Origin: Agarophyton chilense
Lineage: Eukaryota > Rhodophyta > Florideophyceae > Gracilariales > Gracilariaceae
Assembly (NCBI GenBank): GCA_030374765.1
Contig: JARGXX010000027.1
Location: 248,001 to 312,000, forward strand
DNA: 64,000 nucleotides
Direction: 5' to 3'
Positions 1-64,000 of the stretch are shown here, piece by piece. Below the pieces are notes generated by a model. It did no database searches, was not told where the DNA came from, and was given only the letters and a program-made list of their open reading frames with translations. The position numbers and the translations under genes are program-made. Every line of letters starts with the position of its first letter. The stretch's first letter is position 1.

Positions 1-1011
1 CTTCGCCCATCAGGGGTGCCTGATACCAACGTCCTGCACGACTCGACGCAGTCGCTATCCACGCCTCAGAACGCAGCTGCGGATAACGCCAGCAACACTC
101 GCCAAGGTGTCACCACATGTGCAATACGGAATGAAAATGCGCTCGAGGCACTGCAGCCAGATACAGTACGAGTAGACGACGCACCGCCAAGTACCTCGCA
201 CAGGGAGGCGGATACATCCACGGCACCGACGCCGGACAGCCACCCATTGGAACCCTCACGTCACTACACGGAAGCTCGCCGTGGGACGGAGAGGTGCGAC
301 AATGCGCCACCGCCCCAGCGAATCTCACCGCCGAAGCGAGCTTCACCACGCCGATTAGCGGAACGACCACCCTGGTTACCCGCTGGTGTGGGCCCTCCAA
401 CCGGAGTGGGAAGCGCCGAAACAAGCCCGGCACTCGGGGAAAATGAACCGCCGAACTCGGGTCGACATTTTACTCAGCCGAGGGCTGCCTTGCGCGCTAC
501 ACGGTCCGACCGGAGCGAAGCCGCCCGACGCGTGATCACTTCGGTACCCCCTGGCTCAGGACGGGTACCACCCGGAAATAGCGACACCTTCGTACGGGAT
601 AGCCGGGAAGTGTACCGACAAGAGTTCGTGGTCGGACGCATTTTGGAGCACTGCTACCACCCAAAAGGGTATATCCAATACTTGGTCCGTTGGTACGGGT
701 ACGGCCCCGAATGGGATTCAGACGAACCGATAGAGCACCTACCTCGGTCAAAGTTGGCACAGTATCATCGTCGTACTGTCACGGCTTTGCCGGCTACCAT
801 AGACCGAGCCCAAGTGGGATAAGAAGACACCCGATGGGGATAATGGAACAGAAGATATGGATAAGGACCCTTGGAAGAAGGAGAAGATGCACAGAAGAAG
901 TGGAAGAGAAGAAAGAGAAAAAATACGTCATAGACGGAAGCAGTTTACTATTTTCGAAGTTGCTGCACACACTACTGCACAGCGGGATGTACTAACCAAG
1001 ATCACAAGGGG

Positions 1012-2470
1012 TTAGTTAGAAGAACCCAGATTGCCGTGCGGGCCACCTGAATCGCTAGAGGGGCTACTCCCACCGGCCAGACGTGCCGCGAGGGCGTCTC
1101 TCATCGTACCGATGTCGCCGCTCGCCGCTTGCGAGTTCAGTCCAACACCCCGAAGGAACTGGGAGATCACGACCGCCTCTGGGCGTATGGGAACCTCGAT
1201 AACTTCCGGTTCGTCCGGCAACGCCGCCGCCACTGGATCGACCACCGCACCTGCGTCAGTCACTCCCTGCGCCGGCCGCGCCGTAGTATCGGCACCATCG
1301 GGGTCTCCCACGTCTTCCATGACCTCGTCGCCACGGTATTCGCCCGCCTCCTCCGGGAGATCATCACCGCCATAGGCGTAGTAGAAGTCATCCGAGTTGA
1401 CAAACCTCACGGGGTGCCCGTATGATATGCCTCGCGGAGCCATCCGGAGTGCCGACGCCTCCGCCTCGGAGATCTCTTGCTGCTCCCACGGGTTAAAGAA
1501 GATGAAATCTCCCTCCAACGGCGTGCGACGCCCCGGAGACCGATCAGCCCCACCGGCTTCTTGACCACGGCCGCTCTGCCGGACAGGCACGACAGCCCAG
1601 TCGACACGCCGAATGATGTCGATGAGCTCCTGAGCTTCATCAGCGTTCTTGACACCTCCAAGAGGGAGTTGAAGGTCCAGCTGCCGGATGTAACCACGCA
1701 AACGCGGAAGAAGATACCACAGTCGATACTGGCCGTAGGCTTCCCACAAGATTTATGCCGCAGCGCGGACTGCCCATTCGGTTAGGACCACGGACCATAA
1801 GCCGGAGTGGGGATCCTCGATGAGGTACGAGCCCAGATAGGAGACTACTAGAGGCAACTTCACGTAACATCCCCGGCACACCTCGAGGAAGGACCACCAC
1901 CCAGGCAGGGGAACGTATCTCCCGAACTGGTAGAAGGGACTAATCCGGTTTACCTCCGTGTTCTGATAAGGGACAAGGAACCCAAAGCGGGACCTGCCCC
2001 GACGCTCCTCGCGGACGAAATTCTGTAACCACCGATATCGGGACTCACGACGAAGGTGACGGAACTCGGCACGAAGGATGGGACGGGCCCAGCAGATCGC
2101 TTCTTGACGCGCTCGCGGTTGACCGCGCCATGGGTAAGTTTCCAACGCTGCAAGGCGGTCACAGTAACCGATCTCACCTTGAGTCCGGTACATCCGTAGG
2201 TCGAAGCCGAATTCGTCAGGGATGGGGTATTGGAAGTTCGCCTGGTTGATCCGTGAGTAGCCGATGCGGACGAAGGTACAATGCGCCTCTTCCGCCAACT
2301 CGCGCCTTCGCCGCAGAATCGCGTAAACGGGAACTGCCACACGGCGTCGCCAGTCCCACGAAGTGGTGATCAAAGCAGGCAGCTCGCCCGGGAGACGCGC
2401 ATTGCCATCAGCATACGCGGCCAAGAGTTCTTCGTCGAAGACGGCTGTTGGATGGAACCACGGAGCTCTC
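1012..2470 (-). mobile_element. Antisense coding block of family A, upstream copy
   Basis: This block of coding character lies on the strand opposite to gag-pol, between the end of the chromodomain region (about 822) and the LTR at 2915. It is broken in this copy. Visible features are an APWF motif near its N-terminal end, a central stretch rich in Arg with RAEFRHLRRESR, the motif FGFLVPYQ, a Trp/Tyr-rich middle and an acidic C-terminal third. No known domain is recognised. A closely similar copy is at 11254-12690 and a diverged one is in element B (13392-15218). Extra antisense reading frames downstream of pol are known in some plant LTR elements; whether this one is related to those is not known. 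Confidence 0.65.
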
Positions 2471-2900
2471 CGGAGAATTGCTGCATGTTGACGCGGGTTT
2501 AACCCGACGAGTTCGTCGAAACTGGGCCAGGTGCCCTCCGCAGGAGTGATGTAGCTTGAAACTTCAACGGGACCCCGGGATCGGCTCGGCGCGGTTGAGG
2601 AGGCACTCCCCGCGGAAGGGGAGCCGAATGGAAACCGGAATAGTAACCCCGGCGGGGATTGTTACCACTCTTCATCGGGAGAACTGGTCGCCGAGGTATC
2701 GGGATGTGGTCGCGGGAAGTCGGCGTACGATGCAGAACAGCGCTAGAAGTTCGAAAAGTGGTTACCGCGTTGATGCGTTTCTCGTTCGGTTGTGCTGCTC
2801 TGCCTTCGACAGTCGAGTGGTCGCCGGACGCGTTACGCGGCTCGCTCTTATGCCGGTTGGACCGTTGCCTCCCCGCCATTTTGACGGCGTGTTCGTCACC

Positions 2901-2914
2901 TAAGGAGGGGGATA
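2901..2914 (+). other. Polypurine tract before the family A LTR
   Basis: A run of purines (AAGGAGGGGGA followed by TA) directly precedes the TGAAGG start of the LTR at 2915. The same arrangement precedes the second LTR at 23302. In LTR elements this tract primes plus-strand DNA synthesis. Its presence to the left of the 2915 LTR shows that this LTR ends one copy as well as starting the next. Confidence 0.7.
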
Positions 2915-3802
2915 TGAAGGACAATGCCCTTCAAGGGGGTTTCTTCCCAGGACTTAAAAGTTTCGCTCGCTTGAGGAATAGCTTGGGCTATGACAAGCTA
3001 TACCGCTATTGCGTGCTGACGGCCGGTTAGGACCAGAAGTGCACACTGGTGGAACACGTGGACTGCACGGATGCCGACGCTCGAGTGCGAGGCGTGCCAC
3101 ACGTGACCCGGACTGTACCTCATGGTTAGTATTATTTAGTAATTTTTAGTATTTATTTAGCTACGCTATCGCTATTTAGTGTCTATTTTTCAGGCGCCCG
3201 CCCACTGTCAGGGGCCGCGCGCCACACTACTTAGGAGGTTGAGCACTGCTCCCCAGTAAACACCCTCTCGGGAGATACCAAGGAGGGAGTCTTGGCTCTG
3301 AACTTTTCGCCTTCGACGGGTCCTAACCGCATACTGCGTGAGCGCCCGTCGCACTTTAGTTCATCCACCTTACTGTCGACCAGAGTGCTACCACCACCAT
3401 GGGTTCATATTTAATCGCCGACACTTGTCGTAGTCTCGCCCCTGTATAGGGTTTCGCCCCCGTTTTCCTCTTGTTCTCCTTTTTGGCTCTCGTGAGTGGC
3501 CGCCTCACTCACCTCGCTCGTCCACCTCATACGAGTGTTTCCTCGCTTCTTTTCCGACAATCGCCGTGGTACCGCTCTGCTTAGGATTGGTCACACCCCG
3601 GACTGTGCCGTGCTCACCTAAACACTCTAGATCTATCCCGCCGGATTGGCCTGGGTCTTACACCCGACTCCGTCGTGCCTTTCCAGAGTGGCTCTGTTTC
3701 TGTGCTCCGCTGGGACGCGTCTCCACCGCCTGAGGCGTGTCTCTCAAGAGAGGAAGATCCCGAACATCTTCGTGGTGTCTCCGCTCCAAGCGTTGTTCTA
3801 CA
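2915..3802 (+). repeat. Family A LTR shared by two tandem copies
   Basis: This 888-bp LTR begins TGAAGG and ends CTACA. The boundaries are supported by the matching copy at 23302-24189 and by a related solo LTR at 55786-56650 that has the same ends and a perfect target duplication. The left part carries two CACGTG motifs (3055 and 3100). An AT-rich TTTAG-repeat stretch (about 3125-3190) lies between this part and a GC-richer right half. Confidence 0.85.
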
Positions 3803-3805
3803 AAC

Positions 3806-3817
3806 TGGTGTCCCGCC
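3806..3817 (+). other. Primer binding site of family A
   Basis: TGGTGTCCCGCC starts 3 nt after the LTR end. It would pair with a tRNA whose 3' end reads GGCGGGACACCA. The corresponding place in element B has a similar sequence (about 22151-22173, minus strand). The tRNA species cannot be named from this window. Confidence 0.6.
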
Positions 3818-4078
3818 TTAGAAGTTTGAGTCGGGCACACTCAGTCACGATTAATCGGAAAGAGGACTCACAAATTGAGGTTGATCCCAGTTGCCCTCTT
3901 TGAGGAAGTTTCTTGGCCCCACTAGCCGATCGGGTTTGGATACTCACGTGTAACGGACTCTGATCTCATGTCGTCAAAAGACCGTCCGAGGACGCGGAGT
4001 CAAACCGGTGCACCGGAACCCTCGTAACCATCCCGTATCCCGGTCCGTTCACGGTCTTATACCGGTGGATCGACTGGC

Positions 4079-6027
4079 GTGCCAGGTGGAAGGACCTCGA
4101 GACCTCCTGTCTCTGATTCGACACCCCCAGCAAATGGAGCAGGACCGGCGTCTGCCACCACCCTGATGCTCTCCCCTGCTAGGGATGTCAGTCCCCATCT
4201 CAGCCTTGCAGCTGTGGAAGAGCAACTCCGCTCTATGCGGGAAGCTCAAGTCATGCTTGCAGAGGAGTTCGATTCCCTTCGCAAGAAGGTAAACGACACT
4301 GCCATGCAGGATTTTTCTGAGGACCTCCGTGTCCTCCGTGCGAATTTGAACTCGATTCAGGAGTCCCTTGGTGGACCCTCGGCCTTTGTGAAGGACGTCG
4401 CGGACAAGTTCTCGCGCGTCCGAAGCCGTCTCGAGACGTTGGAACAAACCTAATGTCGGGGGATGATCCGGTCGAGCCGGTTGCAGTATCCCACAATGGA
4501 TGTGAGGAAGAGAACCGCCAGGCTCGAAAGAGGCGAAGAAACACGGATCCCGAACCGTCAGACTCCTCATCCTCGGAGTCCGACTCTTCCGATTCATCGG
4601 TGGAAGTAGCTCGCCGTGAGCGTTCCTCACGCTCTAAGCGGTCAACAGCAACCCATGGTGTGATCCGCGCCCGCACGAAGGGAAGGAAGCACACAGGTTT
4701 GAAGGAGCTGAAACCGACCAATTCGCTCTTTAAGAAGCTTATATCATACCGGTACTACCGTTTGGAGGACTTCTCTTTGGATCGTACACCCCGTGGTACG
4801 GGAAGAGTGAAGGACTGCATTAAGCGAATGCAGCTCTCACTTCGCAACCAGTTGTTTACTAGAGAAGACCCAATATTGGTGTTGGATTTCTTTGCACGCT
4901 TTGTCGCGGAAGCTGACATCCTTGGAATGAACGAGGAACAGGCCTACATTGACTTACCGTGCTTCTTACGTGGGCTTGCAGAAGACCAGTATTACTCTGT
5001 CAGAGGTTCATCACGCGCCTCCGAAGGAGGGGTCACATGCTGGCCTGAAGCAGTTCAGTACCTCCTGAGGTCGTATGCTACTTACTCCGCCATTCAGCAG
5101 GCTATACGCGCCCTGCAGAACACTCGCCAACGTCCAGGCGAGTCGGAAACCGATAATTCGTCGCGCCATGACAAGGCCTCCCACCGCTGCGGCAATGTTT
5201 ACCCCGCTGAAGAGCGTTGTACCATGTTTGTCGATGGTTTGGACCCGGCGATCCGGACTCTTGTTGCTCGACGTCGAGAAGATAGACCTAAAGCCACGTA
5301 TTTGGAACTAGTGCAGTTCGCTCGCGCAGAAGGTGAAGCCCTGCGCGCACGCACTCCTGGATCCAGGCTTAGGTCCGCAAAAGCGTTGATGTTACAACCG
5401 GGTACACCGTCAGCTTCGATGATCGACGAACAGGCCTCTCGAAGGGATTATGATAACGTGCAGCTAGCCCATAGCGCCGTTCATTCCATCCCGACAACGG
5501 AGTTACCCTCAACCTTGGACGAATCACAATACGTGATTGAGGATGACACTCTACTCTACGCGGATAATGGTCGCGTCCGTGCGCCACTCGTCCAACACGA
5601 GAGTGGTAATGTCCGCTTTTCGCGTCCTGGTTGGAGAGATACCCGCCCCGCGGTGAAGTTCGCCGAGCTTCGCCATCCAACACCGGCTTCTGGTCTTATT
5701 TGTCATCTCTGCTACAAACCAGTCCATACTTCTCCACAATGTGTGTTGTCTCTCCGAGAATGGGCACAAGTCGTAGTCAATTACGAGGCCCTATCCGCGG
5801 AGGACAAAGCAGCTGTTCCGATTGCATCGTATATCCGTGCTCGAACGGATGTTCCACGTCACGTGTCGCTTCCCCGAGCTCGGGTGGTACCTGCACCGGA
5901 ATCCCGTGTCACCGACGTGGTCGGTCACCCCACCGCTTCTGCGGTACCTTCTGGACGTGATGCCCCGGCGTTGCCTGTTCAACGTCCTGAGCAGCCGCCT
6001 CCGGCGGAGCAGGCCGAGAAAAACTAA
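4079..6027 (+). mobile_element. gag: gag region of family A (second copy)
   Basis: This is the structural-protein region of the family A fossil. The N-terminal part is predicted coiled coil, followed by a Ser/Asp-rich and basic stretch, a retrotransposon gag core, and a CCHC zinc knuckle of the form C-x2-C-x4-H-x4-C near 5700 (CHLCYKPVHTSPQC). Element B carries the same order of parts on the minus strand. A leader of about 275 nt separates it from the LTR. The region shows damage and is given as an approximate span only. Confidence 0.8.
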
Positions 6028-6059
6028 ATGTGGGAGTCTCCTCTCAAGGAGGGGCGCCC

Positions 6060-9000
6060 TGAGAGTTGAGGTCGACGGCGCCCGAGGCGTCCAAGCCTCG
6101 CTCCCCGGTTAAGATCCTTTCAAGGAAAGAGGCCGTCAATGACGTGAACTCGGAACACTTTAGTGTTCTGCGTCGTCCGTGGAAACGTGTTTCCCATAAC
6201 CGGTTCCCGGATAGAGTTCTGGTGATGGCCAAGAGAAACTACAAGGTCTATGCCGACCTTGGCCTTTCACCCCAGTTTATGGTGCGACACCTTACCGTCT
6301 TAGACACCGGTGTCCGTCCGAACTTTGTCGTGGAGGAAGTGTTACCGCCTGCATTGCAGTCTAGAATCCGCCGCGACCACGTCCTGGAGGTCGCTGACGC
6401 GAACAACAAACCATTGGGGACGGTGGGGTTCATAGAACTGGTAGTCCTCGTTGGCGCTCGCGTGGTGAAACTCGACTTCGTCGCATGTCTGAAATTAGCC
6501 GCCCCATCCATCTTGGGTTGCGACTTTTGCGACCGCTTCGTCGAAGCGGTCTTCCCCCGCCAACGGCGTGTCGAGATGGAGGATGGATCGTCCATTCCAA
6601 TTGTTCGTCGTCCGCTTAGGCGTGCCACGAAGAAGCACGTCCCGCTACCGGCAGCACAGGGACCTGGATCGGATAACCGTGAATCTAATAAGCTCCGCGT
6701 CGCAGCGTCGTTGTGCGTCCCGCCTGAGTCCCAAATGATGCTGAAACTAACCTCCCGTCAACACGGACTCCGGGTCTTGCAACCATTGTCGTCACTGTAT
6801 GACAGGCACAGCCTCGCAATTGCGAACGAATGGAATCGTCCATGTGGAGCCAAACCAACCGTTTCACGTGCTGATCGCCAATCTAGGCACTGTACCCCAG
6901 TATCTGGTGAAGAACCAAGTGGTAGGGTCCGTCATGCCGCACCCCATCGCTATGGTGCCGACAAAGCTGACCGCAGCTGACGTTCTCGGACTCGTTCACT
7001 CTAAGGAGGGGGACAGCCCGGAACCCGATTCATCACTGGTACCCGGGGTTCAACCTGTAACATCAGGGACGCAGCACGTTTCAACGAGTGGTGACCGCCC
7101 CAATCCAGTCCAAGAACTCGAGGACCTGGATCTCAGCCACGTCCTGGAGTCATACCGCCATCGATTTCGAGAACTGTTGAGGGACTTCACCACTATGTGG
7201 GACGGCTCCCTTGGTGAGATTGCCACTACGGAACATCGGATTGATTTTCTACCGGACACCCGACCCTTCCCTCAGTACCCATACCGTGCCGGACCCGCCG
7301 CACGCGCGCAGGAAAAGGCACATGTGGATAAAATGCTTCGAGCAGGAGTCATTGAACCGGCTCAGTCGCCTTGGGCTTCTCCAGTAGTACCGGCTCCAAA
7401 GCAGGATGGTTCCTGGTGGTTTTGCGTCGACTACCGTCGGTTGAATGCCGTTTCCGTTAAGGACGTGTATCCAATCCCAAGAATGGAGGATTACATTGAC
7501 TCTCTGGGCACTGCCACCGTCTTTACAACCCTGGAAGCCAATTGGAAATACTGGCAAGTTCCGGTAAGGAAGCAAGACCACGATGAAACCGCTTTCGCGT
7601 GTCACTCCGGTCTCTACCGTTTCAAACGGATGCCTTTTGGTCTTACCAACGCCCCCGCTACTTTCCAGCGAGCCATCGACATCCTATTGGCCCGCTTCAA
7701 ATGGCGTACTTGCCTGGTCTACCTGGATGACATAATCGTCTTCTCAGATAATCTGGACAAACATCTCACTCATGTGAGAGATATAATGACCACGCTTCGA
7801 GATGCGGGTGTCACTCTCAAGTTGAAGAAATTTTACTTCTTCACGGACACCGTGAAGTATCTCGGCCATGTTATCAGTGCAGGACGTGTCACAATCGAGG
7901 AGACTCGTGTGAAGTCACTCAAAGAGGCTAAAGAACCGCGGACGCAAACCGAGCTTCGTTCCTTTCAGGGACTCGCAAACGTCTACCGACGATTCATCCC
8001 GCACTTTGCGGACAAGGCTGCACCGTTAAACGCGCTTTTGCGGAAAGGCCAACCACCAAAACTGGACCCCTTAATCCCCGTTCAAACGGAGTCTTTCAAC
8101 TCTCTTAAGGATTCTGTCGTCTCCGCCCCGATCCTGTCGTTTCCGAAGCCTGGGAGGCCCTTCACCGTAGATACGGACGCCAGCGACTACCAAGTAGGTT
8201 GTGAACTGTTTTAAACTGCACCCAATGGGGAAAGACGCCCCGTAGGGTACTGGTCCCGATCGCTAAACGTCCACGTGAAAAGTTATTCCGTCTCGCAGAA
8301 GGAATGCCTTGCAGTAGTGTAGGCATTACAAACGTTGCGCCCTTATCTCATGGGTAATCATTTCACCGTTTTTACGGACCACGCATCACTTCGATGGCTA
8401 CTCTCCATCTCGGAGCCTTCAGGCCGCTTGATGCGTTGGCGTCTCCGTCTAGCAGAATTTGACTTTGACGTGCAGTACCGAAAAGGATCGTGCAACACCC
8501 AAGCCGATGCTCTCTCCCGCCTGGTCACTACTGGCGAAGCACTACCCGTCAAAGACAATGAAATACCCTGCTTTGAAGTGAATGGCGACGACGCTACCAT
8601 CGAGGACGAGGAACGAGACACGGACTCTTCAGATTCCGGTTCCGAATTGGACGACTTTCTTCTCTCGGAAGATTCCGAGAAACCTTTACCGGAGAACTTC
8701 GTGCCTATTACTCCAGAGAAGATGATACGAGAGCAATTCGCTGACCCGTTCTGCGCGAAGGTCTGCGCTCAACTCAATGGAGGAGGTACTCTCCCCTTTC
8801 AGGTGAATGACGCCGGATACCTTGTACAGACTGTCGGATGGCACCCACAAATCGTGGTACCACATAACCTCCAGTCGAGAGTCCTGCGGTTGACGCACTA
8901 CTCCAAACTGAGTGGTCACGTCGGGGGACGGAAACTTTACCTCACCCTACGCCGTAACTTCTACTGGCCTGCCATGGCAGTGGACTGCTACGCAATGGTG

Positions 9001-9930
9001 CGGTTTTGTACCGATTGCGCTCGGAACCGTGTCAAACTCTGGCGTCATGCGACGAATTGGAAGCTGTTTCCAGCTCGCGCTCCTTTGGAGTTTTTGGCCA
9101 TCGATATACTCGGTCCCTTCCTTACCACTAAGCAGAATTACAAGTTCTTACTCGTAATTACGGATAGCTTCTCCAAGCTGGTCCAGACCGTACCGTTACG
9201 GAAGATCTCCGCTATGAGCGTGGCTCAAGCCTTCGTCCTACACTGGGTCTTCGTCTACGGTCCACCGGTCAGCCGCCTCTCCGATAACGGGGGACAGTTC
9301 GCCTCTCGTTTCTTCGAGGATGTTTGTCGCATCTTGGACATTAAGAACCTGTTCACGACCACTTACGACCCCCGAACTAATGGGCAGCCCGAACGGTTCA
9401 ACCGGACATTACTTGCGACACTCCGTTCATACGTTGCAGACCACCCCAAAGATTGGGATTTGTTCACTGATGCGCTCACCTTTGCGTACAATACGCAGGT
9501 GCACAGGACAACTGGATAAACGCCCTTCGAGCTGGTATTTTCCCGTACCCCACCGCCCGTGGCGCTGGAACCACAGCCCACGCTGGATACCTTTCCGTCA
9601 CCGACTGCTTACCGCGAAGCATGGAAAACTTGGCTCACGAAGCTCGTTTCCGCCGCACGGCGTTCAATGGGCCGAGCCCAGGCCGCTTATAAGCGTGACT
9701 TTGATACCAAAGCCCCTCGCTCTCCGCCACGTTTCGCCCCCGACGGTTATGTATTCATCCGCAAGGAGTATTGGAACCCAGAGAAGGAGAAACGCCACAA
9801 GCTGTCACCCGTTGCCGACGGCCCTTTTCGGGTTATTTCGGTGGCTCCCGACCCTGTCGTTGTTGACCTCGATGGTAATCACGAATGCATCTCCTGCGAT
9901 CGCGTGGTATCGGCTCCTCCGCCGTTAACA
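6060..9930 (+). mobile_element. pol: pol region of family A: protease, reverse transcriptase, RNase H, integrase
   Basis: In order along the + strand are an aspartic protease with the LDTG signature (about 6.3 kb), reverse transcriptase with YLDD in YLDDIIVFS (about 7.73 kb), RNase H (about 8.2-8.5 kb, with FTDHASLRWLL) and integrase (about 8.7-9.5 kb). The integrase has an HHCC zinc region and a DDE core including SDNGGQF and NGQPERFNR. The protease-RT-RNase H-integrase order is that of Ty3/gypsy elements. The coding region is broken in a few places. Element B has the same order and related sequence. Confidence 0.9.
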
Positions 9931-11040
9931 TCCCAACCTACTGGTGTGACTGCTCCCGTTGAAACGGATTCATCGACCCCCTTACCCCAGGTCCACCTGC
10001 GTCCCTACGCGTTACCACACCCATCTCGGGGTTTGTCTGACATTCCGCTACCCGCGGCGCCCAACCGGCAAAGAATCGTGTCGCGCATCCGTCGCTCCAC
10101 CCCAGTCCACCCGACGGACACCCACCCCGGTGCATCGTCTAAGGAGGGGGAGCCGCCTGACAACCGTCGTAATCCGGTCGATACCGTCGCTGGAAACGCC
10201 GGACCGTCGCGTGTCATTCTTCGCCCATCAGGGGTGCCTGATACCAACGTCCTGCACGACTCGACGCAGTCGCTATCCACGCCTCAGAACGCAGCTGCGG
10301 ATAACGCCAGCAACACTCGCCAAGGTGTCACCACACGTGCAATACGGAATGAAAATGCGCTCGACGCACTGCAGCCAGATACAGTACGAGTAGACGACGC
10401 ACCGCCAAGTACCTCGCACAGGGAGGCGGATACATCCACGGCACCGACCCCGGACAGCCACCCATTGGAACCCTCACGTCACTACACGGAAGCTCGCCGT
10501 GGGACGGAGAGGTGCGACAATGCGCCACCGCCCCAGCGAATCTCACCGCCGAAGCAAGCTTCACCACGCCGATTAGCGGAACGACCACCCTGGTTACCCG
10601 CTGGTGTGGGCCCTCCAACCGGAGTGGGAAGCGCCGAAACAAGCCCGGCACTCGGGGAAAATGAACCCCCGAATTCGGGTCGACATTCTACTCAGCCCAG
10701 GACTGCCTTGAGCGCTACACGGTCCGACTGGAGTGAAGCCGCCCGACGCGTGATCACTTCGGTACCCCCTGGCTCGGGACGGGTACCACCCGGAAATAGC
10801 GACCCCGTCATAAGGGATGGCCGGGAAGTGTACCGACAAGAGTTCGTGGTCGGACGCATTCTGGAGCACTTCTACCACCCAAAGAGGTATATCCAATACT
10901 TGGTCCGTTGGTACGGGTACGGCCCCGAATGGGATTCAGACGAACCGATAGAGCACCTACCTCGATCAAAGGTGGCACAGTATCATCGTCGTACTGTCAC
11001 GGCTTTGCCGGCTACCATAGACCGAGCCCAAGTGGGATAA
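9930..11040 (+). mobile_element. Integrase C-terminal tail with chromodomain, family A
   Basis: After the integrase core comes a Pro/Thr/Ser/Arg-rich linker of about 250 residues and then a chromodomain close to the end (about 10.83-11.0 kb). The chromodomain contains FVVGRILEH and YLVRWYGYGPEWDS, the aromatic-cage type pattern. In chromoviruses such a domain steers integration to marked chromatin. An almost identical copy, ending at 822, opens the window. A related chromodomain closes the pol of element B at about 15.6-15.75 kb. Confidence 0.85.
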
Positions 11041-11253
11041 GAAGACACCCGATAGGGATAATGGAACAGAAGATATGGATAAGGACCCTTGGAAGAAGGA
11101 GAAGATGCACAGAAGACCTGGAGGAGGGACACTCAGAAGAAGTGGAAGAGAAGAAAGAGAAAAAGTACGTCATAGACGGAAGCAGTTTACTATTTTCGAA
11201 GTTGCTGCAAACACTACCGCACAGCGGGACATACTAACCAAGATCACAAGGGA

Positions 11254-12690
11254 TTAGTTGGAAGAACCCAGATTGCCGTGCGCGCCACCCGAATCGCTAG
11301 CGGAGTTACTCCCGCCGGTCAGGCGTGCCAAAAGGGCTTCTCTCATGGTATCGATGTCGCCGCTCGCCGCTTGCGCGTTCAGTCCAACACCCCAAAAGAA
11401 CTGGGAGATCACGACCGCCTCTGGGCTTATGGGAACCTCGATAACTTCCGGTTCGTCTGGCAACGCCGCCGCCACTGGATCGATGACCGCACCTGCGTGA
11501 GTCGCTCCCTGCGCCGGCTGCGCCGTAGTATCGGCACCATCGGGGTCTCCCACGTCTTTCATGAACTCGTCGCCACGGTATTCGCCCGCCTCCTCCGGGA
11601 GATCATCACCGCCATAGGCGTAGTAGAAGTCATCCGAGTTGACAAACCCCACGGGGTGCCCGTATGGTATGCCTCGCGGAGCCATCCGGAGTGCCGACGC
11701 CTCCGCCTCGGAGATCTCTTGCTGCTCCCATGGGTTAAAGAAGATGAAATTTCCCGCCAACGGCGTGCAACGCCCCGGAGACTGACCAGCCCCACCGGCT
11801 TCTTGACCACGGCCGCTCTGCCGGACAGGCACGACAGCCCAATCGACACGCCCAATGATATCGATGAGCTCCTGAGCTTCATCAGCGTTCTTGACACCTC
11901 CAAGAGGGAGTTGAAGGTCCAGCTGCCGGATGTAACCACGCAAACGCGGAGGAAGATACCACAGTCGATACTGGTCGTAGGCTTCCCACAAGATGTACGC
12001 CGCGGCGCGGACTGCCCATTCGGTTAGGACCACGGACCATAAGCCGGAGTGCGGATCCTTGATGAGGTACGAGCCCAGATAGGAGACGACTGGAGGCAAC
12101 TCCTCGTAACATCCCCGGCACACCTCGACGAAGGACCACCACCCAGGCAGGGGAACGTATCGCCCGAACTGATAGAAGGGATTAATCCGGTTTACCTCCG
12201 TGTTCTGATAAGGGACAAGGAACCCAAAGCGGGATCTGCCCCAACGCGCCTCGCGGATGAAGTTCTGTAACCACCGATATCAGGACTCACGACGAAGGTG
12301 ACGGAACTCGGCACAAATGATCGGACGGACCCAGCAGATCGCTTCTTGACGCGCTCGCGGTTGACCGCGCCATGGGTAATTTTCCAACGCCGCAAGGCGG
12401 TCACAATAGCCGATCTAACCCTGAGTCCGGTACATCTGTAGGTCGAAGCCGAATTCGTCGGGCATGGGGTATTGGAAGTTCGCCGGGTTGATCAGTGAGT
12501 AGCCGATGCAGACGAATATACAATGCGCCTCTTCCGCCGACTCGCGCCTTCGCCGCAGAATCGCGTGAACGGGAACCGCCACACGGCATCGCCAGTCCCA
12601 CGAAGTGGTGATCAAACCCGGCAGCTCGCCCGGGAGACGCGCATTTCCATCAGCATACGCGGCCACGAGTTCTTCATCGAAGACCGCTGT
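11254..12690 (-). mobile_element. Antisense coding block of family A, downstream copy
   Basis: This is the second copy of the antisense block, very similar to 1012-2470 and broken. It starts about 200 nt after the end of the chromodomain region and runs towards it, so sense pol and this block converge. Its upstream end was split from its natural surroundings by element B. A purine-rich (sense-strand) stretch fills the gap between the two converging ends (about 11060-11175). Function unknown. Confidence 0.65.
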
Positions 12691-12700
12691 GGGATAGAAC

Positions 12701-13367
12701 TGTAGTATCCGCTCTAACGGAGAGAGCAGACACCTGCGACAGCGTTCGGACTGCCGATGGGTCGCTTGCGGCGAAGTAAAAGGGGTGGTAGAGCTACAAC
12801 ACCAGCGAGCTGGAAGTGGGGTGTAAGTCCACTACTCGCCAGCGAGGGTGAACAGTGCAACTGTAAAACGTTGATGGAACGTATGTACGAGACGGCTCGT
12901 GAAGTGGTTAGGGGCTGACTATCTATTATAGCTCGTCCGGATCTCCGGTTAAGGAATCCTAAGCGAGGAACAGAATAGTCATGATGCCCATGTTGTCTCC
13001 TTTACTTGGAGTCGGCGCTCACCTCTGGTACACCATATACTGTGTGCCAGTGTGAGTGCCCAAATAAATTTATAAATAATACCCAGTGGTCAGCCACTTA
13101 GCCAAACCACTGTATGGGTATGGTCCCTAATGGACGTCTAGCTACAAAGGGTAATAAAACCAGCCACGTGGATCGCCACTACATGCGCCGTTGCAAGCCA
13201 CTCCACTCGTGATACCACGTGTCCCAACACTGTACCCTGCCTCCTGGCATCCTACGCAGTGTGCCGTTTCATATCAAAAGTTTGATGACATCATTCACTT
13301 ATGAGTTCCAACCGCGACTTTGCGAAAAATCATCCTATCGTATTCCCCGACATAGTAGAATACTACA
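12701..13367 (-). repeat. Element B 3' LTR
   Basis: The 667-bp LTR has ends TGTAGTAT and ATACTACA, which form a short inverted repeat. It matches 22174-22840. A TTTATAAATAA sequence near 13069 could serve as a TATA element in either direction. Two CACGTG motifs sit at 13165 and 13216. A purine tract on the minus strand (complement of about 13370-13380) borders it, as expected of a polypurine tract. Confidence 0.9.
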
Positions 13368-13391
13368 TAACCCCCTCGTTAAGCGCGAACC

Positions 13392-15218
13392 ATGGGGGAC
13401 GCAAGAAGCGTTTATACGCACTCGGACCGGTGTTCCGGGTACTCATCTTCATCAAGAAGTCCTCGCCGCCCGACCAACTCTTACAGTTCTCAACAGCATT
13501 CTGTTCCTCACCGCTCTTCAGCTCGATCTCTCGCGATGAATCCGAACACCGGGTCCAACCCGTTTCAGCCCTCCTCTGAGAATGTGCCTTCTGAGGCTTC
13601 GTCCAACACTGCTGGTTGTGCATCGCATCCTACTGCTCAACTCCGTCCATTTCGTTCGTTCCCCACACCGTGCACCGGATTCCGGTCGGTACCGTTACCT
13701 CAGCCAACCGTGGCTCCGATGCCGAATGCGGCTTACGTCGCCTCTGCGGGTGTGATTCGAGCTCCTTCTCGTCGTGCTCAGCGGAGCTACCCGCACCCTG
13801 CAGATTTCTATGGACGAGATCCTCTAGACAACGTTGAACTTTTCGGGCAATCGCCCTGGTTTGATCTAATTGCTATCCGCAATGACGCGTTGATACAACA
13901 GTATGTACACGGTGGGTACTTCCCTGACGGTATTCCGGAGCACGCGATTTATAGCGACGACAGGGCGAGCCATATTGCTTTGCCAGACAACGCGATTGCG
14001 CGATATTCAACGGAAACCTTGTCCGAAGCCCGTACGCGGTTCACCAAGCTGATTTCCCAGCGTCTTCACCGATTCATCACTACGGTTTTCCTCCCGCAGG
14101 ACTGGGAACTAGATACTTGGAAAGCCCGTACCAACGGTGAAGGTTACTCGTATATCCAGACACTCGTTGAAGTCGATGTTAGTGGTTGGCGCGGTGTGCG
14201 CGGTGTGCGTGATGCAGCTCTGTGCTTTCAGCAACCTCTTCTCCGTGCGGAGTTCCGCTTCCTTCGAAAGCGTGACATTCCCTATTGGGATGATCTTCGT
14301 TGGGAACGTCGTACTCGATCACGTTTGGGCTATTTGGTGCCGTATTAATTGATCGAGATTGACCGCATCCAGCGAAGCGCGCGCTTCGGGCGCTACATCT
14401 GTATTCCGGGGCATTGGGCGGCGATCGAGAGTCCTCGTGGTTGCCCTGTGGAGCTCCCACCGGCGATGTCCTACATCGGGTCCGCGTTTGTTAACGACCC
14501 GTTCTCGGGATATTGAACAGTGATTTATACCAAGTTTATCGCCAAGATGGCCGTCTTCCTCCTGTGGGATGCTTATGATACCTTTAAAGTTTGGTACATG
14601 TCGCCTACAGCGCGAAAGTATGCGAGAGAACTCGATCTTTCCCTTGTCCCGGGATCCCGTGCGAATCATGCGGACTTTCTCCATCTTGTGGATTTGATCG
14701 ACTGTGTCGATTGGTCTGGAGTGCCAGCAGATCAATCCGCTCGCGGAACCCGTGCAAGACACCACGACCATTCTCCTGGAAGAACAGCATGTGCTGGAGA
14801 TTTCGTTTGGTACGACCCCCGGACGCGCCAGTTGATCACCTCCGAGAAGTCTCGCTTTCTTCGGGAGAGCCCGCGTGACATGGCACCGAACCAGCTTACT
14901 GGATACGTGTACGATGTTACTCCATCCGAGAACGGAGAGGAACCGTATGAGGAAGCGCCGGGAGCTGAGGCTGAACTCGGTTACGAGGACGAGCCAGAGC
15001 TGGCAGGCGTAGCGACTTCCGTCGATCAATCCGCAGCGGCGGGAGTTGCTCAAGAGTACCTTCATGGGTTTACCCAACAACTGAGTGCAGTTCCGGTCGA
15101 AGATCCAGGATTGGATCCGCTGAGGCAGTTACTCTTAGACGCGGGCTTTCCCTTGGACCAAGTTGAGGGTGATCGCGCACAGCTTCTTGCGAACCTGCGT
15201 GCTCGCACGTCTCTTTGA
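13392..15218 (+). mobile_element. Antisense coding block of element B
   Basis: This plus-strand block lies in an element that is otherwise read on the minus strand. It starts about 25 bp inside the 3' LTR and faces the chromodomain end of pol. It is broken. It is the diverged counterpart of the family A antisense blocks: they share an (A/S)PWF motif, LLRAEFRFLR versus ILRAEFRHLRR, and RTRSRLGYLVPY versus RGRSRFGFLVPY. A Trp/Tyr-rich middle and an acidic C-terminal third are also common to both. The N-terminal part is Ser/Pro-rich. No known domain is recognised. Confidence 0.65.
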
Positions 15219-15330
15219 TGATCCTAGAAAAGATTCCTAGTCAACACCCTTGCGGTGGTATCTTGATACCAATAAAACTCCGGTGACTTCGTGTCTTCAC
15301 GTTCCCTTCTTATCTTCTAGTCTTCATCTC

Positions 15331-15432
15331 TTCTCGCTTCTAGAGTTCTTAACTTCTTCTTCTCGCTTCCGAGTTTCATAATTCCCTTCTCGCTTCTCGA
15401 GTTCTTCAATACTTCTTCTCGCTTCTCGAGTT
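15331..15432. repeat. Tandem repeat of about 29 bp at the junction of sense pol and antisense block in element B
   Basis: The core TTCTCGCTTCTCGAGTT recurs at about 15331, 15360, 15388 and 15416, with a further diverged copy near 15507. On the element's own sense strand the repeat is purine-rich. It lies between the converging 3' ends of pol (about 15547) and the antisense block (15218). Confidence 0.7.
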
Positions 15433-15546
15433 TGTCCTAGGTGATAAACAGTAAACGTCTTTTGCTTGCGTGTCTTCACGTTTCCTCTGCATGATTTCTT
15501 GTTTTCTTCTCGCCTTTCGAGTTTTTACTACCTTTGTAGCCCATAC

Positions 15547-17320
15547 TTAGAAATGGGATGTGCCCATGAGCCCGACTATCGAGGAGTCGATCTCCCTTGG
15601 GAGTGGTAATCGCATGCGTACATGATATCGCACAAGTTGCGAACGGGGAATATGAGCTATAAGTTCCCACGTATCCGCTTTCGGAGAAAAACCGTACCAA
15701 CGGACTGGATACAGTAATTCTCTAGTATCCTCATGCTCGCCATGTTCACATATGCGATCCATAACATATTCTTGGGCGTTTCCCGATGCTTTCGCTGTTG
15801 GCGCGAGACTCCTGTTAACAGGTTTGAAATGCCTTCGGGATGAGCCAAGCGTCTCTGGGTTAGCAGTCTCAGTGTCGTCAAGCGTTTGCTCGTCGACTAA
15901 CTGTCGTTCTGCCCGCAGGGGCAGTGTACTCATTCCTTGAGGACCTTTCTCAGATAAAGAACTATCCTGTTTTCCAGGTTCCATAGAAGCGTACTTCTTG
16001 CTACTTCTCAATTCCATTCGTGGATGAACTTCCTTCGGTTCATCCGTTTCTGACCGCTGTTCGGTGGACGATGGTGCTTGCACCACGACAGGAGGCGGTA
16101 ACTCTTCTTCGTCCTGCCCACGAGGGATGGGAGCCGATATCGGCGGAACGGCGAGTGGCGCTTCACCTGACGGTTCAGCCTGAAGCGGCAACGGCGCGTT
16201 TTCGCGTGCACTCGTTTCCAAGCCCTTGGGGGCAAATTCCAAAACTTCTTTCCTGCTTTCAGGTTCCATTTCTGCAATTACGGGTGTGCGCGTGCCACGA
16301 AGCACATCCCGATAACTCGGAAGCTGACCGTTATTGGCGTACGCAACCACCGGCGGTGGGAGATCAGGAGCTTTCTCCTCCACTCGAGCCATTGGTGGCG
16401 GTTTACTCTCCCCAGAGTCACTTGGGCTTTTGCCTTGACGTCCGGTCGCACTTGCCTCCTTAGTTCTACCAGATACCTGGACTTCTACCTGCGTATTGTA
16501 CGCGTAGCACAGAGTATCTGTAAACATGTCCCTTTTTTTTGGGGTGGTCCGCGATGTAGTGTCGTAATGCTGCTATCAGCGTGCGGTTCAAACGCTCCAC
16601 CTGACCGTTGCATTGCGGATGATAGGTCGTGGTAAACACGTTTCGAATGCCCATAATGCGGCAACCATTCTGAAAGAACTTCGCACCGAATTGCTTCCCA
16701 TTATCTGATAACAGAACTTCTGGTGGTCCGTATATAAATACCCAGTGTTTGATAAACGCCTGTGCGATTACGGCTGCGGTTATCCGCTTCAGCGGCACAG
16801 TCCGCAATAGCTTCGAGAAGCGGTCGGTGATTACCAATAGGTAGCTATAACCTCGCCTTGAGCGAATCAATTCCACTAGGATGTCGATACTGACGTATTG
16901 CAAAGCCGCTTTCGCCTGGAATAACGTTATCGGTTTTCGCTTCCTGTAAAGCTTCACGCGATTCTTCGCACATGTTTTACACAACCTCACTGTAGCATGG
17001 CAGTCCATTGCCAAAGTAGGCCAGTAAAAATCTCTTCTTAGAGTCATGAACAACTTCGTTCCTCCTGGATGACCAGACAACCTGCTGTAGTGTGCCAGAT
17101 GGAGTACTCGACTCTTCAAGACGTGTGGAATCACGATTTGATCATGCTTTTTGACATGTCTTAACAGTATTCCTCGTGAATCGAGTGAAAAGGGGAGCTC
17201 CTCCCCCCCGTTAAGACGAGAGCGTATCGACGCACAAAAAGTATCGGCGTGTTGCTCATTGAGGAGCTCAGTGCACGAGATTCGCTCGAGTTGAACTGAA
17301 GGGTCAGTGTCTGCTAATGC
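15547..17320 (-). mobile_element. Integrase and chromodomain region of element B
   Basis: The integrase has the HHCC zinc region (about 17.0-17.1 kb) and the DDE core, including LLSDNGKQFG and CNGQVERLNR. A Pro/Glu/Ser-rich linker follows, then a chromodomain with YPVRWYGF and DTWELI at about 15.62-15.75 kb. The arrangement matches family A, though the linker is diverged and shorter. The region is broken and given as an approximate span. Confidence 0.85.
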
Positions 17321-19770
17321 AAGGGACGGGTCTGCATCCGAATAATCATCAAGTGTCTCTTGTTCCTCTTCTTCAAAAGATGGTGAATGGGTCTCCATGT
17401 AGAAGCAAGGTATCTGTTCATCGATTTCGCCATGGGTTTCGCCCAGTGTTTTGAGTCGTAAAACGTTCTCCTTGGAGATACGGTCGCAATGTGGTTAGAG
17501 CCCAAACGACTGCAAGTAATTCCTTTTTTGAAACTGAATACTTCTTCTCAGCTGCGTTCAGCGATCTTGACCAGTAACCAATGGGTTTGAGTTCACCATC
17601 AGGATGTGTTTGAAAAAGGGCACACCCTACTTGGTACTCGCTAGAGTAGGTATCCACTGAGTATGGAAGGTTGGGGATGGGCAGCGCCAAGGTTGGGGAT
17701 GGGCAGCGCCAAGATTGGGGCTGTAATAATCTTTGTCTTCAGCGTGTCGAACGCTTCTGCTTCAGCTTGTCTGAATTGTTCCAGCTGTACTGGTTGTCCT
17801 TTACGCAGCTTTGCGTTGAGCGGTGCCGCTATATGCGAGTATCGCGGCACGAATCGTCGGTAAACGTTGCACAAGCCGAGGAAAGAACGCACTTGCTTCT
17901 GTGTCGACGGAGGTTGTACTTCGCGAAGAGCCGCTGTTTGTGCCTCTTGAATGGCAATCTGTCCCAGTTTGATCACATGTCCCAGGTACTGGACGGCGCC
18001 AGCGAACCATTCGAATTTCTTGAACTTCAAGGTGATACCTGCGCTCTGTAGTGCTTTGAGGATCTCCTCGACAGGCCGTAAATGGCTTTGCACATCCTGG
18101 GAAAAGATGATCACATCGTCCAAATAGACTAAACAAGTCTTCCACTTGTATCTTGAGAGCAAGATGTCCAGAGTACGCTGGAAAGTAGCCGGTGCATTCG
18201 TTAAGCCAAAGGGCATCCTTTTGAAGCGGTAGAGACCGGCGTGACACGCATATGCGGTTTTGTCTTGGTCTTCTCCCGGTACAGGCACCTGCCAATAGCC
18301 AGAGTTGGCGTCCAACTTGGTGAACAGGTTCGCTTCTCCTAAGCTGTAAATACATTCGTCTATTCGAGGCAACGGGTATATATCCCGAACTGTAAATTCG
18401 TTCAGTTTTCGATAATCGATACATAATCGTAAAGAACCATCAGGTTTTGGAACCAGCACCACTGGTGAGGCCCAAGCAGATTGAGCTGCTTCGATTACTC
18501 CTTCTTCCAGCATTTTGCTGATATTCTCCTCCTCGATTTGGCGAGTTCGCGGTCCCGCTCTGTAGGGTGGTTGGGAGATGGTCGTGACCCTGGGACCAAA
18601 TCAATGTGGTGTTCCGTAGCGGAGATCTCTCCTATTTTTCCACTCTACATGGATGTTTACATCTTCAGCATAGATCTGATCTTCGTTCTGTAGTGTTTCG
18701 ACACATGTGCTAAGTCTAGCTCATCGATCAGGCTCTCTGGATCCGTTGCCGTATGTAATTGATCTCCAGACGGAGTTTGCAGTTCTTCGTCTGTGTCACC
18801 GACATGGGTTAATCCCAATACTTCTGCAGTAGAAATATGAGTAGGGACCACCACTTTGGGATGAGGCAAAGCTGTTGCGACAACCTGATTCTTCGGTATC
18901 TGATAATCGTTATCGGTGAAGTTACTCATTAGTATCTAAAAGGGGCTACCAGGATCAACCTGAACAATGCCGTTAGCGACTAGCAATCCACGGGATTTGT
19001 AGATCCGAGTATTTGGTTGAATTACCACGAGTCCGTGTCGTTCTGTTCTTACTTGAACCCAAGTTTGGGTTTGCGCATTCAGCATGGCACTCTTCACTAC
19101 TCGAATCCTGGGAGAGACACGTCCTCGAGATTTCCCGTATTCCATAGATGGTGGAAGTGGATGTGCTTCAGAGCAACGACGCACTTGCTTGCGAACAATT
19201 GGTACCATTGATCCATCATCTAGTTCCACTAGTTTTCTTCACGGGCGAATGGCTTCGACAAATTTGTCGCAATAATCCCATCCCAGTACCACTGGTGCAG
19301 CTAACGTCTTACAGTCGATGAAGTCTACTAGGACTACAAAGCGTTCCAAACGCACCACGAGTCGAACTGTTCCCAGTGCCTTCACAGCATTTTTGTTCGC
19401 ATCCCGGATGTCCGGTAAAGGACCGTATCGAATACGTTCTAAGTCAGCAGGAGGGAGCTCCGAATCCCGTATAAAGTTCGAACCAGCACCTGTGTCCAGG
19501 ATAGTCAATCGACGCGATAACAGATTCCTGTCAGAGCCGATGTCGGCATAGACCTTATAGTTTGTTTTAGACATTACTATGAGGTAACTTTCCTGTTTTG
19601 ACGGACAAGTGTAACGTCTCCAAGGACGATGTAACTCACAGTCAAACTGTACTCGCTTTCCGTCCGGCGGATTGATTCCGTACGGCGGAAATTTGGGAGG
19701 TCTCAAGAGAATCTTGGGCTTCCAAGCGCGGGAGCAGGGAGGCGAGCTCTCCCTGGTCAGCACTACGGAA
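17320..19770 (-). mobile_element. pol: Protease, reverse transcriptase and RNase H region of element B
   Basis: The aspartic protease carries LDTGAGSNF (about 19.5 kb). The reverse transcriptase carries YLDDVIIFS (about 18.1 kb) and typical Ty3 motifs such as RLCIDYRKLNE and RMPFGLTNAP. RNase H lies at about 17.45-17.65 kb. A short tandem duplication of about 21 bp is visible near 17673-17713 in the connection to RNase H. The region is broken in several places. Confidence 0.85.
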
Positions 19771-19799
19771 TCGGCTAGTGACGACCCCCTAGGGGCTCC

Positions 19800-22042
19800 C
19801 TCACTTAGTTTTCCGGTTGCACCGGCTGCTTCGCCTCAAAGGCGCCTCTTCCTACCGGGGTTCCGGGTTGTAACAATTCAGCATTATGAGCAACCGGCTT
19901 GTCCGTCCGGCACATTGATGTCTGAGAAAACCAACTTTTGACTTTCCAATACATGCCCGCCGGTACGCGGCTCCTTTCCTCTTCTGAAAGTGCTTCGTAA
20001 TTCGTCATGATTCGATTCAGATCCTTTGCAGGAAGCGTGCATTCTGCACTCAAATGGTGTTTTCCATAACATGAATAACATATCAAACCGTCACGACTGT
20101 TGGTCAACATAGGTTATGAACGGTATGCCGTGCGAGTATCCACCCATCCGGGTTTCCGGTTCTTAAAACCTCCTTGTGGTGGCACTGTGTAGGGACGGTA
20201 CATAGGGCGACGGCCCTCCATAACCATTAGGGCTTCCTCGTCCTGAGACTCCGAGTGTGGGAGATTTACTGTAGGTACAGATGAGTCCATATATTCCATT
20301 AAATGGACCGCCTCCTCATGCGAGTCACTCCCTTTGGGTGCCAACGACGAATCTCGTGAGTCCACTGGAGATTCCAGATGTAGCACTTTGCTGCGCTGAT
20401 TAACTCTGGCGGAGATCTTCTCCTTACCCATTGAGGTTCCAAAAGCCACTGAACGACGGGGGCTACCACGCGCTCTGGCGGCGTACCCTTCAGCTTTCGC
20501 AAACTGAACTAACTCCAAAAAGGAGACTCTTCCATGCTTCTCTCGATATTGAGCTACCAACGACTTGATTCTCGGGTCCAGCCCGTCGATGTACAAGGTA
20601 ATCTTGTCCTCCGTCGAGTGGACGTTTCCACAGCGGACTGAAGCTTTGTTAAGCCTTGAGCTGTACTGAGCTTCGCCCTCCTCATGCTTTTGGGTCAAAT
20701 CCCTTAGGTCTAGGATCGCCTGACGTATCGCGTTTGAAGTCGTGTAACTGCGTAGCAAATACTGCACCGCCTGTGGCCATGAGGTAACGCCGTCTTCATC
20801 GGCTGTCAATGATCCGCATACGGAACGATATTGCTCTAAAGCAAAACCCTTCAGGAAGTGTGGTAAAGACACAAATGCCTGTGGCTCACTCATCTATAGA
20901 GTGTCTGCTTCGGCAACGAATCGAGTGAGAAACTCGATAACGAGAATGGGGGTTTTCTCATCAAATGTTAAATCATTAAGGCCGATCTTCAATCGTTTGA
21001 TGTGATCCCTCACCTTCGCGGTTTCGCGTCCTGAGCGCTTCTTGCTCTTCACCTTCAGACGGTAGTACCTGTAATTCAGGACCTTCCGATAAAGCGGATT
21101 CGTGCACGGGAGCCCCTTCAATCCTCTATAAGGTGAGCCTTTTTTTCTCATTAACCACGAAGACGTGTTCTTCTTCCGAGATCGGGCCCTTCGATGACCA
21201 TCATCACTGCCATCGTCATCTGACGTATCTGAATCATCAGAATCATCAGTACTGGAACTGAAATCCTCCGTACTTGACGATTCATCACTCAAATCACGTG
21301 CGGACTTCCGCTTCTTACGTCGTGAATTCGACTTCTTCGAACGAGCTTCCTTCAAAGGAGCTCCTTCCTCTTTAGGCACGACTGGTTTAGCAGCAGTCTG
21401 CGCATGAACTGCCGCCTCCAGGCGTTCTAAAAGAGGGTTAACTCGAGTGAGGACTTCCTCTACATCCAGGGTTAACCCGGGTAGCGCATCGGGCGTATTC
21501 CCGTACCTCTCCAGTACATGGTTCAAATCCTCACGTAGTGTTTTCACTGATGCAGAGATGTGCTTCCCATCGTCTTGACGAACGAGTGCTTGATGCGCAC
21601 TGCGTAATTGTTCGACATCAGCGATAAGAGCAGTGATCTGCGATTCCAACGCAACCATGCGCACTCGCGAAACGCTAGACTCAGACTTGAGACGACGCAC
21701 TTCCCTGCGCAAATCATCCTCTTCTTGAGGTCCGATGACCTCAGGGTCAACTACGGCTTCTGTGGTGGGCGTGACTGCCGCTGCCACAGGGACCAGTACA
21801 TCCGAGAGATCTCGTTCGTCATTCACCGAGCGTGAGCGCGACATCGCTTGACGATACAGCCGCTCTCCGGCTTCAACAGATGAGGCGAGCCTCAGTTTCG
21901 GGGGTGGTCCCGCAGGACCGGGGCGACCAGTACTCGAATGGCTTCGGGTCTTCGGCATCCTAGACCAAACCTTAGTCCAGGTGCGAACCAAATGGTGTCT
22001 TCGACTTCTCGACCACGTGTTCAACCACGATGAATTCCGCAA
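19800..22042 (-). mobile_element. gag: gag region of element B
   Basis: The N-terminal half is predicted coiled coil, then a Lys/Ser/Asp-rich stretch, the gag core, and a C-x2-C-x4-H-x4-C zinc knuckle (CYSCYGKHHLSAEC) near 20.06 kb. This is the same layout as the gag of family A. The region shows damage. Confidence 0.8.
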
Positions 22043-22173
22043 TTGCCGGAGGTGGTTTGATAAACAATAACTGTAGTGATTCCACTTCTTCGAAGTATCG
22101 ATATCGATTCCACGTTCCAGGAACGAATTGTTCAGTGCAGCTGACCACAGTGGTTCTAAGCCGCGAGACCGCT

Positions 22174-22840
22174 TGTAGTATCCGCTCTAACGGAGAGAGC
22201 AGACACCTGCGACAGCGTTCGGACTGCCGATGGGTCGCTTTCGGCGAAGTAAAAGGGGTGGTAGAGCTACAACACCAGCGAGCTGGAAGTGGGGTCTAAG
22301 GCCACTACTCGCCAGCGAGGGTGAACAGTGCAACTGTAAAACGTTGATGGAACGTAGGTACGAGACGGCTCGTGAAGTGGTTAGGGGTTGACTATCTATT
22401 ATAGCTCGTCCGGATCTCCGGTTAAGGAATCCTAAGCGAGGAACAGAATAGTCATGATGCCCATGTTGTCTCCTTTACTTGGAGTCGGCGCTCACCTCTG
22501 GTACACTACATACTGTGTGCCAAGGTGAGTGCCCAAATAAATATATAAATAATACCCAGTGGTCAGCCACTTAGCCAAACCACTGTATGGGTATGGTCCC
22601 TAATGGACGTCTAGCTACAAAGGGTAATAAAACCAGCCACGTGGATCGCCACGACATGCGCCGTTGCAAGCCACTCCACTCGTGATACCACGTGTCCCAA
22701 CACTGTACCCTGCCTCCTGGCATCCTACGCAGTGTGCCGTTTCATGTCACAAGTTTGATGACATCACTCACTTATGAGTTCCAACCGCGACTTTGCGAAA
22801 AATCATCCTATCGGATTCCCCGACATAGTAGAATACTACA
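22174..22840 (-). repeat. Element B 5' LTR
   Basis: This 667-bp LTR has the same ends as 12701-13367. Just inside it on the minus strand is a sequence resembling the primer binding site of family A (GGTCTCGCGGCTTAGAAC compared with GGTGTCCCGCCTTAGAAG). Confidence 0.9.
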
Positions 22841-23301
22841 GGAACCACGGAGCTCCCGGGAGAATCGCCGCATGTTGACCCGGGTTTAACCCAACAAGTT
22901 CGTCGTAGCTCGGCCAGGTGTCCTCCGCAGGAGTGATGTGGCTTGAAACTTCAACGGGACGCCGGGATCGGCTAGGTGCGGTTGACGAGGCACTCCCCGC
23001 GGAAGGGGAGCCGAATGGAAACCGGAGAAGTATCCACCGCGGGGATTGTTACCACCGTTCATCGGGAGTACTGTTCGCCGAGGTATCGGAATGTGGTCGC
23101 TAGAAGTTGGCGTACGATGCGGAAGAGCGCTCGAAGTTCGAAGAGTGGTTACCGCGTTGGTGCGTTTGTCGTTCGGTCGTGCTGCTCTGCCTTCGACAGT
23201 CGAGTGGTCGCCGGACGCGTTACGCGGCTCGCTCTTATGCCGGTTGGACCGTTGCCTCCCCGCCATATCGACGGCGTGTTCGTCACCTAAGGAGGGGGAT
23301 A

Positions 23302-24189
23302 TGAAGGACAATGCCCTTCAAGGGGGTTTCTTCCCAGGACTTAAAAGTTTCGCTCGCTTGAGGAATAGCTTGGGCTATGACAAGCTATACCGCTATTGCG
23401 TGCTGACGGCCGGTTAGGACCAGAAGTGCACACTGGTGGAACACGTGGACTGCACGGATGCCGACGCTCTAGTGCGAGGCGTGCCACACGTGGCCCGGAC
23501 TGTACCCCATGGTTAGTATTATTTAGTAATTTTTAGTATTTATTTAGCTACGCTATCGCTATTTAGTGTCTATTTTTCAGGCGCCCGCCCACTGTCAGGG
23601 GCCGCGCGCCACACTACTTAGGAGGTTGAGCATTGCTCCCCAGTAAACACCCTCTCGGGAGATACCAAGGAGGGAGTCATGGCTCTGAACTTTTCGCCTT
23701 CGACGGGTCCTAACCGCATACTGCGTGAGCGCCCGTCGCACGTTAGTTCATCCACCTTACTGTCGACCAGAGTGCTACCACCACCGTGGGTTCACATTTC
23801 ATCGCCGACACTTGTCGTAGTCTCGCCCCTGTATAGGGTTTCGCCCCCGTTTTCCTCTTGTTCTCCTTTTTGGCTCTCGTGAGTGGCCGCCTCACTCACC
23901 TCGCTCGTCCACCTCATACGAGTGTTTCCTCGCTCCTTTTCAGACAATCGCCGTGGTACCGCTCCGCCTAGGATTGGTCACACCCCGGACTGTGCCGTGC
24001 TCACCTAAACACTCTAGGTATATCCCGCCGGATTGGCCTCGGTCTTACACCCGACTCCGTCGTGCCTTTCCAGAGTGGCTCTGTTCCTGTGCTCCGCTGG
24101 GACGCGTCTCCACCGCCTGAGGCGTGTCTCTCAAGAGAGGAAGATCCCGAACATCTTCGTGGTGTCTCCGCTCCAAGCGTTGTCCTACA
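23302..24189 (+). repeat. Family A closing (3') LTR
   Basis: This 888-bp LTR starts TGAAGG after a polypurine tract and ends CCTACA. It is directly followed by sequence of element C. It differs from the LTR at 2915 at about 18 sites by eye. Confidence 0.9.
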
Positions 24190-25830
24190 CCTACAATTGC
24201 TTCTTCAGTTCCTGAAGCTCTTCGATCGACAACCTTATAACTGGGCGCCCTGGCGGAGGTTCGTCCTACCTCAGCTTTACTTAGAAGTCTACGTCTCGTC
24301 GCGGTGGTAGCTCGTTCGGTAACTTGTCCACAAATATGTTACTGAATTCATCAACCACGTCTTGAAACTGTTCCTTGACCACCGCACTGCTCGCACTCGG
24401 CCGCACGCGGACCGCGTACAGCTCGCACCGTTTTTTCCGGACGAGTTTCCTCATTCGCTTCAAAGAAATGAATTTGAACTGCACAGAATCAGATCTCCTG
24501 TACTACTTAGGGTAGATGGTCCATCTGTATCCATTCTCGCGTACCACATGAATACAGTTGGTCTTCCAATCGATAGCCGGGTTGAATGCAAGAAGCCATC
24601 GTCGACCGACTATGACCCTCATCTCGTGCTCATCATTACTGTGAGATATGATGAACAGCTCTTCCTCTCGTGAAAGCCCTTGAACGTCAAGGGTCCCCTT
24701 CGCCTTACGAACTAGCTCGACGATAGAATTATCGCCTAGCTCAAGCTCAAATGCATCCTTCTTCACTGACAGTCCACAGGACTGCGCAGTCTTCCTCGAC
24801 GTAAAAGCATGAGAGGCTCCATAATCGACAAAGATTTTGACCGTCTTGCCATTCAGCAGTCCCTCATACGTCACCTCACTTTCACCCCCTGCCTCCAAGG
24901 ACGATATTTTGAGCGCCAATTGCTTATTACCGCTCCATTCCGCCGCTTCGTGGAGCGGGGATACTAGTTTTTTGGGTCATTAGAATGCTTTTGGCCAGCC
25001 CTCTTCTGACGGCAAGGGTTGCCCGGGTCCCTCCATCCTTTGCGGGCACAATCCATGCAGCGCCCAGTCTTGAAATACATGGGCTTCTCTCCAGGCTGCG
25101 TAGGACCCCAACTCTCAAGGGGGAGGTCTTTTGTGGATTTATTGTCCTTACCCTTTCAATGTGCGGTGCTGCTTGAACCCCCTGACCCTCCAGAGCCCTT
25201 GCTTGTCTTCCGATCTGCCTGTTTTGCACTGGATTTAGACTTCTCTTCTGCACTCCAATGTTTAGCGGTGGCCACATCGCGAGCGAACTTGAAAACATCT
25301 AACGTTAGGATGTCCCCATTTGGTTCCCCTCGTGGAAATTCTTGTGGAACTCCTCCTTGTACGCTGATGGCACACTCATGAAGAAGTATACGTATGCCTC
25401 TTTCAGAGGCGTGCCAGTAATTTCGATCAGCTTCTTGAATCTCTTGAAGTTGATGGCCATGTCACGCACGCTAATAACGTCCTCCACTATATTGCGTCCG
25501 ACGTCACGCGCACTTGCGGCGAAGGCCATTCCATCCAAGAGCCCACGGAGATACGGCCACGGCACGTGCAACAGAGCCTCCTCCATGTCACTGGTCGTAA
25601 CAGGTTGGCCACGTGCCATGGCACGCAGCATGTCACCAGTCTCCACAATCGAGACCATGTGCAATTCCGATACCGCAGGGGGGCCCGCATCAGGGGCAGC
25701 CGTGGCGTTTCGTGATTCGCCGGACATTTCACACTCGTCAGTGGTGCGGGGTCCCGATGGTGCGTAGTGGAACGTGGGATGACGCATCGCGGCGCAGGTT
25801 GGAAATGGATGGGATAACAACCAAGGGGCA
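24190..25830 (-). mobile_element. Element C: gag-protease part of a third Ty3/gypsy element
   Basis: On the minus strand are a gag-like region (about 25.3-25.8 kb), an aspartic protease region (about 24.5-24.9 kb, with VIVGRRWLLAFNPAIDW), and the linker that precedes reverse transcriptase, with PNELPPRRDVDF and then IEELQELKKQL. The LTR of family A begins exactly where reverse transcriptase should follow, so the A array was inserted into C. The rest of C would lie to the left of this window. C is broken, older looking than A or B, and belongs to a different Ty3/gypsy lineage. Its own LTR was not identified with confidence. Confidence 0.8.
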
Positions 25831-26038
25831 AGAACAAAAAAGTAGGGCTGCCACGTAATTTATAGTCAAATAGAGTCGATTGCAGTTAGAGAGCTTCTGA
25901 TTTCATTGGACGGCCGCTTGCTTTTCGTACGATTTGGATCACTGATTTGGCAACGTAAGATCATGCCAGCACCTAGGCATTACACATTCAGCGCGCAACG
26001 CAAATGCGTTCTCTGTCGAGTAAGGCCCACATATAGAG

Positions 26039-26190
26039 ACAGGCTGTTCTACACTGGCCGCAAGCCGCACGAATTCTCACACAAATACAGACAGGCTATT
26101 CTACACTGGCCACAAGCCGCACGAATTCTCGCACAGTTAGGGACAGGCTGGCCGGTACCGGACCGGAAGCCGCACGAATTCTCGCGCCGG
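26039..26190. repeat. Three tandem copies of a 52-bp repeat
   Basis: Units start at 26039, 26091 and 26143 with ACAGGCT, and each contains AAGCCGCACGAATTCTC. Copies 1 and 2 are nearly identical and copy 3 is diverged in its first half. They lie just upstream of a TATA element and may be upstream promoter repeats of the neighbouring transcript or part of an unrecognised LTR. Confidence 0.85.
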
Positions 26191-26207
26191 CCTTCCTCCA
26201 AATTTTC

Positions 26208-26231
26208 TATATAAGGCCGACCTCGGTCGGC
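26208..26231 (+). promoter_or_regulatory. TATA element followed by a small perfect hairpin
   Basis: TATATAA (26208-26214) is followed by GCCGACC-TC-GGTCGGC (26216-26231), a 7-bp inverted repeat. Spacing to a start about 25-30 nt downstream would put the hairpin at or just before the transcript start. The likely target is the zinc-finger reading frame at 26.58 kb. Confidence 0.45.
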
Positions 26232-26580
26232 TTCGACCAACTCTGGTCAAATCAGCTCGACATCAAGCGGCTCACCCCTCCCTCCTTTGGCACCGAAACT
26301 ATCTTTCAGCACAGTCACTGTCTCTCTTGCCATCAATTCTCTTCCTTTTCTTTCTTCACTTAGGGGTCGGGTCCGCTTTCTACTTCGACTGCGCCCACAT
26401 TTTCCGCGAACCCGTCACTCACGTGGGACTGTTTAGCACGTCCTGTTGTTTACAGAACCGCTTGATAAGGCGTAGGGCTCACACTCTACGGCCATTCGGT
26501 ATTTGTTCAAGAGTAAGGGACTTTCACTGCTCTTTTGGTATTGTGTGCAAGTATACTGAATTTTGTCTGTCTTGCATATA

Positions 26581-27234
26581 GTGCCAACGTCTTCAATTTC
26601 TTCAAGCGAATACTCAACTGTGCAAGGTTTCAATTCGGAAGTTGAAGCTGTCAGCGTCACCGAAGAAGCCACACCCTTCACGGAATCTCCGCCCTCTACC
26701 GAGCCCCTTAGCAACCCGCGCGCCGGCCACACCCTTCGGGTCGTTACTCAGCGCGAGGAGCGTCACCGCCGCCATCCATCTCTTAAAATCTCCCTGAAGC
26801 GCTGTGCCGTTTGCAGCATCAAAGTGCAGAGCCAGCGTCAATTAGAGGTACAAAAAGGCGGTCGAAAGCACCAAAACGCACTACGACGCGTCTATTACAA
26901 AGACTCCGACGTCTGGTGCCGAGTTTGCGATATCAAGTTCCCCGAAGCCCGCGATCTCCGAGTTAATTATAAAAGTCGTCTTCATCGTGCCAGCGTCAGA
27001 AAGAAGAACAATAATATGTTTGAAAACGATTGCAATATATATATCCAGTCTTTAAATCGTGGTATAGGCCTTTACACATTTCATTTATTTTATCACACCT
27101 TTACACCTTCGCCTCTGCCTGCCACATATATATTGGTCATTTTATCATTAGCACTCCGTACCCATTACACTCATTCTTTCTATCGTCTTTCATTGACTTC
27201 TTTTCTTTGCCCAATCCTGGGCTTATACTCTTGA
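26581..27234 (+). CDS. Twin zinc-finger-like reading frame, start not resolved
   Basis: The open frame begins after a possible splice acceptor (CATATAG at 26574-26580) and has no ATG in its first 430 nt, so a 5' exon or a lost start is needed. The central part holds two units of the matrin/JAZ type, spaced C-x2-C-x12-X-x5-H. They are CAVC with final H in GGRKH, and CRVC with final H in KSRLH. In both units the first histidine is replaced, by Gln and Asn respectively. If folded, the protein would be a nucleic-acid-binding factor. The part after about 27010 is AT-rich and of unlikely composition, so the real gene may end earlier or splice. It could also be a relic. No neighbour helps assign a function. 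Confidence 0.4.
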   Translation: MPTSSISSSEYSTVQGFNSEVEAVSVTEEATPFTESPPSTEPLSNPRAGHTLRVVTQREERHRRHPSLKISLKRCAVCSIKVQSQRQLEVQKGGRKHQNALRRVYYKDSDVWCRVCDIKFPEARDLRVNYKSRLHRASVRKKNNNMFENDCNIYIQSLNRGIGLYTFHLFYHTFTPSPLPATYILVILSLALRTHYTHSFYRLSLTSFLCPILGLYS

Positions 27235-27768
27235 GAGGATATCTATTACTTGTGTCCCCTTGGGTTGTAGCCACCCGCGTTGTGTCCCCAAACTAAATTT
27301 GAACGGATATGACGTTTACAGGGGACAAGGACATCTGGGAAAGGCGGCTTCTGATTGGCCGGGTGACTTTTATCCAGCAATGAAGTGGCCTCGATTTGCC
27401 ATGAAAAAGCCGAACTCGACGGGCTGACCATAGACTGATCAACAAAAAGGGGGGTGGCTTTATTTGGATTTCGCGCACTGTATGCTTTCATTCCCTGCTG
27501 GCCAGGTATTTAGACCACAGTGTTCTGTGCCACAAACATTGAGCATGGATCTCTAACCAATCTCAGTACTGTTCCTGATGGTTGCTCTGCACACCACATG
27601 ACACAGGTGGTGCGGGCGTAGTATTGGTACAGCGGTCACGGTCGTTCATTCTGCGGAGTGTGGCAAACCGCTCTTTCTCAGCTGTCGAAGTCTAAATTCG
27701 AGTAGGGGTGCTGGGAAAAGTATCCACTAGATTTCCGAAGCCGTTCCAACATCTGCCGCGCCTGTGAA
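27235..27768. other. Intergenic region upstream of the aquaporin gene
   Basis: No gene is seen. Two CCAAT-type boxes are visible (ATTGG near 27355 and CCAAT near 27557) and may belong to the promoter of the downstream aquaporin gene. Confidence 0.4.
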
Positions 27769-29189
27769 ATGTTCAAGGCAAAACAAATGTTCGCTTTTAC
27801 CCCTGTGCCATACGGTCGAACTTTTGCATCAACTCCTAATATCTGTAATTCTAATCACGTTTGTCCGAAACGCCCGACAACAACAAAGCCCTATGCCCAT
27901 TTCGAAATGAATACGTCGAAAACGCCAACAGAACGAACCGCACTGTTGAAAAGCAATCCAGAGGGTGGGATACAAACGCCAACTCCGACAGCTGAAGAAA
28001 AGATGCCTGGTCTCGTTTCGCGGTCAAAACCTCTGGACGCTCGAGTAATCTTTGCAGAGTTCCTCTGCACATTTTTGTTTGTCTATCTCAGTGTGACCTC
28101 AGCCCCCCAGGCCCCAATCGCAAATACCCTGAACAACGCTTGTATTATCGCTGCGCTGGCAGCTTCTTTTATGCCTGTTAGCGGTGCTCATCTGAATCCT
28201 GCGGTCACATTGGCGTTGTTAGCAACTAACCGCGCACCACTGTCCCGATCCATTGCTTTTGTCGTCGTACAACTGCTAGCATCGATTTCAGCATGCGTTC
28301 TGGCGCGTTCTCTCGGAGTTAGCATTTTTTTTGAAGGCGTCACTGGAGGTACCACTGAATTTGTGCGAGCCTTTTTCGCGGAGTTCATGCCAATGTTCAT
28401 TATAGTAATGGTTGTTTTTCAAACGGCGGTTGCAACGGAAGAGGAAGGAGGCGTCGGAACAAATATTGCTGCGTTGTATATTGGTCTTGCAGTTCTTGCG
28501 TGTGCTGGTACATTTCAAGGATTCTTCAATCCAGCCAGAGCATTTGGACCGGCCGTTGTCACAGGCGTTCTGAATGGACATTGGGTATATTGGCTGGGTC
28601 CTCTGACTGGAGGTCTGACGGCTGCATTTGTAAGTGAAGCTTTTCCACATCTCTTTTATCAAGGGCGACGATCAAGCGCATGCTGACAAAACACCACTTG
28701 CATGCTTGTATAGATGAGCGAACACATATTCATTGCGCCTGCAACAGGAAGAGCTCCAAAAGGTTGGCTCAGTTTTTTGGGTCGCAAGACCTCCAACGCC
28801 GGAAAGAGCTTGAAGAATTATGGAATCGCAGGATTGGTGGCGTATGGGATAATGAACACTCTTTATTATGGAACAGTGTTCTCTTTCATGTTATTCAGGG
28901 TATGCTAAGAGCACGAGGATTTTTGTATATCATGATTTCAACAGTGAAAAAGGAAGCAGTGTTTTCATCGCCTGACATATTTGTACATTCCGTGGTATAT
29001 GTATTCGAATTTTTCTGAGCGTAGGTAGGATTGGACAGTGGTTTCAGTGGATTTGCCCGAGCATGGGTGGTCACTTGGTCACTATCCCAGGTTACCAAAC
29101 CATTAAGACTTATTGCAAGCATTGCATTGGCACCTTTCGTGGATAGTTTCTTGAAGCGGCGCCGAAGCGCGACAAAACGCGAAAATTAG
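27769..29189 (+). CDS. Aquaporin (MIP family) fused by splicing to a small membrane domain
   Basis: This is a channel for water or small solutes. The spliced reading is 27769-28629, 28714-28899, 29025-29189 (403 residues), with introns of 84 and 125 nt, both GT-AG and in phase 0. The MIP core shows two NPA loops, SGAHLNPAVT (NPA at about 143-145) and GFFNPARAFGP (about 254-256), with the selectivity Arg after the second. An N-terminal tail of about 90 residues precedes the first helix. Exon 2 begins MSEHIF, which fits the usual end of the last MIP helix (YEYIF-like). A further two-segment membrane region follows (NYGIAGLVAYGIMNTLYY, then QVTKPLRLIASIALAPFVD), resembling a small conserved membrane protein of plants and algae. 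Without splicing of intron 1 the aquaporin would stop at 28686. Alternatively exon 2 starts a separate gene at the ATG at 28714. Confidence 0.8.
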
Positions 29190-29726
29190 AATAGGAGAAT
29201 GGTCAGTTCCAAGACGATTAGCGTAATCTTGAGACTTGTAAGGCGAACTGTTTGCGAGAGATTGCTTTCACGGTCAGGTGAACATAACTTTCCCAGAGCT
29301 TCTGGTCTTTTGTCGTTTTGGAACTTAGAATTGGTGCAGTAGTAAAGCACGGGGCGACGCTGCAGGTGATGCTACGTCAGGTTGGGGATGAACACAGTCT
29401 GCCACGTGTACAATCGTGTATTACAGTGGTTAAAAACTCTTCTGTAATGCATCCGATTTTCGCTCATGGTCACCGTCGGCGTCCGGAAGTGCGATCGCTA
29501 TCCATTATTCAACATCTCGCACGAAGAGTAACACGTTCACGCCGCATACCATCCCACGCCAGCATTCTACGTTTCGTCCTCCCTGCAATCAGAGAAACGG
29601 CTACGTTTAGCTCAAGCTGAATAAGGAGCAGCTTCTCCATATCCATCAACAACCACCCTAAACACAGCGTCCTAATCAAGCCAACTTTTAATTTCATTGT
29701 GCTACAAACCACTCCAACCAGCCAAG
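29190..29726. other. Intergenic region upstream of ribosomal protein uS8
   Basis: No gene is supported. It must hold the end of the aquaporin transcript and the promoter of the ribosomal protein gene. No clear TATA element was seen. Confidence 0.4.
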
Positions 29727-30116
29727 ATGCGTATGTCAGTATTGGCAGATGCGCTCAAGACGCTCTCTAATGCCGAAAAGCGCGGAAAGCGTCAAGTTCT
29801 TCTTCGTCCGTCATCCAAGGTCATTATTAAGTTTTTGCAGGTGATGCAAAGCCACGGATACATTGGTGAATTCGAGTTTGTCGACGATCATCGTTCAGGA
29901 AAGATTGCTGTCAACCTTATTGGGCGTCTGAACAAGTGTGGCGTCATTTCCCCGCGGTTCGACGTTGGTGTCGGCGAAATCGAAAAATGGGTTACCAACC
30001 TGCTTCCGTCTCGTCAATTCGGTTACATTGTCCTTACCACCTCATACGGCATCATGGACCATGAGGAGGCAAGGAGAAAGCACACCGGTGGAAAGATTCT
30101 TGGTTTCTTCTACTAG
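29727..30116 (+). CDS. RPS15A: 40S ribosomal protein S15A (uS8)
   Basis: This is a small-subunit ribosomal protein that binds 18S rRNA in the cytosolic ribosome. The frame of 129 residues is uninterrupted and equals the usual family length of about 130. Diagnostic stretches are [20 protein letters not shown] near the N-terminus, [15 protein letters not shown] in the middle and the near-invariant C-terminal block [20 protein letters not shown]. The start at MRMSVLAD aligns with the family's MVRMNVLAD; an in-frame extension upstream lacks an ATG. The gene is intronless. It converges with the RING-H2 gene on the minus strand, about 655 bp away. Confidence 0.97.
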
Positions 30117-30771
30117 AAAGATTTATTTGCGTGCTCCACACAAGGAAGCTTCTTCATTCGCGTCGCGGTCATGGAATACGTTTTGCGCTGCAAGTAAAGT
30201 ATCTCTCATTTCGCTTTCGTGAAGGCCATCTCTCTGGAGTTTGTGCCGTAGATTGCGTGCGCTTTAGGTTTTCAAATTCATCCACGTCCGTTCCGTTAAT
30301 GAGTCCTGCTACAGAGTCTCAGTGCAATGCGTGCTCGGTTCGGTCTAGATCGGATGAACCCTTTGAAATGATCACGTAACGTTGCGATCATCTCTTGCAT
30401 TTGACACACGCCAACAACTTGCATTGCGGTTCAGAGCGATGTAAAACGGTTTATTGTAGACAGTTCTGTCTGAATCGTAGACATGTCGGTGTCACTTGGA
30501 ACACAGCCCCGGCCCATCAATACTTGCGTATTGAAAGAGAAAAATCCTCTCTTTCAAACTACATCGAACAGTACTTGGTTTGACGATGAAAAGGAGCCAT
30601 TTGAGTAATCCGTAGCCTATATGATCAGCCAAGTCAATAGGTTTCTTAAACTATTCTAGTCCCTAGGTATCATGCTCTGTATATCAATCGGAATTGACTC
30701 ATTCTTACGCAAGATACGATGAGGGTAGTTCAAACAAAACGCATAGCCTCGCAAATCGCACGAACCTTCCT
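30117..30771. other. Convergent intergenic region
   Basis: This stretch lies between the 3' ends of uS8 (+) and the RING-H2 gene (-). Only short, unsupported reading frames are present. It presumably carries both 3' untranslated regions. Confidence 0.5.
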
Positions 30772-32855
30772 TCAACTGTGGCGGGCACACCTTCTTCTAG
30801 GGCGCGACGGCGCGATTCTCTTCTTATCGACGGGGCAACATCCATTGTACGTAAGCCATTCTGCGACGGCGAATATTGTCCAGGACAAACAAAAAAGTAG
30901 GGTACTTGTTAGCAACTTAAAACAAAAGGAAAAGATATCTGCACTTTTAGTAACCCCCAACATGGTGATAAGGGTAACTTACCGTCAATACAACTCTTGT
31001 GATATTTGTGGGCACAGGGAAGGACACGAAGGTCCTCTCCTTCTTCAACATCACACATGCAAATGCAGCAGCGTATTTCCTTGTCTTCGGTGGTTGCCTT
31101 CTTTACAGGCAAAGAATCGATCTGGTCTCTTTCGGCGCGATTCTTCTCTCGGATGAGCTGATCGTCCAGGCGAATTAGGCGTTCATAATCAAGAGAGTGA
31201 TCTGGATGCTGCAATCCATGGAAATAGTGGATTTCCACGGGTGGTCCACCAACTTGGTTCAACATGCGGTTTAGAACGGCTGTAATGTGGTGATGAGAGT
31301 GACGATGGGGAACGGGGTTTTGCGATCGAGCCCTCGCCCTCATAGCCGCTTGACGCTGCAACCTCTGAGCGCCTAATAAGTTATTGCGGGCAACATTTGC
31401 AAAGGGAGACACAGCGGGGAGCGGCCGCGCGGTAGACATGCGACGAGGTGATTGGCGGCTTCGATAATGGTCGCGTCTGCGTTGTAGGTGACGTAATTCA
31501 CGATAGCCTGCTAACTCTGCACCATCCGATTCTGCACCACTATGAGCCGTATGCGTGTGTCTTCGAAACTGTGCCCGTGGTGCCTGAAGCGGTGTTGCAC
31601 CGTGGGGAGCCGGTGAGTTCAGACTGTCACTTATCGCGGTGTTCATATTTGTTGTGGCCGCAGCGTAGTGGTTGCCATTTCGGCTTTCCAAGTGGTCCGC
31701 AGTACTGTCCACATTTTGGGAAAACTGGTTTGCATCAGACTGATCGCTCTGTCGTAAGGGATTTAAGCGAGGTTGGGAGGGGGGAAAGAAGCCCGTGGAG
31801 GCTGCGTACGGGCTAGCAGTGGCATCGCCACTGTATCTAGATGGCCTGTTCGATTGAGAGGTATGCTCGCGCCGCACTGCGCCCACACGAACGAAGCCTG
31901 GAACTAAAACCGGGCCTGTGGAACCCCCTTGATCGCGTTCCAAGTGAATATATCGATGTGAAACAGTTGGATTGTGCCTGTGCGGATGGCGATGCAAGTG
32001 CCCAGATGGGTGGACAGACGAGGGACGCAGAGCGGGTGTAAACTGACTTGCATCGGTATTGTTACGGTAGTCGCGATGGCGATGGGAAGATATACGATGG
32101 TTCCTTGCAAGTATTTGATCGAGCTCCACAAGATGAGGAGTATAATGACGTTCTGTGGGATGTGACTGCGATCTCGGTTGAGGTTCCACCGCAGGAATGG
32201 ATGGAAGCTGCAAGTTGTGCAGGCCTAACTGTTCCGTTGAAGTAGCGGAGTCTGGCAGGCGGTTGAGAGCGGAAAACGGAGAGTTTAAGTCTGGCCATGG
32301 CGGCATACTCTGACGCTGGTTTGCAGGAGGGGGGATATTGGGCGTCATTGAAAACGAAGGCTGGACGAGAGTTTCGCCGGAGTTGAGGATGGGCGGGGGA
32401 GGCGGTGGTTGTTCCGGTGCGAGGCGCGGTCCGGATACAGCCATTTCGATAATATCTTCCTCGTACGGAGAAGGCGATGCATTGCGTTGATGCAGGTGGA
32501 TGCGTTGCCGCTCAATGCGCGAGGTTTGCGTTTCGCGTCCCCTGAATGCAATGAGAGACGGGCGATGGGGAGGTGAGTCACTATCGTCAACGATAATGAC
32601 ATGTTGAGGGTGAGAAACGGGATTGTGAGATGAGGGATGCGAGGAAGATTGATCTCGACGGCGACGTTTTCGCGGGGCTTCGTCGATTACAATGGGCTCG
32701 ATGGAGCTGTTCGTTGTGCGGGGGGGCGGTCGGGAATTATCTAGCACGATGACGTTGTGGGGGGCGAGGTGACGATCGCGCGGAGGGCTAGATGGCACGG
32801 TCTCGACGACGACGATGTCCGTATCATCCTCTACGACAGCGGCACTGCGGGGCAT
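30772..32855 (-). CDS. RING-H2 finger protein, probable E3 ubiquitin ligase
   Basis: The gene is spliced: exon 1 is 32855-30983 and exon 2 is 30860-30772, with a 122-nt intron (GTAAGT donor, TGCTAAC branch-like site, CAG acceptor), giving 653 residues. Most of the protein is a disordered Pro/Ser/Arg/His-rich region with acidic VVVVE- and IIVDDSD-like patches that resemble SUMO-interaction motifs (inference). The RING-H2 domain is at the extreme C-terminus (596-639): C596, C599, C614, H616, H619, C622, C633 and Asp636. The intron splits the RING between CID and EWL. The eighth zinc ligand is Asp (CPVD), as known for Rbx1, instead of Cys. RING-H2 proteins recruit ubiquitin-conjugating enzymes; substrates are unknown here. 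The gene is divergent from the rhodanese gene. Confidence 0.88.
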
Positions 32856-33757
32856 TTCGAATAAGGTTGCGATTGGGCTGGCTCACTGACACGTTCTCAG
32901 CAGTGCAAGGCGCTGTGGCGAAGAGCAGCGCCAAAAAGAAGGCCGAATGAAGACGCGAGAAGGGGGGGAGGAGGAGGGGGGGCGGAAGCAAGGGGGAGGA
33001 CCGGACGCGGGTGACGGGGACGGAAGCGTTCCGATGTCGTTGAAGGAGGCTGATAGGCAACGACGAAGAAGCGGCTTTTGTAGGGGAGGGTGACGGGAGG
33101 GGGCAAGAGTTGGGCGCGGCGTGGGGCGTGGAGCGTGGGGAGGGAACGGTCGGCACAACCGCAATGGTGCACGCGTTGGGCGAGAGGAGCGTGCAGTGGA
33201 GACAGCTGGAGCGCATGATGGCAAAAAGAAACGAAAAAGTAGAAAATTGATTTTAGGCGGCGATTGCGTCAACAAGCTGCCCTCACTCCACTCTGCGCAC
33301 GATCGGTGCAACTTGCGTGGCGTGTGAGCATGTGGAGTGGCGAGGTGGCGGAGAGACGGCATGGTAAAGTGGCGGAATGGCCGAGTGCGCGGCGGTGCGC
33401 GAGAGAGAGAGTCTCGAAAGTGCGTCCCCGTGGGCGCGCGTCCTCGCGAGTCGCGGCGCGCCAACAGCGTGCTGTCGACTCGCGCGCCGCGTGCGAGAGC
33501 GAGCATTCTCAGTCGACTGAAAGGCAAAAGCACTGACGCATGCCGCTGAGCCTTTGGATGCACGCTTCCCCGCGGTGGCGATGGCGGCTGCGACCTGCGC
33601 ACTAAAATATCTTCCCGGCCCAGTGTGTGTCAAGAACGGGCCTGACCAATGCAATGAATTTGATAATATGAATATGCGAGCCCTCTAGTGTCATCTCCGC
33701 TTCCGAGCTGGACTCACCCCTTGTCCTCTCGGATCGGGGACGCCAGTGCTCAGCTCC
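32856..33757. promoter_or_regulatory. Divergent promoter region between the RING-H2 and rhodanese genes
   Basis: This is about 900 bp of GC-rich sequence with strong purine/pyrimidine strand bias (about 32940-33130 purine-rich on +). No gene is supported. It probably includes both 5' untranslated regions. Confidence 0.5.
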
Positions 33758-34234
33758 ATGGCCATTTCGCTTCGCAGTGTCACCAAACGCTTCTCGTTTG
33801 TGTCGCCTCCCCTGCCCGCCTTTTCGACGTCATCATTGCTACCCGTCTTGTGTCCGAGAAGGATTGCTGTATCTCATCGCTTTTTTCACACAATGGTGAC
33901 TCAGCTATCCCCGCAGGCTGCCAATGAAAAGATGAACCAATCATCTGCAATCTATGTCGACGTGCGAACGCCCGCCGAATTCGCTGCTGGACACATACCC
34001 AAGTCCCTCAACGTGTCGCTCACCACTCCCGACATGAAACCGCTTGCCTCCTTTGTTGATGATTTCCGTGCCGCTGTCGGTGATGCATCCGAGATCATTG
34101 TCGGTTGCAAGAGTGGCAAACGGAGCACTGCCGCCATCGTCAAGCTCAACGAAGCCGGCATTGAGGGCCTTATGGAGCTTGAGGGTGGTTTTAGCAGCTG
34201 GCAAAGCGATTCCACTCTCCCAGTTGAAAAGTAA
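33758..34234 (+). CDS. Single-domain rhodanese (sulfurtransferase), probably organellar
   Basis: This 158-residue protein transfers sulfane sulfur from a persulfide on its active cysteine. The rhodanese domain spans about 48-158, with YVDVRTPAEFAAGHIP and the active loop CKSGKRS (Cys117), followed by AAIVKLNEAG and LEGGFSSW. This is the single-domain form seen in plant plastid and mitochondrial sulfurtransferases. The first 45 residues are rich in Ser, Arg and hydrophobic residues with almost no acidic ones, consistent with a targeting peptide. ATG at 33758 is the first in frame; a shorter product could start at Met46. The gene is intronless and ends 122 bp from the end of the next gene, tail to tail. 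Confidence 0.9.
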   Translation: MAISLRSVTKRFSFVSPPLPAFSTSSLLPVLCPRRIAVSHRFFHTMVTQLSPQAANEKMNQSSAIYVDVRTPAEFAAGHIPKSLNVSLTTPDMKPLASFVDDFRAAVGDASEIIVGCKSGKRSTAAIVKLNEAGIEGLMELEGGFSSWQSDSTLPVEK

Positions 34235-34356
34235 GCGGCTGCTGCCGTTCGCATCTCGACCTGTGCGCTTCTGCTCATCGTTTAGCATAAAGCAATGTTC
34301 AATTTATGTTAATGTCAGTTGTCTCTACTCATTTTCTCATTTCTTCTACGTGAAAC

Positions 34357-36306
34357 TTATTCAGCCTTCTCGTCCTGTTTGCCCCCAGCAACTAGTTGCA
34401 TCAATCCACTCCCCAGCGATCCGATTCCCTTCGAGCTCACGCTGGCCCTTCCAGATCTCTCACCGATATCCTCTCCATGCCCTTTCTCAACATCATGTCC
34501 TCCAAATCCTCCAAACTGCGTTGGTCGTGACAATGCCACAGTCAACGCCGTCATCGCAAAAAAGTCCATTGTGTACACAACGTACATCATGCTTCCGCAA
34601 TCAATGTTCTCACCCAACATTGTAGGTCTCCAAACGCGTGCACGATAATTCATACCGATAACCACGTAGAAAAGCAACTCGCACCCAAACACAAGCACGT
34701 CAAATTTTTCCCGACACCTCGCTACAGTGAGCAGCAAAACCCCCAAAAACATCGGGTACCCTAGTCCGATACACAACTGGAGCAATATAAACATTCCACT
34801 GTTAGCTTCGTACAATGTCTGAAGCGGATCTTGCCTTAGCAAAAGTCCAGCTGCGCACAGTCCAACCGCAAACGAAGTTAAGAATATATTTCCAAGAAGC
34901 ACATACTGTCGTAGCGACACTCCTTTCGTCAGAGAAACTACGGTCGATAATGTAACAAATATTGGGAACCCAACCAGTCCAATTGACAGCAACATAGCCA
35001 CCACGCTTCCGTACTTTTCTGGTAAAAGATGGTCTACAGTTTGCTCCACTCGATTCTCCAGCATTTGTAGTCGATGCTTCACCTTTGTGACTTTCGGAGC
35101 CATGTATTTGCTTGCGTAATACTTGATGGCATCCGTTTCGGGACCCTCCACAAGAATTGCCGCCCTTTCAGCACGCTGACTCACCCACAAACCTAGGTCA
35201 GGATGTTGAATTTTCTCCTGAAGCTCATCCAACTTGTGTTGTTCATCACCAAGCATTTTTGACAACATTTGCTTCTCTTCAAACAGTTCATCAAAAGCTC
35301 TCTTTTGCTCTTCGATGGTCTCCTTCATCTCCTCAATTTCGGCCTTCTCTTCATCTTTTGCCTCCTTCACAATCTGAGGCACGCTTTCGCGAAGTTTTCC
35401 AAGATCAGCATTGCGCTCCGCTGCGAGCTGTTCCACTCTCCTTTTTTCGTTCTTCATCGATGCCAATTTCTTCTGCAACTCATCCGCTTCAAGTCTAACC
35501 ATTCGTTCGTTTTCCCGTGCTTCTTGTTCACTTTTCAAGAGACTGTTTAAACGTTTTTTATACGAATCCAACTGTGCAACAAGCTCAGAACTTTCCGACT
35601 TCATAGAACTGTCTGTCATCTCATCACTGTTACCCAGAGAGGCACGTGGTTGCTCGACAGTTCCTTTCTTTTCCGATTTTCGCAAGTGTGGTCGTCCCGG
35701 AGCAACCATTTCCGGTGGTGCCTGCGCAGGTTTTCGGATATCATCTCCATGAAGGGATTCTATGCGATCAGTTTGGTCTCTGGCGTCGGATATTTTAACC
35801 GGATCTTCATCCGCCTTTCCACGTTCATCTTCCGAGGAGTCGTGGTAGCCTGGTTTGGCAGCATCATGATCCGCGGCGTTATTCGCATCAGATTTGAAGA
35901 CATTCGCTTGCTTGAGTTCTTCTTCAGTGATTCCGACTCGCTTCGCAATCTCTTGAATTTGTGCCTCAACATCACTAAGATCATCATCTTCTGGCTTTTT
36001 GGCCTTTTGCTCCTCATCGCGCTCAGTGTCGGGAACACTTTGTGCATCGCCCACCCCCTGATTTGCCAAAGAATCCTCTGTTTGACGTTCGGAGTCTTGT
36101 GCATTCAATTCATTATCAAGAATGTGATCACCCTTGTTTTGAGCCAGTTGGAGTTTCCTCAGAAAAACACTATGAGAAGCTGAAACTCCGTCTGAATTAT
36201 AGCGGGTTGTCTTGAGCGACAGAACGGGGTGAGTGCAAAAGACTAATACAAGCGACAATATGGCGAGCAGTACGGTAGGCCGCTTGAAAACGTTTGAAGA
36301 GCACAT
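34357..36306 (-). CDS. Coiled-coil, multi-pass membrane protein of unknown function
   Basis: The protein has 649 residues in one exon; the ATG at 36306 is the first in frame. An N-terminal hydrophobic segment (PTVLLAILSLVLVFCTHPVL) looks like a signal peptide or anchor. A long, charged, acidic region with Asp/Glu/Lys follows, then a coiled coil (roughly residues 210-370) with regular leucines. The C-terminal third has about five hydrophobic segments, including AMLLSIGLVGFPIFVTLS and FILLQLCIGLGYPMFLGVLL, ending in a Gly/Ser-rich tail. The layout suggests a secretory-pathway membrane protein with a long lumenal or extracytoplasmic coiled coil. I do not recognise the family. Confidence 0.75.
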   Translation of the reverse strand: MCSSNVFKRPTVLLAILSLVLVFCTHPVLSLKTTRYNSDGVSASHSVFLRKLQLAQNKGDHILDNELNAQDSERQTEDSLANQGVGDAQSVPDTERDEEQKAKKPEDDDLSDVEAQIQEIAKRVGITEEELKQANVFKSDANNAADHDAAKPGYHDSSEDERGKADEDPVKISDARDQTDRIESLHGDDIRKPAQAPPEMVAPGRPHLRKSEKKGTVEQPRASLGNSDEMTDSSMKSESSELVAQLDSYKKRLNSLLKSEQEARENERMVRLEADELQKKLASMKNEKRRVEQLAAERNADLGKLRESVPQIVKEAKDEEKAEIEEMKETIEEQKRAFDELFEEKQMLSKMLGDEQHKLDELQEKIQHPDLGLWVSQRAERAAILVEGPETDAIKYYASKYMAPKVTKVKHRLQMLENRVEQTVDHLLPEKYGSVVAMLLSIGLVGFPIFVTLSTVVSLTKGVSLRQYVLLGNIFLTSFAVGLCAAGLLLRQDPLQTLYEANSGMFILLQLCIGLGYPMFLGVLLLTVARCREKFDVLVFGCELLFYVVIGMNYRARVWRPTMLGENIDCGSMMYVVYTMDFFAMTALTVALSRPTQFGGFGGHDVEKGHGEDIGERSGRASVSSKGIGSLGSGLMQLVAGGKQDEKAE

Positions 36307-37232
36307 TGGATCGATGGTAGGAGCAAATAGATTCCGAACGGTGGCTCGATTTATTCGGAGAAAAAGATGAAGCAAATGCCCAAACCCATAAGGATGCAGG
36401 GTTGAATGAGAAGCTCTTTTCTGTTCAAGGTTACACGTTGGTATGTGATAAGTAACAGCTCAAAGCTCGTAAGATTGTGGAAATACCAACAGCACGAACA
36501 AAAAGTGAGACGTTTCGAGGTATCAGGCGGGGTTAGGAGTTTGAAGGTCTACCCCTTGACATGGACGTCATGCACATTTGCACCAAATCGTCTGTTTGCA
36601 ATTTGTCGGAGACAGTCGAAAAGAGTTGATCATTTGGTGAGACAATCAAACTAAAGACTGAAGTAGTTTTTTGGGTTTGTGGATACGGAGCGATGATTGG
36701 TTTATTGAGGTTGCTCGCATTGCTGTAGAATGCACGCTGGCATCTCTGTCAAAATGACGGAGTTAGAGAAGATATTTTTGAAAGAAAAATCTTTTTGGAT
36801 GAGCAGAAATTTAGGGCCTTCACAGCAACAACAACGACCTGAACTAAAGCGTACACGCTCGGGCTGGGAGCTGCGCCTTCTTTATCTAACAAGCCTACGC
36901 GACGAAGCTCGCAAATAATGCACCCATGCGATGAAATCAAGTAAACTGCAAAAGGCGGAAGCCGACAATTTCTCAACTTGGAACTCCTATCATCTGGAGA
37001 AGTGCAGAAATGAAAATTTGTCTGTACTGACTACCTCCATGGCAGCCTTGCTGCCGAATAGCTGTGTGTAACAAGCGAATGCATATGATTCTTCGCTGTC
37101 AGGCAGGTCATCTATACATGATCTCAGGATTTCCACTCGTGCATTTTCGCCAGAGTTACATACATGCATATGATGGTATATCTTTTACACACTCCTGTCA
37201 CCATTTATACCCACATTTTCGAAACCGTACAA
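36307..37232. other. Intergenic region
   Basis: This stretch holds the promoter of the membrane-protein gene and the 3' end of the dehydrogenase gene; both are on the minus strand. Only short unsupported frames are present. Confidence 0.45.
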
Positions 37233-38660
37233 CTATTCCTCGAAGCTAAACTTCGCATATTTAGCACGAATGGAGGAGTAAAGCTCTCGAATAGCCTTCA
37301 TGTCCTTCATCAAAGGCTCCGGAATTTGAATTCCACCAGCCCTTTCACATTCCAAAGATCCTTCGTTTTCCAGCTCACCAGCGGTATAAATGCGACCCGG
37401 TCCTTTTGGATCTTTTTCAGAATCTCGCATTGCACGTAAGAACTTCCCAACGTTCGCCTTGAATGCTTGCAGCGGTATAAACCGTTCCACGTCAATGGCA
37501 ATGAAGAAATGCCCCAATAACATGGGAATCTTCTCCCCTGTTTCCTTATTGACACCGCTAAGTTGCGGACTGTTCAAACCATCTTGAAGTGCAGAGGACA
37601 ACAACTCTACAACCGTAGCATATCCGTATCCTGTTTTACAGAGCAGATTAAGTTTTCATTTGAGTTAAAATCGTTAGTGTCGTTTTCAACCCACTTGCGC
37701 AGATTTGTTAAACTTACCCTTGTAGCCCCCCATTTCAGCACCGACGCCACCTAAAGGCGCCAGTGAGCAATAACCAGTTTGCAAGTCCTTCAAAATCTGA
37801 GCAGTATCTGTTCTGACATTTCCATCTCGATCAACAACCTGGCCTGGTGGTGTCGGTTTACCTTCTCGTTCATACTTTTCAATCTTACCACGCTGATTCA
37901 CTGAGGTGGCACAGTCCAAAACAAACGGAAATCCATCGTCACTTGGCATTCCAACAGTCAAGGGGTTGGTGCCAAGCATAGGTTGAACACCATAAGTAGG
38001 AGCGATTGAAGGGCGAGCATTGGTGCCAGTAATGCCAATACAACCATGCTTTTGTGCCTTGTCAACGTAATACCCAGCGGCCCCGTAATGAGTGCTATTT
38101 CTTGCGACGACCATTGCCAGTCCGTGCTTCTTTGCCTTTTCGATACAAATATCCATGCACTTTGGACCGATAAGGAGACCGAGACCACCATGACCGTCAA
38201 CGACAGCAGTGGTTTCAGTCTCGTTGACAATGTCAAACGGGGCAGTAGGCTTGAGAATGCCGCTGTTAATTCGATCGATGTAAATCGGTTTAAGGCGACC
38301 AATGCCGTGAGTGGTGACAGCATGAAGATCAGCCCATTCCAGAACCTCGGACGCGACAGAAGCTTCCTCCGATGGAACGCCCGCTGCTACCAACGCATCT
38401 TCCATAAACTGTTTCAGGAAGGGCATCTCAACCTTGGCGTACTTAATCGTGGGTGCAGCATCATTCGGCTTCACAGTTGCCTGGGCAACGTCTCCCTTGG
38501 CAGACGGGAGATTGCCTTGATCCCACTTCTCCAACAGCTGGTTGACAATAATGGCATCATCTCCCGACAAACGCTTGGCGAGCGATGACAGCTTCGCGCG
38601 AAGAGATTCGGATTCTGGGACAACGGACGGCATATTTATTGGAGGCACAGTATGATTCAT
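37233..38660 (-). CDS. Malate/L-lactate dehydrogenase, Ldh2 family
   Basis: This is an NAD(P)-dependent oxidoreductase of the Ldh2/MDG2 type, acting on 2-hydroxyacids such as malate, lactate or ureidoglycolate. It is distinct from the classical Rossmann malate dehydrogenase. Exon 1 is 38660-37718 and exon 2 is 37630-37233. The 87-nt intron has a GTAAGT donor, an ACTAAC branch-like site and a CAG acceptor, and the product is 446 residues. Family marks are LHAVTTHGIGRLKPIYIDR (about 112-130), DGHGGLG (155-161), NSTHYGAAGYY (188-198), NARPSIAPTYG (214-224) and GTNPL (230-234). After the intron the frame continues with GYGYATVVELLSS, which fits the family. An N-terminal extension of about 75 residues precedes the domain, without a clear targeting signal. 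The exact substrate cannot be told. Confidence 0.9.
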
Positions 38661-39670
38661 AGACGGCGTCGGATAATTCCGGAAGACAAGGATTATATGC
38701 TTGACGTGATGGTCAATGCTCCCAACGGATCTCGGGAGCCGAAGGCGTATGTCAGCACAAATACGGCGACCGACAAAACACAAATTAATGTAATGTTCAA
38801 TTGCAGTTTTTCACGGCGGCTTTTGGAGCGTAGAGGGTGCGCAGCTTTTTACAGTTCGAAAGAAGCGATCCGCTGAACGAGCTTCTGCCATCTCATTGGC
38901 AAACCACTAACTCATTCACGCCTCCATACGTCGTCTATCGTCGTCGCCACCATTCACCTTTCATAGCAGATGTGAGAATATCTCTCCAAAGTGTGAGGTT
39001 CAAACCCCTCTCAGCGGCCAGAGAAGAACATGTGCAGGACATTCTTCGGGGAGAAGCAGTTTGGTACAGTATGTGAACAGGAGAAACTTGGGATATGCCG
39101 CAACGGTGCAATGATTCTTAATGACGAGTGAACTCTAGTTTTCGTAGTATCCTTATACCACACGTCTCCGTTGGTATCGAAATGCAACGTAAAGCAGCCA
39201 ATTCTGTAATAACGATATTTCCTTTTGACTTGCATCTAAGAGCCAAATGCGATTGCAATCACGACTACACGACCATGGCTAGCTGCAATCTGATTGCAAA
39301 AGTGAGACTTTACCGACCTTTCAAGAATCGATTGATTCCCGACGGAACAATTCTGCCGTACAAGTTGCCTGGACTCATTGATCTGATAAAGTTTCTAAGC
39401 TATTTGCTTTTCGACACTACCGGAATGCAGAATCCCTCGACGGGCCCCAATTCTACGTGCGTGTTCAGTGTCAGCATCATCAACAAAGATAGATATGTGT
39501 TTACTTACGCAACGAACACGTCGTGGTAGTTCATTCTGCTGTACAAGCTGCCCATGCGACTCATGAACGGTGGCATCAATCCAATAGATTCGCTTCAATT
39601 TGGACTTTACAACTCTAATCTTCCGCAGTTTCTTGTCTTCCAATCTCTAACACTTTGATCTTCAGAACGT
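38661..39670. other. Intergenic region
   Basis: About 1 kb between the dehydrogenase start and the WD40 gene end, both on the minus strand. Several short frames are present (for example 39128-39529 on +) but none has recognisable features. Confidence 0.45.
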
Positions 39671-41188
39671 TCATCTTCCTCTCGCCCCACGGTGATCTTC
39701 TTCTTTTGGATCGGTTTGTGATGACCACAGAGTAACCTTTCCATCCCATGAGCCCGTGGTTAGGAAACCTCCATAAGGATGCCACGAGACATCTCTCACC
39801 ACATCGCTGTGCCCCCTCAGTACTTCAACTTCTTCCCCAGTCAAAACGTCATATATCACGCAACAGCCATCACTGGAGCCGCAGTAAATGTACTTTTGAC
39901 CAGTACTGTGCAGAGGGCTGAAGTGAGCTCTGATCAACGTCTGCAGCGTTTCGTGAGATCCAGCATATGTTGCGACTGAATCGTCTTGAAAGTTTCGTGA
40001 CTGATGAACCAAAGGACATGGATTCATTCTGTAATCAAAGCTCAGGTCACGAGGCGGTCTTTCTCCCCTATCCAAATTATCTGTTGCCGTACACTTGCGA
40101 GCGTCCCACACTTTGATGAACTGGTCCTTCCCGTTGCTCACGAAAAAACGTCCATCATTCTTCGAAGAAACGTGCGTCAGCCCATACTGATGCCCTACAA
40201 AAAGGGCACATGCTCGATCAATATCTCTACGAGTCCTGTACTTTGTCTCTCTTCTGTCCCACATTTTCACTAATCAATATTGAACGTAGAAATGATAAGA
40301 AATACAAAGTTAGATATGGCGAACGAAAGACACGCGGTACAGTTTGATAGCAACCAACATACCCATTACATCATCCGATGCGGACAAAATCATATTCTCA
40401 TCGCCGGTTTGCAGATGACACACTGAGTTTACATCGTCATCATGGGCGGATATGAACGCAGAAGTAGTGCCCGCATGAATGTCAAAAATAACCACTTCTC
40501 CTGGACCCAACCTGTCGGATGCACCCGTAGCAGCAATAAGCTCTCTACCATCGTGACTCCACATAACGCTCCATATGTTGAGTCTTTTCTCACGACCCTC
40601 AGCCATATTGACGATTGAGTGCGGAAGCTGAGGGTTTTGGAGGTCCACCAGATATATGTACGAGTTTATGGAAGCATACGCTAGCCATCGCCCATCAGGA
40701 CTAACGTCGAAATCAGTTACAGTCCATCTGACATTTTGGGCGTGAATAACGTGGGTTCGTGTCCAAGCGGCCTTGTATTCTGACATGGAAGTAGAGTACA
40801 CATGAATCACAGAGCCCTGGCTACTAGTAACGAAAACGTCACCGCTATCTCCTACGAAACGAGCGCCGTAGACGCGATATGCTTGCGACTCGACGCTATG
40901 ATGTTTGGCGTTCGGAAGCATAGAGTGCTGTACGACAGAATGTGGCACGTCGAGTCCCTTCGAGACAGCATCCAACGCGCGATGCTGAGAAACGGGTTGT
41001 CGAAAACGGGGAGGATACAGCTGTTGTGAAATGCATTGTTCTAAGGCAGTCAGAGAGGGTGACTCGGACGGCGCCGTATGTCGAGCCCTTGAACGCCGCG
41101 CCAAGCGATCAAATGGAACCAGTCTGTTAAGTTCGCGAATAAACATTGTAGAGCTGTGGAAGCGCGAGTGTGGAAGATTGACATCCAT
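39671..41188 (-). CDS. DCAF11: DCAF11/WDR23-like WD40 protein (CUL4-DDB1 substrate receptor)
   Basis: This is a WD40 protein of the type that docks to DDB1 in CUL4 ubiquitin ligases; animal and plant WDR23 control stress transcription factors. Exon 1 is 41188-40363 and exon 2 is 40269-39671, with a 93-nt intron (GTATGT donor, TCTAAC, TAG acceptor), giving 474 residues. About seven WD repeats are visible. Family-specific stretches are VTDFDVSPDGRWLAYAS, HDDDVNSVCHL, VGHQYGLTHVSSKNDGRFF, DQFIKVWDARK, LIRAHFSPLHSTGQKYIYCG and RDVSWHPYGG. The last three closely follow the human and plant proteins. The N-terminal 100 residues are shorter than in animals. The start is the first ATG in frame; a later one at 41146 is possible. 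Confidence 0.9.
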
Positions 41189-43220
41189 GTAGTGCAACAA
41201 CGACAGTAGCAGCTAACGCAAAACGCAATGCTTTCGCAACAGCGACCGCGGAGCAGCAGTCGTTGCACAGCAAACTGTGTTCTCTTTCTCCAAGATAAAC
41301 GCCCCCACAAAATCTGGAACTGAGAAGTGACCTTCGAAGAATGGGACCGAGAAGAAGGTATTCGAATTGCACGAGGTGGCGTAGACCGGCGACCACGATG
41401 CCTGTCTGCGGTATCGCTGACTGCCGCTCCACATTAACGGACCGCTGTGCCAAGACTGGTACATCTATCCAACTCTGTCCGCAATCACCATTAGCGGGTC
41501 CGCCCGTGAGCAAATTTTGCATGTGATTGGGAGGCGGTGTGGCGCATTGTGATCCACAGGTGACTATTTGACGCAAAACATATTTGATCAATGGGAGCGT
41601 TTCACGTGGAAAACTGCAGCAATTTCTGTCATGTCGGGGCGATGTATCGTTGCTACGTAGAAAATCGTTTGAGAAAGGTATCTCCTCTGCATGTGTACGG
41701 AAAATATTAATGCACGTCCTTTTACGTGATATATGTCTGCTATCCTAGTTCGAAGCGTATCTTTGTTTTCGTTGAAGTAAAAACACAATAGAGGCTGGGG
41801 CTACTTAATTACAGGGGATTGGGGGAGAGAAATTGACGATCAGTTAGGCAACTCTCGCCATCAGCTAACTGTAGCCCTATCCCAATCCCATGGTAGAAGA
41901 AAGACAGAAAGACAGAAAGACAGAGAGGCAATCAACGGAAAGAGCGCTGTGACAGTGCGTACACCATCGGCGCGTCCATACCCACGAATAGCCCTTCTGT
42001 CAATAGTGTCTGTGAGAAACCAGTTCGCCTGCAGACATTTAGAGCAACATCTCATGTCAAATTTGACTGGGACACGGGAAAAAAGTGTCAAAGTACAGAT
42101 CCTGTCTAACGTGAAACCTGAATGCTAACCTCATCGTTTTTCTTGTTGCAGGAAAGCCCGCATGACTAGTCATAGACGAGCCTGAGACTTGGTCGAAAGC
42201 AAACTTCCGCCAGGCGCGAAGCATCAGTGAAGGTTAAGCTGAAGAGAAAAGAGTATCCCCGTACCCTTGCGTTCCTCTTGTAGACGCTGGGCACGGCAAG
42301 CTGTTCTCGCGTAGTCTATTACGTAATTAGATTGCCGAAGGACAATCATAGTGCAACACCAGTTTTCTCTAAACAGTCCGAGGATTATGAAAACGGGCCG
42401 AGCTACAAGACCAATTGCGGGCAGGCCTTCAGCCCTCCTTGTTCCAACCGTGGGGGTCTTTGCTACTGAATATTTCCGCTCATCGCTCATTCATTCGTTA
42501 CAACTTTGCTTTCATTAATAGTCACAAACCCCCAGAAGTTGCCAATATTGTTGGCAGTTGCAAAAAGAAACTATTACGGTTGTCATTTCGACGATTGAAA
42601 CTTATGTAGCAGCAACTTACGACTCGGATTACAACTCTTCGTAAGAAATAAAGACAGCTAGTAGGCTTGCGTTTCCATCGAGGGAGTTCAATCGGTTGAA
42701 ATCCCGAAGATTTTAGTCGGGGACTATATCTGCGTTTTGGCCCAGTGTATAAAAGATTCCCTCTTACAAACAAGCCCGTGCGCACTAGTTGTGCAGCACG
42801 TCATCACAAGTGTTTGAAGCAATTTTGTTTCTGCACAGCACCCAGCGGTTTTGGACCTGTATCTAGCATAGGAAGTGCTTAGTGGTATCGAAGTTTTTAT
42901 AGATGATTTGTACACTACTCATTCAATATACCCTTTCGTCTACACAACATCGTTCTTACGAATGGCCGATAGAGAAATTCCTAGCTTTGTTTCCTACTCG
43001 GGAGAATTTGTTTTTACGCAACACCACGTGTTTTACGCTCTTGACCTGTATCAGTACGCTAGCCTGTCCCCGCGCACACTCAGAGAATCTATATTCTTCG
43101 ACCGGCACAGAACCGATGCCCCACCCCCAAGTTTGTCGATACTTGGAATCCTCACCAGAGAGCGTTGGGAGTACTTAATAGATTAACAGAAGCTGAAACT
43201 GTTTTAAAACCTTAAAGCGG

Positions 43221-43251
<31 letters not shown>

Positions 43252-43932
43252 TAGGTGTACTAACCTAATTCCAGCTTAGTGCATAACGTTACTGGTCAAA
43301 GAAATGTTCTCTCGCTAGAAAGGCCAACACTCTCTCTGGCCACTTTCTGATTATATCACTAACAATGAGTCCCTGACGTTCGCTCATGGGAGGTAAGAAT
43401 TCTCTCCTTGACCTCAAAGTCGTATTGGAGCGAATTGGTTGCACTTTGGTGAGTTCATGGTTCAGGGATTGCATTCAGATGGATTTTGCTCTTTAAACTG
43501 CAATAGAATTGCAAACGTGAAGAAGTCATCCAATTCATTACCGAAGTGAGCAAGGGGCGCAATCTGATGTACATCCGATGGAATCCATGCTTGAAGAAAG
43601 CCTATATGTAATCTAGCAGTCCTAGTGATCGCTTCATCTAGAAGTTCTTGGTATCTTGTCACGTGAGAACGTGTAAGCATTTTGAACAAAAACCTCTGCT
43701 TAAAAACACAACACGGTTTCTCTTTTAATTATTCAGGTCTGTGAGATGCATCGTATATGTCTCAATGGTACTATACTTCTGTCAAGTAAAGATCGTGGGT
43801 ATTTCCAGAAAACAAAGACATGCAGGTTCATTTCAACTGGTTACAACTGCGAAGGTTAAGGGTTAGCAAATCCTTTCTCGGGCTCCACCGCGACGGAGGC
43901 ATTGCTACCGTTTGTTGTTTGTTTACAGGATC
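41189..43932. other. Gene-poor intergenic region
   Basis: About 2.7 kb with many short frames on both strands and none with recognisable domains or consistent coding character. It includes a (GACAGAAA)-like short repeat near 41904 and a TC microsatellite at 43221-43248. Confidence 0.45.
43221..43248. repeat. TC dinucleotide microsatellite
   Basis: Fourteen TC units in a row. Simple sequence repeat with no coding role. Confidence 0.95.
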
Positions 43933-45771
43933 TTAAAGTAGCCCATCTAGCTGTTTTAGTTGCGAGGCTGCACCGAGAACCAAACACTCGGTCTCCCCAA
44001 CTCCGTACGTGAACGTTCCTGGTGGACATGGCTTGCATTCGAGAGCTCCGTCAGTATCAGTAAAAGAGTTCGGTGGGCACTTTAGACACGGTGGTCCTGG
44101 AAAACATCTACCGAACCCTATGCAACCGCTTATTATATCATCATCAGTAACGCTTCGAAATGTTCCAGCAGAACACTTTCGGCAAACATTCTCGGTTCCC
44201 GATTCATTCAAATCACCATAACTCCCTGGTGGACACAATTGACAGCTGCCATCGATAATCCCTCGGTTTTGCGCAATGATGCCACGGCACCCACACTGAT
44301 CATTGTATCGTACAAGCCCGTCAGGGCATGAGGCACATCGAAGACCGTCACCTACGGAATTTGCAGGACATCCACTGCATACACTCGGCTCTGGTGCAAA
44401 TTGGCCAACGTCACATGTTCCACATCGTCGGCCCTCAAACTCCTCGAATCCTACAATTTGATCGCAAGTATCAGATAAACATAGCTCGAATTGTGGAAAT
44501 AGTTCAACGAGACTTGAACCAAGCTCGCAATTGCTCTGTGGGACGAGGCATTTTTGAAGATACTCATCTGGTTCGGTACCTGGCGGGCATGGCTGACATG
44601 TTGACGCTCCAGGTCTAGGTTGTACAGTGCCAGGTGGGCACGGAGTACAACTGACGGTTTCTAAGATTCGATTGAATACACCGATCGAGTTTATCCTGCC
44701 GGAGAAACTTCCAGGGTGACAGGATCTGCACGTACGTCCAACGTCTACCGAGATATGAGTACCAGGAGGGCAATTTCCATTCTCATTTGGTGAAGTAGCT
44801 CGATCACTTCTGAAGCAGAGTGAATCCGTTATGTTAGTGCTGAGAATATCAGAACATGGCAAACATTGTGAAACAAGTCCACCAGCACTACCGAAGCCAC
44901 CCCGGCATGGTTCACAGCTTTGAAGCTCTCTATCATAGAAAGAATCGACGGGGCACCAAACGCAGTCACCAGCAGCGTTCTCAAGGTATGTATTGGGACA
45001 AGGACTGCCTTCACGTCTGCAAAGGACAGAGACTGTGCCAAATGTCGTTGTGCCGTTAGAACAGGGAATGCATTCATAACCGTGGAGCAATGTTCCACCG
45101 AAAAACCCAGGAGAACAAGCTTCGCATCTTGTATTAGTGGGTCCTACAGATCTTGTTCCAATCGGACAAGGTCGACAAGAGAGGCCATCAGCGCCGAAAG
45201 AACCTTCCCCACACGGCTCACAACGCCCATATCCTGGGGCGGTTCCAGGAGGGCAGCGCAGACACTGATTAATCGATGTCGCTCCGGGTGGTGCAACCCT
45301 ACCGGGAGGACAAGGATGGCAAACCAGCTGGTTGGGAAGTGAAGAATATCCACCGTTACAAGGGGTACAATCCTGGGTTCCGAAATCCAATGAAGAACTG
45401 ATGCGAGTTCCAGGCGGACATTGGACGCATCGAGAAGAACGTTTAGGCGAATCGAAACCAGGGGAACACGCAGTACACTCTGAAGCGCCCTCTTTTGAGA
45501 AGGTTCCCCCAGGGCAGACACGGCACGCAGCTTGGGTTTGCGCGCCATGTACGTTTAGAAAGCGACCTGCGCTACATGGTTTGCATACTTGTGCGTTTTC
45601 GGAGTCGGAGTAGCTGCCGGGGGAACATGGCTGACAGCTTCCATCGGAAGTACGAACGGTTCCGCGAGAGCATGATTGCGAAATCACGAGTGATACCTGA
45701 GTCCCGACGACCAGTAGAATCGCTACGGAAACAGAATGCAGAAAGGATTTGCTAGCGTTTACGATTGGCAT
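43933..45771 (-). CDS. Secreted cysteine-rich repeat protein (GCC2/GCC3, ephrin-receptor-like)
   Basis: The protein has 612 residues in one exon; the ATG at 45771 is the first in frame. A signal peptide is visible (about 12-32, VSVAILLVVGTQVSLVIS), after which almost the whole protein is built of short Cys/Pro/Gly repeats. These have the pattern C-x2-CPPGT or CSPG with a second Cys pair each, as in GCC2/GCC3 and TNF-receptor-like modules; at least a dozen are present. No transmembrane segment or anchor signal is seen at the C-terminus, so a secreted or cell-wall-associated product is likely. Related repeats are common in extracellular proteins of protists and algae. A precise function cannot be given. 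Confidence 0.82.
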   Translation of the reverse strand: MPIVNASKSFLHSVSVAILLVVGTQVSLVISQSCSRGTVRTSDGSCQPCSPGSYSDSENAQVCKPCSAGRFLNVHGAQTQAACRVCPGGTFSKEGASECTACSPGFDSPKRSSRCVQCPPGTRISSSLDFGTQDCTPCNGGYSSLPNQLVCHPCPPGRVAPPGATSINQCLRCPPGTAPGYGRCEPCGEGSFGADGLSCRPCPIGTRSVGPTNTRCEACSPGFFGGTLLHGYECIPCSNGTTTFGTVSVLCRREGSPCPNTYLENAAGDCVWCPVDSFYDRELQSCEPCRGGFGSAGGLVSQCLPCSDILSTNITDSLCFRSDRATSPNENGNCPPGTHISVDVGRTCRSCHPGSFSGRINSIGVFNRILETVSCTPCPPGTVQPRPGASTCQPCPPGTEPDEYLQKCLVPQSNCELGSSLVELFPQFELCLSDTCDQIVGFEEFEGRRCGTCDVGQFAPEPSVCSGCPANSVGDGLRCASCPDGLVRYNDQCGCRGIIAQNRGIIDGSCQLCPPGSYGDLNESGTENVCRKCSAGTFRSVTDDDIISGCIGFGRCFPGPPCLKCPPNSFTDTDGALECKPCPPGTFTYGVGETECLVLGAASQLKQLDGLL

Positions 45772-47199
45772 TTCGTTCAAGGAGCAGCGAGCGTGAGTTG
45801 ATAGCACGACTAAAGATGCCAAGATATTTGAATTCAAAGTGTTGGATATAAGAAGCTACACGCGCTACGCTGGTGCAGTTCAAGCATCGTCTGTGACCAG
45901 ATGTGTTTAAGTACGAGCGCCGAAGTCTGTTCTGAAGCACACCGTTTTCGCAAATCCTGGTCATCCATTCAGCATCGATTCGTGGAAAAGACACGCAAGC
46001 GCTGCACTATACGACGGGTAGTGTGCGGAGCCTGGAGCATAAGAATGTAAAAGCAGGCGCTACTGTGGCTAGCAAGCACCAAATTAGTACGAGTCGAACG
46101 CCTCGCTATCTAAACTTTTTGGTGGCCACTGAAGCAACCACCGAGATTTCTCTTGCCAACTTCCCCGTCACGATGATCGCCATGGGTTGTTCAGTTGTTC
46201 TGGCAGCGAGGGGTGGGAGGGATATCTCCGGGTTCAAAAAATAAAAAGAAACGTTAGGGTTTCTTTGTTTGGACAAAGGCATGGGTGGCAAATTCGCGCG
46301 AAATCCCCAAAGCAAAGAGGAAGCACGCCAACTGCGTTCGAGCATCCAAGTGCACATGATGCTAAAAGAAAAGTGTACCACTATCGCGCCAGTCTCGACG
46401 TGGGCTAGAGCAGTGATGACCGCGGACGGTTTCACAAACTTGGGCACGCAGGCCGCTGATTTTTCTGTCCCGAGCCGCTGCACTCTCGAGCTGTTCTCTT
46501 GTATACCGCGCGCATTATAGTAGAAGAGAAGATTTCCATGACCACTGCCGTTATTGTCGGAAGTGAACATCATTCTGGAGTAGAGACACGAATCAGGACA
46601 CGAATATTGTTCGCTTTTGTTCTTTGTACCTCTTGTCTTCACACGCTGCTGTGGGGATCAGTCTCAGTATGCACCATGTAAACTCTTCCTGCAAAGCGAA
46701 GAAAGCAGTGCGTTGGCAGGATTGAATCTCGGATGCTTTCAGCGGGGGGCGGGACTGGTACACTGTGTGGTGTTACAAACAGTGTGTGTTGCCTCGCTGA
46801 CAAGACGGCACCACTGTTCATGCCGGAACATGGCATGACGTACCCACGTGTGTGACATGTACACGCGTGCACAAAGGAAAGCGTAAGTGCCACACAGGTG
46901 TGGGAGGTGATGTGCTCTGCTGATCATTCTAGTGCATGAGCGCGCTGGCAGCATAAGCCAAATCATTGGCGCACTTGTCAGAATCCGCCCGGCTAATCCA
47001 ATTAAAGCGCGGATAGGTTAGTGTAAGCATTAGACTTACAGAAGAAGGTGAGCGTTGGAGGCACACGCGTATACGCTCGGAGTGCCACGCGCCTCTGCAG
47101 CACCGCCGCCCGCCAGCAGGCTTAGCGCGCCTTTTCACACCTGCACTCCGCCGCCGACCTTCCGCCATCACAGCGTCCTCGTCGCGTCCATCTTTCCAG
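45772..47199. other. Divergent intergenic region
   Basis: This lies between the cysteine-rich gene (-) and the RNA-binding gene (+). Short frames on both strands (for example 46106-46642 minus) lack any recognisable features. Presumed to hold both promoters. Confidence 0.45.
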
Positions 47200-47345
47200 T
47201 CTTGTTCTGCCCCACACCCTCCCCCTCTCCCTTCCACTCTCTTCCCCACTCCCCCTTGTCCCCTTCCCCTCCTTTCCCCTCCCTTCCCGTCTCCCTTCCC
47301 CTCTCCCTTGCCCCTCCCTTCCCCCTTTCTGCCCCATTTGCGCCT
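47200..47345 (+). promoter_or_regulatory. Pyrimidine tract in the promoter or 5' untranslated region of the RNA-binding gene
   Basis: Nearly pure C/T on the plus strand with repeated CCCCTCCC-like words, about 200-330 nt before the start codon of the RRM gene. Probably core promoter or leader sequence; it could also form triplex or quadruplex structures on the opposite G-rich strand (inference). Confidence 0.5.
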
Positions 47346-47534
47346 CCCTCTTCCTCTTACACCCCGTCCCCATCGTCCCTTACCCAGTCCTTTGATTTCT
47401 GCTGCGTTGCGAATCTCCATCCGTCCGTCGCTTCTTTTTTTCATCAGACCCCTCACCTTCACTTCTCATTTTCCCCAATCTCTTCATTGACGCACACATC
47501 CCGGATTTCCACGCGTCGCAAGCAATCACCTCAA

Positions 47535-49088
47535 ATGAGCGGATACTATCAAGGAATGGCGGGTAACTACCCTAACATGCCACCCAGTTCGGCCCCCCTT
47601 TCGTCCTCCCCCCCCCCAGCTAATTCTCGCCCTTCTAACGGCACCATTTCTATTTGGGCTGGCGATCTCGATGCCTACATGGATGAAAATTTCCTTCGTC
47701 AAGCTGTCACTGCAAGCGGCTGGGGTCCGGACATTACCCGCATCAAGGTTGTTCGCGACCACTACTCGGGTATGCATGCAGGCTACGGCTTCCTTGATGC
47801 TGCTTCGCCCGAAGCTGCTCAGAGAGTCATAGCCTGTGGATCTGGAATGCCTATTCCTGGCACAAACCGCTGTTGGAGACTCAATATGGGGCGAAATGCT
47901 GCCGTTAACGGCACAGCTGGCACTGAAATTAACATTTATGTCGGCAATCTTGAACCCTCAGTCACCGACTACCAGCTCATGACTGCTTTTCGTCCTCGCT
48001 ATGGATCGGTCCGTCATGCCAAAGTCGTTTGTAATGAGTATGGGCAGTCTAGAGGCTATGGATTTGTCCGCTTCGCAAACGCGCATGATGCCGAGCGAGC
48101 TGTCAACGAGATGCAGGGTTTCGAGTTCCACAGCAAACCCATTCGTCTATCCCACGCCACTGGACGGTCTCGCGCTCCTAATTCCAGGGGACCTAGTCAC
48201 CACGGCTATAACAATCACAGTAATGCCCCCCACGGGGGCACTGGTCATGCCCCACCAACTAACAAACGTCCACGTCAACTCATGGCCCCGGATGATCCTT
48301 CCAACACCACCATTTTTATTGGCGGCACAGCCCCTCATATCACCGACGAGCTATTGTGGCGCGAGTTTTCTTCTTTTGGTGAGCTCGATGGTGTTCGTGT
48401 TCCCGTCAACAAGACTGGCTTTGCGTTTGTGCGATTTAAGACTCGCGAGTCAGCCATGCGCGCCAAAGAGTCCTTGTCTGGAACTCACTTCCCGCCGCTC
48501 AATGCCCACAAGCCTATTCGCGTCGAATGGGCCTCAGAGCGAATCCCTGGAACCAAACCCCCGTCTTTGGTCAACGCCGACATGCCTGTAATGAACTATG
48601 AGCCGAGCTCCCAAACTTTCGATCCGCAGTTCTCCTCCTCTTACGCGTCGAATACTTCGGGCGCCAATAATTCTATGCAGGAAGGGTTCAATAACTTTAA
48701 CAGCATGCCCAACGGATCGTCTACCACTTCTGGTCCCAATCCTTCTGTTGCTGGTCTTTCGCAGCCGCAACCTGGTGCTGTTGAAGATAACAAAGCTTCT
48801 GGTACTGACGGAGCAGCAGTTTCTTCCATGCAGGCCACTGCTCCGGTTGCCAAGGACGGCTCCAGCCCTACTGAGAACGGAAACTCTAACGGAAGCGGAG
48901 AGGCGGAACCGCCTTCGAAGAGAGCTGCAGTCGGTCGCCCTGAATACGCCCCGATTGCTACTGAAAGCACGCCGAAAAAGGAAAACACGATAGATGTCAA
49001 ACCTGACGCTCCGTCGGGTGACTCGCCGGCCATGCAGTTCTCTTGGCTTAACTCATCTTCCACGCAGCCCACGAGTAGTCCTCAGTGA
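47535..49088 (+). CDS. RNA-binding protein with three RRM domains (RBP45/47, Nam8, TRNAU1AP type)
   Basis: The protein has 517 residues in one exon. RRM1 (about 37-120) has RNP2 ISIWAGDL and RNP1 HAGYGFLD. RRM2 (about 131-208) has INIYVGNL and SRGYGFVRF. RRM3 (about 258-333) has TIFIGGTA and TGFAFVRF. The three-RRM order with a degenerate first domain matches plant RBP45/RBP47, yeast Nam8/Ngr1 and animal TRNAU1AP/TIA1-like proteins, which act in mRNA splicing, stability or stress granules. The C-terminal 180 residues are Ser/Asn/Pro/Gln-rich and disordered. The open frame extends upstream to 47055 but has no ATG there and is composed of the pyrimidine tract, so the start at MSGYYQG is preferred. 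Confidence 0.92.
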   Translation: MSGYYQGMAGNYPNMPPSSAPLSSSPPPANSRPSNGTISIWAGDLDAYMDENFLRQAVTASGWGPDITRIKVVRDHYSGMHAGYGFLDAASPEAAQRVIACGSGMPIPGTNRCWRLNMGRNAAVNGTAGTEINIYVGNLEPSVTDYQLMTAFRPRYGSVRHAKVVCNEYGQSRGYGFVRFANAHDAERAVNEMQGFEFHSKPIRLSHATGRSRAPNSRGPSHHGYNNHSNAPHGGTGHAPPTNKRPRQLMAPDDPSNTTIFIGGTAPHITDELLWREFSSFGELDGVRVPVNKTGFAFVRFKTRESAMRAKESLSGTHFPPLNAHKPIRVEWASERIPGTKPPSLVNADMPVMNYEPSSQTFDPQFSSSYASNTSGANNSMQEGFNNFNSMPNGSSTTSGPNPSVAGLSQPQPGAVEDNKASGTDGAAVSSMQATAPVAKDGSSPTENGNSNGSGEAEPPSKRAAVGRPEYAPIATESTPKKENTIDVKPDAPSGDSPAMQFSWLNSSSTQPTSSPQ

Positions 49089-50039
49089 TTATATGATTCT
49101 ATTTTGCACAGGTCAGAGTGTGACCTTAATTGTTCAATGCTGTGATTGGCAAATATCTGCTTCTCGATGTTATTCTTTGATAAGCCATCAATGGCATTAT
49201 ACGATCTAAAGCCGCTGTCCAACGATCGCAAGGGAAATGTAGCAGCATTTCCTCTGCTCTATGGCGTATACGGATCTACCACACGTTCTTATTTCCAGAG
49301 AAGTATTTCATGGAGTTACTCCATCCTCGTTAAGGTTGAGGGCAGGGCGATCTCACTAAAACGTGATCTGCTCGTCTTGTGTTTCACACCGTCGTTGTTG
49401 CATATTCGGAGACTACTCTGTACAGACCTTTGTGTACGGAAAGTATTTATAGATGGCTCGTTCTACACAAAATGCTAAACCGTTGTATCAGTTTAATCGC
49501 TTTGTGAAGTTCTTGCATAAAGTTTTATTGGTCTCTCGTGCCGTACTGTCTGTGCTCTGATAGCAGTTGAAATGGGCTGATGCGATTTGCGTAATGTACA
49601 AAAGAGTATACATCCCACTCACCTTAAGATCGATGAGTTTGAGATTAAATATCAGCACGGGCAAACTCCATGCAATCCGTAAAGATCTAAATACCGTGCC
49701 ATGAGCCGAAAAACAGATGGAGAATGCCTTAGTAGGAGTGCTGACCTGACCACGCTAGATACGCAGAAGCGCCTCAGAAGGGCCTCTTCCCAAACCGATG
49801 GTATTGGATGCCCATGCCCGCCTGACAGATGAAGTCCGATTTTCTCATCCACGCCAAGGGCCGTCTTGGGCAACCAGAGGGATGGGGATTTTCAAGCGGG
49901 AAACACCAGGGCGTGAGGTGACATTGAATTGGATTCGTATCTAACTCTTGACCAGATAAACACTGGGAAATATGTACAGAATATTGTGGAACAAGCAAAG
50001 AAACTGAGGCTGTTGTACAAGGCAGACACGACGCAAAGA
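49089..50039. other. Convergent intergenic region
   Basis: This lies between the 3' ends of the RRM gene (+) and the hydrolase gene (-). No supported gene is seen. Confidence 0.45.
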
Positions 50040-51158
50040 CTATAGTCGGGAATGTACACTCAAGTGTGGGTGTGATCTATGGGTTGATTTGGTGTTGATT
50101 CGACTCGGGCTGTTGTAGCATTTCGCCCCTCTGGATGTCGCGTGAAAAGATCGGTCTTGCGATTCGGCGGACTTGATCGTGGTGGATTCGACGTCAAATT
50201 TGTACGGTGGCACTCGATCTGGATGAAAGTATTGTTGTTCACAAGAGTGCGTTGGAGTGGGAGAGAGTGGTATGAGCTTGAGTTCATCTAAAAAGGTAAG
50301 ATATCGACCGAAGACAAGTGAAGAGAAATCTTCAACCACGTTGTTGTGCCTGGCGTTGGGAACCCAAAGTGGATTGACGGCACAGCCATTACGATTAAGC
50401 TTTCTGAACAATTTCTCTCCGTGTAGCTTTGGGACGATGTCGTCAATATCACCATGTACTACGAGGACAGGGCATTGGATTTTGGCAGCTCTATCAATGT
50501 TTGGGAAGGTATCGATAAAAGGCAAGGTGATGTTGAGTCGCTTGAGCGGAACACGCACGGCAGACGCGATGGGAGCAATGAGAACAAGACCGCGTATGGG
50601 TCTGTTGATGGCACAGTATACAGCAGGACCACTGCCGATGCTTCGTCCAAACACAAGGATGTTATCGGGCGCAACGGCACAAGTGTCGGTAAGAAAAGTG
50701 TGGACTGCCATGATATCAGCACAAATTGCCTTCTCAGAGGGCTCGGCGCGTTTGCGCTCACGTTCCGAAAGCGAAGGCACCACGCGCTGGCCAGCTCGTG
50801 GAGCGTTATGTTGAAAGAGTTTACGGGTTGGGCGCTCAGACAGACCGTATCCGGAATATTCAAATGCGACGACGTCAACGTTTAGCGTACGGGATATCAT
50901 GTGGGCGTGCACAATACTGTCGCCGAGATCTTCAGCGTTGGTGTGGGCGTAGATGACGACGTATTGAGAACGCGGGTGACGAATGAAGGCGCAAGGGATG
51001 CGAAAGTTTAACGAGGTTTGGAGCCAGAATAAGTCGGTGGAATGCACAGTTGGAAGGCCGTCGTCATCGGGAACGACGTATTTAATGCGGCCTTGTGTGC
51101 ATTGATAGGAGCAAACTTGAGGGGGGCGGAAGACGAGATGTGAGTAGAGCTGCCCCAT
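50040..51158 (-). CDS. Alpha/beta hydrolase, ABHD17 (FAM108)-like
   Basis: This is a serine hydrolase; the nearest family I recognise removes palmitoyl groups from membrane proteins. It has 372 residues and one exon. The fold marks are VVIYAHTNAEDLGD (oxyanion region, about 67-80), the nucleophile loop FGRSIGSG (Ser173), the acid in VVHGDIDDIVP (Asp239) and the catalytic His in NARHNN (His271). A strongly basic insert (about 112-145) interrupts the usual cap region. The C-terminal 80 residues are disordered and Ser/His/Arg-rich. Some family members have a Cys cluster at the N-terminus for lipidation; here only Cys16 and Cys20 are present. Substrate specificity is therefore uncertain. Confidence 0.85.
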   Translation of the reverse strand: MGQLYSHLVFRPPQVCSYQCTQGRIKYVVPDDDGLPTVHSTDLFWLQTSLNFRIPCAFIRHPRSQYVVIYAHTNAEDLGDSIVHAHMISRTLNVDVVAFEYSGYGLSERPTRKLFQHNAPRAGQRVVPSLSERERKRAEPSEKAICADIMAVHTFLTDTCAVAPDNILVFGRSIGSGPAVYCAINRPIRGLVLIAPIASAVRVPLKRLNITLPFIDTFPNIDRAAKIQCPVLVVHGDIDDIVPKLHGEKLFRKLNRNGCAVNPLWVPNARHNNVVEDFSSLVFGRYLTFLDELKLIPLSPTPTHSCEQQYFHPDRVPPYKFDVESTTIKSAESQDRSFHATSRGAKCYNSPSRINTKSTHRSHPHLSVHSRL

Positions 51159-52440
51159 GATGGGGTGTGTGGAAGACGGAGGATGAGAGGCGGTGGGGTG
51201 AACGCGAAGGCACGGTGGTGTGTGGGGGCGGGACAGAGCGGAGAAGCGGGGGGAGCGGAGTGAGAGCGGAATTTTATTGGGATGGGGATGTGAAGCACGA
51301 TTCCGGGGCGGGGGTTCGCAATCTAGCCACGAGTGGCGAGAGGGTAAGGGTACGCGAGAGTGCTTGGCAAGAAGTGGTTTAGGTTGTACGAAGGAAGGGT
51401 AAGGGTTACCGTTATCCCGAATCTAGCCTCTAGTAGAGTGCGATGAAAAAAAACGCTGAGGCGGTAGGTGGAACGAGTGAGTGGATGGACCAAGTTGCGT
51501 GGACGACACCAGCTGACCGAGACACTTACGTCACTTGCACGCGCTGTGCGCGTGTCGGGGGGGCCAAAGGTTACGCCAACATTGGCTAGACAAAAGAGAG
51601 CGCACGCGTGCGGCGGGATGGGCTTTCGGCAGTGGCGGGGATGATGGCTTGGGGTCGTCGATCGATCTCGACGCGCGCGAGCTGACGACGAGAGCGGCGG
51701 CGAGCGCGCGGAGATGCACGGAGAAAGATGGAGGCGATTGGGCTGTGGGCTAAGATGTCAAGCGGAGCGGGGGGCGGGGGGGGGGGGGGGGTGGGGAGGG
51801 GCGCATTAGATGGTGACGGGGGGGCGGTTAGGCCGACGAGTGGTGGAACGAAAACAAATAAAACTATGTAATGCATCATTAGTGGCGCATGTTGGATCGC
51901 GGTGTTGGTGTTTTGGCGCGCGCCACTGGTGGAACTGTTGTTCGTTGCCGGTGGCGCATTTGCGTGCCGTCGGCAGCCTACATATTTAGCTTTCTCTTCG
52001 CCCCTACAGAAACTGAATGGAAACACAGATGCGGTCCGTCCCTCCTTTCGCGCTCTTTCTTCGCACGCGGAAACCTTCACCCCTGCCCGTCTTCGACTCT
52101 CTCTTCGCTGTTTCCACTGCGTTGTTCTGCCTTTCCAGCGTGCTCTTGGGCGTCCACGACTCGTCGCTTCTTCCCGTTCTCTTGTTTGTCCATTTAATCC
52201 GCTCGCGAGACTTGCACATGTTACAAACAAAACCCGTTACCCATCGTATCTCGATTGCTTTCCTCTCCACTCCTTCTACTCCCGAAATACCTGCACTACA
52301 TCATCAAAATCCACATTCATTGCCTCTACCTTTTCCCACGTGGGTATTATTCCTTTTTTCTTCTCAACTACTGTCACCATTGTTGCAGTTCCTGCTGCTG
52401 TATTCTTTGTTCTCTTGCCATTCAGTAATGCTTCCAGTAC
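51159..52440. other. Gene-poor region upstream of the hydrolase gene
   Basis: The first 300 bp are purine-rich and probably promoter. A poly-G run of 16 lies at 51776-51791. Overlapping plus-strand frames at 51.9-52.6 kb have no recognisable domain and a composition unlike the other genes, so no gene is called. Confidence 0.4.
51776..51791. repeat. Poly-G run
   Basis: Sixteen consecutive G within a wider G-rich tract (about 51762-51800). Prone to length variation and to G-quadruplex formation. Confidence 0.9.
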
Positions 52441-52449
52441 AGGGGGGTG

Positions 52450-53330
52450 CACAATTCGTCCCTATATACCCGTCGTTAAGGGAGCATCTGTCTTATCGAA
52501 CGCTAAGACGCATCCAACCCCTCTGAATTCTCCACTCAACCACCTGTCATCAGTTGAACCCGACATACTGTTTTCATCCTTTCTTTCAAAATGGAGCACT
52601 GCTCTTATTGGAGCACCAACCATTACTACCAGTTTGAACCACAAACATATTGTCACTGGTTGCTGATATTTCCAAGCGTGATTTGTCCTCCCTTTCCTTC
52701 CATTTTTTCAAGTACACTTCTGAGATGTGCATCTCCTCTTCAATCGATTGGACAATATTCCACAACACCAAAGAACCATCATCTTTCTCAAGAAAAAGAA
52801 TCGCACCATTCATCATCTGCCACGGATTTCACGAGCTTGCAAGGGAACAAACTACAGAACATCTTGTCTAGATCACAGTTTTGGTCCACAGCCGTAACTT
52901 TCTTCTCCCGAGTTCCTATTTTTTTGAGATATGATGTTGCCACTCCTACCCGAATGCAACTAGTTTTTGTACCAATGTTTTACCGAATAAATAGCTCAAT
53001 ATCTGTTAGAGACATCACTCGATATCAGAAACGCTGCCTTTAGTGTCTATACGACCACTGGCATCATGTGAAGCCAAAATTACAACATCGATATTTTTTT
53101 AAACTTTGTCAATTTTCTTAAAGTTTTGTGCCTCTACGTTGTCAACTCTCTCTTCTATTCTCACATCAACCCCAATGATCACGAACGATCGTCCACAACC
53201 TGTAAACAACATCATCTTAAAACTATTCTTTCATAATTTATCAAATATGTAATCATCTATAGATCACCGACGTATAGTAGGAAACAGAGCAAACAACCGC
53301 TCACGTCTCGTCACATCAAAAAGAGTCTGT
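52450..53330 (-). pseudogene. Decayed coding region of unknown family
   Basis: On the minus strand several stretches have clear protein-like composition, for example RSFVIIGVDVRIEERVDN, IDVVILASHDASGRIDTK and LFLEKDDGSLVLWNIVQS. They are not in one frame and the region is broken in several places. I do not recognise the family. It could be a host pseudogene or the remains of a virus-like or mobile element, and is treated as a fossil. It lies in an AT-richer stretch with LTR remains directly to the right. Confidence 0.4.
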
Positions 53331-53589
53331 AAATGATTCTTTGGCATGCACTCGAAAAAAAAGGTTCTGCAAAAAGTGTCACCATGATGCTGTTACTACT
53401 AACAATATTTCGAAAAATGAAAAGACGCCTGATTTCACAGATAACGATATCAGTCACACAGTCATTCAGTTGAGCCCTTCTTCTGTGACAAAAAATGACA
53501 CGCAGGGCAGCTTTTTTGTGATGTTCCCTAGACAAAATGAAAAAATGTATTATGGTGTCTGAATGCATCAATAAAATGTAACAGAACCT

Positions 53590-54512
53590 TGTAAAGCAAC
53601 GCCCAGTTAGGGGATACTTGAAGATGCAACTCATAGAATGAGGATTGAACCCTCCGAGGGTTATGACTGTGATCCCCTCTAAGATGTGCTGAGGTGGCAC
53701 TGTTTTCTGGTTAGAGTTCGCCTATGAAGTGACAATTCGGATGGCCCATGGTTAGATTGGCCCCGTGATACACGTGGCTTAATTTTGGCACCGATTTTCG
53801 GATATTTGTTAGAACGTTGGACTTTTGGGCCCTGACAGTGGGATCTCCACGTGTATGGCCCTGAGCAGGTGTGCACTGCTGTAATTAGTAGAGTTTAGTT
53901 AGCGGGCCCTACTTAGGGAGACGAGATCCCACAGTCCGAAGCTCAGAGTAAATGGGAACCAAGGTTGGTCTTCCATACCTTTAGAGGTTCTTCGTCGCCA
54001 TCGTTTCGGCCTTACAACCCGGAACGGGCTCTGGTTAGCAACGCCTGCGTAGGGACACGACTCCACTTGGAGAGTGCCCACGTTTGGGTTCCGTGCAACC
54101 ACTCCCTTGGGACCGCTCAGACGACCTGCGTGCACGATACCCCGTGGGGGTTCTGCTTACTTGTTGCGTGCTTTTTGTGTTTCCTTTCGAGGACAGGTTT
54201 TCGCCCCTGTATTGGGTTTCTTTTGTTGTTTCGCCCCTTTTCTGGTTCTCGGGTCCGGTGCCTGTTAGTGCCCGACCCTCGCCCCGTTTTTCCTCTTCGC
54301 CGGATTTTCCCCCATTCTTTGGGATACCCATACCCATTCCCGATCCAACGGTTTCTACCCCTCACCTCCGTCGGTACTGCCGGAATCCCCCGTGGGAGTT
54401 ACACCCCACACTACGGGTGGAACGGAGGGCTCTGTCTCTGAGTCTGCCTCCCCCAGGGAGCAAGGCTTCGAACACCTTGAGAGCACTTCCCGTCGCCGGG
54501 TTTTGCTCCACA
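53590..54512 (+). repeat. Solo LTR related to family A, with 5-bp target duplication
   Basis: This 923-bp LTR starts TGTAAAGCAACG and ends GCTCCACA. It is flanked by AACCT on both sides (53585-53589 and 54513-54517). The start resembles that of the 55786 LTR (TGAAGAGCAACG) and the general layout follows the family A LTR. Two CACGTG motifs are at 53771 and 53848. It is a solo LTR, left by recombination between two LTRs of one element. Confidence 0.75.
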
Positions 54513-54712
54513 AACCTGTTAAATATTTTACACGACAATTGGTTCACTTCTAAGCCTCTTTCCTTAAGGTTTGGTCTTGTATATGTTTGATGTAGCTCAC
54601 CTAAAAACATAGTTTGATCTGCTAACCATCAGATAAAAAAACATGCTTAACGCAAACATGAGAAGGTGCAAATTTAAAGCATTATGGTTTTACTGTGTTA
54701 ATGTCATGCAAA

Positions 54713-55336
54713 GTATAATATTCGATCTGACAGAGAGCGCGTACACCTACGGCAGTGTCTGGAGACTGGCGAACGGCAGACTGCGGCTTAGGAGAAGGTG
54801 TGGTAGAGCACAACAATAGCGGGAAAGAATGGAGGTTGTAAGGCCAAACTCGCCAATGATGGTGGTGGGTACTATTGAAATTACTACTAAGTGTTGTATC
54901 TCGTCTGGATCTTTGCTTAAGTAATCCTGAACAAAGAACAAATCAGCTATGAACCCGTTTGTGATCTCTTTTTCTTTTTAGTAGGCGGTCTCTCTGTGAT
55001 TCAAGTACAGTGCACATGGGTTAGCGCTGCGCATGAGAATATCTCGATATAAACTTGGTTAGAGGATTAACCCCTCTACAGTACAGAACTATGGTTGCCA
55101 CGTGGCTACCCACTACAGTATATGCGCCGTTGCTAGTCCGGTATTTTCCTGCTAAGAGTCAAATCGGATGCGCCGTAGCAGACAAAGATCTCACATGTAA
55201 CAAACCACACCACGGGCTAATTGCCGGGTACAGCTTCATAGCTTCATCCTAGCTGGAGAGATCACTTATGAATATCATCATACTTAGACAAAACAATATT
55301 GCATCGGCATTCGGACAGTGTAGAATTCTCTACTCA
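54713..55336 (+). repeat. Decayed solo LTR related to element B
   Basis: The sequence follows the element B LTR (read as at 12701-13367) over most of its length: GACAGAGAGCGCG near the start, a GTGGTAGAGC block, ACTCGCCA, a CCACGTGGC block near 55098, and GTAGAATTCTCTAC at the end. Identity is much lower than between the B LTRs, so it is old. No target duplication could be found and the ends are approximate. Confidence 0.55.
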
Positions 55337-55780
55337 AAAATTCAAAAAAATGGTTACTTTGGTCAAAGGGCACATATGATAAGTATATTGAATCTTGGCA
55401 TCCTGGTAATATCAATTTACGCTACCAATTAGAACATCTACGGCAGTTTATCGTTTTTTCGTGGCTCTGAAAAAACTTAAAAATCAGAATATTGCATAAA
55501 CTCATGCGTTTCTGAGTTTGTAAAAGCCAAAAATGACCATCTGTCGTACAATCACCTCTGGGGTATGCTAATGTCTTGTATCGGGAGCGAGGTGTCGCTC
55601 AACCGTAAAGAGCGTGCTGATGCTTAACCGTAGGGAACGTGGTGACGCTCAACCTTAGAAGGTAGACGTGATAAGCCTCGATGGTAACAGGACACTATGA
55701 AAACCTGCACTGGAAAACGACGGAGCAACTAGCCTATACTGTGTAGGTGAACGATAGTCGGCATCGACTCAGGGTTAAAC
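55337..55780. repeat. Spacer between solo LTRs with a triple short repeat
   Basis: No gene is seen. At about 55582-55661 three units of 26-27 bp follow each other, each containing a GAGCG-loop-CGCTC type inverted repeat (perfect in the first, decayed in the others) and then a CAACCGTA-like word. Confidence 0.5.
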
Positions 55781-55785
55781 CTATG

Positions 55786-56650
55786 TGAAGAGCAACGTCC
55801 TCCAGGGAGGTTTTTGGGGACTTAAGTTTTTTCCGGAGCCTCCGGCGTGCAACCTCGTTATGAGTAGGAGTAATCCGTTTTCACGGCGACACCCGGAACG
55901 CCGGTGATGCACCGGCGGGACCGGGTGCCATACACGTGGCCGCAGCGCCCGCGCGACACGTGGCCGCCAGATTGGCCCCTTTTGTTAGGCGGACATTTAG
56001 CTATTTAGGATAGCCTTTATTTATTGTATTCTACGGTGACTACAGTACTTAGGCCGCCGGTCTTGCGGCCGTCGGTCCAGTAAAGTCTCCCCAACAAGGG
56101 TGATCTTGGTGTTCCAGATCTTGGCTCTGGGTCGAACCGCCTGCGCGGATATACAACTCCTTACGGAGGGATTTCCCGTGGTGCACGGCTTCCCAACCCC
56201 CTTGGACGTTCAAGCAGCCTCCGTGTGTTGGGTATCTATTCCCACTTTCGTGGTTCCGCCCGTGTATACGGTTTGCTACACCCGGCAGTGCCGGCTATTC
56301 CCGAGTCTTCTCTTGCGACTCGTGGTCAACCTCGCCCTCTTGCCTCCGTTCCCATTTTCCTCCCCTTTTCCTCCCCTTCATTGGGCAATTCCCGCTCTTG
56401 CGGCTCGCACTGACACCTGTCGTGCTCGCCACTTTCGTGGGTCTTGCCTCCTCAGAAGATACGCAAGCACCGCTCCAGCGGATATTCTCGGCTTCTTTCA
56501 GCCTCCCTGCGCCCGTCGCGACGGTTCGGCTCCGGCTTACACCCGGCATTGCGCGCCGATCCCTGGGAGGGCTCTATCGCACCGGTTACCTCGTGAGAGG
56601 AAGATCCGGACGTCTTCGTAGGTTTTCCTCCTTGGGGGCATTGTCCTACA
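55786..56650 (+). repeat. Solo LTR of a family A relative, with perfect target duplication
   Basis: This 865-bp LTR runs from TGAAGAGCAACG to TTGTCCTACA, flanked on both sides by CTATG (55781-55785 and 56651-56655). The first 50 bp align with the family A LTR start and the last 60 bp with its end (GAGAGGAAGATCC then CATCTTCG-like and CCTACA). Two CACGTG motifs are at 55933 and 55957. The middle is diverged, so it is a sister lineage and not a recent copy. Confidence 0.8.
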
Positions 56651-56799
56651 CTATGTGGTAGTTGAGAAAGAGTGAACCAAAATGTATAATTGTGACCCAA
56701 GTGGTGCCTGTTTTTAGCAGATTAGGATGGGGGAGGTGCAGTTCCCTATATGCAGTGGAATGCACTCTCCAGATCCCCTGGGAGGCGCAAGCAAGGCAC

Positions 56800-56824
56800 G
56801 GTCTCTGACCTAGTGTCAGAGACC
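56800..56824. repeat. Perfect hairpin, 10-bp stem with 5-nt loop
   Basis: GGTCTCTGAC, loop CTAGT, GTCAGAGACC. It is followed by an imperfect inverted repeat around CAGCACTGGCTACAGTGCC. Possibly part of an unrecognised element end; no function is assigned. Confidence 0.7.
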
Positions 56825-58520
56825 TGGCCAGCACTGGCTACAGTGCCAGGTGGCCACTCCACTACTGTACTAAAAAATATATAATTACAGGTACAATTAT
56901 TAACAATTACTCAACCAGAAGGTACATGCCAACACTACACGTCGCTGACAACACCTAGATGGTAGCTCGCCCTGAGCTTCGTGGCCGATGATCCCTCGCA
57001 TCCATCACCTACAAGGTAAGTGTAGTATATCAACAACTTCAAACGTCAAACCTTCTGCTACTATACGACAGATGCACAACTTTTTATATCAGCACATGTG
57101 CATTCAACAGCTGTTTATATGAGACTTGTTGAAAATTTGTTCGTAACTGATCTAATCGTTTGTACCGATTCTAATTTTGCATTTGCTAAAACAGTTGACA
57201 AAAATTCGAAAACAGGAATTCGGTTCGTAAAGGTTGTGAAAAAAGCTACCAGAAGGTTTTGTATGAAACATCTTATCGAACTTACGATAACGACACGAGG
57301 TGAGCACGTGTTAATGGTCGCAAAACAGCTCCACTTGAATTTAAAGATGATTTTGGTGCTTTGGGCGGACTTTGAGAAAAAGAAATGTCATCATTACGTG
57401 TAGCATTACCCATCCAAAAACTTTAATTTCTTGTAAAAATACAAAAAACTCCTAGAATAAGAAACAAAAATCGGATGTTGAAAGCTATTTCAAAGAATAT
57501 TGAGAAGAATGTTTCTTTTTGTTGAATAATCGATATGCACAATTGGTTATGTCAAGAAGATATGAATAAAGAAAAGAAGTAAAAATTGAAAGCATGTTAT
57601 TTTAAAGTTTATATTTCTATATTTGCAATATGAATTGTTTTTTCTTACAATTTATACAATTGGGTAGTCCAAAACAAATTTTATCTTACACGGCTTGATT
57701 TGTCATAAATGTTTGTAGACGAACTGGTAGATAACAACTGAAATTCTATTCGAACTATGCAAGAAAATGTAAGGAGAAAGATAAAATATAAAACCCGTAA
57801 ACGGCTGATACTGACATTCATAAATTGGAGATTAATTAAAGAATAAAGAATTAAGAATGTTTTTGAACGATTGGAAAATATCATGAACGATGGAAAGTCT
57901 TCAAAACCGCTCTTAAATTAAAATACGTTTGTTCAGAATTCAAAAAATTACAATCAACCCTATTTTTATGTATTTCACATTTGATAGAGCCGTTAGTGAT
58001 TTAAAGAAAATTTTCATGGATGTATCACATTTTGAGCAATGCATAGTCAAACAAATGGATATGTGTGTTTTAACATGCGTATTGAAGGCTTTTTAGAGAC
58101 ATGTTTAATAAATAAAAATGGAAATTACCTTATGTTTTTACTCATTAATTCGGATTAATTGGACTTGCTAGATGCATTTTGATCTCTAAGAAAACTATTT
58201 GTTGAGCGGATTATATGTTTTTTGTGTGCTTTTCTTGAAGATGCAATTGCGTTCTTAGACCATAATGATTTTTAGAATTAATCAAGCCTTTGTAGGAGTT
58301 TTTAAGTTTTACGGAAGTCCGCAATGTTTGAATCCTGTTTTTATCAGTCTCTGAGCGGTCGTGAAACCACTGAGCTGGTGTTACTGATGACAACTGTCTA
58401 AAGAATGCAGTTTAAAACAGGTGGAACATGATTAGGAAATTAGTTTTTTACTTAGAAAATAGAATAAGCCACTGCAGTCTGGAAACCAGCGAGTTTTACT
58501 AATTTTTTGGAGAATAGAAC

Positions 58521-58559
58521 TGGCCTCATATGAGGCCAAGCTGGCCTCAGGTGAGGCCA
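58521..58559. repeat. Two adjacent palindromes
   Basis: TGGCCTCATATGAGGCCA (58521-58538, perfect) and TGGCCTCAGGTGAGGCCA (58542-58559, perfect except at the centre) lie 3 bp apart, so the pair is both a tandem repeat and two palindromes. Confidence 0.85.
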
Positions 58560-59448
58560 ATCCTCCGGGCATGTAGACACTAGCTACCCTTCGTAGCATG
58601 CATACGACATCCGGCATCATGTTGTGTTGTGCATCTCACGCCGCCAACAATCAACATGCACCATTGATTACAGCAAACTGCAGCATGCGCGTGGACCCTG
58701 AACACACGAGAGTGAAAAAGAAAAGCCTAGGTTTTGAGAATATGTCGGGACCGCCAACCGAGATGCGCACGCAGACATGTCAAACGTCTAAATCGTCTCG
58801 GACTACCAAAGTGACAACACAAAGGGCCATTTTCAGCATTGCGCATTTGTTTGTGACGCGCTGTGGGAAGGGCTGCCGTGGTGAGCACTGTGCTGAATAC
58901 TGTTGGTTGATTCTAAAAGCACGAGTTCGATTGAGCTCCGTCGCATAGCACACTTCAGTAGGTCCACTGACAACGCCTCTCGATTAAACCGTCGCGCTTT
59001 TGGAACGCCGCCGGATAATACCACTCCAAGCACCAATATTGTCCAGCGACAGCCCCAGAGAACGGCCAGACATCGACATTTGTGACTTCCATTGAGTCCA
59101 GAGTTACCTGGCAGCGATACGCTTTCGCCACGCAGCACTGGTACCGCTGGTGTCTGCACCCAACCAACGAGAATCGGTCGCGCAGTTCCACCGAAGGTAC
59201 CAGACAGTGTATTTCTGTACTTAGGACAAAAATGAGCTTCGAACAAACGATTTTACATATTGAGCGAACATACAGACGTACGCATGCGCTCTTGAACCGA
59301 TAAGAGGAGTACTACAAAAAGAAGCATGGTAGGCTACATGACGAACAAGCTGCCTTACAGAACAACAAACATGAGCACCAAAACAAAAAACGCAACAGCA
59401 TATTACCACAAGTCTTTTCTACTCAAGCTTTTTCGCAAGCGATGCCAG

Positions 59449-60594
59449 TTACGTACCCCGAACGGCGCTTGGGAGCGGTATTCCGTTGTAGGCAGCCAAA
59501 ATGTTTTTCGAGGTCAACACTGCCATATCAGTCCTTGTTCCCAAGGAGGCGCTGCCAATATGTGGCAAAATAAAGCAGTTAGGCAACTTGACAAGCGGGT
59601 GGTCCTTCGGAATTGGCTCCGGAGTTGTAACATCCACGCCAGCCGAGAAAATTTCGCCTTGCTCTAATGCAGCAACAAGGTCGTCTTGGTCAACAAGTTC
59701 GCCTCTCGCGGGGTTGATAAACACGGCAGTGTTCTTCATTAGCTTGAACTTTTCCATGTTGAACATGTGTGTAGTGTGCTCGTTGAGCGGACAAAGGGTG
59801 ATAATGATGTCAGATTGTGACAACAGTTCGTTCATGTCAACCAACTTGGCGCCCAGCTGTTCTTCTACGTGCGTGACGTGATTGATATCCCAGTATAGTA
59901 TGTTACAGTTGAAGGCATGCAGTCTGCGAGCAACGGCGGAGCCGATGCGACCCATGCCTATAATACCAACAGTAGAGTCATGTACGTCCTGACCGCACAT
60001 ACCAATGGGCGTCCAAGTTCCCCATGTTCCATCAACAACGGAGGCAGTAGCCTCCTTAAAACGCCTGCACGCGGCGAGAACAAGACCAACTGCAGTGTCG
60101 GCAGTGGTCTCGGTGAGCACGTTGGGGGTGTGAGAGACCTTGATACCACGCTTGCTGCATTCCTTAATGTCGATGTGGTTGTGTCCCACGCTCATGGTAG
60201 CCACCACCTTGAGACGTTCACCAGCGGCGTCGAGCACGTCGGCGCTGATCTTGTCAGTGAGTACGCAATACAGCGCATCACAACCCTCAGCCACCTTCTT
60301 GACTAAATCGTGATGTGGCATGGGGTCGCTGGAGTCCCAGATGTCCAAGTGAAGCTTGGCGTTGCGCAGCATATCCATAGCCGGAGCTGGGACGTGTCGG
60401 GTGACGACGACGCGCCAAGTATCAGTAGAGCCCATGATAAAGCGCGATCGAGTGCGGGCGGCAGAGGTGGCGAAGTGGCGCGGCGACGAAGATCGGCGGG
60501 AAGGAATCGGAGGAAAGCGACAAAGGGTGAAGTGAGGCGTAAGTCTTTTGGAGACGAGGGATAAGTGTGTGACGAAGGCTGCGCATGAGATCAT
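59449..60594 (-). CDS. GRHPR: Glyoxylate/hydroxypyruvate reductase (D-2-hydroxyacid dehydrogenase)
   Basis: This enzyme reduces hydroxypyruvate to D-glycerate or glyoxylate to glycolate with NAD(P)H, a step in photorespiration and serine metabolism. It has 381 residues and one exon. The Rossmann motif is GIIGMGRIGSAVARRL (210-225). Catalytic residues are Arg297 (FINPARGELVD), Glu326 (TTPEP) and His345 (LPHIGSAS). VATMSVGHNHIDI and NVLTETTADTAVGL match the GRHPR subgroup. The first 53 residues, rich in Ser, Arg and His, look like a mitochondrial or plastid targeting peptide; a second start at Met54 (60435) would give a cytosolic or peroxisomal form of 328 residues. The frame extends further upstream but through promoter-like sequence. 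The gene is head to head with an aminotransferase gene. Confidence 0.92.
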   Translation of the reverse strand: MISCAAFVTHLSLVSKRLTPHFTLCRFPPIPSRRSSSPRHFATSAARTRSRFIMGSTDTWRVVVTRHVPAPAMDMLRNAKLHLDIWDSSDPMPHHDLVKKVAEGCDALYCVLTDKISADVLDAAGERLKVVATMSVGHNHIDIKECSKRGIKVSHTPNVLTETTADTAVGLVLAACRRFKEATASVVDGTWGTWTPIGMCGQDVHDSTVGIIGMGRIGSAVARRLHAFNCNILYWDINHVTHVEEQLGAKLVDMNELLSQSDIIITLCPLNEHTTHMFNMEKFKLMKNTAVFINPARGELVDQDDLVAALEQGEIFSAGVDVTTPEPIPKDHPLVKLPNCFILPHIGSASLGTRTDMAVLTSKNILAAYNGIPLPSAVRGT

Positions 60595-61509
60595 GGCAGA
60601 TGAGTAATGACGGAGCGGTCGAGTGGGTGGCCGACATTGAAGCGAAGAAGTTCTCACGCCAGCTGTGATGCGTGGGATACGCAGGTTCATCCATTTGTAT
60701 ATGACACGTGTATGACGTGGGAATGCACGATGTGTGCTGTCACGCGGGGAGGCAAATCTGTGGTGCATCTGGCGGAGGGCGGCGGAGGGCGGCGGGGGGC
60801 AGGAACGAGATGCAGCGCGGAGATTGGGCGCCGGGAAAATTGGAGAGACGGGTGGACGAGGATCAAAGTGCCGTTGGTTTTGGAAGGTGGACGAGCTTTC
60901 TACTAGCCGTTTCTGCATCGAACCGTCGCCATGGGAAGCGGCCAACCGCCTCCCGTCGCTGTTGGAAGCGCCACCTGTCGGCGCCGCAGCCGCGCGCAAA
61001 CGACCCATCTCGGAGATAAACATGCCATGCCATGCCATGCTGAAAAGCAGTACGTGACGCGCGCTGGTCGGCAGCCGTTGGCTCAGTTGCTGCAGCGCAC
61101 ACGCGCACATCTGGCAAGTTTTAATTGGTGACATAGAGCACAACCTGCGATGATTGGCTGTGCTAGACGCCGATGCACCGCACGCTGTGGATCTTTTTCG
61201 TACGGACGCTTTGGGCGTGTCTCTTGTCACGCCCGTCATCATTGCCCGTCACTTCGGGCGCCCAACTGCAGCGCGCTTTGCAAAATGCATTGAAATGGCT
61301 GCCATTCGCCACTTTGCGTCGCTCTCGCGGGCGCCACACCTCAGTGAGCCCGGCCGTTGCCAAATACCCTCGGCTCTGTTAAATAGGAGTCCCTCTCGCC
61401 TAGTACTGCCCTAGCCCTTTTCTTTCCTTCGCTGCCGGCCCGTCAGTCTTGCTGCACTTCCACTTCATTCTACTTCGCTTCTACTTTGACTACACTTCTT
61501 ACTCTCGAC
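60595..61509. promoter_or_regulatory. Divergent promoter region between hydroxypyruvate reductase and aminotransferase
   Basis: This is about 0.9 kb between two start codons on opposite strands. It includes a CGGAGGG-type short repeat (about 60775-60800), ATTGG boxes (61122 and 61153) and a TTAAATA element (61379) that could serve the aminotransferase gene. No separate gene is supported. Confidence 0.5.
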
Positions 61510-62751
61510 ATGGGATCTATTTCTAACTGCCGTGACCCTTTGGCGGACCGCCTTGGTCGCTTGGGTACTGAGACCGCCTACGCTGTCGCGCTTGAGGCCG
61601 GACAGTTCAAGGCCACTGGTAAGACCGTCTACCCCTTCCACATTGGAGACCTTAACTTCCGCACACCGAAGGTGGTCGTCGATGCCTGCAAGCAGGCTTT
61701 GGATGATGGCTTCACTGGCTACTGCCCCGCTGCCGGAATTCCGTCTCTTCGCGCCGCCCTTGCCGATCACTACAACCAGGTATTCGGCCTTGAGTACTCT
61801 GCCTCCAATGTGTCCATTCAGAGTGGTGGAAAGCCTGGAATTGGAAAATTCCTCATGTGCGTATGCAATGACGGTGATGAAGTACTGTTCCCTAGCCCTG
61901 GTTATCCCATCTACGAAAGTATGGCTCGCTTCTTGAACACCAAGCCCGTGCCCTACTGCTACAAGGAAACTGAAAACGGATTTGAGCTTGATATCGCCGA
62001 CCTGGAGGCAAAGGTAACCAGCCGCACTAAAGCTATCTTCCTCAACAACTTCCAGAACCCAATGGGTGTGGCGCACACCCTTCACGAGCTTGAGGACATC
62101 GCCGCCCTTTGCATCGAGAAGGACCTACTCGTGTTTTCTGATGACCCCTACTACCAGATCATCTTCTCGGACTTTCCTCAGACTGACTTTGTTCACATTG
62201 CTAAACTGCCTGGCATGCTTTCTCGTACCGTTTGTGACTACACGTTCTCCAAGAGTTTTGCCATGACTGGATGGCGCCTTGGAGGTGTGCTTGGCCCCAA
62301 ATGGCTCATTGATCAAGTGACCAAGATCAACACCAATGATGAAGCCTGCACCACTCACTTTGTTCAAGTGGCAGGCGTGACTGCGCTCACGGACCCAGCT
62401 GCTGCCAAGTTCACAAAGGATATGGTGAGCGATCTCGAAGAACGCCGTGACGTGCTGTACAGCGTTTTAAACGATGTGCCCGGTTTCAAGGCCCTCAAGC
62501 CTAAGGCAACCTTCTACATGATGTGCAATGTAACAGAAGCTATGAGCAAGATGGGCGTGCAAGACATTGAAGAATTCAGATCAGAAGTGCTACAAAACAC
62601 CGGAGTGTCGTTCTGTACGAGAGCACACTTTGGCACTCCAATCCCTGGAGAGACGGAGAAGTACGTTCGATTTGCGTTCTCCGGTGTGAACATTGATCAA
62701 ATCAAGGCAGCTGGAAAAGCACTTAAGCCATATCTCTCGAAATTCTTTTAG
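61510..62751 (+). CDS. Class I/II PLP-dependent aminotransferase
   Basis: This fold type I enzyme of 413 residues in one exon transfers amino groups between amino acids and 2-oxo acids. Visible motifs are GDLNFRTPKVV (46-56), the tyrosine loop GYCPAAGIPSLR (70-81), the NNxxNPMG motif (NNFQNPMG, 179-186), the pyridine-N Asp region SDDPYY (210-215), the PLP lysine in FSKSFAMTGWRLGG (Lys248) and a C-terminal Arg in KYVRFAFSG that would bind the substrate carboxylate. The family resembles aspartate/alanine or LL-diaminopimelate-type aminotransferases; the exact substrate is not clear. No targeting peptide is seen, so it is likely cytosolic. Being head to head with hydroxypyruvate reductase suggests a link to glycine, serine or glyoxylate metabolism (inference). 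Confidence 0.9.
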   Translation: MGSISNCRDPLADRLGRLGTETAYAVALEAGQFKATGKTVYPFHIGDLNFRTPKVVVDACKQALDDGFTGYCPAAGIPSLRAALADHYNQVFGLEYSASNVSIQSGGKPGIGKFLMCVCNDGDEVLFPSPGYPIYESMARFLNTKPVPYCYKETENGFELDIADLEAKVTSRTKAIFLNNFQNPMGVAHTLHELEDIAALCIEKDLLVFSDDPYYQIIFSDFPQTDFVHIAKLPGMLSRTVCDYTFSKSFAMTGWRLGGVLGPKWLIDQVTKINTNDEACTTHFVQVAGVTALTDPAAAKFTKDMVSDLEERRDVLYSVLNDVPGFKALKPKATFYMMCNVTEAMSKMGVQDIEEFRSEVLQNTGVSFCTRAHFGTPIPGETEKYVRFAFSGVNIDQIKAAGKALKPYLSKFF

Positions 62752-63542
62752 CGGATAGCAATTCCTTGTTGTTGTAACACCTGTCTTTGCTCGACAAGCA
62801 GCTCATTTTTTTATTGCCGTGGCTAGGGAGATTTTTCACAAGCCGTTGCTGTTTCGACAGTGGCTTTTGTAGTAAATGTTCGCACCACACGTAAATGTCT
62901 ACAAGATTGTGAGAACATTCATTTCCTCGGGGCCTTGCCGCCACCCTTCGCACCAGACTTGGGAGTAGCTGTCAGTCAGTCGAGAGTGGGCTGAGCTACG
63001 GGCTGGGAGACATGATGTCTTCCTCCGTAGCCAGATGTGTGGCAAGTGGCGATGATTGATGAGAACTCGGCACGGTTTTTTTGTAAAGAACCCTTCGTAC
63101 TGTACGAAATGTTGGAGGACAATTGGCAGACGGAGCCTGATTGCGTTTGGCGGGTCGGCGATAATTCTTTCTCGATTAAAAATTTCAAAAATTCCAAACG
63201 AAGGAAGCGAGGCAAATAATGTTGACGTGCGTTGCCACCACGTGGCCACGCTCCAAGCATCGAAATGAGGGCCGCTCACGCGCGCCGCGAAGGCCAACTC
63301 AAAACAACGCAGTGCGGCAGCAAGTCGGCCTCGACAGACGATTCCAACACTATCACCACTGACGCGCGTCGCGCCAAACTCACTTTTCGACTAAGCCTAT
63401 CGTACGGAAAGTGCCTTCCTTTCTTTTCGACTCGTTTGTCTTTCCGTGTGGGGCTTTCTTACACCCGACACATACTCTCTCTCACGCAAACACCCTTCCA
63501 CACTCGCCTTCCCACCCCCACCCACCGCTCTCCTCTTGCTCT
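62752..63542. other. Intergenic region
   Basis: This lies between the aminotransferase end and the start of the last gene. A possible tiny minus-strand exon (end near 62927) is noted but not called. The last 200 bp are pyrimidine-rich, as in other leaders of this window. Confidence 0.45.
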
Positions 63543-63664
63543 ATGAATCCCGACGCTATGCTGGACCACCACGAGTCCACTGCCCCACCGCCGCCGTACC
63601 CTTCTTCTTTTCGTCGTCGCCCCATTGTGGTGCGTGACCCTAAAACGGGAGAGACGCGCGTTGT

Positions 63665-63695
<31 letters not shown>

Positions 63696-64000
63696 AGACG
63701 TCCCACTACTTTACCATCCTCGTCTGGCGCCCCTTCGCCATCTCCTCCCTCTTCATACCGTTATCGTTCCGGTGCCGACTCTGAATATGACCGTCGTACG
63801 AATGGTTATCCTCCCTTCGATGACCAGGGACGCGCGCCGATCATGAAGATTGTGTCCGGCTATCGCGGTCGCCAGATTGTGGTGCGCGACCCTTCGCGTA
63901 GAATGCAGCCACAGGCCCCACCGCAAGGCGCCAGTCTAGGAGTTCGCGGAGGCGTTCGGAAAAATTACTATGACCGGAGAGGAACTAGATCTTCCCCGTA
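63543..64000 (+). CDS. Arg/Gly/Pro-rich protein, 5' part only
   Basis: The frame starts at ATG 63543 and stays open to the window end (152 codons). It is of low complexity: a Pro-rich start, a run of ten Gly encoded by pure GGC codons (63666-63695), then Ser/Pro and Arg/Tyr-rich stretches with YDRR- and GRGG-like words. The motif IVVRDP occurs twice, in RRPIVVRDPKTGETRVV and RGRQIVVRDPSRRM, about 85 residues apart, which marks it as real coding sequence with an internal repeat. Such composition is common in RNA-associated proteins, but no domain is visible in this part. Function unknown. Confidence 0.7.
63666..63695 (+). repeat. (GGC)10 trinucleotide repeat inside a coding frame
   Basis: Ten uninterrupted GGC codons encode polyglycine in the gene starting at 63543. 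Uninterrupted codon use indicates a microsatellite likely to vary in length. Confidence 0.9.

What the first reader, a model, noticed from the sequence alone, without database searches (positions are those of the whole stretch)
1012..15218. Related antisense coding block in two diverged chromovirus families
Family A (1012-2470 and 11254-12690, minus strand) and element B (13392-15218, plus strand) both carry an extra coding block on the strand opposite to gag-pol, at the same place between chromodomain and 3' LTR. The A and B blocks share motifs (RAEF-R-LR, R(T/G)RSR-G-LVPY, (A/S)PWF) although LTRs and linkers have diverged. Shared presence and similarity across families suggest the product was kept by selection. 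I recognise no known domain. It may be an accessory gene of this retroelement group, read from a promoter in or near the 3' LTR. The copies here are broken fossils.
Basis: partly seen in the sequence, partly recalled or inferred. Interest (0 to 1): 0.75.

Follow-up and report, generated by a model that had tools for sequence, protein, structure and literature searches.

The report
Antisense third gene in algal retrotransposons
Several families of copy-and-paste elements in what is probably a red alga carry the same extra gene, written backwards at their far end, and natural selection has kept its protein intact even though its role is not known.

Summary
Elements A and B carry a homologous reading frame antisense to gag-pol, between the chromodomain and the 3' LTR (BLASTP E 4e-28 and 2e-28). 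The window copies are broken, and B is nested inside A2's block. The genome (79.8 Mb) holds at least four families (A-D) with this frame: at least 118, 150, 75 and 68 scored copies, with open 608-645 aa frames in all four. The frame is under purifying selection. Between families dN/dS is 0.24-0.34 where computable, against 1.0-1.6 in four of five other frames. In A and B pooled, only this frame of six is depleted of shared non-synonymous (p 0.007) and nonsense (p 0.0005) variants. aORF, RT and integrase give the same quartet, so the gene was inherited with the element. Named homologues: Gracilariopsis chorda, Agarophyton chilense. Pfam, PHROG, PDB-sequence and fold searches gave no significant match; no transmembrane segment. 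Best reading: an LTR-driven antisense mRNA for a soluble accessory protein, working like plant antisense aORFs (Grande, Retand). The layout is known; the protein family and setting appear new. Transcription and molecular role are untested.

The parts
1012..2879 (-). aORF of element A1 (3' part of a family A element): about 622 codons, one in-frame stop (1753-1755) and one frameshift between 2499 and 2661
   Evidence: ORF pieces 1012-1752, 1753-2661 and 2499-2930; L013 lies on an open natural copy with 4 bases missing and 1 stop
11254..12700 (-). aORF of element A2, C-terminal and middle part, interrupted at 12700 by element B
   Evidence: ORFs 11254-12279 and 12415-12831; self-comparison; L001
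22841..23266 (-). aORF of element A2, N-terminal part, on the other side of the B insertion
   Evidence: 22841-24189 matches 2454-3802 at 95.8%; sequence
13392..15218 (+). aORF of element B, 609 codons in one frame, stops inside at 14346-14348 and 14514-14516; B gag-pol is on the minus strand
   Evidence: ORFs 13383-14348 and 14517-15218 in one frame; homologous to A and to open B copies
2915..3802 (+). LTR of family A (5' LTR of A2, also abuts A1's 3' end)
   Evidence: TG..CA; matches 23302-24189
23302..24189 (+). 3' LTR of A2
   Evidence: 98.0% over 902 columns, including 14 bases before the LTR
2901..2914 (+). polypurine tract of A, directly before the LTR and 21 bases from the aORF ATG
   Evidence: sequence; similar motif in the B, C and D copies read; called polypurine tract by eye
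12701..13367 (-). 3' LTR of element B
   Evidence: 97.75% to 22174-22840
22174..22840 (-). 5' LTR of element B
4321..6027 (+). gag region of A2 (stop to stop; no Pfam Gag hit; zinc knuckle by eye)
   Evidence: related to gag of B, C and D
6751..8214 (+). reverse transcriptase piece of A2
   Evidence: Pfam RVT_1 E 4.8e-30
8323..9519 (+). RNase H / integrase piece of A2
   Evidence: Pfam RT_RNaseH, Integrase_H2C2, rve
10843..10992 (+). chromodomain of A2
   Evidence: Pfam Chromo E 3.3e-5, 24.1 bits, just under the cut-off of 25.1
16466..17494 (-). RNase H / integrase piece of B
   Evidence: 51% to A integrase, E 3e-117
17641..18600 (-). reverse transcriptase piece of B
   Evidence: 56% to A RT, E 2.5e-131
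20114..20893 (-). gag piece of B
   Evidence: 42% to A gag, E 1.5e-54

Best explanation
The block is a genuine third gene of a group of Ty3/gypsy chromodomain elements in what is probably a gracilarioid red alga. It encodes a soluble protein of about 608-645 aa: a probably disordered N-terminus (basic in A and D, weakly in B, not in C), a conserved Arg/Trp-rich middle, an acidic stretch and a short C-terminal helical piece. Shown: homology across four families, fixed antisense position, open copies, purifying selection, inheritance together with pol. Inferred: it is read from an antisense promoter in the 3' LTR, because its ATG lies a few dozen bases from the LTR; the messenger ends just beyond its stop. 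Inferred with low confidence: the protein acts in trans on the element's own life cycle as an accessory factor, most likely a nuclear nucleic-acid- or chromatin-associated regulator, as proposed for plant antisense aORFs. Estimates: selected protein-coding gene 0.95; LTR-derived antisense transcription 0.75; nuclear regulatory or integration factor 0.35.
For: A and B homologous. Own-genome searches: 118 A, 150 B, 75 C and 68 D scored matches, lower bounds. No stop in the matched stretch in 43 of 75 C and 25 of 68 D matches (counted by eye from the listings). Eight relatives in the protein database. Orientation: chromodomain antisense in 29 of 30 A and 30 of 30 B copies, LTR hit in 29 of 30 of each; one C and one D element have gag-pol and chromodomain on the other strand; 8 of 8 hand-chosen RT places, all family C, have the aORF antisense. 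Selection: A-D pN 0.341, pS 0.693, dN/dS 0.235 in the aORF frame, which has no stops, while other frames of that pair have 6-22. In A+B pooled, N/S is 2.41 for variants private to one copy and 1.58 for variants in 3 or more copies (p 0.0072); nonsense 59 private against 7 shared (p 0.0005); no other frame reaches p 0.05 on either test. Same quartet AD|BC for RT (bootstrap 89), IN (94), aORF (98). PPT-to-ATG 32, 21, 78 and 32 nt in one copy each of A, B, C and D. AATAAA 30-90 nt after the frame end in 29 of 30 B copies.
Against: No RNA, protein or localisation data. dS between families is saturated (1.9 or more, infinite for B-C), so the ratios are rough, and one other frame (minus, offset 1) also falls to 0.41-0.52. 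Within family B alone the N/S test is not significant (p 0.52; family A p 0.0045). Copies are related, so p values are guides. AATAAA is absent within 300 nt of the frame end in 30 of 30 A copies and from the C tail read. No TATA box at a shared place upstream. No recognised DNA-binding domain or strong nuclear localisation signal; pI 5.5-7.3. Structure prediction failed (pLDDT 46 and 48), so nothing structural supports the role.
Confidence: 0.8

Rival explanations
1. The open frame is a by-product: an antisense frame kept open by composition or by a real gene on the sense strand of the same stretch.
For: Long open frames of 271-283 aa recur on the sense strand of many A and B copies, and one other frame has dN/dS below 1.
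Against: In the natural copies compared, only the aORF frame is free of stops in all four families (others 5-26 stops per sequence in the four pairs tested); it has the highest amino-acid identity and lowest dN/dS of the six; only it is depleted of shared nonsense and non-synonymous variants.
Confidence: 0.02
2. The antisense RNA, not the protein, matters (a regulatory transcript); the frame is incidental.
For: Antisense transcripts of LTR elements may act as RNA (PMC7264820, parts 1-2 of 3 read); the position next to the LTR would suit this.
Against: Protein-level constraint over 574-612 aligned codons and depletion of shared nonsense variants are not expected of a non-coding RNA. Both roles could coexist.
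Confidence: 0.04
3. The protein is an envelope-like or cell-to-cell movement protein giving the element a mobile phase outside the cell.
For: Same place as env in retroviruses (between pol and 3' LTR; PMC7264820).
Against: Opposite strand; maximum 19-residue hydropathy 0.93-1.54 in four natural proteins and no hydrophobic N-terminus by eye. No viral fold match, but the model was too poor for this to count.
Confidence: 0.04
4. The protein is a structural or packaging partner of Gag, or a second capsid-like protein.
For: Size, mostly helical low-confidence prediction and Arg-rich core would fit a particle-associated protein.
Against: No profile similarity to the elements' own Gag (hhalign probability 0.1%). 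Antisense expression would uncouple its dose from Gag.
Confidence: 0.15
5. A host gene captured by the element ancestor that still acts on a host pathway (for example silencing) in the element's favour.
For: Gene capture by LTR elements is known (PMC7264820); the only named sources of relatives so far are two gracilarioid algae.
Against: No non-retroelement homologue was recognised: three protein searches gave eight relatives (each scored only about 7,990 candidates), and no Pfam family matched. Origin is not settled: genomic context of those eight was not seen, four have no named source, and own-genome searches score only the best candidates, so a diverged host gene could be missed.
Confidence: 0.2

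Closest known systems
[quoted passage not shown]
   Same: Same position and orientation, kept in most copies of families, function unknown; Grande gene23 is transcribed antisense from a promoter upstream of it and its protein is nuclear.
   Different: Other hosts; sequence relation to gene23, RIRE2 or Boty was not tested (no sequences fetched); here the elements have a chromodomain and the ATG lies only about 25-80 bases from the LTR.
Retand elements of flowering plants with antisense TRP28 (PF04195) proteins (PMC11963269, abstract and passages seen)
   Different: Retand are non-chromoviruses with 2.9-6.6 kb regions, about half with tandem repeats; none of 10 aORF proteins here matches PF04195 at E up to 10.
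HTLV HBZ-type antisense regulators (as described in passages of PMC7264820 and PMC11963269)
   Same: Antisense gene read from the 3' LTR of a retroelement, a regulator there.
   Different: Only an analogy of layout; no sequence or functional link tested.
Chromoviruses (Ty3/gypsy with integrase chromodomain)
   Same: gag, RT-RNase H, integrase and chromodomain in that order.
   Different: An extra antisense gene; the listings show no chromovirus paper announcing one (papers not read).

Membership tests
Ty3/gypsy chromovirus | RT, RNase H, integrase of Ty3 order between LTRs | tested here: met
   Pfam RVT_1, RT_RNaseH, Integrase_H2C2, rve in A2; LTR pairs of A2 and B
Ty3/gypsy chromovirus | chromodomain at the C-terminus of integrase | tested here: met
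   Pfam Chromo E 3.3e-5 in A2, one bit under the curated cut-off; tblastn finds the domain in 29 of 30 A and 30 of 30 B copies (each count includes the copy the probe came from) and in the C and D element read (E 2e-22 and 8e-30)
antisense aORF between pol and 3' LTR (aORF-3R, positional class) | open frame antisense to gag-pol between pol and 3' LTR | tested here: met
antisense aORF between pol and 3' LTR (aORF-3R, positional class) | present in most copies of a family and conserved as protein | tested here: met
   conserved. Presence: RT-first sample 8 of 8, family C only and hand-chosen; not measured for A, B, D
antisense aORF between pol and 3' LTR (aORF-3R, positional class) | transcribed antisense from its own promoter | not testable with these tools
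   no RNA data; only ATG-LTR distance
Retand TRP28 (PF04195) | Transposase_28 domain | tested here: not met
   no match at E up to 10 in any of 10 members
Grande gene23 protein family | sequence homology | not tested
   no gene23 sequence was fetched
Env-like protein | sense orientation and transmembrane segment | tested here: not met
   antisense; maximum 19-residue hydropathy 1.54
Gag | profile similarity to Gag of the same elements | tested here: not met
   hhalign probability 0.1%, E 0.48

The most novel reading that the evidence does not exclude
Red-algal chromoviruses carry a lineage-defining third gene, unlike any protein family in the libraries searched, that is expressed from the element's end in the opposite direction and acts as a trans-acting nuclear regulator or targeting partner of the chromodomain integrase. 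It would be an independent invention, outside land plants and retroviruses, of the antisense regulator layout.
Probability: 0.3. Interest if true: 0.7.

Novelty: new variant of a known kind. Interest (0 to 1): 0.52.

Why it matters
In the review I read (PMC7264820), antisense extra genes in LTR elements come from flowering plants and a fungus, and their functions are unknown. Here four diverged families in one genome allow direct tests of constraint, and the protein turns out to be selected. It gives a compact system (one gene, hundreds of natural copies, open ones among them) for asking what an antisense retroelement gene does, and it suggests that this layout arose, or was kept, outside land plants and fungi. 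It also warns that 'hypothetical protein' entries of red algae, such as Gracilariopsis chorda BWQ96_03215, can be homologues of a retroelement gene.

Tried and rejected
Domain identification failed in each library tried: Pfam (only E3_binding, at E 0.018 in one broken piece and 0.24 in one of 10 members, both below cut-off and taken as chance), PHROGs (one match at E 0.26), PDB sequences (none up to E 1), AlphaFold2 twice (mean pLDDT 45.9 and 47.6), Foldseek of the second model against PDB and of the first against viral models (no match with E up to 0.001). The models are too poor for these fold searches to count against any fold. NCBIfam, PADLOC and the pdb_via aligner were not used.

Viral contigs were scanned with one D copy and P0003: 4 and 1 pattern matches, none confirmed. 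The alignment A3 was not conserved enough for that scan. Bacterial and archaeal genomes were not scanned.

An antisense promoter was looked for: no TATA-like element shared by place among families; A and D share a 141-column stretch (67%) just before the ATG. Suggestive only.

The spurious-frame idea was rejected; the Gag-relative idea.

Mended counts: the family A chromodomain probe was translated in a wrong frame; redone in the right frame with the same count (29 of 30). One search printed 4 of 30 B copies open without gaps, but one (L046) has an inserted base that the script dropped, so the count is 3.

Literature: (listings only; some found no paper) showed no paper on this gene in red algae; open-licence library only.
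Full report
WHAT IS THERE. The window lies in G000:C27:248001-312000, a genome of 79.76 Mb in 135 contigs. It begins inside a family A element (A1), whose 3' end abuts the LTR (2915-3802) of a second A element (A2). A2's second LTR is 23302-24189. Element B, on the minus strand with LTRs 12701-13367 and 22174-22840, sits inside A2's antisense block at 12700/22841 with a 5-base target duplication carrying one mismatch. A2 LTRs are 98.0% identical (18 mismatches in 902 columns, which include 14 bases before the LTR) and B LTRs 97.75% (15 in 667). The antisense frame (aORF) of A1 runs 2879-1012, that of A2 23266-22841 plus 12700-11254, that of B 13392-15218. A1 has one stop and a frameshift. A2 is split by B, with two further stops (L001). 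B has two stops in one frame.

IT IS ONE PROTEIN FAMILY. A natural open A copy (L011) matches the two halves of B at 31% over 229 residues (E 4e-28) and 37% over 132 (E 2e-28). Searches of the own genome score only the best candidates, so counts are lower bounds: 118 matches for the A piece, 150 for the B piece, 75 for family C (query P0003), 68 for family D. No stop lies in the matched stretch in 43 of 75 C and 25 of 68 D matches (my count from the listings). Of the copies fetched, the whole frame is open without gaps or insertions against the reference copy in 3 of 30 A, 3 of 30 B, 4 of 4 C and 4 of 4 D; the reference copy is among them, and C and D were chosen because listed as open (for B the printed 4 includes L046, which has an inserted base). 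Counting any stop-free stretch of at least 600 (A) or 590 (B) codons gives 5 of 30 and 5 of 30. Natural lengths: A 622, B 608, C 618, D 645 aa. Some matches look like further families; these were not followed.

OUTSIDE THIS GENOME. Three searches of about 5.77 billion proteins, each scoring only the roughly 7,990 candidates that share most words, gave eight relatives in all: P0001-P0005, P0006, P0007 and P0008. Four have a named source: P0002 Gracilariopsis chorda (hypothetical protein BWQ96_03215), and P0006-P0008 Agarophyton chilense; four have none. P0006 matches family A at 87%, comparable with the spread among A copies (82-100%), so the window genome is probably a gracilarioid red alga, perhaps A. 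chilense itself; this is an inference. Two viral-contig scans found no relative.

POSITION. In family A the chromodomain is found antisense to the aORF in 29 of 30 copies (missing in L003) and an LTR hit in 29 of 30 (missing in L001, which is A2, where B intervenes; only 61 bases in L011). In B it is 30 of 30 and 29 of 30 (L041 lacks the LTR; L056 has only an inner 130 bases). These counts include the copies the probes came from. One C and one D element read outward from the aORF show gag-pol on the other strand, and the chromodomain, also on the other strand, ends about 220 and 145 bases into the pieces that begin just beyond the aORF. Starting from reverse transcriptase instead: of 150 RVT_1 places listed, eight were chosen by hand among those not in the C list, and the stretch 3.9-4.9 kb beyond was fetched; 8 of 8 held an antisense aORF, all of family C. 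Whether other chromoviruses here lack the gene remains open.

SELECTION. Between families, Nei-Gojobori dN/dS in the aORF frame is 0.235 (A-D, 612 codons), 0.249 (A-B), 0.256 (C-D), 0.279 (B-D), 0.341 (A-C); for B-C dS is saturated. dS is high throughout (1.9-3.2), so the values are rough. In the four pairs recomputed in all six frames (A-D, A-C, C-D, A-B), four of the five other frames give 1.03-1.57; one (minus, offset 1) gives 0.41-0.52, still above the true frame, and has 19-26 stops per sequence. Pol and gag have lower dN than the aORF in the same pairs, so the aORF evolves faster than pol. Within families, private variants should be mostly post-insertion decay and shared variants mostly history of source copies. 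Pooled A and B (30 copies each, none dropped): N/S 1140/473 for private and 123/78 for variants in three or more copies (p 0.0072); nonsense 59 private and 7 shared by two or more, against synonymous 473 and 203 (p 0.0005). The same tests in the five other frames give p 0.40-0.80 and 0.07-0.58. Split by family, A is significant (p 0.0045) and B is not (p 0.52). Shared ancestry makes columns non-independent, so the p values are guides. The stops in the window copies therefore look like ordinary decay after insertion.

HISTORY. RT, integrase and aORF trees give the same quartet AD|BC with bootstrap 89, 94 and 98, and A-D is the closest pair in each of gag, RT, integrase and aORF. The simplest reading is one acquisition before the four families split, then vertical descent.

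WHAT THE PROTEIN IS LIKE. Ten members show no Pfam family at E up to 10 except one chance-level E3_binding; PHROGs, PDB sequence search and hhalign against the elements' Gag are negative. The highest 19-residue hydropathy is 1.54, lower than I would expect of a transmembrane helix; the first 100 residues are basic in A and D, less so in B and not in C; an acidic stretch lies near residues 500-550, weakest in C. Near-invariant residues are mostly Arg, Glu, Gly, Pro, Trp and Tyr; I see no obvious catalytic or metal-binding set (by eye). Two AlphaFold2 runs were poor (pLDDT 45.9 and 47.6), and fold searches gave nothing.

HOW IT MAY WORK. The ATG lies 32, 21, 78 and 32 nt from the start of the polypurine-tract complement in one copy each of A, B, C and D, which leaves little room for a promoter outside the LTR; an antisense promoter in the LTR is therefore the likely source (inferred; the LTR edge of C and D was placed by this motif only). 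A polyadenylation-like AATAAA follows the frame end by 30-90 nt in 29 of 30 B copies and by about 85 nt in the D copy read, but is absent within 300 nt in 30 of 30 A copies and in the C tail read. A and D share a 141-column stretch before the ATG at 67% identity. The role in trans as a nuclear accessory factor rests on analogy with plant antisense aORFs: Grande gene23 is nuclear and read from its own promoter (PMC7264820, parts 1-2 of 3 read), and Retand TRP28 is proposed to bind DNA (PMC11963269, abstract and passages). I hold it at about one in three.

NOVELTY. The layout is known from plants and Boty of Botrytis (PMC7264820). The protein family, and its occurrence in chromodomain elements of a red alga, did not appear in the listings (open-licence library only). 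I file it as a new variant of a known kind.

Noticed in passing
window 24200-25900 (minus): By eye, a gag/protease-like remnant of another LTR element beside A2; not checked for an aORF.
   Followed up: no
window 1-3802 and 2915-24189: A1's 3' end and A2 share one LTR, as left by LTR-LTR recombination or a tandem arrangement.
   Followed up: partly
window 12701-22840: B is nested in A2 and must be younger, yet its LTRs (97.75%) are not more alike than A2's (98.0%); the counts are small, so this may be chance or conversion.
   Followed up: partly
G000:C3:1441262-1442485, C3:1387430-1388656, C95:229310-230536, C100:1753956-1754954, C131:471124-472074: aORF matches that differ from A-D in length or identity and may be further families.
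   Followed up: no
L061 before its ATG (position 125): In the family C copy read, a TATATATA run lies within about 25 bases of the ATG I chose; the frame is also open upstream of that ATG, so the true start may differ.
   Followed up: no
window 27706-62751: Host-like genes by eye only: aquaporin-like 27706-28686, RING protein 30909-32882, LDH2-like 37686-38810, WD40 39671-41212, RRM protein 47052-49088, hydroxyacid dehydrogenase 59449-61248, aminotransferase 61387-62751.
   Followed up: no
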